The notes under the pieces are model-generated. The model ran no database searches. It had not been told where the DNA came from and saw only the letters and a list, made by a program, of their open reading frames with translations. From Actinernus sp. WN-2022 (lineage: Eukaryota > Cnidaria > Anthozoa > Actiniaria > Actinernidae), in NCBI GenBank assembly GCA_030867875.1, contig JAOWCC010000441.1, positions 405,442 through 469,441 of the forward strand: a stretch of 64,000 nucleotides of DNA, given 5' to 3'. Both the position numbers and the translations under genes were made by a program. Shown in pieces: positions 1-64,000 of the stretch (position 1 is the stretch's first letter; every line of letters begins with the position of its first letter).

Positions 1-307
1 ATTCTATAACCCTTGCAGTCATTACTAGGTTGGTTTGATTGGATGACGTCAGTTCCGGTCTCGACCCAGTCTTTCTTTGTTTACTCGTTCAAATCTAATC
101 CAAGCAATGGCGGACGTTCGAATGCAAGAAAGATGGGTTTAAAAATCGGACTTCCCGCCGGAATTTCGGGAAAAGGTATGGCAGGATTATTATTAAGTAC
201 CTGCACTTCAAAAATATGCGGAAATATCAATTTGTTCAATTTTGATCGTAGTGGCACTTTAAGGAACCAGGAAGCCATATTTAAAGGAAAAATATAAAAT
301 TGATAGG
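1..307. other. no identifiable gene
   Basis: Short open frames on both strands show no domain or motif that I recognise. The stretch lies just beyond the remnant of a Mutator-like gene that begins at 308 and may be its decayed continuation. Confidence 0.4.
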
Positions 308-837
308 CTAATTGCACAGTTGATAGGCTGATTGACTGCAGAACTGCAGTGCTGCATCAGCTGCACTTGTCATGCTCTTGTTTGCAATGATGTTTAAATA
401 CATATCAATAGTGCTACCACTTTTACCGTAAGCTCTTGCTGTAGGGGGAGGTGGCATGTTCATTAATATGCAAAATGTATTGGCGTCATTATGCCCTCTT
501 TCTATAGACCTCCTGGAATAAACTAGGCGCCTGTTCACTTCAAAGCTGCGATTCTGCTTCTGGGAAGTACAAAATGTTTTCTTCCAGCCACAATTTCCGC
601 AGAGAATGTGCAGATGAGAAGCACAACCTTTCCTATTGAGGTAGTTTTCCATGAGGGCCAAGCTAAAGTCTCAAACAGGAAACAGCTTATTATTTCCATA
701 TCACAGAGTCGATATCCTGTAATCATGCTTGCAGCTTCATCTGCTTGAACTTTGTCTACTTTGCTTGGCTCTGGCTGTTTTGGTTTGCAAAGCTTCTTGT
801 ATGATATCGACTTTTGAGCCTCCTGTTTACTTGTCAA
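308..837 (-). pseudogene. Mutator-like transposase fragment
   Basis: Two overlapping minus-strand frames together give a protein segment with a Cys-x2-Cys pair (CGNCGWKKTFCTS), then FEVNRRLVYSRRSIERGH and FCILMNMPPPP. In known Mutator-like transposase domain proteins of invertebrates (Pfam family of that name) the same order occurs: zinc ribbon-like cysteines, a FEVN+R.V.A.R..G.G segment, and a F...MN+PPP segment followed by Y. About 170 residues are visible, so this is only the N-terminal part. The frame changes near 660-670, between the IISCLFETLA-like and ALMENYL segments, and no catalytic core is seen. It is therefore a decayed remnant. The family assignment rests on remembered motif order, not on a search. 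It matters because Mutator-type elements also make 9 bp target duplications. Confidence 0.6.
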
Positions 838-2087
838 ATTTTCGCCCTGATCCGCCGCAGACTCAGCTCGGGCTTTCTTTCATGTGAACTGATTGCCCAA
901 GAATCTTGTAGGACGTCAAATCGTACGACTTTTCCGAGTAATAACCTTATAGAGGCTAGCTACGATACAATAATCTCGATTAAAAGCAAATGTAGTACAG
1001 AAACTGCGATTGAATTGAAAACATTTTGATTTGATGCGTGCTGTGCTCATTTCCGCTCAATTATTGATTTCTTGGCCCAGTCTACTTGAAATAGAATACA
1101 CGGGCTGCCCAAAACTACATCATCAGGCTTTGTACTCCAAATATTGGGCGCGTTAACAAATCCGTTGCCCCTAGCAACCAGCCATTCACTCTTAAAAATT
1201 ACAATACTAAAAAAGATAAGGTTGTGGAAAAATTGACTACACCATCAAATTCACTGATAAATTTCAGCTGAAAATCGCTTGAAATACTTTGTTCTCGGTA
1301 TTCTTCGAAATTTGCCTAATGTTGAGTATCATACGACCTTACGCTGCTGCAAACAAACATACTTTATTTGCAGCAGCTTATCTTTGTTTGTGGAACTTCT
1401 TTTTTTGTTTGCATCAATTTCATATTTTTTTATTTGCTGTATTTTTTATTTGCAGCAACTTATTTTTATTTGCAGCGCGTCCCTCATGGGCCACTGTATG
1501 GATATTCTTTACACAATTAAGCCAATTCATATTAAACAAAATAGTCCTGGACGTCTGGGGAGTCAAGCACAAAGGTAATTAATGTTGTAGAGCCATATAT
1601 GCAGGAATGGGTATTGCGCAGCAGCGTACAGACAATGTACACTTTGCCCACATCACTCAGGTCTTTCTTGTAATCCAAAAAGCCAAAATAACTTGAAATG
1701 ACATCGAACAAGAGGCCCTGATTGGCCTTAACTCGGGCCACCTATAAATAGGTTTACACATGGAGTCCTAGTAATATTTTTGTGTCCTACATGGTTTGTG
1801 GTAGGGGACCGGATAATTGATTCACTTCTGATGCTTGTGATAATTTATATATAATGGCATGGACCTTTTGCAGGAATGCAATAATGTGGCTGTACTAGAT
1901 GGCAAACAAATATTTAAAGGCACTTGTACGAGATTGGTAGTATTATTAGCAAAACCTGTTTGTAAATGCTATTTTCCACCTTCTTCCAATTCTCAACCTC
2001 CAAAGGTGGTCACGATAACTTACAGGAGCTTCTAATTACAAAGTTTTACTAAAAATTAAAACCAGGTTGCGTAAGGGTGGTCGCTGA
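838..2087. other. non-coding, no recognised feature
   Basis: AT-rich sequence. A stretch at about 1370-1480 repeats the words TTTATTTGCAGCA and CTTATTTTTATTTGC several times and looks like low-complexity decay. No gene, RNA or complete transposon was recognised. Confidence 0.4.
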
Positions 2088-2329
2088 AGGGACTGGTCAG
2101 AAATTATCAGGGGAAGGAGTTGTGAAAGGGGAGGATTGTATTTTTTTGAATCCCCAAAACTGGAGGGTGATAAATAATGGGCAACTGAAAAAGGATTCGT
2201 TATAAGGGAGAAAGGGTCAAAATATTTCATACTAATTGTCCAGGGAGGGTTTTACAATTTTAGACTTTTTTATCTCCACCCCACCCCCTCCCCCTTTGCA
2301 CCTCCCCTGCTAATTTTTGACCAGTCCCT
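2088..2329. mobile_element. MITE, AGGGACTGGTCAGAAAT family
   Basis: The left end AGGGACTGGTCAGAAATTA is mirrored at the right end by TAATTTTTGACCAGTCCCT, giving terminal inverted repeats of about 20 bp with few mismatches. A second member of this family, with the same ends, lies at 45,051-45,172. No coding capacity. I found no convincing target duplication. Confidence 0.7.
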
Positions 2330-2441
2330 AATGTTTAATAAAATATTGTGTGCATTAATTTCATGCATGTAGACCACTTGGAAAATAAAATTAACTTTAT
2401 TTAAAGAGGGTAACACCAACTAGTACACACATAGAAATGCG

Positions 2442-2508
2442 TAGCCTCCCCCACAGTCATTTTTAGGGGCTAGGTATGAGCCCCTAAAAACAACTGCGGG
2501 GGAGGCTA
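2442..2508. mobile_element. 67 bp palindromic MITE with 9 bp target duplication
   Basis: Almost the whole element is one inverted repeat: TAGCCTCCCCCACAG at the left and CTGCGGGGGAGGCTA at the right, with a small loop around GGTATGA. It is flanked by AGAAATGCG (2433-2441) and AGAAATACG (2509-2517), a 9 bp target duplication with one mismatch. The TAG...CTA ends and the 9 bp duplication match the larger helicase-bearing element at 15,658-28,762. Confidence 0.8.
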
Positions 2509-2517
2509 AGAAATACG

Positions 2518-4232
2518 TCGCCCTCCTTGTAATTAAGAATTCGAAACAAATGTAGAACCTGATTTAGATTAATATCAATTAAAATATGTCACTATTTAAG
2601 TTAAATATTGTCTCAGTGTTCGTGACTGTAATAATAATATCAGTATACAAGTGAATGCATATAAATTATATATCACTTCAATTCGTTACCTGAAAACATA
2701 AAAACATAAATACTTCTGAAATACTATAAAAGTAGATTGGACGGATTGGGTTAGGCTTGGAGGATCAGTAATATGCCCCCAAGAGCGAAATGCACAGGAA
2801 ATCCCATTGTCCCAATTTCAAAACCTAAATTATTCTATTTTTCGTATTATACAATTTTCTGATGATGGTCATTCCATTTTTCGAGTCGGCTCTAATTCAA
2901 TTTTCTTTTTTCTTCTTTTGACAGTCCTACATTTGTCTCTTTCTTCAGTATTTCAAGTTGACTTTTTCAACATATTTTTCAGGGCAACAGTGTTCGCTTG
3001 GTAAATAAATCTCCACACCCAATTCTCTTTATGATTGTTCTAATCAGTTTCAGTATCTGTGTATAGCTCTACCAATTCCAAACCAGCCCATCCCTCAAGG
3101 GTGGGGGGCATAAGTGGGGCATTTGACTGGGTTTTTGTCCCAGGGGTGAGACATTTTGGAGCAAACAAAAGTTGGCAGGGTGAGGAATTCATTTGTAGAA
3201 AGAGTCAAAATAGAGAATTTGATTAGAGATTTGCACCCGTACCAACGCCCCACCATGGAGCACTTGACCCCAGAGTGAGGCATTTGATGCCCCACAAATA
3301 TCCGGGGGAGGGGGAGGGGAGGGGCAGGTTTGGAATTGATAGAGCCATAACTTATATAATTGTACTCTCCAGTATGGCTTTACACAACAAATCCTGCTCT
3401 TCTTTTGACAGTTTCACATCCAATTCAATTTTAATTCGGTATTCTCGGTTTGTAAGTCATATCCAGTTCTGTTTATGGGTATAATTCGTAGTAAATTCGA
3501 ATGCCTCTCTGTATCTTCCGAGTTCTGTTATTGTTTTGACGATCGATTTTAACTTTTTCCTTCTTGGTCTCTATAAAGTCACATACAGTTCAACTTACGG
3601 ACGATTTCATTTCCAGTTCGAATTACAGTCACCATTACACTTAATAAAATTTTAAAAGTAGGGAACAAGTAAGATTTGTGTGCGCATATATAAACACATA
3701 ATTTCAACCTCACCAGTTCTGATTTCCGATCGCGTTCAAAGCCAAGGTTCACTTCCAGCTTTTGCGACTCTTGAATTAAAGTCTTAGTAAAGTTCGGCAT
3801 TGGTTGACTGGTTTAGTCAAGACTTCCCAGTTGTTTAATCTCAAGAGTATTTCATTTTCAGGAGAGGACTTCGCAGTAAACGATTACAGCCAACATTGCA
3901 AACAATCAATCCCTCATTTGACTTCCTCACAGTGTGTGATGGTAATGAAGAGCATTTCAACAATATCGACAACGCAACACTGCAATCGTATGGCACTTAG
4001 ATGCAGCAGTACAGGCATTTTCTTTCAGTTTCCGTGGATTATAATTTGGACCAAAACCATCACTCCTCCGGTCGGCTAGACTAGCTTACTGTGCGATATT
4101 TGGATCGCCACATCCCTTTCGTAAATGTGAGAATTTTCCATCGAAAGCCTTTAAAAGTCCTGTCAGCCCTAGAATAACTGAATATCTTGATATTTCATTC
4201 GAAGAAACCTTTGGTTTCAGCAAAATAATGGT
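2518..4232. other. degenerate repeats, no gene recognised
   Basis: Between 2800 and 3800 the same words recur loosely (TTTTGACAGT, CCAATTCAATTTT, ATTCGGTATTC), suggesting an old decayed repeat. No open frame with recognisable protein similarity was found. Confidence 0.4.
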
Positions 4233-4393
4233 TCAGAATGAACCCAAACCTTCGCTACGTTGGTGGCTTTGCCGAGCTCCACAACCAAGATCTGGCGGGT
4301 GTCGGATCTGATTGGTTGATCCTGTCACGTGTTGGGATCGAACAATGGGCTCCTGTGTAATCTGATTGGTTACTGGCGCCAAACAGCGACACA

Positions 4394-4427
<34 letters not shown>

Positions 4428-4548
4428 GGCTTGCATTTTCTGACTCGTGCCTCGGCCGAAGGCCTGGCCCGAGTAAAAAACCCATTCCACTGAAACTGTA
4501 CCCTTACTCAAGGACTCGTTGTATGCCTCTTGAAGAGGAGTGAACATA
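4233..4548 (-). pseudogene. PIF/Harbinger transposase, C-terminal fragment beyond the LINE
   Basis: The minus strand reads FTPLQEAYNESLSKGTVSVEWVF, which fits the end of the HARBI1-like nuclease domain (T..Q..FN...S..R.SVEWVFG), where the glutamate of VEW is the third catalytic acid. It continues the transposase that stops at GPSKRAP at 8105, on the other side of the LINE. The frame then runs into unrelated sequence and a microsatellite. The match is short, so the join is inferred from position and motif order. Confidence 0.5.
4395..4425. repeat. (AAT)n microsatellite
   Basis: About ten uninterrupted AAT/TAA units. It produces a false poly-tyrosine or poly-leucine run in translated frames. 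Confidence 0.9.
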
Positions 4549-4742
4549 TATATAAATCTTTATTTAAACACGGTAATATACATCAGCGTAGCTGCTTTTC
4601 AGATAGCCGTGAGGGATGCACTAAAATAAATATCTAGTAACTAATATCACTAATTATATAGGTATTATATAGGTGTAGTAAAAACAAGACTAAAATACTC
4701 TAGGATAATTGTTTTACAATAAGTACTAATGCTAATGTATAA

Positions 4743-6420
4743 TCAAATTTCCTTAAATATAATAATAAAATTGAAAGATAAAAAATATTTTTTACTAATA
4801 GATGCTTTAAAAGCGTCTAAAGATACAGAGTCTTTAAGGGCCTTAGGTAATTGATTCCACAATAGGGCACCACTGTAACTGAAACTCTTTTTTAGGTATT
4901 CACGAGTAGGGCGTGGTATAGAATAATTATTCTGACTAACACTTCTTAAAACGTAGTGTGTAGACATTGATCTACTTGTAAATAACTCTGATAAATAGTC
5001 AGGACATAAACCGAGATAAATTATACAAATAGGTTAGAGATGGTGATAGAACAGGGGCTGCCATTTTTAGGATTTTTGGAGGAATTCTATCTAAGCCAGG
5101 TAATTTGGAACCGCTAAGGTTTTTAATAAGCTTAGTAACTTTGTTAACAGGAACAAGGTTAAACTCAAACACACTTGTTACTGGTGGTATAAATTCTTCA
5201 AAAGTAACATTAGTTGTATTGACTTTGTCGGCTGATAATTTTGCGCTTATTTCAATGAAGTGCCTGTTCAAACTATTTGCTATATTTTGGGGTTTTGTGT
5301 ATGTTATTCCGTCGACTTTTAACTGGTTTATCACAGTCTGAGCCTTTTTCCTGGAGCTCAGGTCGTTCAACGTCTTCCACATAGCTTTCGGATTATTTGA
5401 GTTTATGTCAATTTGAGCACGATAATATTCAGACTTTATTCTCTTGATACTTAGATGAACTTCATTTCGTGCAGCTCTGTATCTGGACCAGTCAGATGGA
5501 TCACCAGATTTATTAGCTCTTTTCTTCAAATAATCTCGTTGTAGCATGTTTTCTTTTATGTCTCTAGTCATCCAAGGGGCGGGCCGACTCCTTATTTTCT
5601 TTTTGCGCAACGTCGCATGTTTATTTAGTACTCCTAAAAAAATCGATTTCCATTCGTGCCAAAAGGTATTGGGATCAGCAATAGAGGTCAATCTTTCCCA
5701 TGGCTGGTCAGCGAGATCCCGAATAAAAAGGTCTTTGTTCAGGTGTTTGTACTGGCGCGATTCGATTATCTTAGGAGGGCCTCGAGGGACGCCAATTTTG
5801 CGAACTGCGTAAATCATATTATGATCGCTCAAGCAAACATCTAAAACTCCTGAATACGATATTTTCTGCACCTCATTTGTGATGTGATGATCAATAAGCG
5901 TCTTCGAGGTGTTTGTGATTCTAGTGGGACAAAGGATCGTTTGTTTCAACTGAAATAATTGTAGGAGATCTTTGAGCTGCTTAGTGTGGTTATCCGGTTC
6001 ATTATCTAATAGATCGCAATTAGTATCCCCAAAAATATGAAATTCTTTGTCCTCATTGTCGAGCTTTCTCAATGCCAGTTTAAGCAAATCCATTATGTTA
6101 ATCAGAGAACTTGGAGGTCTGTACCAAGTTGAAATTATAAAAGGTTTGCTTTTGGGCTTGAGAATTTCAACCGAGATCGCTTCTAGAGAATCTTCAAATA
6201 TATCATTACGAACTAAATAATTAATGGTATTTCGTAAGTATAATGCGGTACCACCGCCACATCTAGATCTATCGCGACGGATAATATTATAGCCTACTAT
6301 GTTGACTTCAGAGTCAGTGATAGCTTCAGAAAGGCGCGTTTCGTTTACAGCAAGCAAATCCAAGTTCTGGCATGAAAGAAGAATTTTTAATTCATCAAGA
6401 TGCTTGGGAATGTATTGTTA
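4743..6420 (-). pseudogene. LINE ORF2: endonuclease plus broken reverse transcriptase
   Basis: ORF2 normally supplies the nicking endonuclease and the reverse transcriptase. The frame opens at IPKHLDELKILLSCQNLDLLAVNETRL after a TAA, and no ATG is seen in this frame. The endonuclease part shows AVNETRL, STWYRPP, FGDTNCDLL, and the terminal LSDHN motif with the catalytic Asp-His, all in order. The RT begins with KLPGLDRIPPKILK and LTYLYNLS, then jumps at about 5025 to GLCPDYLSELFTSRSMSTHYVLRS and the usual C-terminal tail SYSGALLWNQLPKAL. The whole catalytic palm, including the F-x-D-D box, is deleted. The junction also changes the frame, so translation stops just after it. Confidence 0.85.
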
Positions 6421-6496
6421 CAGTGGTGCCGCTGGTTGTTAGTTTGGGTTAATTTTCCTATTTCTTGTGATTCGACCGATGCTTCTCCCTGGTGAT

Positions 6497-8092
6497 TTAT
6501 GCGAGCCGCATAGATGAGGTTACTTGGGCTACGTGATCCAAGTACGCTCTCCAGTTTCTTGGATCGTGGTTTTTGTAGGACCCTTGAAAATGCGTCTTCT
6601 GGCCCTCATTACCGCAAATAGACCTCAGGTACCCGCAAAAGTTGCTGCCCAACTTCCTGTCGCCATTTGGATTTAGGTGAAGATTCGAACCATTGAGGTG
6701 CTGAGCTCCGATGTTGTTGTTATCGATAAAGCCAATGCCTCTCTTCTTACAGATTGCCCTAATCGAACTATTGAGCTCATCTCCCTTCCTCATTAGCACT
6801 GGGTTATCCAGTCTTGTAGTCACACTTGAAATGGCCATTGCCTCTACGGAGGGTTTAAACTCTGTTACTAGGCATTCAAGACTCTTCTCCACCTTTTTAA
6901 CGCTGTTTCTCGCTAGATCGTTTGTTCCTACATGTATTATGAGTACATTCTTCTTGTCTTTATCACCCTCGGCCATAAAGGAACGGGCTTCAGACTGAAC
7001 CTCATCGACTCTAGCTCCACTTAGCGACTTACAAACAACTTGTCTGCCACATGCTTTATTTATCTTGTTGGGGCTTATGTTCTTTACTATCGAATCACCA
7101 ATGATCAGGACTTTCCTACCATTCGGGTTATTTTCGTTGTGGGTTTTCCGTTCTCTTTGATGTCTGTCCTTTTGCTTCTTCTGATAGGCCTTTAGTTGAC
7201 ATTCATGGTTAGGAACTACCGGAATAGCTTCTGGCTGCCTCACGTACTGATATGAAGCTTCGTCATCCGCGATCACTAAAGGGTCGTACTGATTATGAAC
7301 GCTCAAAGGACCATGTTTTTTTCTTCTAACGCCTACCCAGTCCTGGTTGCCAGTGGGTGACTCTGATTGGACGAGCTGGCCAACGGATGCCACTTCCTGG
7401 CGAAGACTAATGAGTTCATTCCTTAGGTCATTGTTGGAAGTCATTAGAGCAGCATAAGAATCTTTCAAAACACTTAGATCAGTTAAGACTTTTTCTAGTA
7501 ATTGCTTGGTTTCAACTAATTGATATTCAACTCTTGAATTGGTCTCATTAGCATACTCAGAGTTTGAAGATTTGGCGCGAAAACCGATTTCTTCATCTTC
7601 GTCTCGATTTTCTCTTCCAGCCCTGCTTCCGTCTGAATGCTCTTTGCCGCTAATAAGAACCTCTTCCTCACTTCCTCTGTTTTCCCTGTTCGTTTCACCA
7701 CTTTCACTCGGTTCTTCAGTGGCTTTGGTACCACTATCTTCCTGTTGGCCAAGATTGCTTTTGTCCGATTGCCCGATTAAAGACCGCAGTTTAGTTTTAA
7801 TCTCCTTTTGATCCGTTCCCTGAATTTGAAGGGTCTTCGTGCTTGAATAAAGCGTAAACGTAGCACATTTAGTTTTGAGTGAAGTTGATCTTTCGCAACT
7901 TGTGATCTTTGGTTGATCTAGATTCAATTCTTTCAGGCAGAAATTCTGCAGCTCTTCCACAGAACCATGCCAAGTAAACATGTTCTTTTTGCTATCCATT
8001 CCTAAAAAGCTGTTCAGTGTAACTGGGCTCGCAGGTTTATCAGAATTAGGATTTAGGTCAGAGCACTCGTTTTCACGTCCGTTCGCCGACAT
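6497..8092 (-). CDS. LINE ORF1 with SGNH esterase domain
   Basis: About 531 residues from ATG at 8092 (MSANGRENE). The N-terminal third has a short basic region followed by an acidic, low-complexity linker (EEPSESGETNRENRGSEEE) and a predicted coiled-coil segment around VETKQLLEKVLTDLSVLKDSYAALMTSNNDL. The C-terminal 200 residues form an SGNH hydrolase-like domain: block I VLIIGDSIVKN with the catalytic Ser, the HVGTNDLARN block with Gly and Asn, and LHLNPNGDRKLG in the place of the Asp-x-x-His block, with H kept. ORF1 proteins with an esterase domain are known from CR1 and L2 clade elements, where they bind nucleic acid or membranes; their exact role is not settled. The frame is intact, in contrast to the deleted RT. 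Confidence 0.85.
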   Translation of the reverse strand: MSANGRENECSDLNPNSDKPASPVTLNSFLGMDSKKNMFTWHGSVEELQNFCLKELNLDQPKITSCERSTSLKTKCATFTLYSSTKTLQIQGTDQKEIKTKLRSLIGQSDKSNLGQQEDSGTKATEEPSESGETNRENRGSEEEVLISGKEHSDGSRAGRENRDEDEEIGFRAKSSNSEYANETNSRVEYQLVETKQLLEKVLTDLSVLKDSYAALMTSNNDLRNELISLRQEVASVGQLVQSESPTGNQDWVGVRRKKHGPLSVHNQYDPLVIADDEASYQYVRQPEAIPVVPNHECQLKAYQKKQKDRHQRERKTHNENNPNGRKVLIIGDSIVKNISPNKINKACGRQVVCKSLSGARVDEVQSEARSFMAEGDKDKKNVLIIHVGTNDLARNSVKKVEKSLECLVTEFKPSVEAMAISSVTTRLDNPVLMRKGDELNSSIRAICKKRGIGFIDNNNIGAQHLNGSNLHLNPNGDRKLGSNFCGYLRSICGNEGQKTHFQGSYKNHDPRNWRAYLDHVAQVTSSMRLA

Positions 8093-8098
8093 GGTCAA

Positions 8099-8775
8099 TC
8101 ACAACGGTGCCCTTTTGGATGGACCTAGCGGATGTACTCTAAGGGGGTAGGTGGGGTCTCCATATAGGCAGAGTAGTTGGCCAGTTGGCGTCATTGCATA
8201 CCTTTCCAGCCTTGCTAACGGCCCAGATGCTGCTAGCATGCCCTGTCGTGCCTTTTCCCCTCCACTGGACCGAATTGATTGGCAATAAGGCCATTTGGAG
8301 CAACAACAAATGCGCATGCTTGTGCCCGTCGTATAGTACTCGTTGGTGGGCTCCTTTGTGACAAACTGGGCACACCCGTCCCATCTATAAATTTCCTGTA
8401 ATTTTCTAGAGCTGCCTCCCTGTTTTGGACTGCCCTAGCAAATTCCTGAAGACATACAGGCTGGAGCCAGGCTTGGCCAAAGCTGATCAATAAGTAGCTA
8501 TGTTCTTCAAATATGAACTCCATAGTTTTGTTGACGACCATACTGATTTGAGGCACAGCCCTTGCAAACCTTGGAACGAAATAAATCTTAAAGCCGGAAA
8601 AGGTACACTTATCCTACGTCAGGTTTTCAAGGTCGAATTTTTCGTATTTTCCGTACGGGATATCAAGGTTTTTGGAAGTGTTTTGATCTGGCAAGAGTAG
8701 AAGCTCTTCGTCATCTATAACATCCAAGTCGTGAGCTAAAAGAAGAGATTCCCTTGTTTCTCTGAAGGTAGCCAT
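8099..8775 (-). pseudogene. PIF/Harbinger (HARBI1-like) transposase, N-terminal part
   Basis: Begins with ATG at 8775 (MATFRETRESLLLAHDLDVIDDEELLLLPDQNTSKNLDIPY), the usual start of animal HARBI1-like nucleases. A second frame gives VPQISMVVNKTMEFIFEEH, YRKFIDGT (first catalytic Asp in F-I-D-G-T) and APNGLIANQFGPVEGKRHD. Further frame changes lead to LYGDPTYPLRVHPLGPSKRAP, where the LINE interrupts it. The second catalytic Asp lies in GDPTYPLR. At least three frameshifts mean it is dead. The C-terminal remainder appears at 4233-4548. Confidence 0.8.
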
Positions 8776-9171
8776 GTTCTTGTTGCCGATCTGAACGTAC
8801 GTTTCTTTACAACACGACGGTAACATCATCGCCGACGTACTCAACCCAGGCCATGCGTGACCTCACGTAGCCGTTGTGTTTCGCCGTCCTGTTGCGCAGT
8901 CCTGTTGCGCAAGGTCTCTATTATGATCCAGGAAAGCAGTCATTTCTGTTAGAATATAATAGTCAGAGGACGAACTGCTGGTCGTAAGTTAATAAGCGAA
9001 CAAAAATTGTTGTCTGAGTCTGGTGGTGAGGGAGGTTTAGGTCTAGAACACAAGGGAAACCAGAGTCGAGATGTAGAAGCATCCCCCTTGGCCTGTGCAA
9101 AACCCAAAGCCAGACACTTTCTCCAGGTCGGAGGGGGCTTTCAAGACTGGTTGAGGCATTTTGAGCTTTCG
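8776..9171. other. no identifiable gene
   Basis: Open frames of 75-85 codons exist on both strands, but neither shows recognisable motifs. A short tandem pair of GTCCTGTTGCGCA lies at about 8889-8912. Confidence 0.35.
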
Positions 9172-9455
9172 TGCAGAGATAAGCTAGTAAGCTTACGGCT
9201 ACGAAGAAGTAATTTTTCACTAGCCAAATAGACCTTTTTGCTAGTCATTAAAACATGTAACGTTCGTTATATACAATCTATATTAGTTCTTCAAAGTGTC
9301 TCCTTTAGAATCATCACTTACTCTTCATTTCAAACTATTAGAAGAATTCGTGGAAGTTAAGAAGTCTTTGTCCATTGAAGCATCGGAAACAATAGTCAAT
9401 ACAGACATACGTATCTATTGAAGCAGAGAATCAAGATGGCGGCTTGATTTATTTC
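9172..9455 (-). repeat. dispersed repeat, inverted copy of 54,418-54,707
   Basis: Read on the minus strand, this stretch matches 54,418-54,707 over about 280 bp at high similarity, including GCCATCTTG, GTATGTCTGTATTGACTATTG, AGTAAGTGATGATTCTAAAGGAG and TATAACGAACGTTACAT. The second copy lies inside an element with CTAGC-rich ends (54,146-54,707), so this one is a partial copy of the same element. Confidence 0.75.
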
Positions 9456-9889
9456 TTAAATAATGCATGCTGGAGATGTTCTATCCCTCCCCCCTTGGAG
9501 TGAGCATGAATTTTTGGCTGTATTTGTAAACTTGGGTCCCCTTAGGGATAGTGGGGAAATTACAAACAATAACAAAGTAATACAGAATGATGCTAGCTAT
9601 CACGCTACAGTAACTGATTTACCAGTTTTCCCATTATACGTAGTTTTAGGGTGTTTGGTACAATTCTGTTAAACTCTACCTCTACCATTGGACGATACTG
9701 GACGCCAAAGCGCTTACCTTCTTTTAAATCAGTTAGGTCACAGCACCGTTTATAACTTCTTGTTATAGGTCAGTCATGAACAATTGAAAATATGTTTAAA
9801 TAATTACAGCTAGAAATTCATAACTCTCATACATTTTATACTAGAACTGTATGCTGGCCTTGCTTTATTCAAAATTTCAAGTAACTTAC
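9456..9889. other. no recognised feature
   Basis: Non-coding sequence downstream of the last exon that I can identify of the minus-strand gene starting at 14,288. Further 3' exons of that gene may lie here but were not recognised. Confidence 0.3.
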
Positions 9890-12800
9890 TTGAGAAGTCG
9901 CTTATCTTCTTTTTGCTGCACTCACACCAGAGATTCAGCACAAGAGCTATTGATCCCATTAGGCCGGCCATAAATTTCCAGTCAGCACACATCAACCTAG
10001 AAAGTAATTACATTTTATAGTAAATAACCTGTTACCACTGGAATAAGAAAATGTTCATCCCTCAGCGTCACTATAAAGTACTTACAATTGTATGTAAAAT
10101 TAAGTTAGAACAATGTATATTATAAATACATATATGTGCATGTACATCTTAAATATAACAACAACAACAACACTGTACTTACCAATCAATTCTGAAGACT
10201 TTACCATAAAGCAGAATTCCTTGTTTACTCAGCCCACTCATTTCAGCATAAATCTCCTTCATGCATTCGGCAAGAATGTCATGCGACTCTGCCTAAATTC
10301 ATAAAATGCACCATTTGTAAAATTGCATCATTTCATGTAATTTAAAATGTGATCATGTATTAGTAAGAACAGTTTTCTAGTGAGTGTCATAAACAAAAAA
10401 CAGAGCCAATCACATGTCGGAGCAAGTAAAAACAAAAGGAGCCACATCCAAAATTGAAGTAATTTGTGATTGGTTTTACTTGAACTTACAAAGTATCACA
10501 AGAAAAACTTGAAAGCAATCACCTAAGTACTGTTCAACACTCAATCAAAAACCGCTATATATATATACACACACATAATTTTGTTCTTAAACAGAAGTTT
10601 ACTACAGGGCACATTGTACATGTTACTGTATGTAAATGTACAAATTCTGTATATTAAATATGATGTGGGACTGACATTAATTAGTTTGCAAAATTGTGCA
10701 ATGAGCATTGCTTTTTAAGTTCTTACAACCCACCATCATAAATGGAAATACAGTACTCCTTATCAGGCCCTCTTTTCTCCTTATTTTCTGAAGGGAGGCA
10801 GGATGTTGTCATGACGCTTCCCAATTTCTTGGTGATTCTACGGCCATCTACAGAAAAGCGAAGTGTTATGATGTCATCACATCCATGGTCAACAGGCATT
10901 CGAAATCCAGGTTCTTTGTACATGTACTGCAGTATTTCTAAAATTTATTTATTCCAGGCTGGGTGTAATACAAATACTGAATACTTGAGGTTGAGAGTGA
11001 ACAGTGGACAACTATATTGATGTATACACATGAAACCATAGAAATCACGAAACAATTCACATACTTATTATAAAATAAAAACATATTTACGCACCTCATT
11101 GAATTCCTTCACTGCTGTGATTTTATTCTGCACCTGTCTTTCTTTCACAAGACTACATAGTGTTGGAAGAAGAGAGCCTGGCACTTGTTTCAGTTCATTG
11201 TATGCTGCATCTGAGATGTCACCATCATCCTTTCCCTGCGATAAGACATTTTATTATTATTATGCATGTATAGACAATAAATTATGGGTACTTAATGACC
11301 GAGTGAAAGGGCATGATGGGAAAATATTTGACTTGAGGTCATGACTTACATGCTCTCGGTCTGTACACATCGACAGAGAGCCAATATTTGGCCTGACCAA
11401 AGTCAGTCAAAAAGGTTTTTTGATCACCACTTTCAAATCATATTCGCAAAAGAACAAGCAAAAAATCGAGTAGGGAGAGATGTTTTTTTCTCAAACTCAT
11501 ATCAAACTCAAACAGCCTCCATCACGTGACTTGTAAATGATTCTGAAAGGTGCAAAGCCATACTGGTCATATAATAATAAATATTGTACTCTGGACAGAA
11601 CAATTGTTGCATGCCATATGCTCCTATAACAGCAACAACATTAATCCCAAGAAGTTGAAAATCATACCAATAATAAAGTAAGAATTTCTATACATGGAAT
11701 AAAATGTTGATAGTCAAATTCTATTTTACAGTCTAAAATAGGTGGGAAAACGCGCGCGCGCTCCAGCATTTGCGCGCCAAAATTGTCAACATTTTGAAGA
11801 AAAAACACACTTTATTTTCGCTTTGTTTACAACAACTCATTTCGATACATTTTAAAAAGTACATGACAACTTTCTAGCATTTAAATCTATAGACTGTCGA
11901 TTACACTGACTCAAGTTTAAAATATATATGCCTTTCAAAAAGGGGGAATTTAAATAAACCCTCCTTTAAGCGAAAAATACGGAAAAAGAAAAACAATCGT
12001 GTCCAAACAAGTAGAGGCAAACCATTCTCTCCGAGATTGAGACGGGCCGTGTTAAAGAGAATCGAGTCTGGAGTTGAAGTGCAAACTGCACTGGGGGGAC
12101 GCCGGAGTTTTAGATAGAAACGCCGCCAATTAGTGGAGAGGTGTGAAAAGAAGTACAGGTGATGTTACTCCACTAAAAAGATCTGGTGGGAGTCAAAGAA
12201 AGGTAAAGAAATACTCACCCGAGGAGAAAACACTCGAGCGCTTGGCTGAACGAGACCCTTATGCAAACACAGAAACAACCGCTTGCCGTCTACTAAATAG
12301 AACCGGGATTGACAGAAGATAAGTTCACTTTTAAAGTCCCCAATAAGTCTTGTAGTGAAGCCAACATCGAGAGAATTATCGATATGCAGATGAGGTATAA
12401 CCGCGCGATCGAGGAGGGAAAATGTACTCCTGGTGAATTCTATTTCGCCGATGAATGTCCAGTCTTGCTTGGCGTCCTTCTCAGAAAGGGTCGCTGTAGT
12501 AAAGGAGAACAACTGTATCGCAGAACACCATACCGACCTCAGAAGTTCACACTTCACTCTGCAATTGGCCCTCGTGGATACTGCAAAGTACATGTATGGC
12601 TTTCTGAGAACAATGACAGTGAGGTCAAACATTTTGTGCTCGATAACATCGAATCGCCAGTGCATGCAACAAATCTTGAAGGTCCTCCACTGCCAGTGAC
12701 TATTCCACCCCATAGCTATTTTATTTGGGATCGTCTTGGTAGAGCTGGGAGATGTATGAACCCATCCAAGCAACATTACAACCCGGAAATCCACGAGCGC

Positions 12801-14288
12801 TTTCGCCAGGCTGAAGTGCAGGTAGTCATGCTACCTCCAAAGGGCCACAAGGCTAACCCGACGGAGCTATTCCAAGCTATGATCCAGGCGAATGTGAAGT
12901 CCTGGAGAGCTCCCAATCAGTCATTTGACGAATGTGGGCCAAGGAACTTTAAAGAAGCACAGCAAGCCGTATCTGATGCTCTTGTAAGGCTGAGGTTTAA
13001 CACTAATGCTTTCCATGGTTGGTACGAGGCACGAGCCACCGGCCGCCATCTTCTCTGTGTCGCTGGGCCAAGGATCGCATGACGAAACGAGTCCTCAGAT
13101 GGCGTGAAAATGAAGAATCACAAGTTTTCCTTTGGCCACAGAAATTATGAGTAGCTTAACTTTTACTTACTGAGGTTTATTTCCCAGATTCAAACCATGC
13201 ATAGCTAAAAAGGTGAGATGATTTCCCTGTTTCGCAACGAACGTCAATTCGAATTGAGGCCATGTTGATTTTCGTAGAAATCACGTGATTTTAGGTTTTA
13301 CGTCATTCGAGTTTCCATATTTAGAAAGGCTGTAAAACAAAAACCGTCACATTGTTTTCGACAATAATAAAATTCCATGTATGGAATTTAATAAGGTTTT
13401 TAATAAAAAATAAATGCCGAAAAATAAGTTTGTAGTTTTTGTGTAAATGCATCAACTGTTCTGTCCAGAGTACTATATATCTATCAATGCATTACGTTAC
13501 TTTATAATTCATGTACCTTAAGAGCTATTCGTACTCTCTCCAGCTGACTCTGTTTATGTACATCACATTCCTCCATTGAATTGAATTTGACTTCAAACTC
13601 TTCTGCTCCAATCTTCACCTAACAATAATCAAAAAAATAACATTTTAACTCTTGACAACCAATTTACAACTCTGTACGAACCTCCATTCCATTCTGATGG
13701 GTCTTTTAAATTGAGTGGAAAGCCAGCTCTTTACTTCAGCTTTTTTGTAGCTCTTTCTCTTTGAGTATAGCTCAGAAAATGGCTTTCTGGCTGATGAAAA
13801 CGGCTTTTTTCCCTTCATTAGTTCCTTTCTTATAGTTTCCTTTCTACATTTGCCCTTGTAAGCAGACTTTCTAATCTCAGAATTCGAGCTTTAAGCTTCG
13901 AATTTTCTTCCTGGTGATCAACCAGCGCCCTTTGAAAATGGTTTCCTGGAGAATTAAGCCAAATGCTGTTTTGCTCTATAACTGTTACTCGAGAAACCTT
14001 CACCTTCAGACATAAAGGAGCAGAACTACTACGACAACCAACCGTTTTCTCAGATATGCCGCCAGAATACTGGCGCGATATACGTTAAAAGTGAAATATA
14101 AGACGATCAGATTAGTATTATAGGTAAAATAAGCGCCAAAATGATAAGAATGTGTTGTTTAACAACAAAAAATGAAAGAAGTTACTTATCTTTGTGCTTT
14201 GGACTCTTCCTTCTCTGACTCTCACAATATGCCAAGTCTTCTCTGCTTTATCACAAGGAATTTCGATTAAAATGAAACTTTCTGCCAT
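9890..14288 (-). CDS. multi-exon gene of an unnamed, probably mobile family
   Basis: A spliced minus-strand gene. Exon 1 starts with ATG at 14,288 (MAESFILIEIPCDKAEKTWHIVRVREGR). A coiled-coil and basic segment follows at about 13,990-13,680 (VDHQEENSKLKARILRLESLLTR, then KCRKETIRKELMKGKKPFSS) with a frameshift between the two parts. Clean exons are 13,618-13,517 (VKIGAEEFEVKFNSM), 11,235-11,095 (GKDDGDISDAAYNELKQ), about 10,926-10,734 (MPVDHGCDDIITLRFSVDGRRITKKLGSVM), 10,292-10,183 (AESHDILAECMKEIY) and 9,996-9,890 (LMCADWKFMAGLMG...LWCECSK). Most have AG/GT borders; exon 1 is followed by ATAAGT instead of GTAAGT. The FSVDGRR, CADWKF and W-C-E-C blocks recall uncharacterised cnidarian proteins with SGDGR and DWKF...CVWC motifs, which may be RNase H-like transposases. 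That relation is remembered, not searched. A Tc1-like element fills the intron between 13,517 and 11,235. Confidence 0.55.
11589..13470 (+). mobile_element. Tc1/mariner-like (IS630-type) DNA transposon with TA duplication
   Basis: The left end CTCTGGACAGAACAATTG at 11,589 is mirrored by the right end, whose reverse complement reads CTCTGGACAGAACAGTTG and ends at 13,470. The inverted repeat is about 26 bp with two mismatches. Both ends are flanked by TA (11,587-11,588 and 13,471-13,472), the duplication made by this superfamily. A subterminal palindrome ATTCCATGTATGGAA near 13,370 has a weaker partner near 11,693. The element is 1,882 bp, carries a broken transposase gene, and lies in an intron of the 9.9-14.3 kb gene. 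Confidence 0.9.
12040..13081 (+). pseudogene. DDE transposase of the Tc1/mariner-like element
   Basis: The main frame (about 12,300-13,081) encodes the catalytic domain: YFADECPVLLG (first Asp), HSYFIWDRLGRAGR (second Asp) and VMLPPKGHKANPTELFQAMI (Glu in N-P-T-E, the Tc1/IS630 signature). Upstream, in another frame, KYSPEEKTLERLAERDPYANTETTACRLLNRTGIDRR has the look of a helix-turn-helix segment with a basic linker (SGGSQRKVKK). Still further upstream a third frame reads AVLKRIESGVEVQTALGGRRSF before TAG. At least two frame breaks and an in-frame stop separate these parts, so the copy is inactive although its catalytic residues are intact. Confidence 0.85.
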
Positions 14289-14628
14289 TCAAATAAACAC
14301 AATGCAGAAATAAAATGGCAAGAATGTCCAGTGTCGGAAAAAATCCTTCCTTTTTCCAGTAAGGCAAACGTAGTTTCTACTCAAACTTTCTTATCTTCGA
14401 AAACTACCTCTCCGCTGTCAGCCATCTTTGTTTATCACAGAGGAAACCCATTCAGACATTGGCCAGGTTACTCAAGCACTAGCGTACAGTCTCCCCAAAT
14501 ATATGGCAATGCTACTTATGTAGAGACCTACCTCTGGGCTATCAGATCGATTCTGGTAAATTTTGTTATAAATGACGTCATTGCTGAGATATGGTGCCTC
14601 AAACATGGTGACAAATGATATTTACACC

Positions 14629-15120
14629 GGCGAGTAAGGCGACGAAATACACCTTAAATTGCATCTTCGGTACAGGCAGCTTTTCCCTGAGTGTGGACGA
14701 AATGGTGTCAAAAGTCAGGGATTTGTCATGGCCTGTCAATTTTGCCGCGGTGGCCAGTTGCACCAACCTTGACAGCACGTCATATTTGTCTTTTTCTCGC
14801 CTGAAACCATATTGCGTAATCCGAGCAAGGTGAGCCTTAACATCGGTAGCTTTACTAGCATCCTCAAGGGTTTTAAGTGTGGTTGATAACAGGGTGAGGA
14901 GGTCATCCTGGGAATAAGAGAAAGCAGGGCGTGAACTCGGAACTCTTGGCTGCCAGCACTTGGGCGGTAGAACATAAAAATAAGTAAAGAAGCGTGTAGC
15001 AAATTGGCGCCAAAAAAAACGAGAATAAGGTATAGAAACGAAAATTGAGGCGCAGGAAGAACGCAAGAGAACCCACCCAAGGGATGGCAGCATGAGCGTC
15101 AGTAATCCGACTAGGGCATT
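14629..15120 (-). CDS. unrecognised open frame, possible exon
   Basis: An open minus-strand frame of about 160 residues. The central part, SYSQDDLLTLLSTTLKTLEDASKATDVKAHLARITQYGFRREKDKYDVLSRLVQLATAAK, has the composition of a helical globular protein. It ends in ALLAG followed by GTGTAAATA, a plausible splice donor. The N-terminal 50 residues look less protein-like. I do not recognise the family and cannot name neighbouring exons. Confidence 0.35.
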
Positions 15121-15126
15121 AGACAC

Positions 15127-15657
15127 CCTTTCAGGAAGGAAGGGACTTTTATTTTATTTTAAAGTTACCAGAGGCAGAATCAGAAAGGCAAACTGCACAA
15201 CTGCCATTCCATTGCGCTTGACAATAAACTCCCGGTTGAGAGGTTTAATCGAAACGGCAATTTTGTAATATAACAGCCAGTATATATAATGTTATGTCAC
15301 ACGACGTTATTGCTTTTATATGCGTAGGGAAAGCACTACAAAAACCTGCTTGTATAAGATGCAACACGGATAATGGAAATATTCAAAACGTCATACTTCA
15401 ATCTAAAGCGGGTAAACTTACGAGCCTAGGGAGAAAGAGGATCCACAATAGCATTCTGAAATCCCGCCCGATTTTAAGTAGCAATCCCAATCCCAATCCC
15501 GCTAGTTATATATATTTTCTAATTGTAATAATTAACCTTTTTCTCTAAAGTTAGGTTAATTATAAAAATCTCGAGACCCTACCTCATCAGTATAATGATT
15601 TCGCGAATCCTAGCGAAGGTCGGCGAACTCGAAGTAATACGTGTACAGTGATGGTAG
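15127..15657. other. no gene recognised; target region of the 13 kb element
   Basis: Non-coding. The last 9 bp (TGATGGTAG, 15,649-15,657) are the left copy of the target duplication of the large element. Confidence 0.5.
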
Positions 15658-15800
15658 TAGCCTGCGAACAGGCTCTTGGGGGCACTTTGGGGAGAAGAAG
15701 AGAGGGAGAAGAAAAAAATGAGAGGGGGGGAGGGGGGGGGGGGAGGAGGAGGGAAAAAGGGAGGGAGAGCCTGCACGGATCCCATACAAATTTGAATTCC
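15658..15800 (+). repeat. left terminal inverted repeat of the 13 kb element
   Basis: Starts TAGCCTGCGAACAGGC, in which GCCTG and CAGGC can pair around CGAA. A polypurine tract rich in G follows, then GAGCCTGC near the inner end and CCCATACAAATTTGAATTCC as the last shared bases. The inner GAGCCT is complementary to the AGGCTC just inside the terminal hairpin. Confidence 0.9.
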
Positions 15801-17556
15801 GCCCCCTCAATGAGACACCAAATCTAAGCCAATCAGCGCTCGCTAGAATTATGACGTTTATCTGTTTGGCGCGAGGCTGGATGGTGCGAAGTTTCGGCGC
15901 GAAACAGCTAACACACCTAGAAGAGCTGGATGTATAACCAAAATACTCCAGAAAAAATATGTAGTTCAAGGAAATCCAGAAAGGAAAGCATAAATCAATA
16001 TTGTCGGTGTTGCCATGTGTCTTTGAAAGTTCAATATGGAGATACATGGAAGTCTGTTTCAACAGAAAACTTATTTTTGCCATCAAAACAACGAGGAATC
16101 GAGGTCAAAGCTCTATCATGCTTGTTGGAAATCGTAGGAATTTCCCCCGAAAAGACTCCAGATTTTTCAGAAAGGTTATGCAAACCCTGTGCAACGAAAA
16201 TTCGGAAAACTTCCGAAGGCTTTGCTTATCTTAAGAAAACGATAAATGCTGAAAATCCAAAGTGTGGCCATGACAAAGAGAACCTCCCCACAACACCAGA
16301 TCGTAAACGGACGAAGAGAACTCTCCCAACTACGATTACTCCAGAGCGACGTCAGAATGCGAGGAAAATAAGTAAGATCAATTCAAACGATAAAAGAAAC
16401 GACGACGCCCTTTTCAATATCGACGATCTTATCGAAAGTGACAGTAACAAAACAAGAGTTAAAGTCTTAATACTATGGCCAAATGGCGACACATCGGTTC
16501 GTATTCCCTCAGAAGAAGAAAGTAACTCGATTCTCCTGATCAAAAACATTGCTCTCAAGAATTGGAAACCCGTTGCTAGAACAATTTTCAAACATGAAGA
16601 CCTCAAACCTGAGCTTCTTGATGCAATATGGCAGGCCATGGATGCCGAATTCAAGGGATATTGTTCTTCCGATACAGTATTAAAAGGTACCAAACCAGAA
16701 GAACTGATTGCATTCTCCAACAATGTATTTTTAAGGGAAATTGCAGTGAGGTGCCCAATTTGGTGTGCATTAAAGGTGCTTGTGGCATTCCCGTAGCTTC
16801 TGTACCGGACGCGTTTTCTAGGAATTCAATCGCTCTCGCTAGTTCAGTTGCAGCCCGTGTTCGCAACAAGAGTTTGTCAGCCCTGGCGTACAGAATTTCT
16901 AGCATTATCTTTCACAGTGGAACATCCCATCAGGACATTATTCGCTTAAATAGGATGGGAGTGTGTATGTCCCCCGACATGATTCTGGGTCTCCAACGTA
17001 GCTTAGGAGAGAACTTTGACGCTAAGGTGCTTTGTTGGAAAAAAGAACTTGAGGAGAAACAACCAGATCTTGAAATGTTGGCATTACTGCATGAAGTACA
17101 GGAAAAACAACTCCCAAAGCTAGAGGAAGACGACATGGATTTGGATGTTTCGTTGGACATAACTGAGGAAACGCTGAAAGAGTACGTTCACTACAACCAA
17201 GAAGCGTCTTCAAACTTGATTCAAGTAATGAAAGCAGCTAAGAAAAGGAGCAATGTACACGAGTTCACCGATGAGGCGATTAACGTTGCTATGAAGAAAT
17301 ACAGTACAGGATCAAGGTATCCCTTCTACAAGTACGTACATGTATAAACTATAATTAATATTTTGCACACATAGTCAATGATGTAGTAAGTTAAGTTAAT
17401 TAATTAACGGAAACAAATATTCATAGCAAAATATAGTAACATTGTTTTGCCTCTGGCCTGAGAACCCATCATGAGGAATCTTTAGGGCTATACCCAGGAT
17501 AATGGTTATCAGTAGAGAAATTGAAACAGGAGGCAACAGTGTTTCACAGGCAGTTA

Positions 17557-17664
17557 TAGCCTGCGAACAGGCTCTTTTTTTGGGGGGGGGGAGGGGAAGA
17601 AGAAGGGGGGAGAGAAGACCCCTCCCTTCTTCCCTCCTCCCACCAAGAGCCTGTTCGCAGGCTA
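17557..17664. mobile_element. 108 bp MITE, same termini as the 13 kb element
   Basis: Ends TAGCCTGCGAACAGGCTC and GAGCCTGTTCGCAGGCTA, with G-rich and C-rich arms between. A perfect 9 bp target duplication AGGCAGTTA flanks it (17,548-17,556 and 17,665-17,673). It lies in intron 1 of the DUF6589-type gene. Confidence 0.95.
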
Positions 17665-19594
17665 AGGCAGTTACGAGATCGATAGTTGGTTAAAATGTCA
17701 TAAATGAAGAAACATTTGGGCAAAACAGGAGGCTACTTTTTAATCCAAAAGAAAATTGTATTCAGAGTTCTTTCAGGAGCCATTCTCAAACGTTCTGTCT
17801 GAATATATACAAATTATGTCACACCTTTTCATAGGTATGGCATAATTTGTCATTATGTTGTTACATAATTATATATGTATGTTAATAAAATTTATTCATA
17901 TTACAAAACAATCCTTGCTGTTGACTCTTTTCAATTCTTGGTGTGTTGAAAATGTGATAATAATATTATTTTTTTGATTATTGTTTTGTATCTATATAAG
18001 GTTGGTTGGTGACAATATAGACCATCAAATTTATGCAAGAATACAGTCAAAAGATTAAAACAACCAGTCAATACACTGGACTCATCAATATGCCATAAGA
18101 GACAGTGTGGTTGATCCATTGCTTAACATCACTAAACCCCAGAAGAAGATTGAAGAATTGCAACTGATAGACCTTCTTCCAACTCCAGATGTAAAATGCA
18201 GATTGAAGCATTCCTTAAAAGTCCTAGTGAGCCGTGTAGTGACAAAGTACATTACAGCATTCAAGTCATTAAGGAGAGTTGTTGTTCATCACATTCCCCA
18301 TCCATATACCAAAGAAGCTACACAGAAATCTGAAATAGTGAGTAATTTAAATCTTCAGGTACACTTAATTCCGTTTTTTTTTTCAAGGTGCCAATTGGCT
18401 CCTACTTTGAAAAGAAAATGCTAGGGCTTCTCATACTCATTAATAATTAACGATGTACGTAGCCAAACAGAGGTCTCGATTTGTACCACGTGTAGTACTT
18501 TGAAACCTGGTCAAAGTACTACCCAAAGTACTTTGAAATCTTTTTTCCAGTCCAAGGACTGGAAACTATGAATTATTTTTTTATAGTGGTAAACACCTTA
18601 AACAAAGGGAGGTCTCGCGATTGATCACCGACTTCCCCAAGTGCTAAATAATAACAATGTACAATACCTGTCTTGATGCATACAGATTGTCTCTCCAATG
18701 TGGGACCAGTTTTTTGCACTCTGTTCTTACACTGCGCATGTCCGTGACGCCAACTATAGCGCCAAACTGCAATGTTTTCATCAAATTTCACGCCAGGTTG
18801 TAAATACATACTCCCACGAGAACAAGCGCAATTCCGTCTTTTCATTAACAATGGAATGTTTGATTACTTAAGTCAAACAAAGCAAGTAAAACCTACAAGC
18901 CTGAAACATCGAAACTCTAAATGCATGAAGTTTTAAAATTGTTGTGTTGTTTATCCCACAACCACCAAACAATAAGTCATTTCAAGGCCTCCAATTCGGA
19001 CTGGATGGCATTTCAAAGCTGCGCCTCGGACTGGAACTAATTGCGCAGACTTTGAAAATGCCGTCCAGTCCTCATTGTCGGCCTTGAAACATTACTTCAG
19101 TCACCAATTTGGGAAGTGGAAATGATTTGGTTGCCAACACAGAAAATTTGCCAGGCAACTTATCAGTCACAATTTTGGTCCCTAGTGCTAATTACTGTTA
19201 TATTCCCTTTTGTCTCCTTCTGGCTCTTTAATATTGTAACTAGGTGCATCTATTTATTACTATTTAGTGTTGCCTTGGTATGGAATTTCTCAACCCCAAT
19301 ATAGCTGGAGAAATGGCTCAATTACTGATGTCAAACCAGAATAAGTATGTCCCACAGCCAGGGGGGGAAGCCGGACAAGTCTCTGCTCAAATACCATTTC
19401 ATGGTGACCAGCTATTTGAAGAGCGTGCACGACATGTGAAATGGACATTTCAGGATGCAGATTGTGATGTTGATCGTTTTGAGGGACTTAAACCAGAATT
19501 TGCAGATTGGCATGCAAAAGTAACACTGTATCAGGTACTATATGTAAAAGCATAAATAAATTTATTCATTTAAAATTCCTGTGTACTTACAAAT

Positions 19595-19681
19595 GGGCCT
19601 GCCAACAGGCTCTTGGGGAGGGGGAGGGGGCTCTTGGGGGTGAGGACCCCCCCCCCCCCCCAAGAACCTGTTCGCAGGCTA
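19595..19681. mobile_element. 87 bp MITE, same family, diverged left end
   Basis: Left end GGGCCTGCCAACAGGCTCTT, right end GAACCTGTTCGCAGGCTA. The flanks CTTACAAAT (19,586-19,594) and ATTGCAAAT (19,682-19,690) agree at 7 of 9 positions and are read as an aged 9 bp duplication. It lies directly downstream of exon 3 of the DUF6589-type gene. Confidence 0.8.
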
Positions 19682-21995
19682 ATTGCAAATACCCCAGCCC
19701 CTCACTAATAAAATGATTTCATATACATCAATAAAAAATGCAGAGATTAAATTACCAATGGTTGATGACACAAAATTTGAAACAAACATGTAAACAACTC
19801 ATTGTGCTAAACTAATTTTTTTTATGAACTAGTCTGGGGCTATGGTAATTGAACAATATTTACATGTATCTCCATACTGCTATGAAAGAAAACTCTGTGA
19901 TCTCAATCATGTATCTCATGTAATGTATCTCATGTACATGTATCTCACACTGAAGCATTTGTACATCAATTTATGCATGACAACTTTTTAGGGATTATTA
20001 ATGATATTTCATGTGCACATGGGTATACATCAATGGCCGATAATAATAATCTTTAACAGATGGAGTATGAGATGTTTTACAAACCTGACTCATGTGCTGA
20101 GCTTGGAACATCTAAAGCTAGCATGAACAGGACTAGAAAGACCAATGCAGCACCAGGTCCAAAGAAGAAGTATAATGAATATAAAGACTTTCACAGCTGT
20201 GAAGTGGAGGCCCACATATGTGCTTCTTTCATGACAATGGCTGGGATGTCTAAACCTGATGGTACATAATATATTTTACAATACTCTTGCTTATCCATAC
20301 ATTATTGAATAGCATAAAAATTAGTAGCTCACTTATTGTGATCAACATGTATTTCTATTAGCCATTTCTTAAAAGAAATAATATATTAGGACTGGGACCT
20401 TGAAGTAGGTAAAAATATTTCAATTAAAAAAACATCACAAGTCAAAATACTCTGCAGAAATTTTAACAATGTCTGCTGCAAATACATAAAAATTAGCATG
20501 TTTACTGGGTTTGGCAATGTTTGGATCAGTATTAATGAGGTGACAAGCTTTCAAAATTCACAAAAAAAAGAGAGCTCAATGTAATTTTATATTTTTTTAG
20601 GGTGGGGGGTGCCCCATACCAAGCTTTCTTGTATTGATGATTTTCAAAAGTTGTTATTGAGTTCTTATTTACTCAATGAACTTAAAATGTGGTAAACATA
20701 CTACATGTACCTTCCATGTGATCTTTCATATGGTTCACTTTAAACATTTAAAATAATTTACACATGCTCATGTCTATTTAGTCCTGTATCAGTTTACTAA
20801 ATAACAACTGTTAAAAATTAATGGTTAAGAAATATTAATACCAGTAACTTGATATTATTAAACCTCTATTTTACCCTTTACAAATAGATAAGCCCTCATT
20901 CAGTCTCCCAGACAGCACAGCAAACAACCAAACAAAGGGGAAATGGCTTCTTGATATTTGTGAATCCTTCATTGATAAGTACATGTTCGATGTTGGGGAT
21001 ACAGATTGTCTAGTTCAGCAAACACACCAGCTGCAACTTGCATCTCTTGGTAATTACAAGTGCAGAATAGAAGGATGTGACAAAGTCTATGTTTACCATT
21101 CTGCACGAGTTAGGTATTATTAAATAAATATATGATCAATATTAATACCATGTAATAGCAGGGCACAAAAACATTTTTTGTCCAAATAGTCTAGGACTGG
21201 TGGATTTTGCTATCAGCTGGCGGATACCATCTTTAGTTTTTGATGCTTCTTTGATGGACAATAAAAATATTTTAGTTTAAGAAAAAACATAATGAAATTA
21301 TACACAAAAATGTGACTCCAGCATTCTGGCTAATATACCAGTTCCAACATGCCCAAAAGGCATTCATTGCAGTGATTTTCACACCGCCCTTTCAGTATTG
21401 TTGTCTCAACGTAGAAGTTGTGTTTTGGTGAACGTCAATCATATTAATTCCACGTTCTTCTCATTGGTCAACCTGTTTATCTGTGACAAAATTGTTTATT
21501 GCCGGTAGACAAATTAATTGCTTTGCTTCTAGAAAATAAGCAACAAAAACTGATATTGACTCCAGATTTTAGTAAAGAATATCTATTCTTGGACTTAATT
21601 TAATATCAAATAGAACTGCCAAGTAGAAATAACTCATTGGTCCTTTTACAAGACTTGGAAGAACTCATTTTGCACCACAGATGTTTTTTGCATCCTGGAT
21701 GTATATGTTAACATTCAATAATTGATTTAAAGAATTTAATTGTTTGGTAAATAAACACATTTTACACTGATAATAATTTATTGTCAACAGTCCTGAATTA
21801 ACTGCCCATGGCAAAAAAGATGAGCGTCAAGGTCAACTGAGAGACGAATATGGCTATTACTATTGCCGATGTGACTGTGGGAATGTGTTTAGTACCAAAT
21901 CAACAAGGAACAGGTGATTGTTAAAGGGCATATAAGCCCTGCAGGTATTACGCTATTACATGATCTCAAACAGGGAATATTTTTTTAGTGTCATT

Positions 21996-22250
21996 GGTTG
22001 GGGAGCTGTGGTTAAGCGATTTGTCTCTCACCTCTGTGGCCCAGGTTCGATTCCTGATCACGGCACGATATGTGAGTTGAGTTTATTGGTATCTTGCCCT
22101 TGCTCCGAGGGTTTTTTCGGGTTCTCCTGTTTTCCTCCCTCCACAAAATCCAACATGCTAAATTCCACATTAAATTCCAATTCGATCTGTGGATAATAAT
22201 AATAACAACAACAATGATAATAATAAATATTTAACCAACCATCAATGAAA
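21996..22250 (+). mobile_element. tRNA-derived SINE
   Basis: GGGGAGCTGTGGTTAAGCG fits an RNA polymerase III A box and GGTTCGATTCC (22,044-22,054) is a perfect B box, about 40 bp apart as in a tRNA gene. The body continues with a conserved-looking tail domain (GTGAGTTGAGTTTATTGG, CTCCGAGGG, TTTTCCTCCCTCC) and ends in an ATA/ACA-rich simple repeat. This matches a SINE family that I associate with cnidarians. It lies in an intron of the DUF6589-type gene. Confidence 0.8.
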
Positions 22251-23432
22251 CAAGTCCCATCTAGATTTAAATAAGTCTGAGGCGGTATGACTTTGAAATG
22301 TTAAGTTTTTATACTAAAAAAAAATCAAAATGCCACTTCCAGGGTCACACAACAATGAAAACGGTAAGAACATGATACTTAATATTGGCCACTTCAGAAG
22401 TGAAACACAAGGACTGGGTTGAGTTGGTAAAGTTGATTTAATTATAATCTAATTAAGAAATGACAAGCATCCCTGCAATCCATACCTGTAAACGTCTCTT
22501 ATTTTTGAAAGCTCACCATATGGTAACAATGAAACATAACCAAAATTGGTAAACATATTAATTTTGATGTGATCTTTCTTGTGATGGAGTTCATTTCTTA
22601 ATTAGATTATAATTAAATTGACTTTGCAATCTCAACCCAGTCCTTCTTTCATTTCTAAAGTGGCCAATTAATTGATATTCTTACTTCCACTAGGCATGAG
22701 AAAAAAATACACCCAGACTTCATTGTACCTGTTGAAGAAACTACAGAAAGTACTCCAAAGGTTCCATCAGATTACCTGTACAACTACCACTGTGGAAAAC
22801 TTAAATTTGGTCTCATTCTATTGGAATTTAATGATGCAGTGCAAGAAGGTGATGGACAAAGACTTAATGATCTCTACAAGTTGTCGCTGTTACTTTACAA
22901 AAGTGGTGGACACTATAAGTATGCCTATGTTGTTCTTCTTTATCTTGTTAACATTTCTGCACTGTACACAGAATTTGGAGCTTTTCAGCTCAAATGGAAT
23001 CGCTTCTACAACAAATATGGTTTGCTTGGAAGAAGTATTTCCCTTGATCTAAAGAAAGAACAGCAAAATAAAATTTTGAAGAGTCTCTGGCGAGCACTTG
23101 GGCCAAACTTAAACCAGGACAATGCATCACGCGTGGCTAAGACATTGGAGCTGCTTGAACTGCTTATCCATTCAGTGGACAGTGACTGTGAATTATTAGA
23201 ACGACAGGGTAAAAGATCAGATGGTAACCCTGAGGAGCCTGTTCTACAGATCACTTCAGACTTAATGGAAATTAAAGCATTTCATTTAATGCCAGGAAGA
23301 GAGGGGCATCAGTCATTCCCTCAGTTTCCAAGCAGCCTGATCAAGCTAGATTACAGGGACCTTCACAAATGGATGACAGAGAAGATCCAGCTGTGGGGGT
23401 CAATACATGATAGAGTACATGTATCTCACTGA

Positions 23433-24060
23433 TCAGTGTCATTGGAAAGTTGTCAAGTTCTTGTTACTCTGCATAGACTGTAAAAAGAATACCAGCAACA
23501 GCCCTATTGTTCTTTGCGAATATGCCTTGCCATGGATCTGCCACATTATTCCTACTGTCGTTGGCTACTTTAAGCAATGTGTTCTGCTTGAAAATGACAT
23601 GCAGTGATGGTAGACTTTTCACAAACCACAGGCAAAAGCTCCTTTCTCTGCACTCTTCTTTATCGACTGTGCCAGGAATACTGTGTATAAATTTACAAAC
23701 CTAGGTTTGAATATTAATCTAGAATCTTGGGTTTTGCAATACTTTGCGAGTGATTTGCATTTTTTGTGTGAAATATAAGGTGTTGATTAGAAATATCACA
23801 CAAGATTTCAGCCAATGGGAATTTAGCTGAACATTTAGTTTGGTCATTGAATTCTCAAAGAACAATAGGGCTGTGGCAGGTATTTTTTTCTCTTCTCAGT
23901 CTCACCACTCCCCCCACAAATGCCTGGCTTTGTACACTAGCCACAATACAGAGTTTAGCTAACCTATGAAGATGTAAGTGAAATGTGTACATACCTGTAT
24001 GATTCAATTTTTCCACTGGTTTATTTTTTGGTATTTTCACATACATGTATTTTGTTCAAA
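23433..24060. other. no gene recognised
   Basis: Downstream of the DUF6589-type stop codon. The segment AACAGCCCTATTGTTCTTTG at about 23,495 recurs in inverted form at about 23,858-23,874 (AAAGAACAATAGGGCTGT), which could mark a small inverted-repeat element. No coding region. Confidence 0.4.
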
Positions 24061-24203
24061 ATTGAAGGGCTGTGTGCAATAAGGGTATAACAAGTGACTC
24101 CTGATTGTATTATAAATTCTCCTTCAAATACGTTGTTTTCTAAGGGAGAATTTAGAATGTGATCAGGAGTCACCTATGCCCTTGTTGCACACAGCCCTTC
24201 AAT
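24061..24203. mobile_element. 143 bp MITE, ATTGAAGGGCTGTGTGCAA ends
   Basis: The left arm ATTGAAGGGCTGTGTGCAA...GTGACTCCTGAT and the right arm ATCAGGAGTCAC...TTGCACACAGCCCTTCAAT are inverted copies over about 55 bp, leaving a short central loop. No coding capacity, and no clear target duplication. Confidence 0.85.
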
Positions 24204-24772
24204 TTTAACATGTTGGGTAATTAATAAGCTGGGTAATATGAATTTGTACAAAGAATTTGTAATATAACGTATAAGCACGGTCTGGGCAAAATTTGGCTGC
24301 TAAGTGACAGTTACTGTCAGACCAGTAACGGATTACAAAAGCCTTCCTTAATAGGGGCAAGGGTATCAAAAGATACGAATGTGTCACTAGCTTACCAAAC
24401 TTAGAATAAGCAACCACAATTTAATGATTGAAAAAGGCACAAGCCCATACATCACCCCAAAGAGAGGAAGTGCCGTTTTTGCACCTTGAGAAAAAAGATG
24501 AAAAGCATTTCCTTACACAATGTGACTTCTATGATGATTTAAAAAGTCTACGGTACTTGCTAAATACTTAAGAGAAAAGCATAATCTGCAGTTTCAAAAG
24601 CTAAATACATGTACAAAAAGGCAATTTATGCTTCTGATAGATCCTGCAAGAAAATTAATTACAACTATTTATAATTACATCCATGACTGATTCCAGAAAG
24701 GAAAAAGGGCACTACCTCAAATCAAAAAGAATTAGTATTACCAAATCAGCATTCAACAAGAGCAATTTATTA

Positions 24773-24882
24773 TAGCCTGCAAACAGGCTCTTGGGAGAGA
24801 GGAAGAGGGGTGAGGGAAGGAAGTCTTCCCTCCCACCTCTTCTCGCCCCCCCCCCCCCCCCCCCCCCCCCAGAGCCTGGCTA
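24773..24882. mobile_element. 110 bp MITE, same family, clipped right terminus
   Basis: Left end TAGCCTGCAAACAGGCTCTT. The right end reads AGAGCCTGGCTA, lacking about seven bases of the usual terminal hairpin. A perfect 9 bp duplication AATTTATTA flanks it (24,764-24,772 and 24,883-24,891). It contains a run of about 25 C. Confidence 0.9.
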
Positions 24883-24999
24883 AATTTATTATTATCTTTA
24901 AGTATTTCTTGTACAATAATGGGATGACACTGATGTACATATGTAAGCATAACCTTGCAAGGTGCCAATAAACACCTGTCTGTCAATACATGTATGTGC

Positions 25000-25475
25000 T
25001 AGCTCTTGGGGGAGGGGGGGGGGGGGGGAGGGGGCAGGGGTCAAGAGTACAATAACAATGACATCAGTACCCTAAAGTGAGAAGCAATGGCGAGTATTTC
25101 GAAAAGTACACTAGATAGTTACACTTTCGTCAAGATTTAGGCATTCTTTCGTTTTAAAAGACAAAATTATAGAGAAAGGCAATAAACGGTTTGCTAGATG
25201 GATCAGATATTCTTGCTTTACTTCCGACAGGTTATGGCAAGAGTTTAATTTTTCTATTACTGGTTCTTGTGAGCAAAGCCAAGAGAGGAATGGTGACTTC
25301 AGTCCTCATCATTTGTCCCTGAAACCATCATTGATGACCAAGTCGAAGCCATTAAGCACTCAGGATTAAAGCTTGTTCTATTTCAGATGTAACTGCAGAA
25401 GAACTCAAATCTGGTGTATTTCAGCTTATCTTCGGATCAGAGGTAGTTCTCAACAATGTTGACAACGTTATCGGT
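25000..25475 (+). pseudogene. decayed inverted copy of helicase exon 1
   Basis: Read on the plus strand this is a copy of the right end of the 13 kb element: part of the G-rich terminal repeat (AGCTCTTGGGGGAGG), the leader, and the first helicase exon up to about GACAACGTTATC. Recognisable parts include ATCTTGC.TTACTTCCGACAGG (Walker A region) and TGCAGAAGAACTCAAATCTGG. It has many frameshifts and is clearly older than the gene at 25,482-28,527. It abuts that gene's stop codon and points the opposite way. Confidence 0.85.
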
Positions 25476-25481
25476 TACACA

Positions 25482-28400
25482 TTATAATAAGTCATCTTCA
25501 ACATCAACAGAATAATCAGAATCAGATTCAAAATTGTAATGTTCCTGTGGTGAAGATAATTGTGTTGCTTCAAGTTCCCCTCTTCCAAACACTTCCACCA
25601 TAGCATCAATATTTTGAATGTCTTCAAAAATTTCATGAAATACTTCTAATATCTTCAAGGCATGTTGAATTGAAAACACTGGTAGATGTTCAGTGATGTC
25701 CTTCACAGTAAAAATTGTGTGGGCTTTTTCAACAAGGTTGCTCACCATTTGGTTGCCATAATCCAAAGAGGCATTCACATTTAACAGATTGAGCATGGGA
25801 AGTAGTGAATTACTAACCATTTCATGCAATGCACTCTGCAGGTCTTCTTTATCAGAGGGCGATACTGGTCTACTCATTGTTGGCTGCGCTGGCGAAGCCT
25901 CAACCAATGGGTCGACTTCAAACACAGGAGGCACTATGCTACATTCCCCACTTCCTTGACACTTGCATACTTTAGCACAGTTCTTACAGCAACCATGTCC
26001 TGGTTTTAATGACTCTATGTTTGAATCAAATGGTTTGTAGGCTGCAATCCTGTAGCAGTCAGTAGTTTTTACAAAGTCTTTCACATCTTGTTCACAAAGC
26101 CCAAGCTGTTGGCCATAATATACAATGATAACATCAGCAGGCATGTTATCCCGACCAGCACGCCCAGACTCTTGATGATAATCCAACATGTTGCATGGAG
26201 GTCCCCAGTGAATGATGTATCTGACATCTGGGAAGTTTACTCCCATACTAAGGGCAGCACTAGCAATTGCTAGTCTCTTCTTTCCATCACTCTTAAAGGA
26301 CTTAACAAGTCGTTCTTTGTACTTAGGCAGAGTGAAAGAATGGTATATGCCAATTATACAGTTTTCTGAAGACTGATTATCTTGAGGGACATATGCTTCC
26401 TTCCCCAGTTTCAACAAAATAAAATTAAAAAGTGCAGCAATGTCATTGAGAGTTCCATTGCAAAACATAATGGTTTTAGGTGTTTCTGCACGTTTGTCCT
26501 TGAGCACATTTATGAGCCATGAGATGTTATCATAAATCTGTTCTCTTTTGCATTTCATCACTGATATTCTTAAATTTTGCCTGTTGGGACTAAGAAACAA
26601 CGACAATGGCTTATTCAGGGCAAGTTCAGATATAATCGTCTTCTGTGTCTGTCTATCTGCAGTTCCAGTTAGTGCAAGCACTGGGGTTCCTGAAATTGTC
26701 ACAAAGAGTCATACTTGTATTACAGTTATCACTGACAGTTAAACCATAATTATTAGAGCTCCAACATTGATGTTGACATTTTAACATTTTCAGCCTCAGT
26801 CAAAACTGAGGGTAAATATCTAACTGAAATTAAGTTAAGAAATGTGTACAGTCGAACCTGTTATGGACACCTCTATAATAAAGACACCTCCTTAATATGA
26901 ACAGTTCTCTCAGTCCCAGCAAAATCCCCATACATTTTCTATTAACATACCTCTATGTTATGACACCTATTAAACAGACAATGGACACTAAAACTTGGCT
27001 GCAGAAAGGAATATCCATGTAAAGTTACCCTCTTTATTATGGACAATGTAATTCTGTAATGACCATTCTGTGTAAAACTTTTGAATAATCTTCTGAATAC
27101 AATGGCAGTCGGGTTCTTTGACTAGACTACACTGTCATGCTAGATTAGACTATATTTTCCCTATCTGATACATCATTTTTATTTCTTGACTAATCTGGAG
27201 CATGGGTCCTCGTTACAATATGTTTCAACTCCCTTATGTTTCTGGTACAGTATTGTATTAAAATTTATTTCGATAAAGCTAAAGAAAGTAAAGCAGAGGA
27301 ATTTGATAATTTGTGGTATGAAATACTGTACAATTATTGTAAATGGAACATTTAAAATGACATCATATAAGAGGCCTCTATAATATGGACATCTCTATAA
27401 TATGGACACTTGGCTCTGTCCCTTTGGTGTTCTTACTTATAATCAACTGTAGTTATATTACATGTACATGTACTTGATGTCATACTTATTTTTTTAAATT
27501 GAATCACATAATTCTATTTACTGCATGATTTGGTACATGCATACTTTTGTTTATATTTTGCCAATTAATAAATAGCATGCTTGCTGGCTATTCATGATTG
27601 CACTCTGAATCAGTAAATCAGCATATGACTTCACAAAAGCACCGAAAGTAGGGTAAAATACCTTTTTTGCAGAATGATCGCAACATGGAAAGCCTGGAGA
27701 ATGCTTCACGAAATGGTAACTTACTTTTGTCTTGGGACCTGTACATGTACAATGACACGTATTAAAGGCAATGGTTATATACAAATATATATATATGTAT
27801 ATTAAGCTAGCATGACATACATGTAAACAGCACTTTTTCTGAGGTACAACACAGACTTTTAATACCTGTAAACAGTATTTAAAAACATAAATATATACAC
27901 AAAGTGGCTATTAGTAGGACAGCCATACAATCTTGTAATTTCTATTGGATTAAAATTATTACTAGTAGTAGTGCTCGCACGAATGGAAATCAATATTTGG
28001 ATCGGTGTACACGTGTCATGTACTTCAATATATATCAGCGCGACGCTTAAACCTTACCTTTTTCCAGTCCATGTCTCAACGGTATGTGACTCGTCAATAA
28101 CAATTGCTACCAAATTGTCACTGATAACGTTGTCCACGTTGTTCAGCACGAGCTCGGCTGATCCGAAGATGAGCTGAAACACACCAGATTTGAGTTCTTC
28201 TGCTGTTACATCTGAAATAGAACAAGCTTCAATCCCGAGCGCTTTGGCTTCTTCAACTTGGTCATCGATGATGGCTTTCAGGGGACAAATTACGAGAACT
28301 GAAGTCGGCATTCCTCTCTCGGCTTTGCTCACAAGAACCAGTAATTGAAAAATTAAACTCTTGCCATAACCTGTCGGAAGTACAGCAAGAATATCTGATC

Positions 28401-28527
28401 CATCCAACAAACCGTTTATCGCCTTTCTCTGTTCGTCTTTTAAAACGAAAGAACGCCTAAATCTTGACGAAAGTGTATCCAATATACTTTTCAAAATACT
28501 CTCCCTTGAGCTTTCGCCGGTCGCCAT
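25482..28527 (-). CDS. RecQ-like DNA helicase of the 13 kb element
   Basis: Three exons: 28,527-28,058, 27,723-27,662 and 26,689-25,482, with GT-AG borders and matching phases, giving about 579 residues with no stop or frameshift. The ATG (MATGESSRESIL) lies 93 bp inside the right terminal repeat. Superfamily 2 motifs appear in order: LPTGYGKSLIF (I, Walker A), VIDESHTVETW (II, DESH instead of the usual DEAH), LALTGTAD (III), KTIMFCNG (IV), SAALSMGVNFPDVRYIIHWGPP (V) and YHQESGRAGRD (VI). A cysteine cluster CCKNCAKVCKCQGSGEC fits the RecQ zinc-binding region. No HRDC domain is visible; the tail ends in acidic DSDYSVDVEDDLL. RecQ enzymes unwind DNA 3' to 5'. Here it may help excision or gap repair of the transposon, which is an inference. 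The intact frame suggests a young or active copy. Confidence 0.9.
26849..27449. mobile_element. pogo/Tigger-like non-autonomous element in helicase intron 2
   Basis: The left end CAGTCGAACCTGTTATGGACACC, shown by its first bases CAGTCGAACC, and the diverged right end ATCAACTG are flanked by TA at 26,847-26,848 and 27,450-27,451. Inside, TATGGACACCTCTATAAT-like words recur at both ends. It resembles the TA-inserting element at 55,535-55,994. The right end is poorly preserved. Confidence 0.6.
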
Positions 28528-28619
28528 ATTGGATTATTGCTTCTTCTCACTTTAGGGTACTGACGTCATTGTCATTGTACTCTCGACCAATAGGAATTTG
28601 CGTCGATAAATTCAACGCA

Positions 28620-28762
28620 GGAATTCAAATTTGTATGGGATCCGTGCAGGCTCTCCCTCCCTTTTTCCCTCCTCCTCCCCTCCCCCCCTCCCCCCCTCTC
28701 ATTTTTTTCTTCTCCCTCTCTTCTTCTCCCCAAAGTGCCCCCAAGAGCCTGTTCGCAGGCTA
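28620..28762 (-). repeat. right terminal inverted repeat of the 13 kb element
   Basis: Reverse complement of 15,658-15,800, ending GTTCGCAGGCTA. Followed directly by TGATGGTAG (28,763-28,771), the right copy of the 9 bp target duplication. Confidence 0.9.
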
Positions 28763-28771
28763 TGATGGTAG

Positions 28772-29229
28772 TGCCGACTCAATGAAATGTATGTTCTATA
28801 TGACGCAGTGTCGATGTCACCGAAATGATAAACACGCATGATAAACACTCTGAAGCATCCTCTTCTTTCCGAAGCTGTACCATTTCCTCTGCTACGATGT
28901 CTCTCTGGTACAGATAGTCCGGCAGAGTACTTGAAATGTCAGGGAAACCCAAATTATGTTTTATGTTTTTAATTTGGCAAGTAAATTGTTAATAAAGTTA
29001 GTGCATCCATATGATGGTGAATTTAGGCTTTGAAGTCATTGATTTAAATATATATTTTCAGAAATAATTTCATTACAATTAGACTTTGATTCAGTGATTG
29101 TCAGAACCCCCTTGAAATGTTCAGTTACTAAATACACATGTATTTCTGTCGCCACTGTTAGTTTAATGAATATAAACTATATAAGACGATGCAATCAGTT
29201 CAAGGCAATGTAAATCTAAGAATAGCAAA
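28772..29229. other. no gene recognised
   Basis: Sequence outside the 13 kb element. No domain, tRNA or complete repeat was recognised. Confidence 0.4.
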
Positions 29230-29239
29230 AAACATTTGT

Positions 29240-29611
29240 CCGAGCTTTTCATTTGGCTGAGTCTGGATGGAAGTCTTTATGAAGTGCCCAGCGTTGAAAA
29301 CGTCTGGGCAACTTTTGCTTTGATGGCTCTTCCGACTTGTAGCGCTCCGTCGCCATTCGATTATCCTTCAAGCTCAGGTGGGAGTTGTGTTTTATGTCCA
29401 GCCCAGAGAACAGATCTCACACTTCCTGAGACCGCCAAGGAAGCTTATTTGTAATAAAAATGTCCTCGTAATCACTGTCACTTTGTGACTCTTTGGAGGA
29501 CATGTAGTCCATTGATAGCACATTGGCATATTTGTTTGTCTGGGCTTCCCTCAACTGGCCAGTTGATCTAGCAGCTCTTTTCCTTGCATTACGTTTCTTG
29601 AGATAAAACAA
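29240..29611 (-). pseudogene. conserved MSS-ES / LPWRS motif protein, 3' exon
   Basis: One minus-strand frame reads KYANVLSMDYMSSKESQSDSDYEDIFITNKLPWRSQEV, an in-frame TGA at 29,419-29,417, then DLFSGLDIKHNS...ERYKSEEPSKQKLPRRFQRWALHKDF and a normal stop. The MSSEES, LPWRS and LD.K blocks recur in many cnidarian predicted proteins of unknown function, usually near their C-terminus. The internal TGA probably replaced CGA (Arg). I recognise the motif order but know no function. Confidence 0.5.
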
Positions 29612-29639
29612 AAACGTATGTTAATGTAGAATAATTTAT

Positions 29640-31300
29640 AAATAACAACCTCAAAACTTTACAGTGTGTCCACTCTAACCGAAGTCACGGCTTCATTTTG
29701 GTAAAAAAAATCAGAGGGCGAGCTAGTTGAGAACAACGCCATACAAGTACGTGGTACAGGGTTTAGCGAGCTGATAATGGTAGATCGTAGGTTGCAAAGT
29801 TGCTCATCGCTGTGTTTCATATGTATTCTATGGTATAACTATTTGTAGACTCTAACCGTAGAAATATACTCAAAAGCCTTTGGTTAAGTAATATAGTTTC
29901 CACCGTTTTACGGAAAATGGTCAGATTTTGTCCATTTTGCCCATTTTTGCTCTTGATTTAGGTTCTAAATAGATTTAGGCATCGAAAATGTTGGAAATAG
30001 CGTATCAGAGCTTGTAAATTTCAAACTTTAATTGGGGGGGAGGGGGGACGCTACCAGACCCCCCTAGGAGCTAGCGCTGTCAGCGCTCGTTTGGCTTCTA
30101 CCTTCGTTTAGCTCGGGAAACGGTAAGTTTTTTCCCTGGATCTGCGCCTCGTTACATGTTTTAAATATGATCATTGGCCTTTATTAGTCATGCTCGATTG
30201 GTTGGAAAAAAAAAATTCAAAAATATTAAATGTTGTTTACTGTATGCGTACCCTCTTCCTTCTTTCGTATTGCCTCTGACGGCGCTTGTGTTTTTAAGTT
30301 GTTTTCTTCTTGTCTCTTTCAAAGCTTTAACACAGAGACGTGTAATACCTCTGGGTTGCCACTGGTGAAAAAAGTATTGCATATTTAAAAGAAGTTCTCA
30401 GTTTCTCTTTTCGAAAATAAATGCGATATTTTACTTTCGCATAGCCTCACTTGAAAACGTTGTCATGGCGTTAGTTCATAGTAAAATAGTACATTCAAGA
30501 CCGCTACGGATTATGGTCTTTGCGTTATTGCTATTGTTTGACCGTAATAAATTAATATTTAGTGCGTTGTGCATACGATACGTGCATACGTCACGGACAC
30601 AAAATAATGTGCCATTCTTGCTAACTTTGCAATTCAAATTTCCAGTGATCTCAAAATGCAATATGTACTCTGTATGTACTATCGCTGGCACAACCTTTAT
30701 TGAAATAGTCGTATACTACAGTAAACTATCGTAATTTGTTAAAAAGAGACAACCAAACACAAAACAAGACTATAAGCAGCGTAGCTAATACATCACAATT
30801 TTTTGTATTACTGTAAATAAAAACCAAGCATTGATCTTATGATAGCGGTAAGTTATCTCTGACTGAACCTCTAAGGGAATCGGGGTACCACCCTTTCGCA
30901 ACCCTCATCAGCTCAGCAGAGGTTTTGATATTCTCAGAGTCACGACGGCTATATATAGGGCAAATAATATGACATTATAATAAAGCTAATAGGCCCTTTA
31001 CAGGGTGAGTTGTAGGATATGAAATGTAGAAAGGGCAAACGAGACCAAAATAACCGTGAAATTATCAGAATTCTGCTATCCACAGATGGGCACATTTCAA
31101 ATAATAATAATAATTTCAATCAGCTCATCAGATATCTGCAATGAGGCTGTCTTCCTGTTTTTCAAAGCAAAGATTTAAGGACTGTCTGGTGAATATAAAG
31201 CATACTAGAATAGTTTGGCACCCATACAGGGTCATACACAGCTTTTTTCCATATGGTGGCGGGGGGGCAAACAAATGAAGGACAGATGCAGGGGGTCCGG
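29640..31300. other. no gene recognised
   Basis: AT-rich, with a few short open frames of 60-90 codons lacking motifs. The last 100 bp before 31,301 contain a run of G and no sign of a target duplication for the adjacent element. Confidence 0.4.
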
Positions 31301-31398
31301 TATGGAAGGCGAAATGGTGCAAAATTCAAGATCTCTAATTTGATCACATTCAAGGATCACGATCACATTCGACAACCACATTCACATTCACATTCACA
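31301..31398 (+). repeat. left terminal inverted repeat of the HECT element
   Basis: Starts TATGGAAGGCGAAATGGTGC and ends in several copies of CATTCA. It is the inverted copy of 37,385-37,477. Confidence 0.8.
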
Positions 31399-31970
31399 AT
31401 CAAAGGATTGAGCGGCTGTGGCGAGATAAATTTTGTGCTGTATGTCACATCTTTTATTATACTTTCCAAGCAATGGAAGAGTGTGGTGCATTGCAGCACA
31501 CCAATAAACTACACATGTATGTCTTGCATTTCATTTATTTGCCCAGAATAAACAATGCTCTTGATTCATTTGCTTCTGCATGGAATCAGCATCCCATTCG
31601 GACACAACATAATTGGACACCCCTCCAGATATGGACAAATGGTATGCTTGACATGAGGAACCATGCATTGTGTGGAATTTCAGAAATTGCGGACTCAAAC
31701 ATTACAGAGTTAGATAACCTTAAGTGGTATCGGTTTGACCCATATGCACCGAGGCCAGATGAGGATGGTCTATCAACTGTTGAATTGGATGATGTTGATT
31801 TAGACAATGAAGACGATGTCCTTGCTATTCAAGAAATAGCATTGATCCTCTTGCATATTCAAACAGTTTTGGAATTGATTTGTATATGGAGGTTCTTTCA
31901 CTTTTTACAACATAGTGGGTACCTCGATGATTTGAATGTTAAGGAACTGTTGTGCTTATTTTATTTTTGA
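31399..31970 (+). pseudogene. integrase-core (DDE) protein, C-terminal exon
   Basis: From an AG at 31,403 the plus strand reads RIERLWRDKFCAVCHIFYYTFQAMEECGAL, then LHFIYLPRINNALDSFASAWNQHPIRTQHNWTPLQIWTNGML. This is the end of the rve-type integrase core in a large family of cnidarian and fish proteins; the Glu of RIERLW is expected to be the third catalytic acid. The two upstream Asp motifs are absent because the left terminal repeat abuts this exon, so an internal deletion removed the rest. A frameshift follows ILAIQE near 31,838; the expected IDPLAYSNSFGIDLYMEVL continues in another frame. Confidence 0.7.
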
Positions 31971-33457
31971 AAGGATTCAGCAATTAAGTTATTATTTTCA
32001 AATCAACTAGGGGATTTGGACTGAGTCATGAAAATCTAATAAATATTCGACTTAGTAAATGTGGCTAGTATGGTTAACTTTGGCTGAATATCAGCGATGT
32101 TATAATGCCTCAAGAAAGTATTTTTCCCAGTACAAAGTCTCTTATTTTTTCATGGTGTCACTCCAAACCATAATGTTTCACTGTAAAATAAATAGGAGGG
32201 ACAAAGAAGTTTCAAAAGCTTACAATTCCTGTTAGTTTACCTGGAATGAGGAATTTTTACATGTTCCATTAACTCTCTTTCATAAAATTATTAGATTATT
32301 TTTTATTGGCACAGTCCAAGTCTTCCAATCGATGTTGTTAACAAGGGGCAAATAATACAACCTCAGATATTATCCTAAATGTAGCAGCCAGGGTTTGAAA
32401 CTGTTTTTTTCATTAGAGTAAAGGATTCAGTGCCAGTGTCACATATGTACTTTTACTAGTAATCAGTGCTGAAATGTTGCCCTGTTACAAACAAGAAAAC
32501 TGTACATGTAATATATTGTGAACCCTATTAAACTGTCAGTTTAATAGTTTGTTTTTATATTTCATATCAAATAACATTTTATTTTACTCATTGTAAAGCC
32601 GCTATATAAATTGTGATTATTATTATTATTATTATTATTAACATATCATTTAATTGAACAGGAACAAAACACCATACATATAAAACATTAACTAATGGCA
32701 CTATAAGTTTCAGCATTAAATTGTGCCATTTTTTTTAACACAACATGCACAAACTCTGAATATCTGTGATATTGCATTCACATTTCCCTTTTAGTCTTAT
32801 GGATTGTCAGGCTACCTGCAGGCAGACTACAGTGATAAATTCACTCCTTGTCAAACCCCCACATTTGCAATCCCATTGTAAGGGACGTCCCATGCTTTTG
32901 AAGGGGGTCAGTGTTGTTTTGCAAACATTAAGCACCAATCAGTGGCTTCCTCCAGGGATCAACCCAAGAGACCCATGAAATCACCCTGGGTACGAGTTCA
33001 GGTAAATGTTCAGCAACAGTTACCAAGCCTGAGGTGAATAATTATTGTTTTAGTATCCAGTTGAATATCAATAAAAGTATCGAGAAAAGATGGAAAACAT
33101 TGTTTACATTAATTTTAATTGAGTATGTGCCACTGTCGCTCCAATGATTGTCATAGGATATTATGGAATTCTCAATCAATCAACATGCGAAATTATTTAT
33201 ATTCACCTGGATATTAATTATACTAATGTCAAATATTACAGTCACACTGGTAAAATGCAATGCATATATACATTACTCACAGCGGGTCAACCTAGCCAAG
33301 AGAGAGAACTTGGTTTTAATTTTCACCTCCCCTCCCTCCAACAAAAAACAAGCCCTTAGAAAGAAAGGGGGTTCACAATCTAATACAAAAATTCCATTAT
33401 TTAGACTTGATGCTGTAAGTGTTGACATAGTAGCATTCCTGAAAGTGAGACTATTAT
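31971..33457. other. interior of the HECT element, no further gene recognised
   Basis: Includes a TTA/ATT microsatellite at about 32,614-32,640. An open frame near 32,766-32,978 has no recognisable motifs. Confidence 0.4.
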
Positions 33458-33828
33458 AATTCACCAATTGGCCTCTAGCAGTAACGTGGAGTACTTTGTG
33501 TTACGGTGACCAAAATGTTTGGACATTGCCACTGAATTGTCGTACAGATGACTTAGACGTAGATGTACAACCTTTTCCATAGTTTATCGACTTGATTTGG
33601 TCGTTTAGTTTAAATATCTAACGAATTGTTAAACAGACTATTTTAAATGAAGTTTAAAACTATACTTTAATAAAAACAAAGAAACACGCTGTAAATCAAG
33701 TTATGTCAAGTAGATAAACTATGGAGAACTTTGTACATCTGTACGATAATTCAAGGACAATGTCCGAACTTTTTGGTGACCATAACACGAAGTGCACTAT
33801 GTGATGGCTAGAGGCCAATCGGTGAATT
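33458..33828. mobile_element. 371 bp MITE with about 90 bp inverted repeats
   Basis: The left arm starts AATTCACCAATTGGCCTCTAGC and the right arm ends GCTAGAGGCCAATCGGTGAATT. Both arms also share TTGGTCACCG, TTGAATTATCG and CATCTGTAC in mirrored order. No coding capacity. It is nested in the HECT element. Confidence 0.85.
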
Positions 33829-33917
33829 TACCCGTATTTCTCTTGGCCTAACCCATAGGTAAATTGTACTTAAAATGTACTCACTCTCTCGAGCTGTATT
33901 ATTTCCATTCTCTCATT

Positions 33918-36900
33918 TCATCCTGTTGTGAATGATTTGCCACCAATCACTGAATGCATTGCTGCCTCAAACTCAGCACAGTTTCTGAAATAGTTTGGCA
34001 GCTTTAGCTCCATTAAGCAAGTTGATGCAAAAATGGTGTTTGTACTCTCACAAGAGACTGCTCTACGTCGTGGGACGATGCTTTTTGCTGAGCCGCTTGT
34101 ACCAGTGACAAACCTCAGGAAATCATCAAGGCCATCTGGTTTACAATTCCTCATAAAAGTACGGAGCATCTGGAACACCCTTCGAGTATCCTTGTCTTCA
34201 GAGGTAGGGAAATATAGGCTACTGGCCACAGAATCGTTACTTACTATGCCTTTGTGGACAAAGCACTCTTCGAACATTTCTGGCTTATTTGTTATTTCAT
34301 CCAACAAACCAAGGATTGAGAACCCCTTCCTGAATTGATCCAGAATTGCCTTCTTCTTCACTAGAATGCTGTGAAGCATTAAAGACATGAAGCTTGTTAT
34401 GAACCTACAACAACCAATCAAGAACTTGTATCAGCAGGATACAATTTACAGTAACATTTCTGATAAACCTGGGGAGAGGGTATACTGCTTGACTGCCGGT
34501 AATCAGTCAGCTTTGGTATGTTTTAACAAAACTGCTTCTTTTCACAGTTAATCAACAATTTAACTGACTTCCAACTGCAATGTGGAAATCATGGAATGTA
34601 ACTACTTTTCTTAGCCTCTATTTAAACATGCACGATGTTGGGAGAACTAAAACGGTTGAAATCATGTGGCACTTTGCAGAACAAAGACACAAACAGGTAG
34701 TTGTAGTGTTTTGATAAATAGAAATAGACCCATGTCTTCCAAATCAATACTACACAAGTGCACGTTAACTAATGAAAGTGCATATACTATCATCTATTAA
34801 TTGCTCTTTCTACATTGTTACTGTATACATTGTTACTGTTTGAAATTTCTACTTACTGTAAGTGTTCTACTTTCTCCAGTTTCAGACATCAGGCTGACCC
34901 AGCCAGATTCACAGGCAATAGCATTTAACTCAATTGCTGGTGCCTCTGTAATCTGAAGTATAGTAAATGATCATTAACTTGGATATAACAGATTTCATAT
35001 ACATACATGAGAAACAGTAGTAAATAAATAAATAAGTAAATTAAATAACTGTTTATTTAAGTGTCCATGTTTTCTAGCGCTTGAGCACTAATCGGGGAAC
35101 ACTGTACTCTCACACACACTACCTCTACATAAGTTAAAGGTACTGCTATAATGTGATGTATTCACCAGAAATATTGAATTTGAAATCAATAGGAAACAAA
35201 TACTAATTTGTGGTTATATTATTACAATCTGAAGTTATTTTTATCAGCTCCTTTCAAAACACCAGGGTATACAAGCTAAATATGAATTACTTGTATAAGC
35301 ACTGTAATTTAATACAAAACAAACTCCAGAAGGGGTCCTGATAAGCCATGAGCATGTTGCCCTTATGAGGTCACAAATCAGGTATTTTATATTGTTGTTT
35401 CAGTTGTGGTTCAGTTGTGTTCCTGGTTCAAATTTCCCTTCTTTTGTTCTTGTCTATGCAAATCTATGGGAATGGTCATCAAACAATAGAACAGAAAATT
35501 TGAATCAGGCACAAAACTGAACCACAACATATACAACTAACAATAAACTTACCCTTCTCGATGTACTCAGCAAGTTCAATGTCATCCACATCTGAGCATG
35601 ATGCTTTCTGGATTGCAATCTGTAGATCACCAGTTGCCAAATACCAGTAAATGGTAGGAGACAGGTATGGGAATCCTGGGCCTGACTGGATTAGGCCGTG
35701 GGCTATCATTTTACCCAACACTTCAAACAATCCATTCACAACCAGTTCATTGCTGAATACAGGTACTTTGTTGTTTTTATCTCCATTAAAAAAAATCTTA
35801 ATTCCTTCATTGTTTGCCATGCCATAAAAAAACGTCACTAAACACCTGTTGTAACACGCCACCGGTGTCTATAGCTGGCTGGCCCTTTAAGGACACAAAA
35901 ATAGGAATTGTAGGGTCAAAGTCAGGACTTTTATAGAAAGTCAATATCTATGACTACATCCTCTTGATCAACCTTTTCACAAGTTCCCCTTGCTTGAGTT
36001 TCTGGCCCGGTTGAGATCGTTGAGCGTTGCCATCACTACCAGCATCAGGGTCATTGCCTACTGTATTGTACTGTAAAAGAACATTTATAGCAGAGGTCAA
36101 AACTGCCACAGGTCATCACAGCATTTCGAATGATATATCTTGAAATGCTAGGAAAGATTACAGCCAGGTTATTCACTTTCTGTTGATCTAATGGTGAATT
36201 AATCGCCCCTGAAGGGCTTAGTAATTCATCCTCGTCATCATCACTAATTGCAGTGCTAGGACCAGCTTCTGATGTAGTGGACATGGGGAGTGCAGTGGCA
36301 GCCCCAAAGCCACTAAGACCATGTGACCCGCTAGGTCCAGCCTTGGCACTGGTCAAAGGTGTACTTGTAGCAGGAGGAGCTGGTGCCTCAGCGACACTAC
36401 CAGTAGCTGGACTTGGTGGCTGCGACTCTACGGCTTCTTCATCCTCATAAGTATGTCCTTGCAGACATTAAGTCTAACATACAACCGTTTATTTTCGCAC
36501 AAATGCTTTACGTGCTTGAAATCCCAAACATGATTCTCTTTAACCAAAGGGCTAGAGATTGTATTCCTATCGTGTCTCTCTATTTATTATGAATAGAAGC
36601 TTTGCCTTAAATAACTTGACCAACTCTGATCGTATGCCTTTTTCATCGGCATCAGAGTAAAGATCGCTCTCTCCCTTCAAAATAATCATGGAATCCGTGA
36701 AGCTATATTCCTCTTCGTCGTCAGGGTCTGGCTTATCCAACAAGTACACACTTTTGGGGATCGATTCAGGAATCGCTGTCTCCCATTTCTTCGATCAAAT
36801 TCTGTATGGATGTCCTGGCAAGGGTCGCTTGCCTTTATCCCCACTCGACTTTGAATTCTGACTCTGAGGCAAAGGTTGCACACTTCCATTCGCAAAAGGG

Positions 36901-37061
36901 GAAGCTGACAAGCTCTGTGAAGCAAAAGATGCTGATCCTCGAATTAAATTACGCGTTCTGTTGACAAGGGTTTGTATTCCTGGTGAATTGTCGTGTAGTT
37001 CTTCGCGAATACAGGCTCAAACTTCTTCGCGGATCAATTCTCTATCTACTCTGTCCACCAT
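33918..37061 (-). pseudogene. CUE-HECT E3 ubiquitin ligase-like gene
   Basis: ATG at 37,061 (MVDRVDRELIREEV) is followed by an in-frame TGA at codon 15, probably an old CGA. The N-terminal region reads IQTLVNRTRNLIRG, then SVYLLDKPDPDDEEEYSFTDSMIILKGE in a shifted frame. A Ser/Pro-rich segment and a CUE-like ubiquitin-binding helix set (VNNLAVIFPSISRYIIRNAVMTCG) follow at about 36,450-36,060. HECT exons are 35,868-35,553 (ELVVNGLFEVLGKMIAHGLIQSGPGFPYLSPTIYWYLATGD), 34,945-34,857 (EAPAIELNAIACESGWVSLM) and about 34,405-33,918, which holds FLRFVTGTSGS and STCLMELKLPNYF with the catalytic cysteine. HECT ligases pass ubiquitin from an E2 to a substrate. A T-run frameshift near 35,825 and the two stops make this copy non-functional. 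Confidence 0.75.
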
Positions 37062-37192
37062 TTTGATCGCACGTGCGAAATTTGTTTCCCAGCATGCACT
37101 TGTCGACAGTAGCGCAACGCATTATGGGATTTGTTGACATTAAAAAATCGTTCTTGAATGTGATTGCTCGTTGATTTGCCGTGACCGTGAAC

Positions 37193-37395
37193 TTGAATGT
37201 GATCGAGATGTCTGTTGAATGTGATCGATAATTTACATATGTTGAATGTGAATGTAATCTGTGACCTTGAATGTGATCGAGATGTCTGTTGAATGTGATC
37301 GATAATTTACATATGTGAATGTGAATGTAATCTGTGACCTTGAATGTGATGGAGATGTCTGTTGAATCAGATTAATTTACATATGTTGAATGTGA
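37193..37395. repeat. tandem repeat, 73-74 bp unit, 2.7 copies
   Basis: Units start at 37,193, 37,267 and 37,340 with TTGAATGTGATCGAGATG. Each contains the GAATGTGATCG word twice and ATTTACATATG once. It lies just inside the right terminal repeat and shares its core word with it. Confidence 0.9.
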
Positions 37396-37477
37396 AATGT
37401 GGTTGTTGAATGTGATCGTGATCCTTGAATGTGATCAAATTAGAGTTCTTGAATTTTGCACCATTCGGCCTTCCATA
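37385..37477 (-). repeat. right terminal inverted repeat of the HECT element
   Basis: Ends GCCTTCCATA. Reverse complement of 31,301-31,398 with a few substitutions and one small indel. Confidence 0.8.
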
Positions 37478-38226
37478 GATTACGTATATCTGAAGGGAAT
37501 GACATGAAGAAATTACCATACTACGTTGTTTGTTTGGCTGGCTGGCTTCAAGAGGACGTTTCGCAATGCTGAAAGGGCAAGAGGAACTTGCACTTGAAGG
37601 ATTTGAGTTCAAGACTTGGAAAGCGATATGACTGACATGACGGCAGACTCTAAATTGTTGATTCCGGCACAAAATATGTAAGTTTAGTGCACGTTTTTAT
37701 TATTTTACGGCTCTGAGTTTGGTTAAATAATTGGGACTAAACAGTGGCTCGATAAAGAAGTAATGGCAGTTGGATAACTTCATTTTAAAAATATTATGTA
37801 GGAACAAGTACTGACAGGAACAAATAATACCACCACCATGTAGAAAGGAAATGCGCACATCATCCAATTATACCATTAATAAAGAAAGTTCCTTGATCAA
37901 TAAGTGAGAAATAGTGACCTTAGAGGTGGAACATTCGAAATCAACAGAGGGGGAGGGGATGTGACAATTCCCCCCCCCCCAAAAAAAAACATTGCAAGTA
38001 AAACAGATCCAAAAAATTCCTCCAAGCAGTTGATAGCCCCAAAATTGGGCAAGCAACCTGGGACAATATAGGTGTTTTAAAACAATTGTGCAGAGCTTGC
38101 CTCAAATATGCTGTGTACGGTCCTGCCATATTATATGATTTGAGTGTCTTTCGAAGAAACTCATACCCAGATAGATAGCAACAGTTGTAATTATATTTAT
38201 TGAGATTATTTGTAATAACTCGAAGC
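37478..38226. other. no gene recognised
   Basis: A C-run followed by an A-run at about 37,970-37,988. No gene-like open frame. Confidence 0.4.
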
Positions 38227-41225
38227 TCCATTTTTAACTTGTGGATGCGCGCAAGCGCAGAACACGAGTTATTGGAGTGGGTCAGTAGCTAATTTATTCA
38301 TCGTTTTATGGTGTGTAGATCGGGGACTCTCCGTTGGCTGTCCGAATAGTGTTCGATATTCCGAATGCAGTAAACTGCGAACAGTCCCTCCTTTTCCCTC
38401 CATTGATAGTAATTTGCGAGCGGAGCGAGCGAACGGAAAATATGGCAGGCGTTCGAGCGGAGCGAGAGGAAGAATGGGGACGAGAAAGAGGAGAAGAAAA
38501 GGAGGGACTGCAGACATCACACAGAGGAAATAATTACGCGTTGCTGGAACAACGCAAAATTCCCATTGGCTAACGAGTTTGCAGCGTGTCAACACCTATC
38601 AATCACAACCTAGCAGGAGTGGAACTTGAGAGTATCAGTTCGGTGGCCGTCGAAGCGTGTTTGAAAAGTTCAAACTCATGGCGCCACAAGTTGAATACTT
38701 TGGAAACTGCTTACTGGAGGGCGACAGCGAGCGACGAAGTAAAAAAATCAACGTATCTCATAAATGGATTGGAGAAAGTCTAGGCACCTTTTGAGTTTGA
38801 AACATATGGTTGTTTAGTACCTAACTTCAACTTCTGTTTAATTTCGGCCCTCGTCAAATTCTTCGTCTTTCGGCCACTAAACAACCCTAATTAACTTCTA
38901 TAACCCCTGTGTTATCCAGTCGTCATTACAATTCCAAATGAGCTCCTTTGATTATCCCACTTAGTCATACTATGCCTTTATTGCTTTTATGAAATCTCAA
39001 AATTAACACAAGCACCTTTTACCGGTTGATTCTGAAGATAGATGTTTCATTCATAATTATTGGTAAATTCTAAGCGGCCTGTATTCATGTTTGTTACACG
39101 CTGTTTCCTGTTCACGGCATGAAACACCACTGTGTCTAGCTTTGGTGTAGGTCACAAGTAACTCTCAATCTAAACCGAAACACAATGTAATTATAATTTC
39201 AAATTGTAACCGGGCTTAATTCATGATGTATCGACTTTGTAGATGGCCGTATATTTGTCATTTTTAGATACATATCATGTTATACGCCATACTATACTCC
39301 AGGCGAGTAAATTTGCAGCCGAAACTTGTGGTGACGAAAACATACGTTTGAATCGCTGCGGTGAGTTGACTTCGATTTGTGGGGCACATTTGTTTTGCCA
39401 AGCCAACATATAGATACGATTTTAGATCTCCTAGTCTTTGTTGCGCACTTTGCACAAATACGGGAGGATGAACCAATCGTTTTCTCGAGCTGAGAATAAC
39501 CCAGGTTTTGCAAAAAATTACCGTAATAGTTTTTAAAAGAGCAACTGCAAACACGGCAGAAATCGTTATACGAAGATTGGTTTGGTTTTCTGCCTCTTTA
39601 CCGGAGTCGTCGACAAAATTGGGCTTTCCTGAGTTTGCATTTGGCGGTATATTTTGGGACTCAAGTGGAGCAATATTATAAAATATGTTTACATCGGATT
39701 TCACGGAAAGGGGCGGAGCTGAGAATGACGACATGATGAAAAGGGGTGGGACAATGGCAACTCGATGAAAGCATGTATCGTAAAAATAGAAGGGGGCGGT
39801 AATCATTTCCTCTGTGTGATGTCTGCAGTCCCTCCTTTTCTTCTCCTCTTTCTCGGCCACATTCTTCCTCTCGCTCCGCTCGAACGCCTGCCATATTTTC
39901 TCTTGGCTCGCTCCGCTCGCAAATTACAATCAATGGAGGGAAAAGGAGGGACTGTTCGCAGTCTAGTCATGCAGGAGAAGATGTATTGACGGTGCCTTCC
40001 TAATACCAGACACTCCAAACCTGGACAGACATGGTAGTGGGTCCCTATCAATCACTTAGTGGTGACGACGTAACGATGACGTCATCGGTCACATGATTTT
40101 AAGTACATGCCCATATCTTCCTCGTTTTTAATGCCAGCCTGCTCAAACCAGGACAGACATGGTTATGGGTCCCTATCAATCACTTAGAGGTGATGACGTC
40201 ATCGGTCACGTGATATCTCCCTCATTTCTAATGTCAGCTGGCTCTTCATCGCTTTGAGTAGCATGATCTTGTTCTAGGCTGCGAATTTCATCGTCAAATA
40301 TAGTTGAAGGGAAGAATATTGCTTCATCTGTTCAAGATATTTCTATTATGCTCAAAGAACAGCGAAACCTCTGGCATGAATGGTTTTACATTCCCAGTCA
40401 TTTTAAATAAGTTTTCCTTTTTTTTCAGAACAAGACAGAATGGGATTTCATATATCCAAATGTGACTTAGTATTTACCGAAATTTTGACATTAATTATTT
40501 CACTTTATCGAACTGAACTGAAATAACGTAATATTATCACATAGGTTCCATCCTAAAAAAACATATGTTTTCTTTGATCTTCCAGTCAGTTGACCTCTGG
40601 GCCATGCACTGTTTATGTTTGATAAAACGTTTGCAAGTTACATTTGACGAGCGTTAGATTCCCAAAAACTCTATTCCGCGCCGATGTGTACCGGATAAAA
40701 CTCGTTTTAACCTCTTCAATATGTGATTTCAAAGTTCAGTGGGGCATTTTGATTTAAAGATCAATAAGATTTAGCTACACTAAATAATAACTTTGTCACA
40801 CAATATTTGTTCAGATTGGAAGTTCCAGAACTACTTAGACTGCATGCGTCAACACAATTAGCCATTATCAAGCGAAGGTTCTATACGTAATCAAGCTATG
40901 AATAGGTCGTTTATTCCGTACATAATAGTAATTTAACTCGTGGATGCACGAATGTGCAGAACGAGTTATGGGGTTCAGGTGGATACGAGATAATTTATTC
41001 ATTGTTTCTTTCTGTGACTCGACGACTTGCCGTTGACTTTCCGAATGACCGTCCGAATGACCGTCCAAGGTTTCGAAAAGATGTGGTCATGCTGGAGAAG
41101 ATGTATTTACGGTGCCCATCTAATGCCAGACACTTCAAACCTGGACAGACATGGTAGTGGGTCCCTATCAAACACTTAGTGGTGATGACAAAACAATGAC
41201 GTCATCGGTCACGTGATTTTAAGTA
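38227..41225. repeat. local repeat unit present in at least two long copies, one split by an insertion
   Basis: Copy 1 runs from 38,227 (AACTTGTGGATGCGCG) to 38,370 and resumes after the inserted element at 39,966-40,105. Copy 2 runs uninterrupted at 40,930-41,225. A third, partial copy of the distal part lies at 40,125-40,215. Shared words include GCAGAAC..GAGTTAT, GGAGAAGATGTATT, CCTGGACAGACATGG and GTCCCTATCAA, followed by TGACGTCATCGGTCAC. No coding potential was seen. Confidence 0.8.
38371..39965. mobile_element. 1.6 kb non-autonomous TIR element with 9 bp duplication
   Basis: Inverted repeats of about 162 bp (38,371-38,531 and 39,803-39,965). The right end read inward starts TAGACTGCGAACAGTCCCTC; the left starts TAAACTGCGAACAGTC. 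Both arms have the words GAGCGGAGCGAG and a GA-rich tract, then GGAGGGACTGCAGAC. Flanks are CGAATGCAG (38,362-38,370) and GTCATGCAG (39,966-39,974). The intact repeat copy at 41,087-41,095 reads GTCATGCTG, so the duplication is 9 bp and the left copy has mutated. The interior shows no recognisable gene. Confidence 0.85.
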
Positions 41226-42341
41226 TATGCAATGCAATGCAATACAATATAATATTCTTTATTAGCCTTACATAGTAATCTAGCATGCGGCCCTCTATGA
41301 TACAAATAAAACGTAATAAAGAGGAAAGAAAATATGGGAAAAAATTAACACACGAGCTACAACATTACAAGATATAATATATAATTGGAATCAATATAAA
41401 GAAAATGAATATGAAATAAAATCAAAAATCAATATACTTACTAAAAGACTATGCGCAATGGAAGGGGCTATGCCCTGGACACAGCGCCAGAAATGCAGCA
41501 GCAGTTGAAGCAAGAAGCGACAGTTATAGCAGAGGAACTCCTCCAGATGCTTAAAGTTACTGGATACCTTCAAAACGAAAAAGATGGGGAAATAATTTTC
41601 GCACAGAAATGTAGTTTGAGTAGCAGTGTTTGATATACTAAAAACTCCGTTAAATAAAATTATATTGACGAAGAAATACCAAAAGGAAGTTTTTAACCGG
41701 AAGTAAAAGGTTCAGTTTGATTGACAGCAGATCAATTAACACATGACAAGTGCTCACTCGCCCGTATCGAAAGTGTGGGGAAAGCTAGCGCATAAATTCA
41801 TTTCATATACCAATGTTAACGTTTATTGAGAAATGTTTTTCCACACACGATTCCGTAATTCCATCGGTTGTTGGCCTTATGTCTTTCAAAAAGCAAGCAG
41901 GATGCCCTTAGCTTGGAAAACAAAGAAAAGTGAAAAGCAAAACAAGGCCAAACAACGCATACGACTTCGAGCCAAATTACAAATAGAAGTCCTCGCAAAA
42001 CCCGACAAGGGTTCAAACGGAGTGCCGAGTGATCCACATCTGAACATAAAGAAGAATTGATAGGAGCCAGCCGAGAGAATATTTGTTTCCAAGAAAGCTA
42101 AGATGGAAACGTAAAGTCTGACGGTTCACCTTTTTGTCTTTTTGTTTCAAGTCAAATTAACAAGCCGGCTATAGATACGGCGCGTACCTTTGATCGGAAA
42201 TCAACATACAATATTCATCTCGGCAAATATATATATTTCTCTAATTCCTAGATTACAATACCCTCTGGAACCCACATATTAAAACAAGAGACTACAAGGA
42301 AAACTATGGCTTGTAATTATATTTACATATTGAAACTCTAC
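41226..42341. other. no gene recognised
   Basis: Contains an AATGCAATGCAATACAAT low-complexity patch at about 41,229 and some open frames of 60-75 codons without motifs. Confidence 0.35.
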
Positions 42342-42498
42342 CTTTAGTTTTCCGCGCGAAATTTTGGGAGACTCCAGGAGGTTGCTTTTGATTGGAGAAT
42401 GGGTGTCGAGTCCGGAAAGCCGCTCTAAGTAGGTGTGAATCAGTTGCTGAACTTCTAATGCCGATTTCTCGGCTTCAATTTTACAACGTTTCGGCAGT
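42342..42498 (-). other. possible isolated exon
   Basis: A minus-strand open frame reads LPKRCKIEAEKSALEVQQLIHTYLERLSGLDTHSPIKSNLLESPKISRGKLK, bounded by AG before it and GTAGAG after it. The composition is protein-like. I cannot assign it to a family or find partner exons, and it could also be chance. Confidence 0.3.
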
Positions 42499-42695
42499 CT
42501 TCAAGTGAATTGATTGCATATAAGAATTTACCGGAAATGTTTGACATTTCGTCCAGTAATTTTACGATAACTGATCTCCAAAAGCGTGTGTGCTTTTTTC
42601 CGATTTGTTTTTAGTTTTAAAGATATCGGTCCAAGCGTGATGGCTTGGCAAAAATAATCAATGACTCGACTTTAAACTGCAATAATTTCACATAG

Positions 42696-44551
42696 AAAAT
42701 AGATATATCGGAAGCTGGCGGTCCGTGTTATCGAGCGAGATTTATTCTGTCAAGTTGTGCTCTATTGCAGTTGATGAGGCACACGTTATTAAGCAATGGT
42801 AAGTGGCATAAACTTCAAGGTTTGGTATTTTAGAGCGACAAAATCTATGTAAGATTATTTTGAAAGAGAATCATGATCTTCAATTTATTGAACTTCATGA
42901 TCTTAGCTAGCTACATTTGTTTGGAAGTACTTTTCCTTCTGAGCTGTTTATAATTATACTGTTAGTCTAAATCAGCTGAACAAGGAGAACAGCATATTTA
43001 TGTTTTTTTTAAGGGGGACTTCAAATACCACCAATATGGCAGCATTCCGTGAGACATACTCTGAACTTCATGAACTCAGGTCTTTGACCAATGTAAACAT
43101 TATTGTTTTGACTGCCACAGCCACATCAGAGACCAGGAAAACAATAATGGATGTTCTATTAATGGCAAACCCACATATCATTTCTGAAAGTCCGAACAAG
43201 ACAAATCTTGCTTACTCTGTGCACTACATACCCATTGATAAGAGACTGGAGGAGTATTTTCAGTGGTTAGTTGATGAAATACTGATACACAGACAGAACA
43301 CTTCTCGCACAATAATTTACTGCCTATAAAACAATGTGGACTATTATACTCTACACTGAGAGTTTTGCTTGGAAAGAACCTCTATCTTGATGATAATCCT
43401 AGAAATGTTGTACTTGAAATGTTGCACTCATGTACTCCAGAAGCCAATAAGGAAGCAATACTCCAAGAATTTCAAAACCAGGACTCTGGATTACGAATAT
43501 TAATTGCAACCATCGTATTTGGCATGGGTGTCGACTGTAAAGGCGTTTGTCGTATCATTCATTTCGGCCCATCCAAAAATCTTGAGGCTTACATACAAGA
43601 AACAGGACGTACAGGGAGAGATGGGAAACAAAGTGTAGCTTTCATCATTTATCAAGGACTGATGCTGAATCATGTAGACAAACACATGAAAAACTATGTG
43701 AAAACCAAAGCATGCAGGCGAAATGCGCTTTTACAGAATTTTGATAATTATTGCTCTCACTTAAGTGTGATCACACCAGTGCATTTGTGCTGTGATAATT
43801 GTGCAGAATTTACAAGATTCCCTGGAAATTCTGACAGCAAACAAGGTCTGCCTACCATGCACACCAGAGTTGTGACCCAAGAGCACCTTGAGGATCTACA
43901 GAAGCATTTGACAGATTACCACAAGTTACTTGTGATGAAGTTGATATCAAAGTCCAAAAACAATCAACTAAAAACTCTGACTCATCCACAGTTTCTACTT
44001 GGATTTTCAGAAGTTCAAATCACTCAGGCACTAGATAGTTGTGAGGTGATCTTTACACTTCAGGGCCGGGTTGTTCAAAGCCCGATTAGTGCTAATCCAG
44101 GGTTAATTTCCATGACAACCAATAGGTTTTGTGCAGAGTTAATCCAGGATTAACACTAATCGGGCTTTGAACAACCCGGCCCAGGACATTTTAGATAAAG
44201 TAGAGATATGGGACTTGAAGCATGCATGCATGCAAGATTCTTGAAATGGTAAGTAAGGTCTTTGGGGATGTTTCAGAGATTTACTATGCATGTATAAGTG
44301 AAATATTATCTGGTGAACCTAATGAATTCGATATGGCAGATTGTTATGGAGAATGGGATAACCTTGTTCAAGATGATTCCCTTCTTGAACTTGCTTTAGA
44401 GAATTTGTCTATTTCTCAGCTAGAGAGTTCAGATAGTGCACTTGAGGAGTATTTGAATGTTGAAGTTCCTGGATGTACTGGACAACCACTCATTTCACAC
44501 AATGTAATTGACTTTTTCATTTATTTGCCAGTAGTAACTACTGAGAAATAA
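42696..44551 (+). pseudogene. RecQ-like helicase, second copy, decayed
   Basis: Exon 42,696-42,798 reads RYIGSWRSVLSSEIYSVKLCSIAVDEAHVIKQW (motif II, here a standard DEAH), spliced by GTAAGT to 43,014 onward: TNMAAFRETYSELHELRSL, IVLTATATSETRK (III), SRTIIYC, LLGKNLYLDDNP, LIATIVFGMGVDCKGVCRIIHFGP (V), YIQETGRTGRDG (VI) and a cysteine pair VHLCCDNC. No Walker A exon was found upstream. A frame break and stop at 43,327-43,329 separate motifs III and V, and a MITE at 44,064 interrupts the C-terminal part, which resumes as DILDKVEIWDLKHACKILEMVSKVFGD. The C-terminal part aligns with the helicase at 25,482-28,527 (IFTVKDITEH...HALKILEVFHEIFEDI). It converges on a DUF6589-type gene at 45,366-49,118, like the pair in the 13 kb element. 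Confidence 0.85.
44064..44181. mobile_element. 118 bp MITE inserted in helicase coding sequence
   Basis: Ends GGCCGGGTTGTTCAAAGCCC and its inverse GGGCTTTGAACAACCCGGCC, with inner arms CGATTAGTG.TAATCC. It is flanked by CAG on both sides (44,061-44,063 and 44,182-44,184), and removing it with one CAG restores the frame IFTLQ-DILDKVEIW. This gives a 3 bp target duplication with good support from the coding sequence. Confidence 0.9.
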
Positions 44552-44989
44552 TATTTCAGTTCTAGTACAAACAGAAAGTGTTGTGTATTAACACTCACAA
44601 TCATTGATTTCTGTTACCTATGTACATGTACTAGAAATTGTGGCTGTCTTTGTGCTGTGTTCTCTGCCCCTCTTAACTGTACAATTTAGTACATGTACTT
44701 AGGGATAATGAATTATTGTTCCCATACTTATAGTTCAAATGAAACAAATGAATGCAAACAAAAACACTCAAGGCATTCTATATAGTAAATGATCAATCAA
44801 ATTATTTTCCTATATGTAGACATGACTATGGTTGTAGTTACACTAGCTCTAAGTTTTCACTTCAGCGTGATTGCTTACAATGTACGTGTATGCCGTCAGT
44901 AAAGTAAGATTCTAGAATTTGAGACGAGCATGACACAGTTGCACACCTTTTTCTAGAGTGAATGAATGATATTGTTAACCCAAAGTCCC
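44552..44989. other. no gene recognised
   Basis: AT-rich sequence between the two convergent genes of the second module. Scattered GTACATGTAC words. Confidence 0.4.
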
Positions 44990-45345
44990 CTATATTCACA
45001 CAACTTTGTACAATAAATGATCAAACCATTTTCCCTATGATGTGTGGTTTAGGGACTGGCCAGAAATTAGTGTTGGGGGGGGGGGGGGGGGGGGGGATGG
45101 AGATTGAAATCAAGAAGTCTAAAAATACATGTACATGTAACCCTCCCCAGACAACATTTCTAACCAGTCCCTCATATTCACACAACTTTGTACAATAAAT
45201 GATCAATCCATTTACCCTATGATATGTACATGGCTATAGGGATTATGGTTATATTCACAAAACTTTGTATAATAAATGGTCAAGTCATTTTCCCTATGAT
45301 ATGTAGTACATGGCTATTAAGGGTGTATGGTTATATTTACACAAC
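44990..45345. repeat. imperfect tandem repeats around an inserted MITE
   Basis: TTCACACAACTTTGTACAAT and the following AAATGATCAA..CATTTTCCCTATGAT recur at about 44,996, 45,177 and 45,254, with spacing altered by the MITE at 45,051-45,172 in the first unit. Confidence 0.7.
45051..45172. mobile_element. 122 bp MITE, AGGGACTGGTCAGAAAT family
   Basis: Ends AGGGACTGGCCAGAAATTAG and AACATTTCTAACCAGTCCCT, the same as the element at 2,088-2,329. Contains a run of about 22 G. Confidence 0.8.
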
Positions 45346-47471
45346 TTGACAAGGTTAGCTTGAAACTAATTAACGTGCCCTGTTGCCACGTTGAATGTTC
45401 TCTTTGTGCTTATTAATCCACTGGTACAAGGCTGACATTTCCAAGTTTTTGAAAGGGTCTCTTTCAAAGTCAGAGAAACAGAGAAGTCAGAGAAACCTGG
45501 TTGACTTGTGAATATATCTGCTGAAACTGCTCTCTTGATCAATTCATTAAGGTCGCCTACTTCACAACTTTTTGTATGCTTACCAGACCTCTTAATACGG
45601 TGCAGACCCTGATCAAAGTTGTTCAGCATAGACCTTACATCATTTTCTGATTGGCAGATCCGCCTCACTGCTTTTTCAGTCACATTGGGTCCAAGGTTCT
45701 TGATACTTGTCTTTATGAAGCGGTTGCTGTGTTCCACTTCCAGGTCATGTGGAATGTTATTTCCAATTCCACCATTCGTGTTGACACTTCGATTGCAAAC
45801 ACATCGCTCACTGTCCCTGGAAGACAGAAGGGCTTCTACAAGAAATGCCTGGTAGAGGCACTCTATATTTGGTGCTGCCCTGGCCATCAGCTTTACAATA
45901 TAACAACACATACTTATATTGTCTCATCAACCTCGAACCATCTCCTTCTTTGATAGAATCTAAAAAATTCTGGAAAAGCAAACCATCAGCAAGCAAGGCA
46001 CAGTTATAACTGTACACATCATCAGTGTTACTCTTGCACTTGATGCTGGTTGACTTCGAAGGCTTTGAATATGATGATTGCTTCTCAGCAACACTGCCAG
46101 CTGGAACTTCTGGATGTGGATTGTGTGTGGACTCATGCCTCCTCCTACTTGCACCATCATACTTAAGTGACACCTGGCACCCAGGAAATCGACACAGGAA
46201 TATTCCATCTGCTGTACGTGGCTGTTGATCTTGAACATCTTGAATCTCCTGATTTGTCAAGATACTGTCAAGGAGGTGGTTGACATAATCATCAGAAAAA
46301 ACACATTTGTCAACGATTAGTGATGCTGCCTTGTGTAAGTATTCCAACTAAGACTGTTTGCTCTGTGTTGATATGTCATCAGGCAAGGGATATTTCGTTG
46401 GACAGCTTTGTTTATCAATAAATCCAAGCACAGAGAAAGATGCAGTGATTACTCTGGCTTTGATTACAATTGCCAGGAAATCTCTGTCAGCACAATAAGC
46501 TGAGTGGGGTTCTGCTGTAACATTTCTGCGGTTGATGAGTGCACGGTCAGAACTCAAAGTGCACTTATCAACCTCTGACTTTGCAGAGAAGAACCGCTTG
46601 TAGATGAGCTGTAAAAAATAATTAAGCACTAATTAGTAATGCATGTAGCAATGATGAAACAATAGAAACATCACTATTTAAAAATAGTACTGTTTCACAT
46701 ACAATTATGTATTGTTTGCACTCAAGGCTGTGAGTGGCAATATATAAAGCAGCTAGTGCCATTCCCCATGTTCATATATACTGTCACAATGAAGTTGTAT
46801 TTGGTTATTAGTATATTTATTTACACCTGTTAGCCAAAACTTCATCCTTTTGCAAAATAGTAAAAAGGAATTAATTAGCAATGAGCCAGAGTTCAGCTAA
46901 AGTGCATTTCGTTTGTTTCTTTAATTCACTCCTTTTAACAAAATTTACTATTTTGTAAAAGGAGAACGTTTCTGCAAACAGGTGTAAATGTAAAGCACAT
47001 TTGGGCATTTTTTTCAACAAATCACAGTTTCTGATACTTACAGACAACATTTTAACTCCAGCATGCCAGTCACCGATTTGCAGGTTGAAGCCTTCGAGAC
47101 GATCTTCTGGAGTATACCCATTGGACACTGATGATATGAGATTCACTGCTCTCTCTATTGATAGCTGATCTCCTGCAATGATCTGATTATCAAAGGCACC
47201 TTCTGTGGTTTTGGGAATATATGACTGAAGCTGTTGGAGAATGGCAACCATATCCTCATTTACATTTTCATTCTTAAATATTGTTCCCAGTTGAACCTGC
47301 AAGTGATACAAATACAAAACAAAAGTCTGGATCATTCATTGTTGATAACTTTGTTCATTATTGTTATGTACATGTGTATGTATATTATATTGCTTTATTT
47401 TTCTCTCTCTCTTTCTCTTTCTCTTTCTTTCTCTCTTTCCGTATTTCTTTCATCAGGAGCTCATTACCATG

Positions 47472-47779
47472 CAGGAGTGTCCATATGCACTATACCCGTG
47501 AGTCAGCGTATGGCCGGTTTGAGCTATTTTTAGAACATGTTTCCTGGTTAACTGCCTTCTGACTCAGCTGCGATCGTGCATATGCTTGCCATAATTATCG
47601 AGATTAAGAATGATCTATTGTACTTTGAGGTGATTTTACTAACGCTGCATTGTCCTGACTATGGTTTGAGTGGATTCCCAAAGTGTGGGCACATGAACTC
47701 CTGTGAGATCTGTTCTAAATATAGCTCAATCCAGTCATACGCTGACTCACAGACCTAGTATGGGAGATGGACACTCCTG
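47472..47779. mobile_element. 308 bp MITE with about 68 bp inverted repeats
   Basis: The left arm CAGGAGTGTCCAT...GTGAGTCAGCGTATG...TTGAGCTAT and the right arm ATAGCTCAA...CATACGCTGACTCAC...ATGGACACTCCTG mirror each other. No coding capacity. Lies just upstream of exon 47,296-47,042, in the preceding intron. Confidence 0.85.
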
Positions 47780-48011
47780 GATAAAAATCGTACAGGGTAT
47801 AATTTTTTTCCAGGAAAACCTATGGGGTATGGGATTTTTTAATGAACTATGTAACAGGATATGAAAAATTCAGGTCAAAACTCATACATTTTTTATTTAT
47901 TTTTGGAAAATATCCGACGGGGTTCGAAACCCGGTACTCCCCTTAAATAATGACCGGTCCCTGATGGGCTCCTGCTTTCATTCATTCCCAAGTGTTGTGA
48001 ACTTAGTATAG

Positions 48012-48146
48012 GTAATCATACGGTTTCGAGTGCAATTTTGGATTAATTTGCACAAGTTGGTTTTTCAAAGAGTATCAAAATTACACGAGCCTGCAAAACA
48101 CACATGTGAATTAATCCTAAATTGCATAAGAAAACCATATGATTAC
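48012..48146. mobile_element. 135 bp MITE
   Basis: The left arm GTAATCATACGGTTT..TGCAATTTTGGATTAATTTG is mirrored by AATTAATCCTAAATTGCATAAG..AACCATATGATTAC. Same intron as the previous MITE. Confidence 0.75.
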
Positions 48147-48318
48147 TTATTAATATACATGAAAAAATTTACAAACAAATAATCTTTACTATCCTTCATT
48201 TTAAGTCGCGCCCTGGTACAAAAGCAGCTTTGAGCGCACGCTCTTTGCTCGAAAATAGAGTAATGGTTGCATCAGCAGCACATGCTAGCTAAAATTGAAA
48301 GCTTTTCACTCAAATCAC

Positions 48319-48400
48319 TAGCCTGTTCCAGGCTCTCAGATAGTGTGAAAGGGGCAAAAGAAAATGCAAGATGAAAAGAAAGAAGAGGGAGACTGGGGAG
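48319..48400. mobile_element. solitary element end, TAGCCTG-hairpin type
   Basis: TAGCCTGTTCCAGGCTCTCA, in which GCCTG and CAGGC can pair, is followed by a purine-rich stretch (GAAAGAAGAGGGAGACTGGGG). This is the architecture of the 13 kb element's terminus, but no matching opposite end was found within reach. Confidence 0.5.
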
Positions 48401-49183
48401 AGATTACACTTTTTTGCACTCAATTATATTTGAACTGCACTGCTCTTAGCCAATCAGAATAGAGAATGTTTTTCATGCATATTATTATAATGGTTAACAT
48501 TTTAAAATCTTTTTTTGCTGTATATACCTTAACAGATTTTTCTGACATTTCCTTTGAGAACTTGTGGGGAATGTGATAAATGCATGCATCTTTCAGTGGG
48601 GCATACACATCAAAATAGTCAACCAAAATTCTTGACACCAATACAGTATAATTGTATCTTTGTCTCAGTTGATCAATGGCACTTGGGAGGAATTTCATGT
48701 TAGATACTGTGGATAACACTTCTTTTGGTGCCTCAGTTGGAAGCAGGTTTCCAGAAACTCTATTTGTGAACATGTTGTGGTTCACCCAGTGAATGTCTCT
48801 ATTCTGTTTTGAAGCTGTCATGTTTTTCCTGTGGATTTCTAAATCAATGTTATCAAATGCAATGGTGAATCCAGGATGACAGCTCTTTTGATGTACTTGT
48901 AGGATTTCTTTGGCCTTGTGTGTTTCATTGGGGGTTGAGGCTAAACTATGATTTGTGACACCACTACTTAGGGCTTTTGTTTTCACAGACTCACTGGAAA
49001 TGTCTTCCTTTGCAGTCTTGAGAATCATATCAAAATTATCTCCAAGTACATCCAATTTTGATAATGCCACTTTGTTACAGCATGATACTTTCAGTTTAGA
49101 CAAGCGGTCAAGAGCAGACTATGAAAATAAACAATACAACACAATTTAGTATATATATATATATAGCTGTTCCATACCGGATG

Positions 49184-49625
49184 TTAAGTAGCAGTATATA
49201 GGCACTTAGTAGTAGTAGCAGTAGATTCAAAATTCAGATTCTTTTCAATACGGATCTTTCCGGATGCATGTTTTGTCGACTTAACATGGTTTACAATGAC
49301 CGTCTTCTTTAGACCAATCTCTTCACGGCAAGCATTGCAAAAAAGCTTACCATTTGATACAACTAAGTTTTCTCCAGGAAACGCTTTAACTCTCACAGAA
49401 GGACTAACGTTCTTGGGTTTGGTGGTCGGTATCGCTTGCCATCTTTGGGAAGATTGCATTGCATTGACCTTTTTCTCGATAAATCCGATGCTGTTGGAGA
49501 TCTCGAGGTGTTCAGTAACATTGCTGTTCTTTGTTTATGATTTTTCTCGCTTGATTGTTGAGACGATTCATCTGAGGAGGCAGCTGACAGTGTTGTAGAA
49601 CTTTCAGAAGTATTGGAAGCCATTT
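49184..49625 (-). pseudogene. BED/C2H2-type N-terminal fragment, hAT-like family
   Basis: One frame starts with MASNTSESSTTLSAASSDESSQQ (Ser-rich) and ends near QCNLPKDGKRYRPP. After a frameshift the next frame reads PSVRVKAFPGENLVVSNGKLFCNACREEIGLKKTVIVNHVKSTKHASGKIRIEK, a BED-like finger with C-x2-C and H-x4-H. I associate this N-terminus with hAT-like transposase proteins of cnidarians. The rest of such a protein is absent. It is probably a separate fragment next to the DUF6589-type gene rather than part of it. Confidence 0.5.
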
Positions 49626-50002
49626 GTTTTGCTATTTTGTAATTGTAACCAGACCTGGAGGCCTGGTATTTAAAATGTGGCCAGTGTTTCCTGTGGGAAT
49701 CCTGTGGTTTTGGCAAAGTGTTTTATAAAAGAAAGGCTGATTCAAAATTCGAGGAAACTTTGCACTATTATTCTAGCATTTATGCTCGATTCTTTTGCCT
49801 CACTATTATGCTCAAAATTATGCCGGCATAAATGTGGACAGCCCTAGTAGTAACCACCATGACATGCTAACTTGTATTATTCAGAGTAATTTATATCCAT
49901 TCTGCAAGTCTGGCTTAAGTTGGCTGCCTTCCTTTCTTTAACTTCATGTCATATTTAAGGTTAAAAGGACCAACCACAATACAAGTTTTTCTTTTTCTTT
50001 AG

Positions 50003-50225
50003 GTACTTAATGATTTGTACAACCCGGTTTCACCACCTGCTAGACAATTTGGATCAGAATTGGATTGATGTGCAGTTGTTTGCAGATGCCATTCATGCTG
50101 CTGGAGCTCCACTACAGAACTGTTGGGGATTTATTGATGGGACTTTGAGGCCATGTTGTAGACCCATCCAAAACCAAAGAATTATCTTCTCTGGTCACAA
50201 ACGCATACATGGTTTGAAATTCCAG
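50003..50225 (+). pseudogene. PIF/Harbinger transposase, single exon
   Basis: After a TTTAG acceptor at 50,002 the frame reads TRFHHLLDNLDQNWIDVQLFADAIHAAGAPLQNCWGFIDGTLRPCCRPIQNQRIIFSGHKRIHGLKFQ, the first catalytic block (F-I-D-G-T) of HARBI1-like nucleases. It is followed by CAG-GCAAGT, which looks like a GC-AG intron donor. No exon with the second and third catalytic acids was found downstream, so this is probably truncated. A Myb-like partner gene lies at 51,502-52,626 on the other strand, as is typical of Harbinger elements. Confidence 0.8.
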
Positions 50226-51501
50226 GCAAGTTCAAATTTAACTTATTTAAAAAAATATTATGCCCATAGGCAGGTGAGAGGCCAAGGGGTGGGGGGCTTG
50301 AATTTTCCTAATTCCTTATAAAATCATATCCCAAATCCAAATTTCTTGCTTTGTTCTATATGCTCCCCCAGTGTTTGCTACACCCGAGTTTTTTTAGTGT
50401 TGCTACAGCCCTGAAAGTTGTTTATCTGTGATATTCAAAGTCATCAAAATGATTTTAAGTAGCAAGAGAACTTACTTTAGTTGATACCTCTTAGGCTGTT
50501 TCTGTACAGGTGTAGTTTTATTTTTTCACTGATGAATGTAGCCACTTATATCACCAATGGCACATTTTGTATTTGAGTAATGGTCTTGGCCCCAGGGGTA
50601 AGGAATTTGAATTCAATTTATGTCCCTGTAGTATGGCTATTTGACATTATATATACATTTGACCAGCTATATGTTGCCCTGGGTGGGGATTTTAAGTATA
50701 TGTGACCCAAATCATTGCCCATCTTCCAAATGTCAAATTCTCACCCCTGGCTTAACATTAATAGATGCACTAGAATTAAGTGAAATCATTTTCATCATTA
50801 ATGAATTTATTATTTGTTGTAATAAAGGGTTAATTCAAGCCAAAAAAACTGCATACAATACATGTAATAAACCCCAGCAAGAAAACAATCTATTAAAAAA
50901 TGTGTAGTTTTTAGTTTGGTAAAATACGCTGTCACATAAACATAGATGTATATCAATTACACGATGCTTCATGAATTTGGCCTCTGCTTACAATTGGGAG
51001 GGAAAACAACTACTTGCCTTTTTGACTTGGACCAGGAGTCTCGTCATCACTGCTTGTAGTACTATCAGAAGACTCTAAATATCAATATATTGTGATAGTG
51101 CTGTAAGTTGTAAATTGTGTGACAGAATGATCATGCTTACTTTGAAATAATTATTACTTGTTTGTCCTGCTTTGATTGGTAAAGTTTGTGTGAAAACAAA
51201 GCTCTCTTCCACCATTCTGGCAATGGGTCTTAAATAACCAAGTAAAAAAGTAAGCTATACCTGTGTGATTTCTTGCACATCCTTGTGCCATATACGTAAT
51301 TTTTGTGCAATATGAAGTCTGCTACATTCTTTATACTTATTAATGAAGACCAATATAGAAAAGTTACAGCTCTCCCAAAAAAGACAGTATAAACTCTGAC
51401 TGAGCCTAAAATATAACAAGCTTATTTCGTCTCAATGTGGCCATTGCAGCATCTCTCATCACTTTTGCAGTCCTTTTTTTACTTTTAGAATTCTTTTCTT
51501 T
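50226..51501. other. no exon recognised
   Basis: The remaining transposase exons would be expected here but could not be identified. Confidence 0.4.
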
Positions 51502-52626
51502 TTACAAATCCTCCAGAAATGAGAATGCATCATCCAATAGCTGCTGAAGCTCATTATATTGTTCCTCGGTACCAGACCTATGATTAAGTAGTTTATATGT
51601 TTATTACTCTATGGCTGAAAACAACTAATGTTTACTAATTTCTACAAGCATCTGTAGAGAGATCCAGAATGTTCAGGAGGGGGTGTCACTTGCCTTATAA
51701 ATATATGGTGCCTCTAATGTTTCTATTAAAGTTTTTGAACTCCCTCGCCTCAGTATTACATAATAATAGGTTTAGTACAGCATGTGCAGTGGAAAATACT
51801 TCAGCATTTGGATCAGACCTGATGGATCACTCATTTGGGCTACTTGAAGGCAGCTGTAACCCCTCCCCAAGACCGTTTCTATGAGGTAAGCTAGAATACC
51901 CACTGAGATCAAACAACATTAGTCAAACATACTTTTTTAAAGCAGCCGCATTGCCAGCTTTGTGGTGAACCAATAACACCTCAAAATGTTCTTTGCATGA
52001 GCGGCCTTTTATTTGGATGTCGCCTCCCCATGCTAATGACCGCCCAGTCAGTTGCTGTTTTGGGGTGATTGGGTTTTGGGGTAGATCGATATCATGCCTT
52101 TCGTGCCACCTGAACATTGGCTGAGCAAAAACAACAAATACATTTTAGCATTCAAGCTCCCAAAGAACGTATAAAGGAAAAAAGCTTTGATTCAAGAAAG
52201 GGCTTAGGTTCCGTTTTTCATTGAATGATTTTATATTTTTTAAGCATTAGTGTTTCTATGAAGCCAACACAGTCAGCAAAATTGCAAAACCTAAAAATGA
52301 CCTTAGTTTTTTACTCGTTGTGCAATAAACAGTCGATAACAACTGCTAGTGTTTAATTTAAATCAAGTCCAAAACCGATTATGAGCTTTTCTGATCTGAA
52401 AATTTAAGGTATTTTCTAGTTTACTAAAGACAGCATGCTCAAATCGACGCTATCAATCGTCTTGTCACAAAACGAACATTTCTACCGCCAATTTTGGAGC
52501 CTCGAAGTGCTTTCATTAAAAACAAAATCGTTTAACTTATTGAGAACATGTTTAGGAATTAAGCCTTTACTTTTTTCTGATGTTAAAAGCCACAAATACC
52601 TCCCAAGTACTTACTCGTTTCTCCAT
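51502..52626 (-). CDS. Myb/SANT-like partner protein of a Harbinger element, short form
   Basis: Three exons with GT-AG borders: 52,626-52,615 (MEKR), 52,120-51,933 and 51,577-51,502, giving an open frame of 91 residues. It reads PMFRWHERHDIDLPQNPITPKQQLTGRSLAWGGDIQIKGRSCKEHFEVLLVHHKAGNAAALKKS and ends GTEEQYNELQQLLDDAFSFLEDL. The R-S-x-K-x-H-F-x-x-LL and GTEEQYNELxxLLDD blocks fit the C-terminal half of Myb/SANT-like proteins that accompany PIF/Harbinger transposases and help them enter the nucleus and bind DNA. The tryptophan-rich Myb repeat that normally precedes it is missing, so the first exon may be wrong or the gene truncated. Confidence 0.55.
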
Positions 52627-52815
52627 GACTTCACTCGTATGACAAAATTGTCCAATAGCACCTGTGCGACAGAAAATGATGTGAGAGCACGCAGAGCTGT
52701 TGTTAATAGGGCAAAGTGGAAGAAATAATCAAAAGAAAATTGTTCTGCGATGACTGCTGCACGTAAACAAGGCAGCCCAACAAATAACACAAACAAGCGA
52801 AACTCTGAAGCCTAC

Positions 52816-53600
52816 CAGTATTTTCGGTCGCTTACAGAACGCAGCTTCCTTGTTAAATCGTGAGGTAGATTAATCTGGATCAATCTCTGGTCAAGTTTTA
52901 CTTGAAATCCAACTAAGCTGTAGTTGGAGGTAGCAAATGTGTTGCTCAGCCACTTATTGAAAAGTTGTCGTTTCAAAATGCCTTCACAAACACAATGCAT
53001 CCAATCGATAGGTATGTTGTCTGGGATAGCAACAAAGTTTTTCAGGGCAGATTCTCCCTTGAAACCAAATATGTCCTTTCCAGTTCTTTGTGCCAAAGAT
53101 GCCAGCTGTACACTCTCTTCTTTCGTTCTTAGTTCCAGTGAGTGTGTGTAAGTGTAAAGTCTTGAATGTGTTGTTACACTATATTCCCCTGGGTGTTTAC
53201 ACACACTACAGCCAAACTTACCATTGAATTGTTTCATATTTAACAATAAGACTTTAGCTGGGAGATCAGCAATCAGTGCATTAATACACACTTGGAAACA
53301 TACTACTTCTTCATCGCTGACTTGCATATCAAACCATTACTGAGCTCATGAAGTTCAGTTATAAACTGCTGCTGGAATACCTCCATATCTGGCTTGGTTT
53401 TCCCATACCAAAGTCCCGTAAGGCGTATGTTGTCAAACTTGTACCTTTGTGTGGTGGGAGTTCAACCACAAAACTAACAAGTGGCCAGATTGCCAAATTC
53501 CTTCATTTTAACAATGGGGCACCATCAGTATTTGTGACCAAAGACAGTACCTCTGTATCTTCATTGATATTGCTTAACTGGTACTCCATTTAGACTGTAC
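52816..53600 (-). pseudogene. CACTA/EnSpm Tnp2-like transposase fragment
   Basis: A 170-residue frame reads ADLPAKVLLLNMKQFNGKFGCSVCKHPGEY, SLELRTKEES, GKDIFGFKGESALKNF and DNIPIDWMHCVCEGILKRQLFNKWL. These blocks (C-x2-C with HPGE, then D-x-MH-x-V-x-E/G-x-x-K) are characteristic of the Tnp2 family of CACTA/EnSpm elements. Upstream, in shifted frames, NIRLTGLWYGKTKPDMEVFQQQFITELHEL provides the preceding block. At least two frameshifts are present. The exon ends at 52,816 with a GTAGGC donor. Confidence 0.75.
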
Positions 53601-54145
53601 CATCTTGGATGTCCCTAATGCTGGAAGTGAGCTGTTCAGCTTTCAGTGCTTGTTTGTAGGCCACTATGTCATCCCAATATTCTAGTTGACAAAAAATATA
53701 TTGCTTGCATTATGTACATCAACTAGATGGATCATACCTTTAAACAGTTTGTTGCTTTAAAATACTTTCATGCTTTGTAAAAATTAGGAAGCAAGGGTGG
53801 CAAACTGTTATTTATGATCCAACCAACACGTGTTGGTCAACTGTTGGCCGACCAACAGTAAAGTGTCAGCCGCTAGTCAATCAACTAATGAGTGACTGTC
53901 AGCCAATGTTTTACTCTCAGTTGGCCGACAGCCTGTGTACATCCACTGCTCAGCCTCAAAAATTGGGAGAGCATCTGTGAGTTATGTCTTTAATCATGTT
54001 CCAGGTCACGTGGATATTCCCAGAAATTGGGAAACGTATATGATTATAAGTTACCGGTAGTAGGCTTTTATTGGCGAAATGAATATATGTCACTGTTTAC
54101 TTGCTTACTGTGGATTTACCCGACATGAGTTTAACAGGGCTCGAC
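53601..54145. other. no gene; inverted-repeat words
   Basis: Between 53,815 and 53,935 the words CAACTGTTGGCC, GGCCGACC, GACTGTCAGCC and GTTGGCCGACAG recur in both orientations, suggesting a small degraded palindromic element. Nothing else recognised. Confidence 0.45.
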
Positions 54146-54707
54146 CTTAACGGTAGTCAACTAGCCAAATACTAGTGGATTTTCAGTTTTGGCTAGTGGA
54201 AGTTGCTTCTTTACTAGCCATGTTGGCTAGCTACTAAATTTTCTAGTAAATGGAAAATGCCATGATCATACATTGTACCTTTGTTGTTATACTGCACAAA
54301 TACTAGCATATAATTGCATAGAAATGATTACTCCTTTGCGATTTATAGCCATTTTGAAAAATCAAGAACTTGGCCAAGAGACTGGATGCTAGGTTACCCA
54401 TCATGCAGTACTGTCATAAATCAATCCGCCATCTTGTTTTTTTCTGCTTCAATAGCATGTATGTCTGTATTGACTATTGTTTCTGATGCATCAATGGATA
54501 TTAGAGACTTAGGATCTTCCACAAATTCCTCCGACTAACAGTTTGAAAAGAAAAGTAAGTGATGATTCTAAAGGAGAAACTTCGAAGAACTACTATAGAT
54601 TGTATATAACGAACGTTACATTTTTAATCACTAGCAGAAAGGTCTCTTTGGCTAGTGAACATTTACTTCTTACTAGCTGTAAGCCTACTAGCAAAAGAAG
54701 TTAAGGT
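54146..54707. mobile_element. about 560 bp non-autonomous element with CTAGC-rich ends
   Basis: GACCTTAACGGTAGTCAACTAGCC near the left end is mirrored by GCAAAAGAAGTTAAGGTC at the right, and both flanks are rich in CTAGC and GCTAG words (at least nine). A 280 bp part recurs in inverted orientation at 9,172-9,455. An open frame inside (54,314-54,538) shows no motif. Confidence 0.55.
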
Positions 54708-54784
54708 CTATCAGGTATATCTGTGTACAAAGAATAAAAAAAAATCATTTTAGAAAGCATCCCCCTCCCTCCCCTACTCAGTTC

Positions 54785-57190
54785 TTATGGTTCCTTCATA
54801 AAATAAGCAGTGCGATAAGTACCTTCAACGTTTATTTCCGCGAGGCTCTTGCCGACCAGATGCGTTAAATCTCCACGGTCTACCGCGAATAGAAGCTTAC
54901 TGACTTTAGTAAGTTCAACGGTAGCCTCTTGGAGCCTATAAAACTCGCGGTGGACACGAACGGCGTGCCAACCAGTCAATGTCAACTTCGCTGAGTGCAG
55001 CCGTCTGAGAAACTGTTGCGATATATTTCCGCAAGCGAGTCGGTGTTATAGCTTGGGGCTGCTTCAGGTCAGCTATCTCCGTGGCATTGTCATGTAGACA
55101 GTCCCACCCCCTCAGATGGCCCGTCGAACATTTGGTCGGGCAGGCAAACACATATTTGTTTTCTGGGGGGATTCCAGCAGGTCGCGATTTGATCAGTAGA
55201 TCTACTGCTTCCCTGGTCCCAGGCGTCAGAAGTATTGGAACCTTCCTCCCCCTTTTTCCTGAGATCTCCACAAGGTCCATCCTTAAAGCAAGAAATATAA
55301 ATACATGAGAAATGCCGTAAATGCTTGAATAACCCAGAAAGCATTTGGAATTGACTTGTTACAAATCTGGACAACGTTACGGGTGATATTTATCCACTGG
55401 TTGCTTTTGTTTCGTTTATTCATTTTTACGAGTCCAGCGGCAAGTCCCTGATGAAGTTTATAATTAATTTCCCCGGAGGCTGATTGGAGCATTTAACCTA
55501 TGATCAACCATTTGGCGCGCCCATATAGTTAATACAGTCGGACCTGTATTAAGCGGCCACCCTTGAGACCTTAAAAAGTGACCGTTTAGGTTAACGGTTT
55601 GCTACTTAATACAGGTGAACGGTAAGTAAAACATGGATGTCGTTCAGTTAACTTTCAAACTATGTAACTATCAACCACAAATTGGCTAATGCTAATAGTT
55701 TCATAAAATACGCAGAAACAAAGAGAGAGAGAGATAGATAGAGAGAGAACGGCAGACTCGAGTGCAACCCGTTAGAACTGCATTTTAAAGAATGGCAATC
55801 AGGATTAATGCTTTGTACTGTACGAAAATGGCGATTGTAACGGTTTTCTATTGTTCAAATGTAAAAACGGGCTCGTAAAGCATTAATCCTGATTGGCATT
55901 CTTTAAAGGAAACCCTGACAATATGGTCTAGGTTGAAAATATGTTGACAAAATTGAAAATAGTGGTCGCTACAGACACTACAGAGGTTCGACTGTACTGA
56001 CCAACCTTTCACATAGCCGAATCTCAAGGGGTGTAAGAGTTCCCTTCATTGTCGTGCCGCATTCGCTCCATTTCGGCCGGCTCTTGAATTTGGCCACCTC
56101 CAGAGTCGCTGTCTCGCCTGACCTTCTCTTGTTGAACGTGATTATTCTGGCCAAGGTAGCTTTGGTAAGCGCACTCCAGGTGCCGGTATGTGCAGAGGAT
56201 CCGCAACTTGGGTTTATGCCTTTAGATAGGCGAGTGATCTTACTATCCAGATGCCGTCGTAGCAGCTCCAGATCCTCAGCGAGTGGAAGTACGTCCACTT
56301 TGTTATGCTTTCGAATTCCCAAGGAAGCAAGGGCGCGAGATGATACCTTGTCCGTCCATTCCGCCTCAAACAGTTCAAGGAATCGTTTCGCCGTCTTGAC
56401 CATTCCATCGTTCTTTTTCCTAAGACCCATGCTCCTCACTATCTGTCCACACCGTTTAATGCTGTGGCCTAGCTTTAGACCAAGAGATGGTATCCCCGCC
56501 TCCAGCCGCTCTTTTAAGTCAAAGCGACATAGCTGCTGACACAATGGCATCAAAATAGGTGGTGTCGATGAAGTCAATGAAAGTTGAGGAAGGCTTTGAT
56601 TTCTGGAGCTCTTGCAACAGTCTGGCCAGCTGACGCATTCTCTGGGAGATATACCGGTAGTTTGCATTCTTCGTTCCCGCCTTCTCTAAGATGCTGGAAC
56701 CAAACTTCAGTATCAGCTCGTCATGTCTCGCTAGAAAAGAAATTGTATCATTCTTCATCAAAAGCAGGACTTTTTTTAGAACCTCGTCTGCCTCGGTGGT
56801 GGATGGAAGGAGGAATCTTGCCTCAGCTTGCACTTTTCTGTATTTTACTGGCTCTTTGTCACCTTTCAATGGACATTTTTGGCTGTGGTGCCAGAGCTCG
56901 TCACCTTTGAAAAATCCAAAACAGTGCGTGCATGGTAGGTAGTCGTCAGCCTTGGCACCTATGGATTTCACGGACGGCCTTCTGACAACCAACAGTTCTC
57001 CTTCGCCGAGGCTCAAAACGTTGCAATTATGATGGTAATCGCCAAGGAGTCTGAGCCGTTCGTGGGCCTTGAATTATTTTTGTTTTCCTTTTTCTAACTC
57101 CATCACGCTCACAATTTCTTCTTCGTCTTTATGTGCCCTTTCGATATGTCTTTTCATTTTGAAATACCTCTTCTCGCAGTTCTTTTTTGT
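54785..57190 (-). pseudogene. tyrosine-recombinase (Crypton-like) protein gene
   Basis: Starts in a C2H2-type finger (CEKRYFKMKRHIERAH), then an in-frame TAA near 57,075, FKAHERLRLLGDYHHN, GEGELLVVRRPS and a second zinc motif (CTHCFGFFKGDELWHHSQKCP). A frameshift near 56,521 leads to LCRFDLKERLEAGIPSLGLKLGHSIKRCG and to box I, LARIITFNKRRSGETATLEVAKF, with the catalytic Arg. After a 700 bp intron the last exon (about 55,290 onward) gives VEISGKRGRKVPILLTPGTREAVDLLI (beta-hairpin Lys) and ITPTRLRKYIAT...DIDWLAR. There the usual RHLGHD block is deleted, and the frame shifts to VHREFYRLQEATVELTKVSKLL with the catalytic Tyr. Tyrosine recombinases move Crypton and DIRS elements; no reverse transcriptase is seen, so Crypton-like is the better guess. 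This copy cannot be active. Confidence 0.75.
55535..55994. mobile_element. pogo/Tigger-like MITE, TA duplication
   Basis: Left end CAGTCGGACCTGTATTAAGC, right end AGAGGTTCGACTG, flanked by TA (55,533-55,534 and 55,995-55,996). It sits in the intron of the tyrosine-recombinase gene. A nested palindrome at about 55,783-55,910 has arms TTTAAAGAATGGCAATCAGG and CCTGATTGGCATTCTTTAAA. Confidence 0.75.
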
Positions 57191-57400
57191 TGAGATGGTT
57201 ATCTTAGATTTCACTGCAATTATGATCAATTAAATGTAAATTAGATTTTGAAGACAGATATTTTCATAAAACGTCAATGTAAAAATTACAAGAAAAATAT
57301 TCTGTTCAAAAATAAGGTTCCTGTTGCAAAAGGTTTGGTAACTTGAGAAGCATTTTTCGTTTCCCCTGGAGGTTCGAGTTATCGAGATTGCACTGTAGCT

Positions 57401-57433
57401 TAGACTGCTTGCAGTCCCTCATTTGGCATTTTT
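57401..57433. repeat. solitary element end, TAGACTGCTTGCAGTC hairpin
   Basis: TAGACTGCTTGCAGTCCCTC is a perfect GACTGC/GCAGTC palindrome around TT, followed by the CCCTC seen in the element at 38,371-39,965. No mirrored end was found, so this is a truncated copy. Confidence 0.55.
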
Positions 57434-57649
57434 TTGTTGGTATCTAGAATTATCAAGGTCGAGGCAGATCAACAAAAACCGAATTTAATAATTGTTTTAT
57501 TATCCATTGTGATCGACGTGGTAATGATGCTATTTCTTTCTCATTGCACAAGCAAACCTCGGCATTTTGTTGGCGATACAACTGTCAACATCGATTACCT
57601 ACGGATAACAACCAGTCCCTACCGATAACACCCAGTCCGCTGGACAATT

Positions 57650-57860
57650 GCGTGCGGGCCTACGGACCATAATACGTACGTACGCCGTATGTAACGTACG
57701 CCGTGTAACGTACGGCTGTATAGCGCTGTAGAATGCTGTAGGGTTAGGTATATGTATAACTTTAGGTATGGGTTTAGTTTAGGGTTAGGCGCATAACAGC
57801 ACCACCCATCCCTAATACTATATGTGGTACGTTACACGACGTACCTACCCCATAATACCG
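57650..57860. repeat. CGTACG-rich inverted-repeat element
   Basis: ACGTACGTACGCCG, GTAACGTACGCCGTGTAACG and, at the right, GTACGTTACACGACGTAC mirror each other around a GGGTTAGG-containing core. The GGGTTAG words are isolated and do not form a telomere array. Probably a degraded MITE. Confidence 0.5.
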
Positions 57861-58287
57861 ACTGCCAGAATAATTCCGTAGGCTCTTGACCAATCAGAAA
57901 AGAGATACTGAGTACAATGAATAATAATGTTAGTAATCTGCACAGGCTGTACATGATCAAAAATAATTTAGTATTCTGTACATTGTGTTTTTAACAGCGA
58001 TTAGCTATTTGAATTTGACGAACCTTTGTCTCAAAATAATCTTAACCCTTTTGAAAATGCGACTTGATATGTATCTTAAATACTATGACATGTTGCACAA
58101 ATGCAAAGGACAAAACATTGTCCTCGCAACACTTTTTTCATGAAATGGTGCAGTCCACACTATGTGTTTCATTGCAGCATGTCCCTGCGGCAAGACTCGC
58201 ATGCAATGCACACTGCAGAATTTTACAGCAACAAAATGTCCCATAGTGCACGTGTGTGTTCACCTTAAAGAGTGTCTGGCTACATGG

Positions 58288-59127
58288 ATGCATGGTAGCT
58301 ATGTTATGTTAGAAAATGATTTGATAGATATATGGCGAGTTAGAAATCCAGATGTTAAAAGTTTTACATGTAGACAGAAAAATCCGCATATCCAGAGGAG
58401 GTTAGACTTTTGGCTGCTTAGTGACGATCTTCAGGATGAAATAGAGAGTGTCGACATCTTAACCTCTATCAAAACAGATCACTCTGCTATTACATTAAAT
58501 ATTCAAAGCCCTTCAAAAAATGGTAGGGGTCCTTCCTTTTGGAAGTTAAACAATAGCGTGCTAGAGAATCCAGTATATGTTGATCTTATTAAAAAAGGAA
58601 TAAAAGAATGAACAGAAGAGGTACGAAACCAAAATGACGATAGAATAAAGTGGGATTTTGTAAAATTCAAGATTAGACAAGAAACAATTAAATACACTAA
58701 AGTTAAAGCTCGTAAAAGGCAAAATAGGTTAGAAACTATTGAATCTGAAATAAAGAATTGTGAAGATGCGTATGCAAATAGTCAAACACAAGAAATTCTA
58801 GAGGCATTTGACTGTGCTAAAGAAAAATATGAAAGAGAATATGATTACTTTGTTAGGGCACTAATTACAAGGTCTCGTGCAAAGTGGTACGAAAAAGGTG
58901 AGAAAAATGATAAGTATTTTCTTGGTTTGGAAAATTCGAAAAAGAAAAAAGGACGCTGAGAAGATTGTTTATTCGAGATGAGCAAGTGACTACTAACCCG
59001 AAAACGATAATGAATGAAATTGATTGTTTTTATCAAAAACGTTATAGTCAAAATGAAAATGAAGACTACGAGAGTCCTGGCTGTTTTTTCTTAGACCATC
59101 CCAGCTCTCCCAGACTTTCTCAACTGT
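58288..59127 (+). pseudogene. L1-like LINE ORF2 fragment
   Basis: The frame reads NDLIDIWRVRNPDVKSFTCRQKNPHIQRRLDFWLLSDDL, DILTSIKTDHSAITLNI and GPSFWKLNNSVLENPVYVDLIKKGIKE, which is the end of an L1-type endonuclease with its terminal SDHxA block (here TDHSA). After a TGA at 58,609-58,611 the same frame continues as a linker rich in Lys and Glu (RQETIKYTKVKARKRQNRLETIESEIKN...SRAKWYEKGEKNDKYFLGLE), the segment before the RT domain. Another stop and frameshifts follow, and no RT core is present. Confidence 0.8.
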
Positions 59128-60931
59128 AACGAAATCTTTGCGAAGGAGTATTAAGGTTACCTGATACCTTCAAGGCATGTTTTTTGTTAAAAAATATTAT
59201 TGATTACTTTGAAAGTTTATGGATTGTTTTACAATTTAGAAAAAAAAAAAATTTCAAAAGATATAAAAGCTTGCGAGATATTTAGAAAAAACGTATTTAG
59301 AAGGAACTAAATAAATCACAGAGGCGTTATAATCCCTTTACGTGCCACGACCACCCCGTGGACTTTTAGTGGGAGCTGTTTTCCGAGTAATTTGCAACTG
59401 TTGTTGTAGCTTCCTTCGAAATAACAAACGTGCATTTTGAGTCTTTTATCAATCGTTTGTATGGGGAAACTGCCAAAAGAGAAAAGCAAAGTTCTTGGGT
59501 AAAACATAAAGCGATAAGGAGGAATTCGGTAATCGCGGACAGCGACAAAGGCTCGTGGATCGAAAAATGTCAACTCCAAATATAAGCAGCGCTAGGAGGC
59601 TTAAACTGTCGTTTGGCTTACCAGGAATAGGCACTGAGTCATTTGAAGAGACTGAGGACGCAAGCAGCGTTGAGTTCACATCGGAGTCTGATTCAGATCC
59701 GAGTTTCACTCCTGGGCCGTTGTCAATCCTCGACTTCTCAATCGTGAGCTTGAGAGGTTGTTGTGAAACTTTGGGAATGAAACTTAACGGCTCTCGAACT
59801 GAGAGAAACTGTTGAATTGTTGTGAGAGCGAAAATATGACTTATTTACCAATTTCCCGCGAATTTCACTACTGCTTTGAAGCAAGAGAGAAAAATAAAAT
59901 GGAATGCCATTTAAAAAAAATAGTACAAATTAATTCCTGTCCTTGCATCTAATGAATTGTAATAATCGCTATATGTACCTATTTTTGAAAGATGTCTCTT
60001 GATTTTAGTTTTGGGAAATATTACTAAGGGAAATATGTTCTACCTTTTTTTTCTCTATTTAATTATTGTTTTTTGTAAATGTTTTAATGTTGTATTATAA
60101 TGTATGAAAACCCTGTAATACGTTAACTAAATCAATAAAAAGTATTAAAATAATAATAATTAAAAAAATATATAGATGATTCATCAACTCTCACCTGCAG
60201 CATGTTCCTACCCAAGAGAAACAAAGCATCTTGGGATGAAACTGGTTCAGCGTTGAGTGAAAGCCCTCCAAACAACTGGTTTGGTCCTCACTGGAGAGTT
60301 TCCTTATATCGTTAAGGAGTCTTGTGTTTTTTAGGATTCCCCTTAACTTGTCATAGACATGTGTACCTTAAATAAATAAATAAAACCTTAATAAGGATTT
60401 ATTTGAACCATTCATAAGGCTCTAATTTTTCTCATCCAATGCCAAGTTAGCAAGACATTAATTTTTTGTTAATTTTTGTGTAAGTTTTCTTGGACCTGAT
60501 TTAGACATACTATCAAAATTAATGCTCAGCTAAAATAGAAAAGAAAAGGTAAAATTGCAACATTAGCATACTGTGAACACCAGGGCATGGAAAATAAAAT
60601 GGCTCCCAGAATTGAACAAATAGAATACCAGGGTTTCATGGATAGTGCAGATTACCCTTATTGTAAATACAAACTAACTTTTAACCAGAATCTTGGTGAG
60701 ACAGCACCATGCACACATTTTTTGAAGAGCTCATCAGGGTGGTTCATGTGCTTATTGCAAACATGCCCTGATTACAGATTTCCATTTTGCAACCATCAGC
60801 TCTCCGAATACAGCCTTAGTTGGTGGCACACCAGTCTAGATGGTTCCTTATGGCTTTTTGCCATTGTGTGATTCGCTCACATCCACATTCACACCGTATG
60901 AACCACATGCGGTAGAATGTGGCACATGTGC
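59128..60931. other. no gene recognised
   Basis: An open frame at 59,555-59,815 (MSTPNISSARRLKLSFGLPGIGTESFEETEDASSVEFTSESDSD, acidic Ser-rich) could be a small exon, but I do not recognise it. AAAGGTTACCTGATACCTT at about 59,151 is a short palindrome. Confidence 0.3.
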
Positions 60932-61082
60932 TTACCACTTTCGGTAAAATGAATGTGGCGAAATGTGGCGAAGCGAAATCGGTGGCTCTACCACTTTCGG
61001 TAAAACGAAATCGGTGGCTCTACCACTTTCGGTAAAACGAAAGTGGTGACTCAACCATGGCCACCTTCGGTAAAATGAATTC
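60932..61082. repeat. tandem repeat, 32 bp unit
   Basis: The word TACCACTTTCGGTAAAA starts at 60,932, 60,989 and 61,021, followed by GAAATCGGTGGCTC; the last two intervals are exactly 32 bp and other units are diverged. Within it CCACTTTCG and CGAAAGTGG form inverted pairs. Confidence 0.85.
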
Positions 61083-62582
61083 GGTATCTCAACTAGCTCG
61101 AACAATGTAACGAGGTACATGTCTATGTAAATATGGCACTACGTAACGTGCGCAATTCAAATATTAGGAGTCGCAAAGTTTGCAGTGAACATGTAGTTTC
61201 TGCTTCCATTTGATTTCATTGACGTTTGAGTAAATAAAAAAGAAGTGAAATAATTGAAAGTTAGATTACCTGTATTAAATAAATAATCTTCATGTCAGTG
61301 CCCGTTCGCATTTTGTCGGTGATGCTTTGAAAAGCTACACTTTAAAATCAACCTGAACGCGTTAGGTTTTCCTTCATTTAATTATCTTAACAGAGTAGGG
61401 AGATCACATTTTCCAGCTGTAACAGAAAGTATTAAAAATCAAACTTTTTGCTGGTGTTTCAAACTCTGAAGATACCACTCCGGCCGATCCGAACTATGTA
61501 CTAATTTGTCACGCTTGAAAAGGTTGACCAATGAGAAGAATCAATTCCCACGCTACTTAGTATGTACAAGCAAGTCATAGACGATTAAAGAAAGCTTGCA
61601 CATATGTAAAATTTATTCAAACTATATTGAATCGAAGTAAAGTAAAATTATAAAGAAGCAAACATATCTCTTGTACTGACTGATAAGTGACACACTGTTT
61701 ATGATAACAAGTCAGCTGGGATTCGAGTTGAGATTTACGTTGTTTGATTTGATTTTATAGAAGCGGTATTAAATACGTTTCAAAATTGTGTATGATATAG
61801 CTTGTTCACAGCGGCCAATTAGTCGTTAAGTAAAACCAAATATTTGATACGATTTTTTTAAAATACAATTAACCCTTGGAAGTTTTATTAAAAGTCCTAT
61901 AAATGCTCGGCGAGAGTTGATCGTAATATGCTAATCACCACTTTTTTGTTGACAATATTTACGTGCATTTGCCAATGCGCAGGGACCTTCAAATATTTTT
62001 TGTAAGACTATTCAATGTATTAAGCACATTTAATTCTAAAGGAATTCCACTTTACCAGAAGGAGGTTTCCGGTATAAAGAGTCGGCTGCAAAACTCGGTT
62101 CTCGGATTGACAGGTCTGTCAAATCGTTGCACGTGCAGTCAAGTCAGGTGTGAACGTGTCAGTGGTAAAATCGAGAGATTTTTTACTAAGCCTGTCCAAG
62201 ATGCTCAAAATGTTTGCAGTGATTTCGGTCAAAACCTTTAACAACGCAGGGATCCATCGTAAATGTGGAACTCCAGAAGCTAAAATGTTATTTTTGTTTA
62301 TTGCTTAACAGCGGGGCCCGCTTAAACGTTTACTGCTCTGGATTCTTAAAGTGCCACTACGACGAAAATTTACCATTTCGATTTGCCACTTTTTCAGTGT
62401 CTATAGGTCAATCAGTATTAGAAATATCCGAAATAGTAAAAAATATTCCCAAATGGGCATCTTAAACCACAAATTTTAGGAGAGTTTACCGGTAAAATCC
62501 TGTCCGCCATTGCTGGAAACCGTGCCCTTTGTTCAGCTTTAAACAAAGGTTTATTCACCGGAAGTGATGTCATACACTTAAC
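61083..62582. other. no gene recognised
   Basis: AT-rich, open frames up to about 90 codons without motifs. The last 9 bp (ACACTTAAC, 62,574-62,582) would be the left target duplication of the element that starts at 62,583, but its partner is outside the window. Confidence 0.35.
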
Positions 62583-62856
62583 TAGCCTGCTTGCAGGCGG
62601 TGGAGGGTGCTTTTTCGCGCAGCAAACGGATCATCGCCGCCATATTGGCCGAGCGTGATTGAGACCTGGGATCGAATGACAAATGGAGGGGGGTGGGGGA
62701 GAACAAGCAGATCTGAAAGACCGCCTGCACGAAAGCCCCTGGTTTCTGAGTACAAAACTCAGATCCCGTCCACCAGCGGACGGGACTCGTGATTGGTTAA
62801 GCGGCTGTCAAAGAAACAATGTCGTGATAAAATCGTCTGGTGTGACAAAAATAAAA

Positions 62857-64000
62857 ATGGCGGACACGAAGGAAGCTATAGATCGAGCGTTGTGTTTCTT
62901 AAATTCAAAATCAAAATCGATTGTCCTGAAGTCGGAACAAGAAACCGCTTTGATAAGTTTACTAAGAGGGGAGGATGTTCTTGCCGTTTTACCGACGGGC
63001 TTTGGGAAAAGTATGATTTTTACACTGTTTGCTCTGACAGAACGAGAGCTGCGGAAAAGACCGATCTCAGTTTTGGTTGTTTCTCCGCTGAAAAGTGTAA
63101 TTGCCGACCAGCTTGCTGAGCTACAAGGTATCTGTACGGCGGCAGAACTTACTTCCGATAGCTTACAACACATCCTGGATGATCCCCCGACATTTATTTA
63201 TACATCAGCGGAACAAGCTCTCGAGGAACGTTTTCTTCGCGCCCTCAAAGAGTCAAAGTCAGAACTACACAAGCGCATATCTCTGCTTGTCGTCGACGAA
63301 TCCCACACAGTGGAAACATGGACGGGAAAAAGGTATTTTGTAATTTCTATAGGCATTTAGTTTACTATCTTTCGCGCTAATGAAGAACGAACCTCTAGTG
63401 CGGGCTCTATCAAAGCCAAAGGCAGTTTTCGTAAGTTTCTCTAATTAAGTTTTTAATACACTTACAACCACGCGATCAAACAAGAACATAATGGTTTACA
63501 CCGAGCAGCTGATTCATAGTTGCTTGTTTCCAGGCGGTAGATGTGTTGTAACTCACACTCATCCAATATGGCCGCCGACGAAGTCTTATTTACTGCCCAA
63601 AAGTAATACTTTCCTTCCCAGCTTCCGTCTGCTTGCTTTCTTCATATTTGAATGAATTCATGATACATGTTTCTCTTTTAGGAAAACTAAAGGCACGCAG
63701 CAGGCATTTAGGGAGGCATATGGCAGACTGTCCATTCTACGGTCAATGTGCAAAGAGAGTAAGTGCATACTCAACTAATAGTCTGTGCAGTTATTAACAA
63801 CAACAACATAATTTATTTTGTGTCAATGAATTACAAAGTGATACTTAATGGCGAAAGAGAATAACAGGGTTGACACGAGCTGTCAAACCTTGTAAATTAT
63901 CTGCCTAAAACACAGTCTAGCACTTGTGTTATCTGAGTGTACATGTGCGGATGATAGAATCATTCATTCTAATAAAACCCTTAGTAAAACCTTAGAAGAT
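62857..64000 (+). CDS. RecQ-like DNA helicase, third copy, 5' part
   Basis: ATG at 62,857 (MADTKEAIDRALCFLNSKSKS) opens exon 1 to 63,332, followed by GTATTT. It shows VLAVLPTGFGKSMIF (Walker A), VLVVSPLKSVIADQ (Ia) and LLVVDESHTVETW (motif II, DESH). Exon 2, 63,682-63,758, reads KTKGTQQAFREAYGRLSILRSMCKE with a GTAAGT donor. Splice positions and phases equal those of the helicase at 25,482-28,527 (first intron after TWTGK-R/S, phase 2), and the DESH box is shared, so the two are close relatives. No stop or frameshift is visible in the available part. Motifs III to VI lie outside the window. Confidence 0.9.
63333..63681. other. intron 1 of the third helicase copy
   Basis: Bounded by GTATTT and CTTTTAG. 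Contains the palindrome-like AACTCACACTCATCC region and no recognised repeat. Confidence 0.6.

Follow-up and report, generated by a model that had tools for sequence, protein, structure and literature searches.

The window, by which we mean the whole 64,000-nt stretch of Actinernus sp. WN-2022 DNA that was analysed, contains a 13.1-kb mobile unit (positions 15658-28762) within which two genes converge, one encoding a DUF6589-type protein and the other a RecQ-like helicase. The boundaries of the unit and the exons of its genes are as follows:

15649..15657, unstranded: left target-site duplication (TSD), TGATGGTAG
15658..15800, plus strand: left terminal inverted repeat (TIR), beginning TAGCCTGCGAACAGGCTC, with a small palindrome in its outer bases
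15930..17331, plus strand: DUF6589 exon 1, with a ZAD-like N-terminal zinc finger; frame broken in the window copy
18001..18337, plus strand: DUF6589 exon 2, carrying (G)DN(I)D, the first conserved acid motif; interrupted by a premature stop in the window copy
19268..19534, plus strand: DUF6589 exon 3, carrying DWHA as well as GDQL..ER, the second conserved acid motif
20060..20261, plus strand: DUF6589 exon 4
20888..21113, plus strand: DUF6589 exon 5, with the first C2H2-like finger of an insert
21791..21913, plus strand: DUF6589 exon 6, with the second finger
22694..23432, plus strand: DUF6589 exon 7, with EGDG.R as the candidate third acid; matches Pfam DUF6589 at E 3.7e-14
25482..26689, minus strand: helicase exon 3, with Helicase_C, a cysteine cluster and the C-terminal tail
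27662..27738, minus strand: helicase exon 2
28058..28527, minus strand: helicase exon 1, with the DEAD domain and the GKS and DESH motifs
28620..28762, minus strand: right TIR, complementary to the left arm
28763..28771, unstranded: right TSD, TGATGGTAG

The ends are as the preliminary description had proposed: the TIR arms are 143 nt each and 99% complementary, and the perfect 9-bp TSD abuts the outer edge of both. In shifted comparisons made across 15 insertions, 8 or 9 matching bases occurred in 0 of 1530 cases, the best being 7. Likewise, each gene starts within 130 bp of a TIR, with 129 bases separating the left TIR from the start of the DUF6589 gene (15930) and 92 bases separating the right TIR from that of the helicase gene (28527), and the two genes do converge. 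Regarding the genes themselves, both are present and the helicase is indeed intact and RecQ-like (three exons, 584 aa; Pfam matches to DEAD and Helicase_C, with RecQ and BLM as the closest solved relatives), but in the window copy the DUF6589 gene is disrupted twice, by a short deletion that shifts the frame in exon 1 and by the premature stop in exon 2.

There are three full-length copies of the element, on three contigs, and all three have a perfect 9-bp TSD and both genes. The two copies outside the window are as follows:

C1615:17556890-17570203: full-length copy, TSD CGGCACCTG
C685:109118515-109131894: full-length copy, TSD ACTTGAAGC

By BLAST, both match the window copy at ~98% identity (99.0% over gap-free columns), and their TIR ends are 93-98% identical to the left TIR of the window. 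Because these two copies sit on other contigs, the objection that the two ends had been brought together by an assembly join is removed. The claim that both genes moved together as one transposon is upheld. The unit at 15658-28762 is a real and recently active DNA transposon with two genes. The copies differ in their state of decay: both genes are open in the C685 copy (1099 aa for the DUF6589 protein and 584 aa for the helicase), whereas both are damaged in the C1615 copy, and neither of the DUF6589 lesions of the window copy is present in the other two. Given this damage, copies such as those in the window and on C1615 could now be moved only in trans.

Beyond the full-length copies, a perfect 9-bp TSD was found in 15/16 of the elements of the same family (family 1) having both ends recognised, 10 of the 45 TIR matches having fallen outside the loci taken for this check. 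The 9-mers vary between insertions and have no fixed sequence. Many of the insertions are short deletion derivatives and MITEs with the same ends as the full-length element, some of the derivatives retaining short ZAD-only open frames, in which no sign of selection was seen. The KP derivative of the P element is likewise a short deletion derivative in which the ends are kept and the remaining frame, cut short, encodes a DNA-binding-like part, and the likeness is one of description only.

When the copies are compared with one another, the DUF6589 exons have diverged by 0.28% and the masked non-coding parts by 0.90% (p 2.5e-4), a clear deficit of substitutions; these figures are from the masked comparison, the unmasked version having given a larger contrast. 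For the helicase exons, the deficit is weak (0.36% versus 0.90%, p 0.02; p 0.09 in a second comparison), and the helicase introns are slow as well (0.43 and 0.34%). These observations bear on whether the unit might be a large passenger moved in trans, with genuine ends and duplications and its machinery elsewhere. The damaged DUF6589 gene of the window, the two damaged genes of the C1615 copy and the abundance of short derivatives would all suit such a passenger, yet the open genes of the C685 copy and the conservation of the DUF6589 exons relative to the non-coding parts argue in the other direction, and this account is very improbable.

The same gene pair, again with a convergent helicase, is present in a second family at 24-40% protein identity, the ends of which are TACCCTGG...CCAGGGTA. 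Both of the elements taken from this family (2/2) have 9-bp TSDs. Other complete elements with both genes and a 9-bp duplication, which the preliminary description had proposed looking for, were found in this family as well as in family 1 (3/3). A convergent downstream helicase lies within 5 kb in 7/8 of the sampled DUF6589 genes, and no helicase was found inside the 5 kb taken at the remaining one. In a third family, comparison of C1706:80058627 with C398:38560550 shows homology that stops in a satellite array on one side and at a different repeat on the opposite side. Counted exon by exon, there are at least 104 DUF6589 matches in the Actinernus genome. Together with the adjoining helicases, this number supports the earlier suggestion that many cnidarian DUF6589 and RecQ-like genes are transposon genes. 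The named DUF6589 relatives returned were anthozoan, as were the closest named helicase relatives; some anthozoan relatives are annotated as 'Translation initiation factor' or 'mediator of RNA polymerase II transcription subunit 34-like'.

In Pfam, DUF6589 is entered as a domain of function unknown, and a Pfam scan of the window pieces and relatives revealed no known transposase domain. A search of solved structures with a DUF6589 alignment profile returned no transposase or RNase H fold, and AlphaFold gave poor models for two Paramuricea DUF6589 proteins built from different alignments (mean pLDDT 48 and 49). No relative of DUF6589 was found in the viral and prokaryote contigs scanned. The acid motifs recur among the family-1 relatives, and in a strict motif scan of 10 gene-holding stretches from the diverged families, GDQL..ER was found in 8/10 (missed in 2/10) and DWH in 10/10, the strict third-acid pattern being missed in 9/10, although some of these stretches are incomplete. 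We consider that the product of the DUF6589 gene is most likely a DDD/E transposase, the catalytic core of which would comprise the acids of (G)DN.D, GDQL..ER and EGDG.R, with an insert bearing C2H2-like fingers separating the second motif from the third. The ZAD-like N-terminal finger, whose zf-AD match falls below threshold and comes from a relative only, may recognise the ends of the element. The transposase would then cleave the termini, which start with TA, and integrate the element with a 9-base stagger, giving rise to the 9-bp duplication, probably by cut-and-paste rather than copy-out. The RecQ-like helicase would act as a dedicated helper encoded by the same element, its likeliest job being either the opening of the ends or the filling of gaps and restoration of the donor site.

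Other known systems share some of these properties. MULEs usually have long TIRs and TSDs of ~9 bp, and in both respects the element resembles them; a MULE transposase could thus have made its ends and duplications, with the two genes being captured from the host. This is very unlikely, since the Pfam scans of window pieces and relatives gave no MULE domain, capture would not yield the same convergent gene pair in far-diverged families, and the DUF6589 exons are conserved. A Kolobok transposon with a RecQ helicase, namely, KolobokH or a relative, is less probable still. KolobokH and Kolobok-1_CCri are, like the element, DNA transposons with RecQ helicases, that of Kolobok-1_CCri (from a red alga) being on the complementary strand; however, Kolobok insertions duplicate TTAA rather than variable 9-mers, and KolobokH is described as confined to fungi. 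Helitrons have neither TIRs nor TSDs and are ruled out by the presence of both in the element.

A passage of PMC10045372 describes AcademH as a lineage of the Academ superfamily that carries a helicase and has TSDs of 9 or 10 bp, and the title cited there (Kojima, Mob DNA 2020, 11:15) gives its hosts as animals and fungi. The same passage presents AcademX as a sister lineage with a nuclease instead, and TSDs of 3 or 4 bp; AcademX was rejected for the present element on the basis of its 9-bp TSD and of a Pfam scan of six window pieces, which contained no nuclease domain. The element, as in AcademH, encodes its own helicase, and its TSD, where perfect, is always 9 bp (15/16 and 2/2 in the two families). 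Matched by description on these two features, the element is probably a member of AcademH. The preliminary description had regarded it as a candidate undescribed transposon and knew of no described superfamily with this pair, which is probably wrong, because AcademH had already been described as a helicase-encoding lineage of animals and fungi with TSDs of this length. What is new is the assignment of DUF6589 as the transposase, the arrangement of the two genes as a converging pair and the evidence from within one genome.

Our favoured reading, to which we give a probability of roughly 0.8, is that of an AcademH-type transposon, assigned to Academ by description, with DUF6589 as the likely DDD/E transposase and the helicase as a helper. 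Length counts against AcademH, in that these elements span 13-17 kb, whereas curated bivalve Academ elements (n=100) have a mean length of 5.6 kb according to a passage of PMC10294476. This difference would favour a separate and undescribed superfamily, in which a DUF6589 transposase unrelated to Academ independently came to have 9-bp TSDs and a RecQ-like helicase, as would the lack of a known transposase domain in the Pfam scan and the literature searched, which contained no treatment of DUF6589 and no passage tying it to Academ. We judge this unlikely, as the AcademH description is already that of an animal helicase transposon with the appropriate TSDs, such that two origins would be a coincidence. 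It is similarly doubtful that the element belongs to a superfamily of its own, outside Academ, comprising helicase-assisted transposons with TA(G/C)CCTG palindromic ends, an exact 9-bp stagger and many diverged lineages in the genome, probably extending across anthozoans; a literature search for the terminal motif gave nothing relevant.

On the AcademH-type reading, the DUF6589 domain gains a testable identity, that of the transposase of a helicase-bearing transposon. This could account for the high numbers of both DUF6589 and RecQ-like helicase genes in the Actinernus genome, and a large unexplained gene family of coral-like animals would be given a purpose. In gene-family studies, relatives of both should be masked as transposon genes. 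Moreover, as both genes remain open in one recent copy, the element offers a workable system for studying the role of a helicase in DNA transposition.

The window also contains nested insertions within the unit, as well as a second, older gene pair outside it:

17557..17664, unstranded: nested MITE with the same ends as the unit and its own 9-bp TSD, AGGCAGTTA
19595..19681, unstranded: nested MITE; ends decayed, no duplication recognised
24773..24880, unstranded: third nested MITE; right end decayed in the window copy
25039..25479, plus strand: right end of a related element, an inverted partial copy of 0.44 kb with a fragment of helicase exon 1
43365..44153, plus strand: C-terminal part of a helicase, in the older pair, converging with the DUF6589 pieces at 45366..48878
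45366..48878, minus strand: diverged DUF6589 gene pieces of the older pair, with the motifs FDNID, GDQLSIER, GDWHA and EGDG

In the C685 and C1615 copies, the third nested MITE has recognisable ends and a 9-bp TSD, AATTTATTA. Judged by their motifs, the DUF6589 pieces of the older pair belong to the same family as C1706:80058627.

The 143-nt arms of the unit (window 15658-15800 and 28620-28762) are complementary at 99%, and the nine bases TGATGGTAG directly flank both arms on their outer side, which bears out the 143 bp inverted ends and identical outer 9-mer proposed for window 15658-28762 in the preliminary description. The outermost 17 bases, TAGCCTGCGAACAGGCT, occur eight times in the window at up to three mismatches (four exact, two with one mismatch and two with three), against 0.02 expected; seven of these occurrences fall within the unit or at its termini, the non-terminal ones marking nested MITEs. 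When the left TIR was searched against the whole source genome (1.39 Gb, 1772 contigs), at least 45 matches were found (40 scored of 180 candidates), and two more end pairs proved to bound full-length units, at C1615:17556890-17570203 and C685:109118515-109131894 (contigs of the same genome). These two copies share 99.8% identity over gap-free columns, each being 99.0% identical to the window copy, and each is flanked by a perfect 9-bp duplication of its own (CGGCACCTG and ACTTGAAGC, respectively). An assembly join as the origin of the window structure is therefore excluded: the 13.1-kb stretch moved as a unit, as had been proposed, and the further full-length units with 9 bp duplications that were to be sought as a check exist in these two copies.

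The duplication length was surveyed in the three full-length units and the loci fetched after the left-TIR search, which leave out 10 of the 45 matches. Both ends were recognised in 16 elements, namely the three full-length units, three nested MITEs and ten short elements, a denominator taken from the end lists because the script output gives near-perfect duplication pairs only; locus L035, whose left flank reads N, stands outside it, and L016, L017, L021/L044, L025, L028, L029, L041 and L042, with one or no end recognised, were not counted. A perfect 9-bp duplication is present in 15 of the 16, and other lengths in none; the single element without one is a decayed nested MITE (window 19595-19681). 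At shifted positions of the same 15 insertions, 8 or 9 matching bases were seen in 0 of 1530 comparisons, and no fixed sequence was seen among the target 9-mers.

The unit carries two converging genes, of which the helicase has three exons:

28058-28527, minus strand, RecQ-like helicase exon
27662-27738, minus strand, RecQ-like helicase exon
25482-26689, minus strand, RecQ-like helicase exon

Together these encode 584 aa free of internal stops, so that the helicase had rightly been called intact; its best relatives of solved structure are bacterial RecQ and the Bloom syndrome protein. The DUF6589 gene comprises seven exons, with introns that start with GT and end with AG. Pfam places PF20231 (DUF6589) in window exon 7 (E 3.7e-14) and, in P0001, a relative from Paramuricea, over residues 545-1037 (E 5.5e-33); the same protein has sub-threshold hints of zf-AD and zf-C2H2. 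Both genes are open in one of the three full-length copies, the helicase only in one and neither in one: the DUF6589 gene is open across 1099 aa in the C685 copy; it is broken in the window copy, where a short deletion shifts the frame of exon 1 and exon 2 contains a premature stop; and it is damaged, as is the helicase gene, in the C1615 copy.

With gaps, low complexity and nested repeats masked, the window and C685 copies differ at 9/3230 positions in DUF6589 exons (0.28%) and 6/1685 in helicase exons (0.36%), versus 59/6534 elsewhere (0.90%; Fisher p 2.5e-4 and 0.02, respectively); for window versus C1615, the p values are 1.2e-4 and 0.09. The helicase deficit is weak, because the helicase introns are slow as well (5/1162 and 4/1162 differences), and C1615 versus C685 yields too few differences for the contrast (p 0.56 and 1).

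The gene pair is not confined to this family. At least 104 PF20231 matches, counted by exon, were found in the source genome (102 scored of 648 candidates, the lowest passing the cut-off only together with neighbouring matches), and none across 14 control genomes. In the 5 kb on the 3' side of eight matches, chosen by us for spread across contigs and scores, a converging opposite-strand RecQ-like helicase was found beside seven; the exception, L058, has in its 5 kb neither a helicase match nor an ORF >156 aa. The end of the converging helicase is already visible in the 1.5-kb flanks of two of ten other loci (L049 and L052). The 17 control loci, 67 kb in total, were taken around TIRs and MITEs and so do not form a random set; their sole helicase match is a piece in the deletion derivative L013. 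The abundance of PF20231 and the seven of eight pairs lend support to the suggestion that many cnidarian RecQ-like and DUF6589 genes are transposon genes. The public proteins P0127 (Desmophyllum; 'Translation initiation factor') and P0018 (Dendronephthya; 'mediator of RNA polymerase II transcription subunit 34-like') are likely to be misannotated transposon genes. The helicase relative P0015 and the DUF6589 relative P0141 are each listed with a longest contig of 136140 bases, where the pair may likewise co-occur.

Elsewhere in the window is a second converging pair, older than that of the unit:

43365-44153, plus strand, helicase
45366-48878, minus strand, DUF6589 pieces

By motifs, this pair (region 42700-49200, in which element ends were not found) groups in one family with C1706:80058627 and C398:38560550. 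A third-family copy at L067 and L068 (C398:38552550-38568596) lies inside a tandem array with units of ~150-180 bp. At the window edge, 62683-63360 encodes the N-terminal part of a RecQ-like helicase (DEAD domain), perhaps from a third element.

A second family is represented by copies at C235:23289561-23306328 and C685:25466419-25483166, with 99.7-99.97% identity over the compared stretches. Its elements start with TACCCTGGGTTCCAGAGG, finish with CCTCTGGAATCCAGGGTA, also carry a converging helicase and are flanked by duplications of again exactly 9 bp (GGGTGGCAC and GTAACATGT). In both families the ends carry TA(G/C)CCTG, which forms a small palindrome with the bases after it. The family-2 DUF6589 is 24-40% identical to P0001/P0125, exon by exon; its 963-bp central domain, located by profile search, lies outside that comparison of fetched exons.

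The preliminary description held that no known superfamily has this gene pair, a claim that is probably wrong: in helicase and 9-bp duplication the element agrees with AcademH as described. In the available text of PMC10045372, AcademH makes TSDs of 9 or 10 bp and AcademX of 3 or 4 bp, lengths related to the encoded helicase and nuclease, respectively; in that of PMC10799480, AcademH and KolobokH figure as sources of fungal helicase domains, and that of PMC12005156 lists Academ-1 among DNA repeats in three coral genomes. The corresponding text of PMC9587614 describes KolobokH with a RecQ helicase as restricted to fungi, and notes that in a red-alga Kolobok the complementary strand encodes a RecQ helicase. 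On the tested features, the element does not fit AcademX, KolobokH, MULE or Helitron. We consider it probable (roughly 0.8) that the unit belongs to AcademH. The assignment of DUF6589 as an AcademH-type transposase appears to be new within reach of our literature searches, since these found DUF6589 named nowhere and PF20231 only in an unrelated paper.

Strict motif patterns were run on ten stretches with DUF6589 genes from the older pair in the window, from family 2 and from additional locus groups; some of these stretches stop before the last exon. A GDQL..ER-type motif is present in eight and DWH in all ten; (G or F)DN.D is plausible in five, with a doubtful LDNFN in two more, and the third candidate acid, EGDG, is present in one. 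All three acid motifs occur in family-1 relatives and in the older window pair. Judged by sequence, this is what one would expect of a DDD/E transposase in which an insert separates acids two and three. An RNase H fold did not emerge: AlphaFold models of two DUF6589 proteins are poor (mean pLDDT 48 and 49), and a profile search of DUF6589 against solved structures gave no relevant match. The element would most likely be a DDD/E transposon inserting with a 9-base stagger, for which the DUF6589 protein, as probable transposase, would cut and join, presumably assisted by the RecQ-like helicase.

Four internal-deletion derivatives (L013, L036, L037 and L045; 1.15-1.47 kb) retain an open frame of 138-162 aa that corresponds to the ZAD-like N-terminus only and has no sign of selection. 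They are reminiscent of KP, the repressor of P elements. Nested in the unit, and common to all three full-length copies, is an inverted right-end fragment of a related element (window 25002-25480; GA-rich end plus helicase exon 1). A 1.6-kb element at 38371-39965 has 167-bp TIRs (95%) ending in TA(A/G)ACTGCGAACAGTC, near the family-1 terminal motif, and its flanks match only in ATGCAG of the nine bases. A LINE-like open frame (Exo_endo_phos match at 4999-6363) and a neighbouring long frame, together at 4999-8098, and a DDE_3 match under its cut-off at 12309-13082 are ordinary transposon remains.
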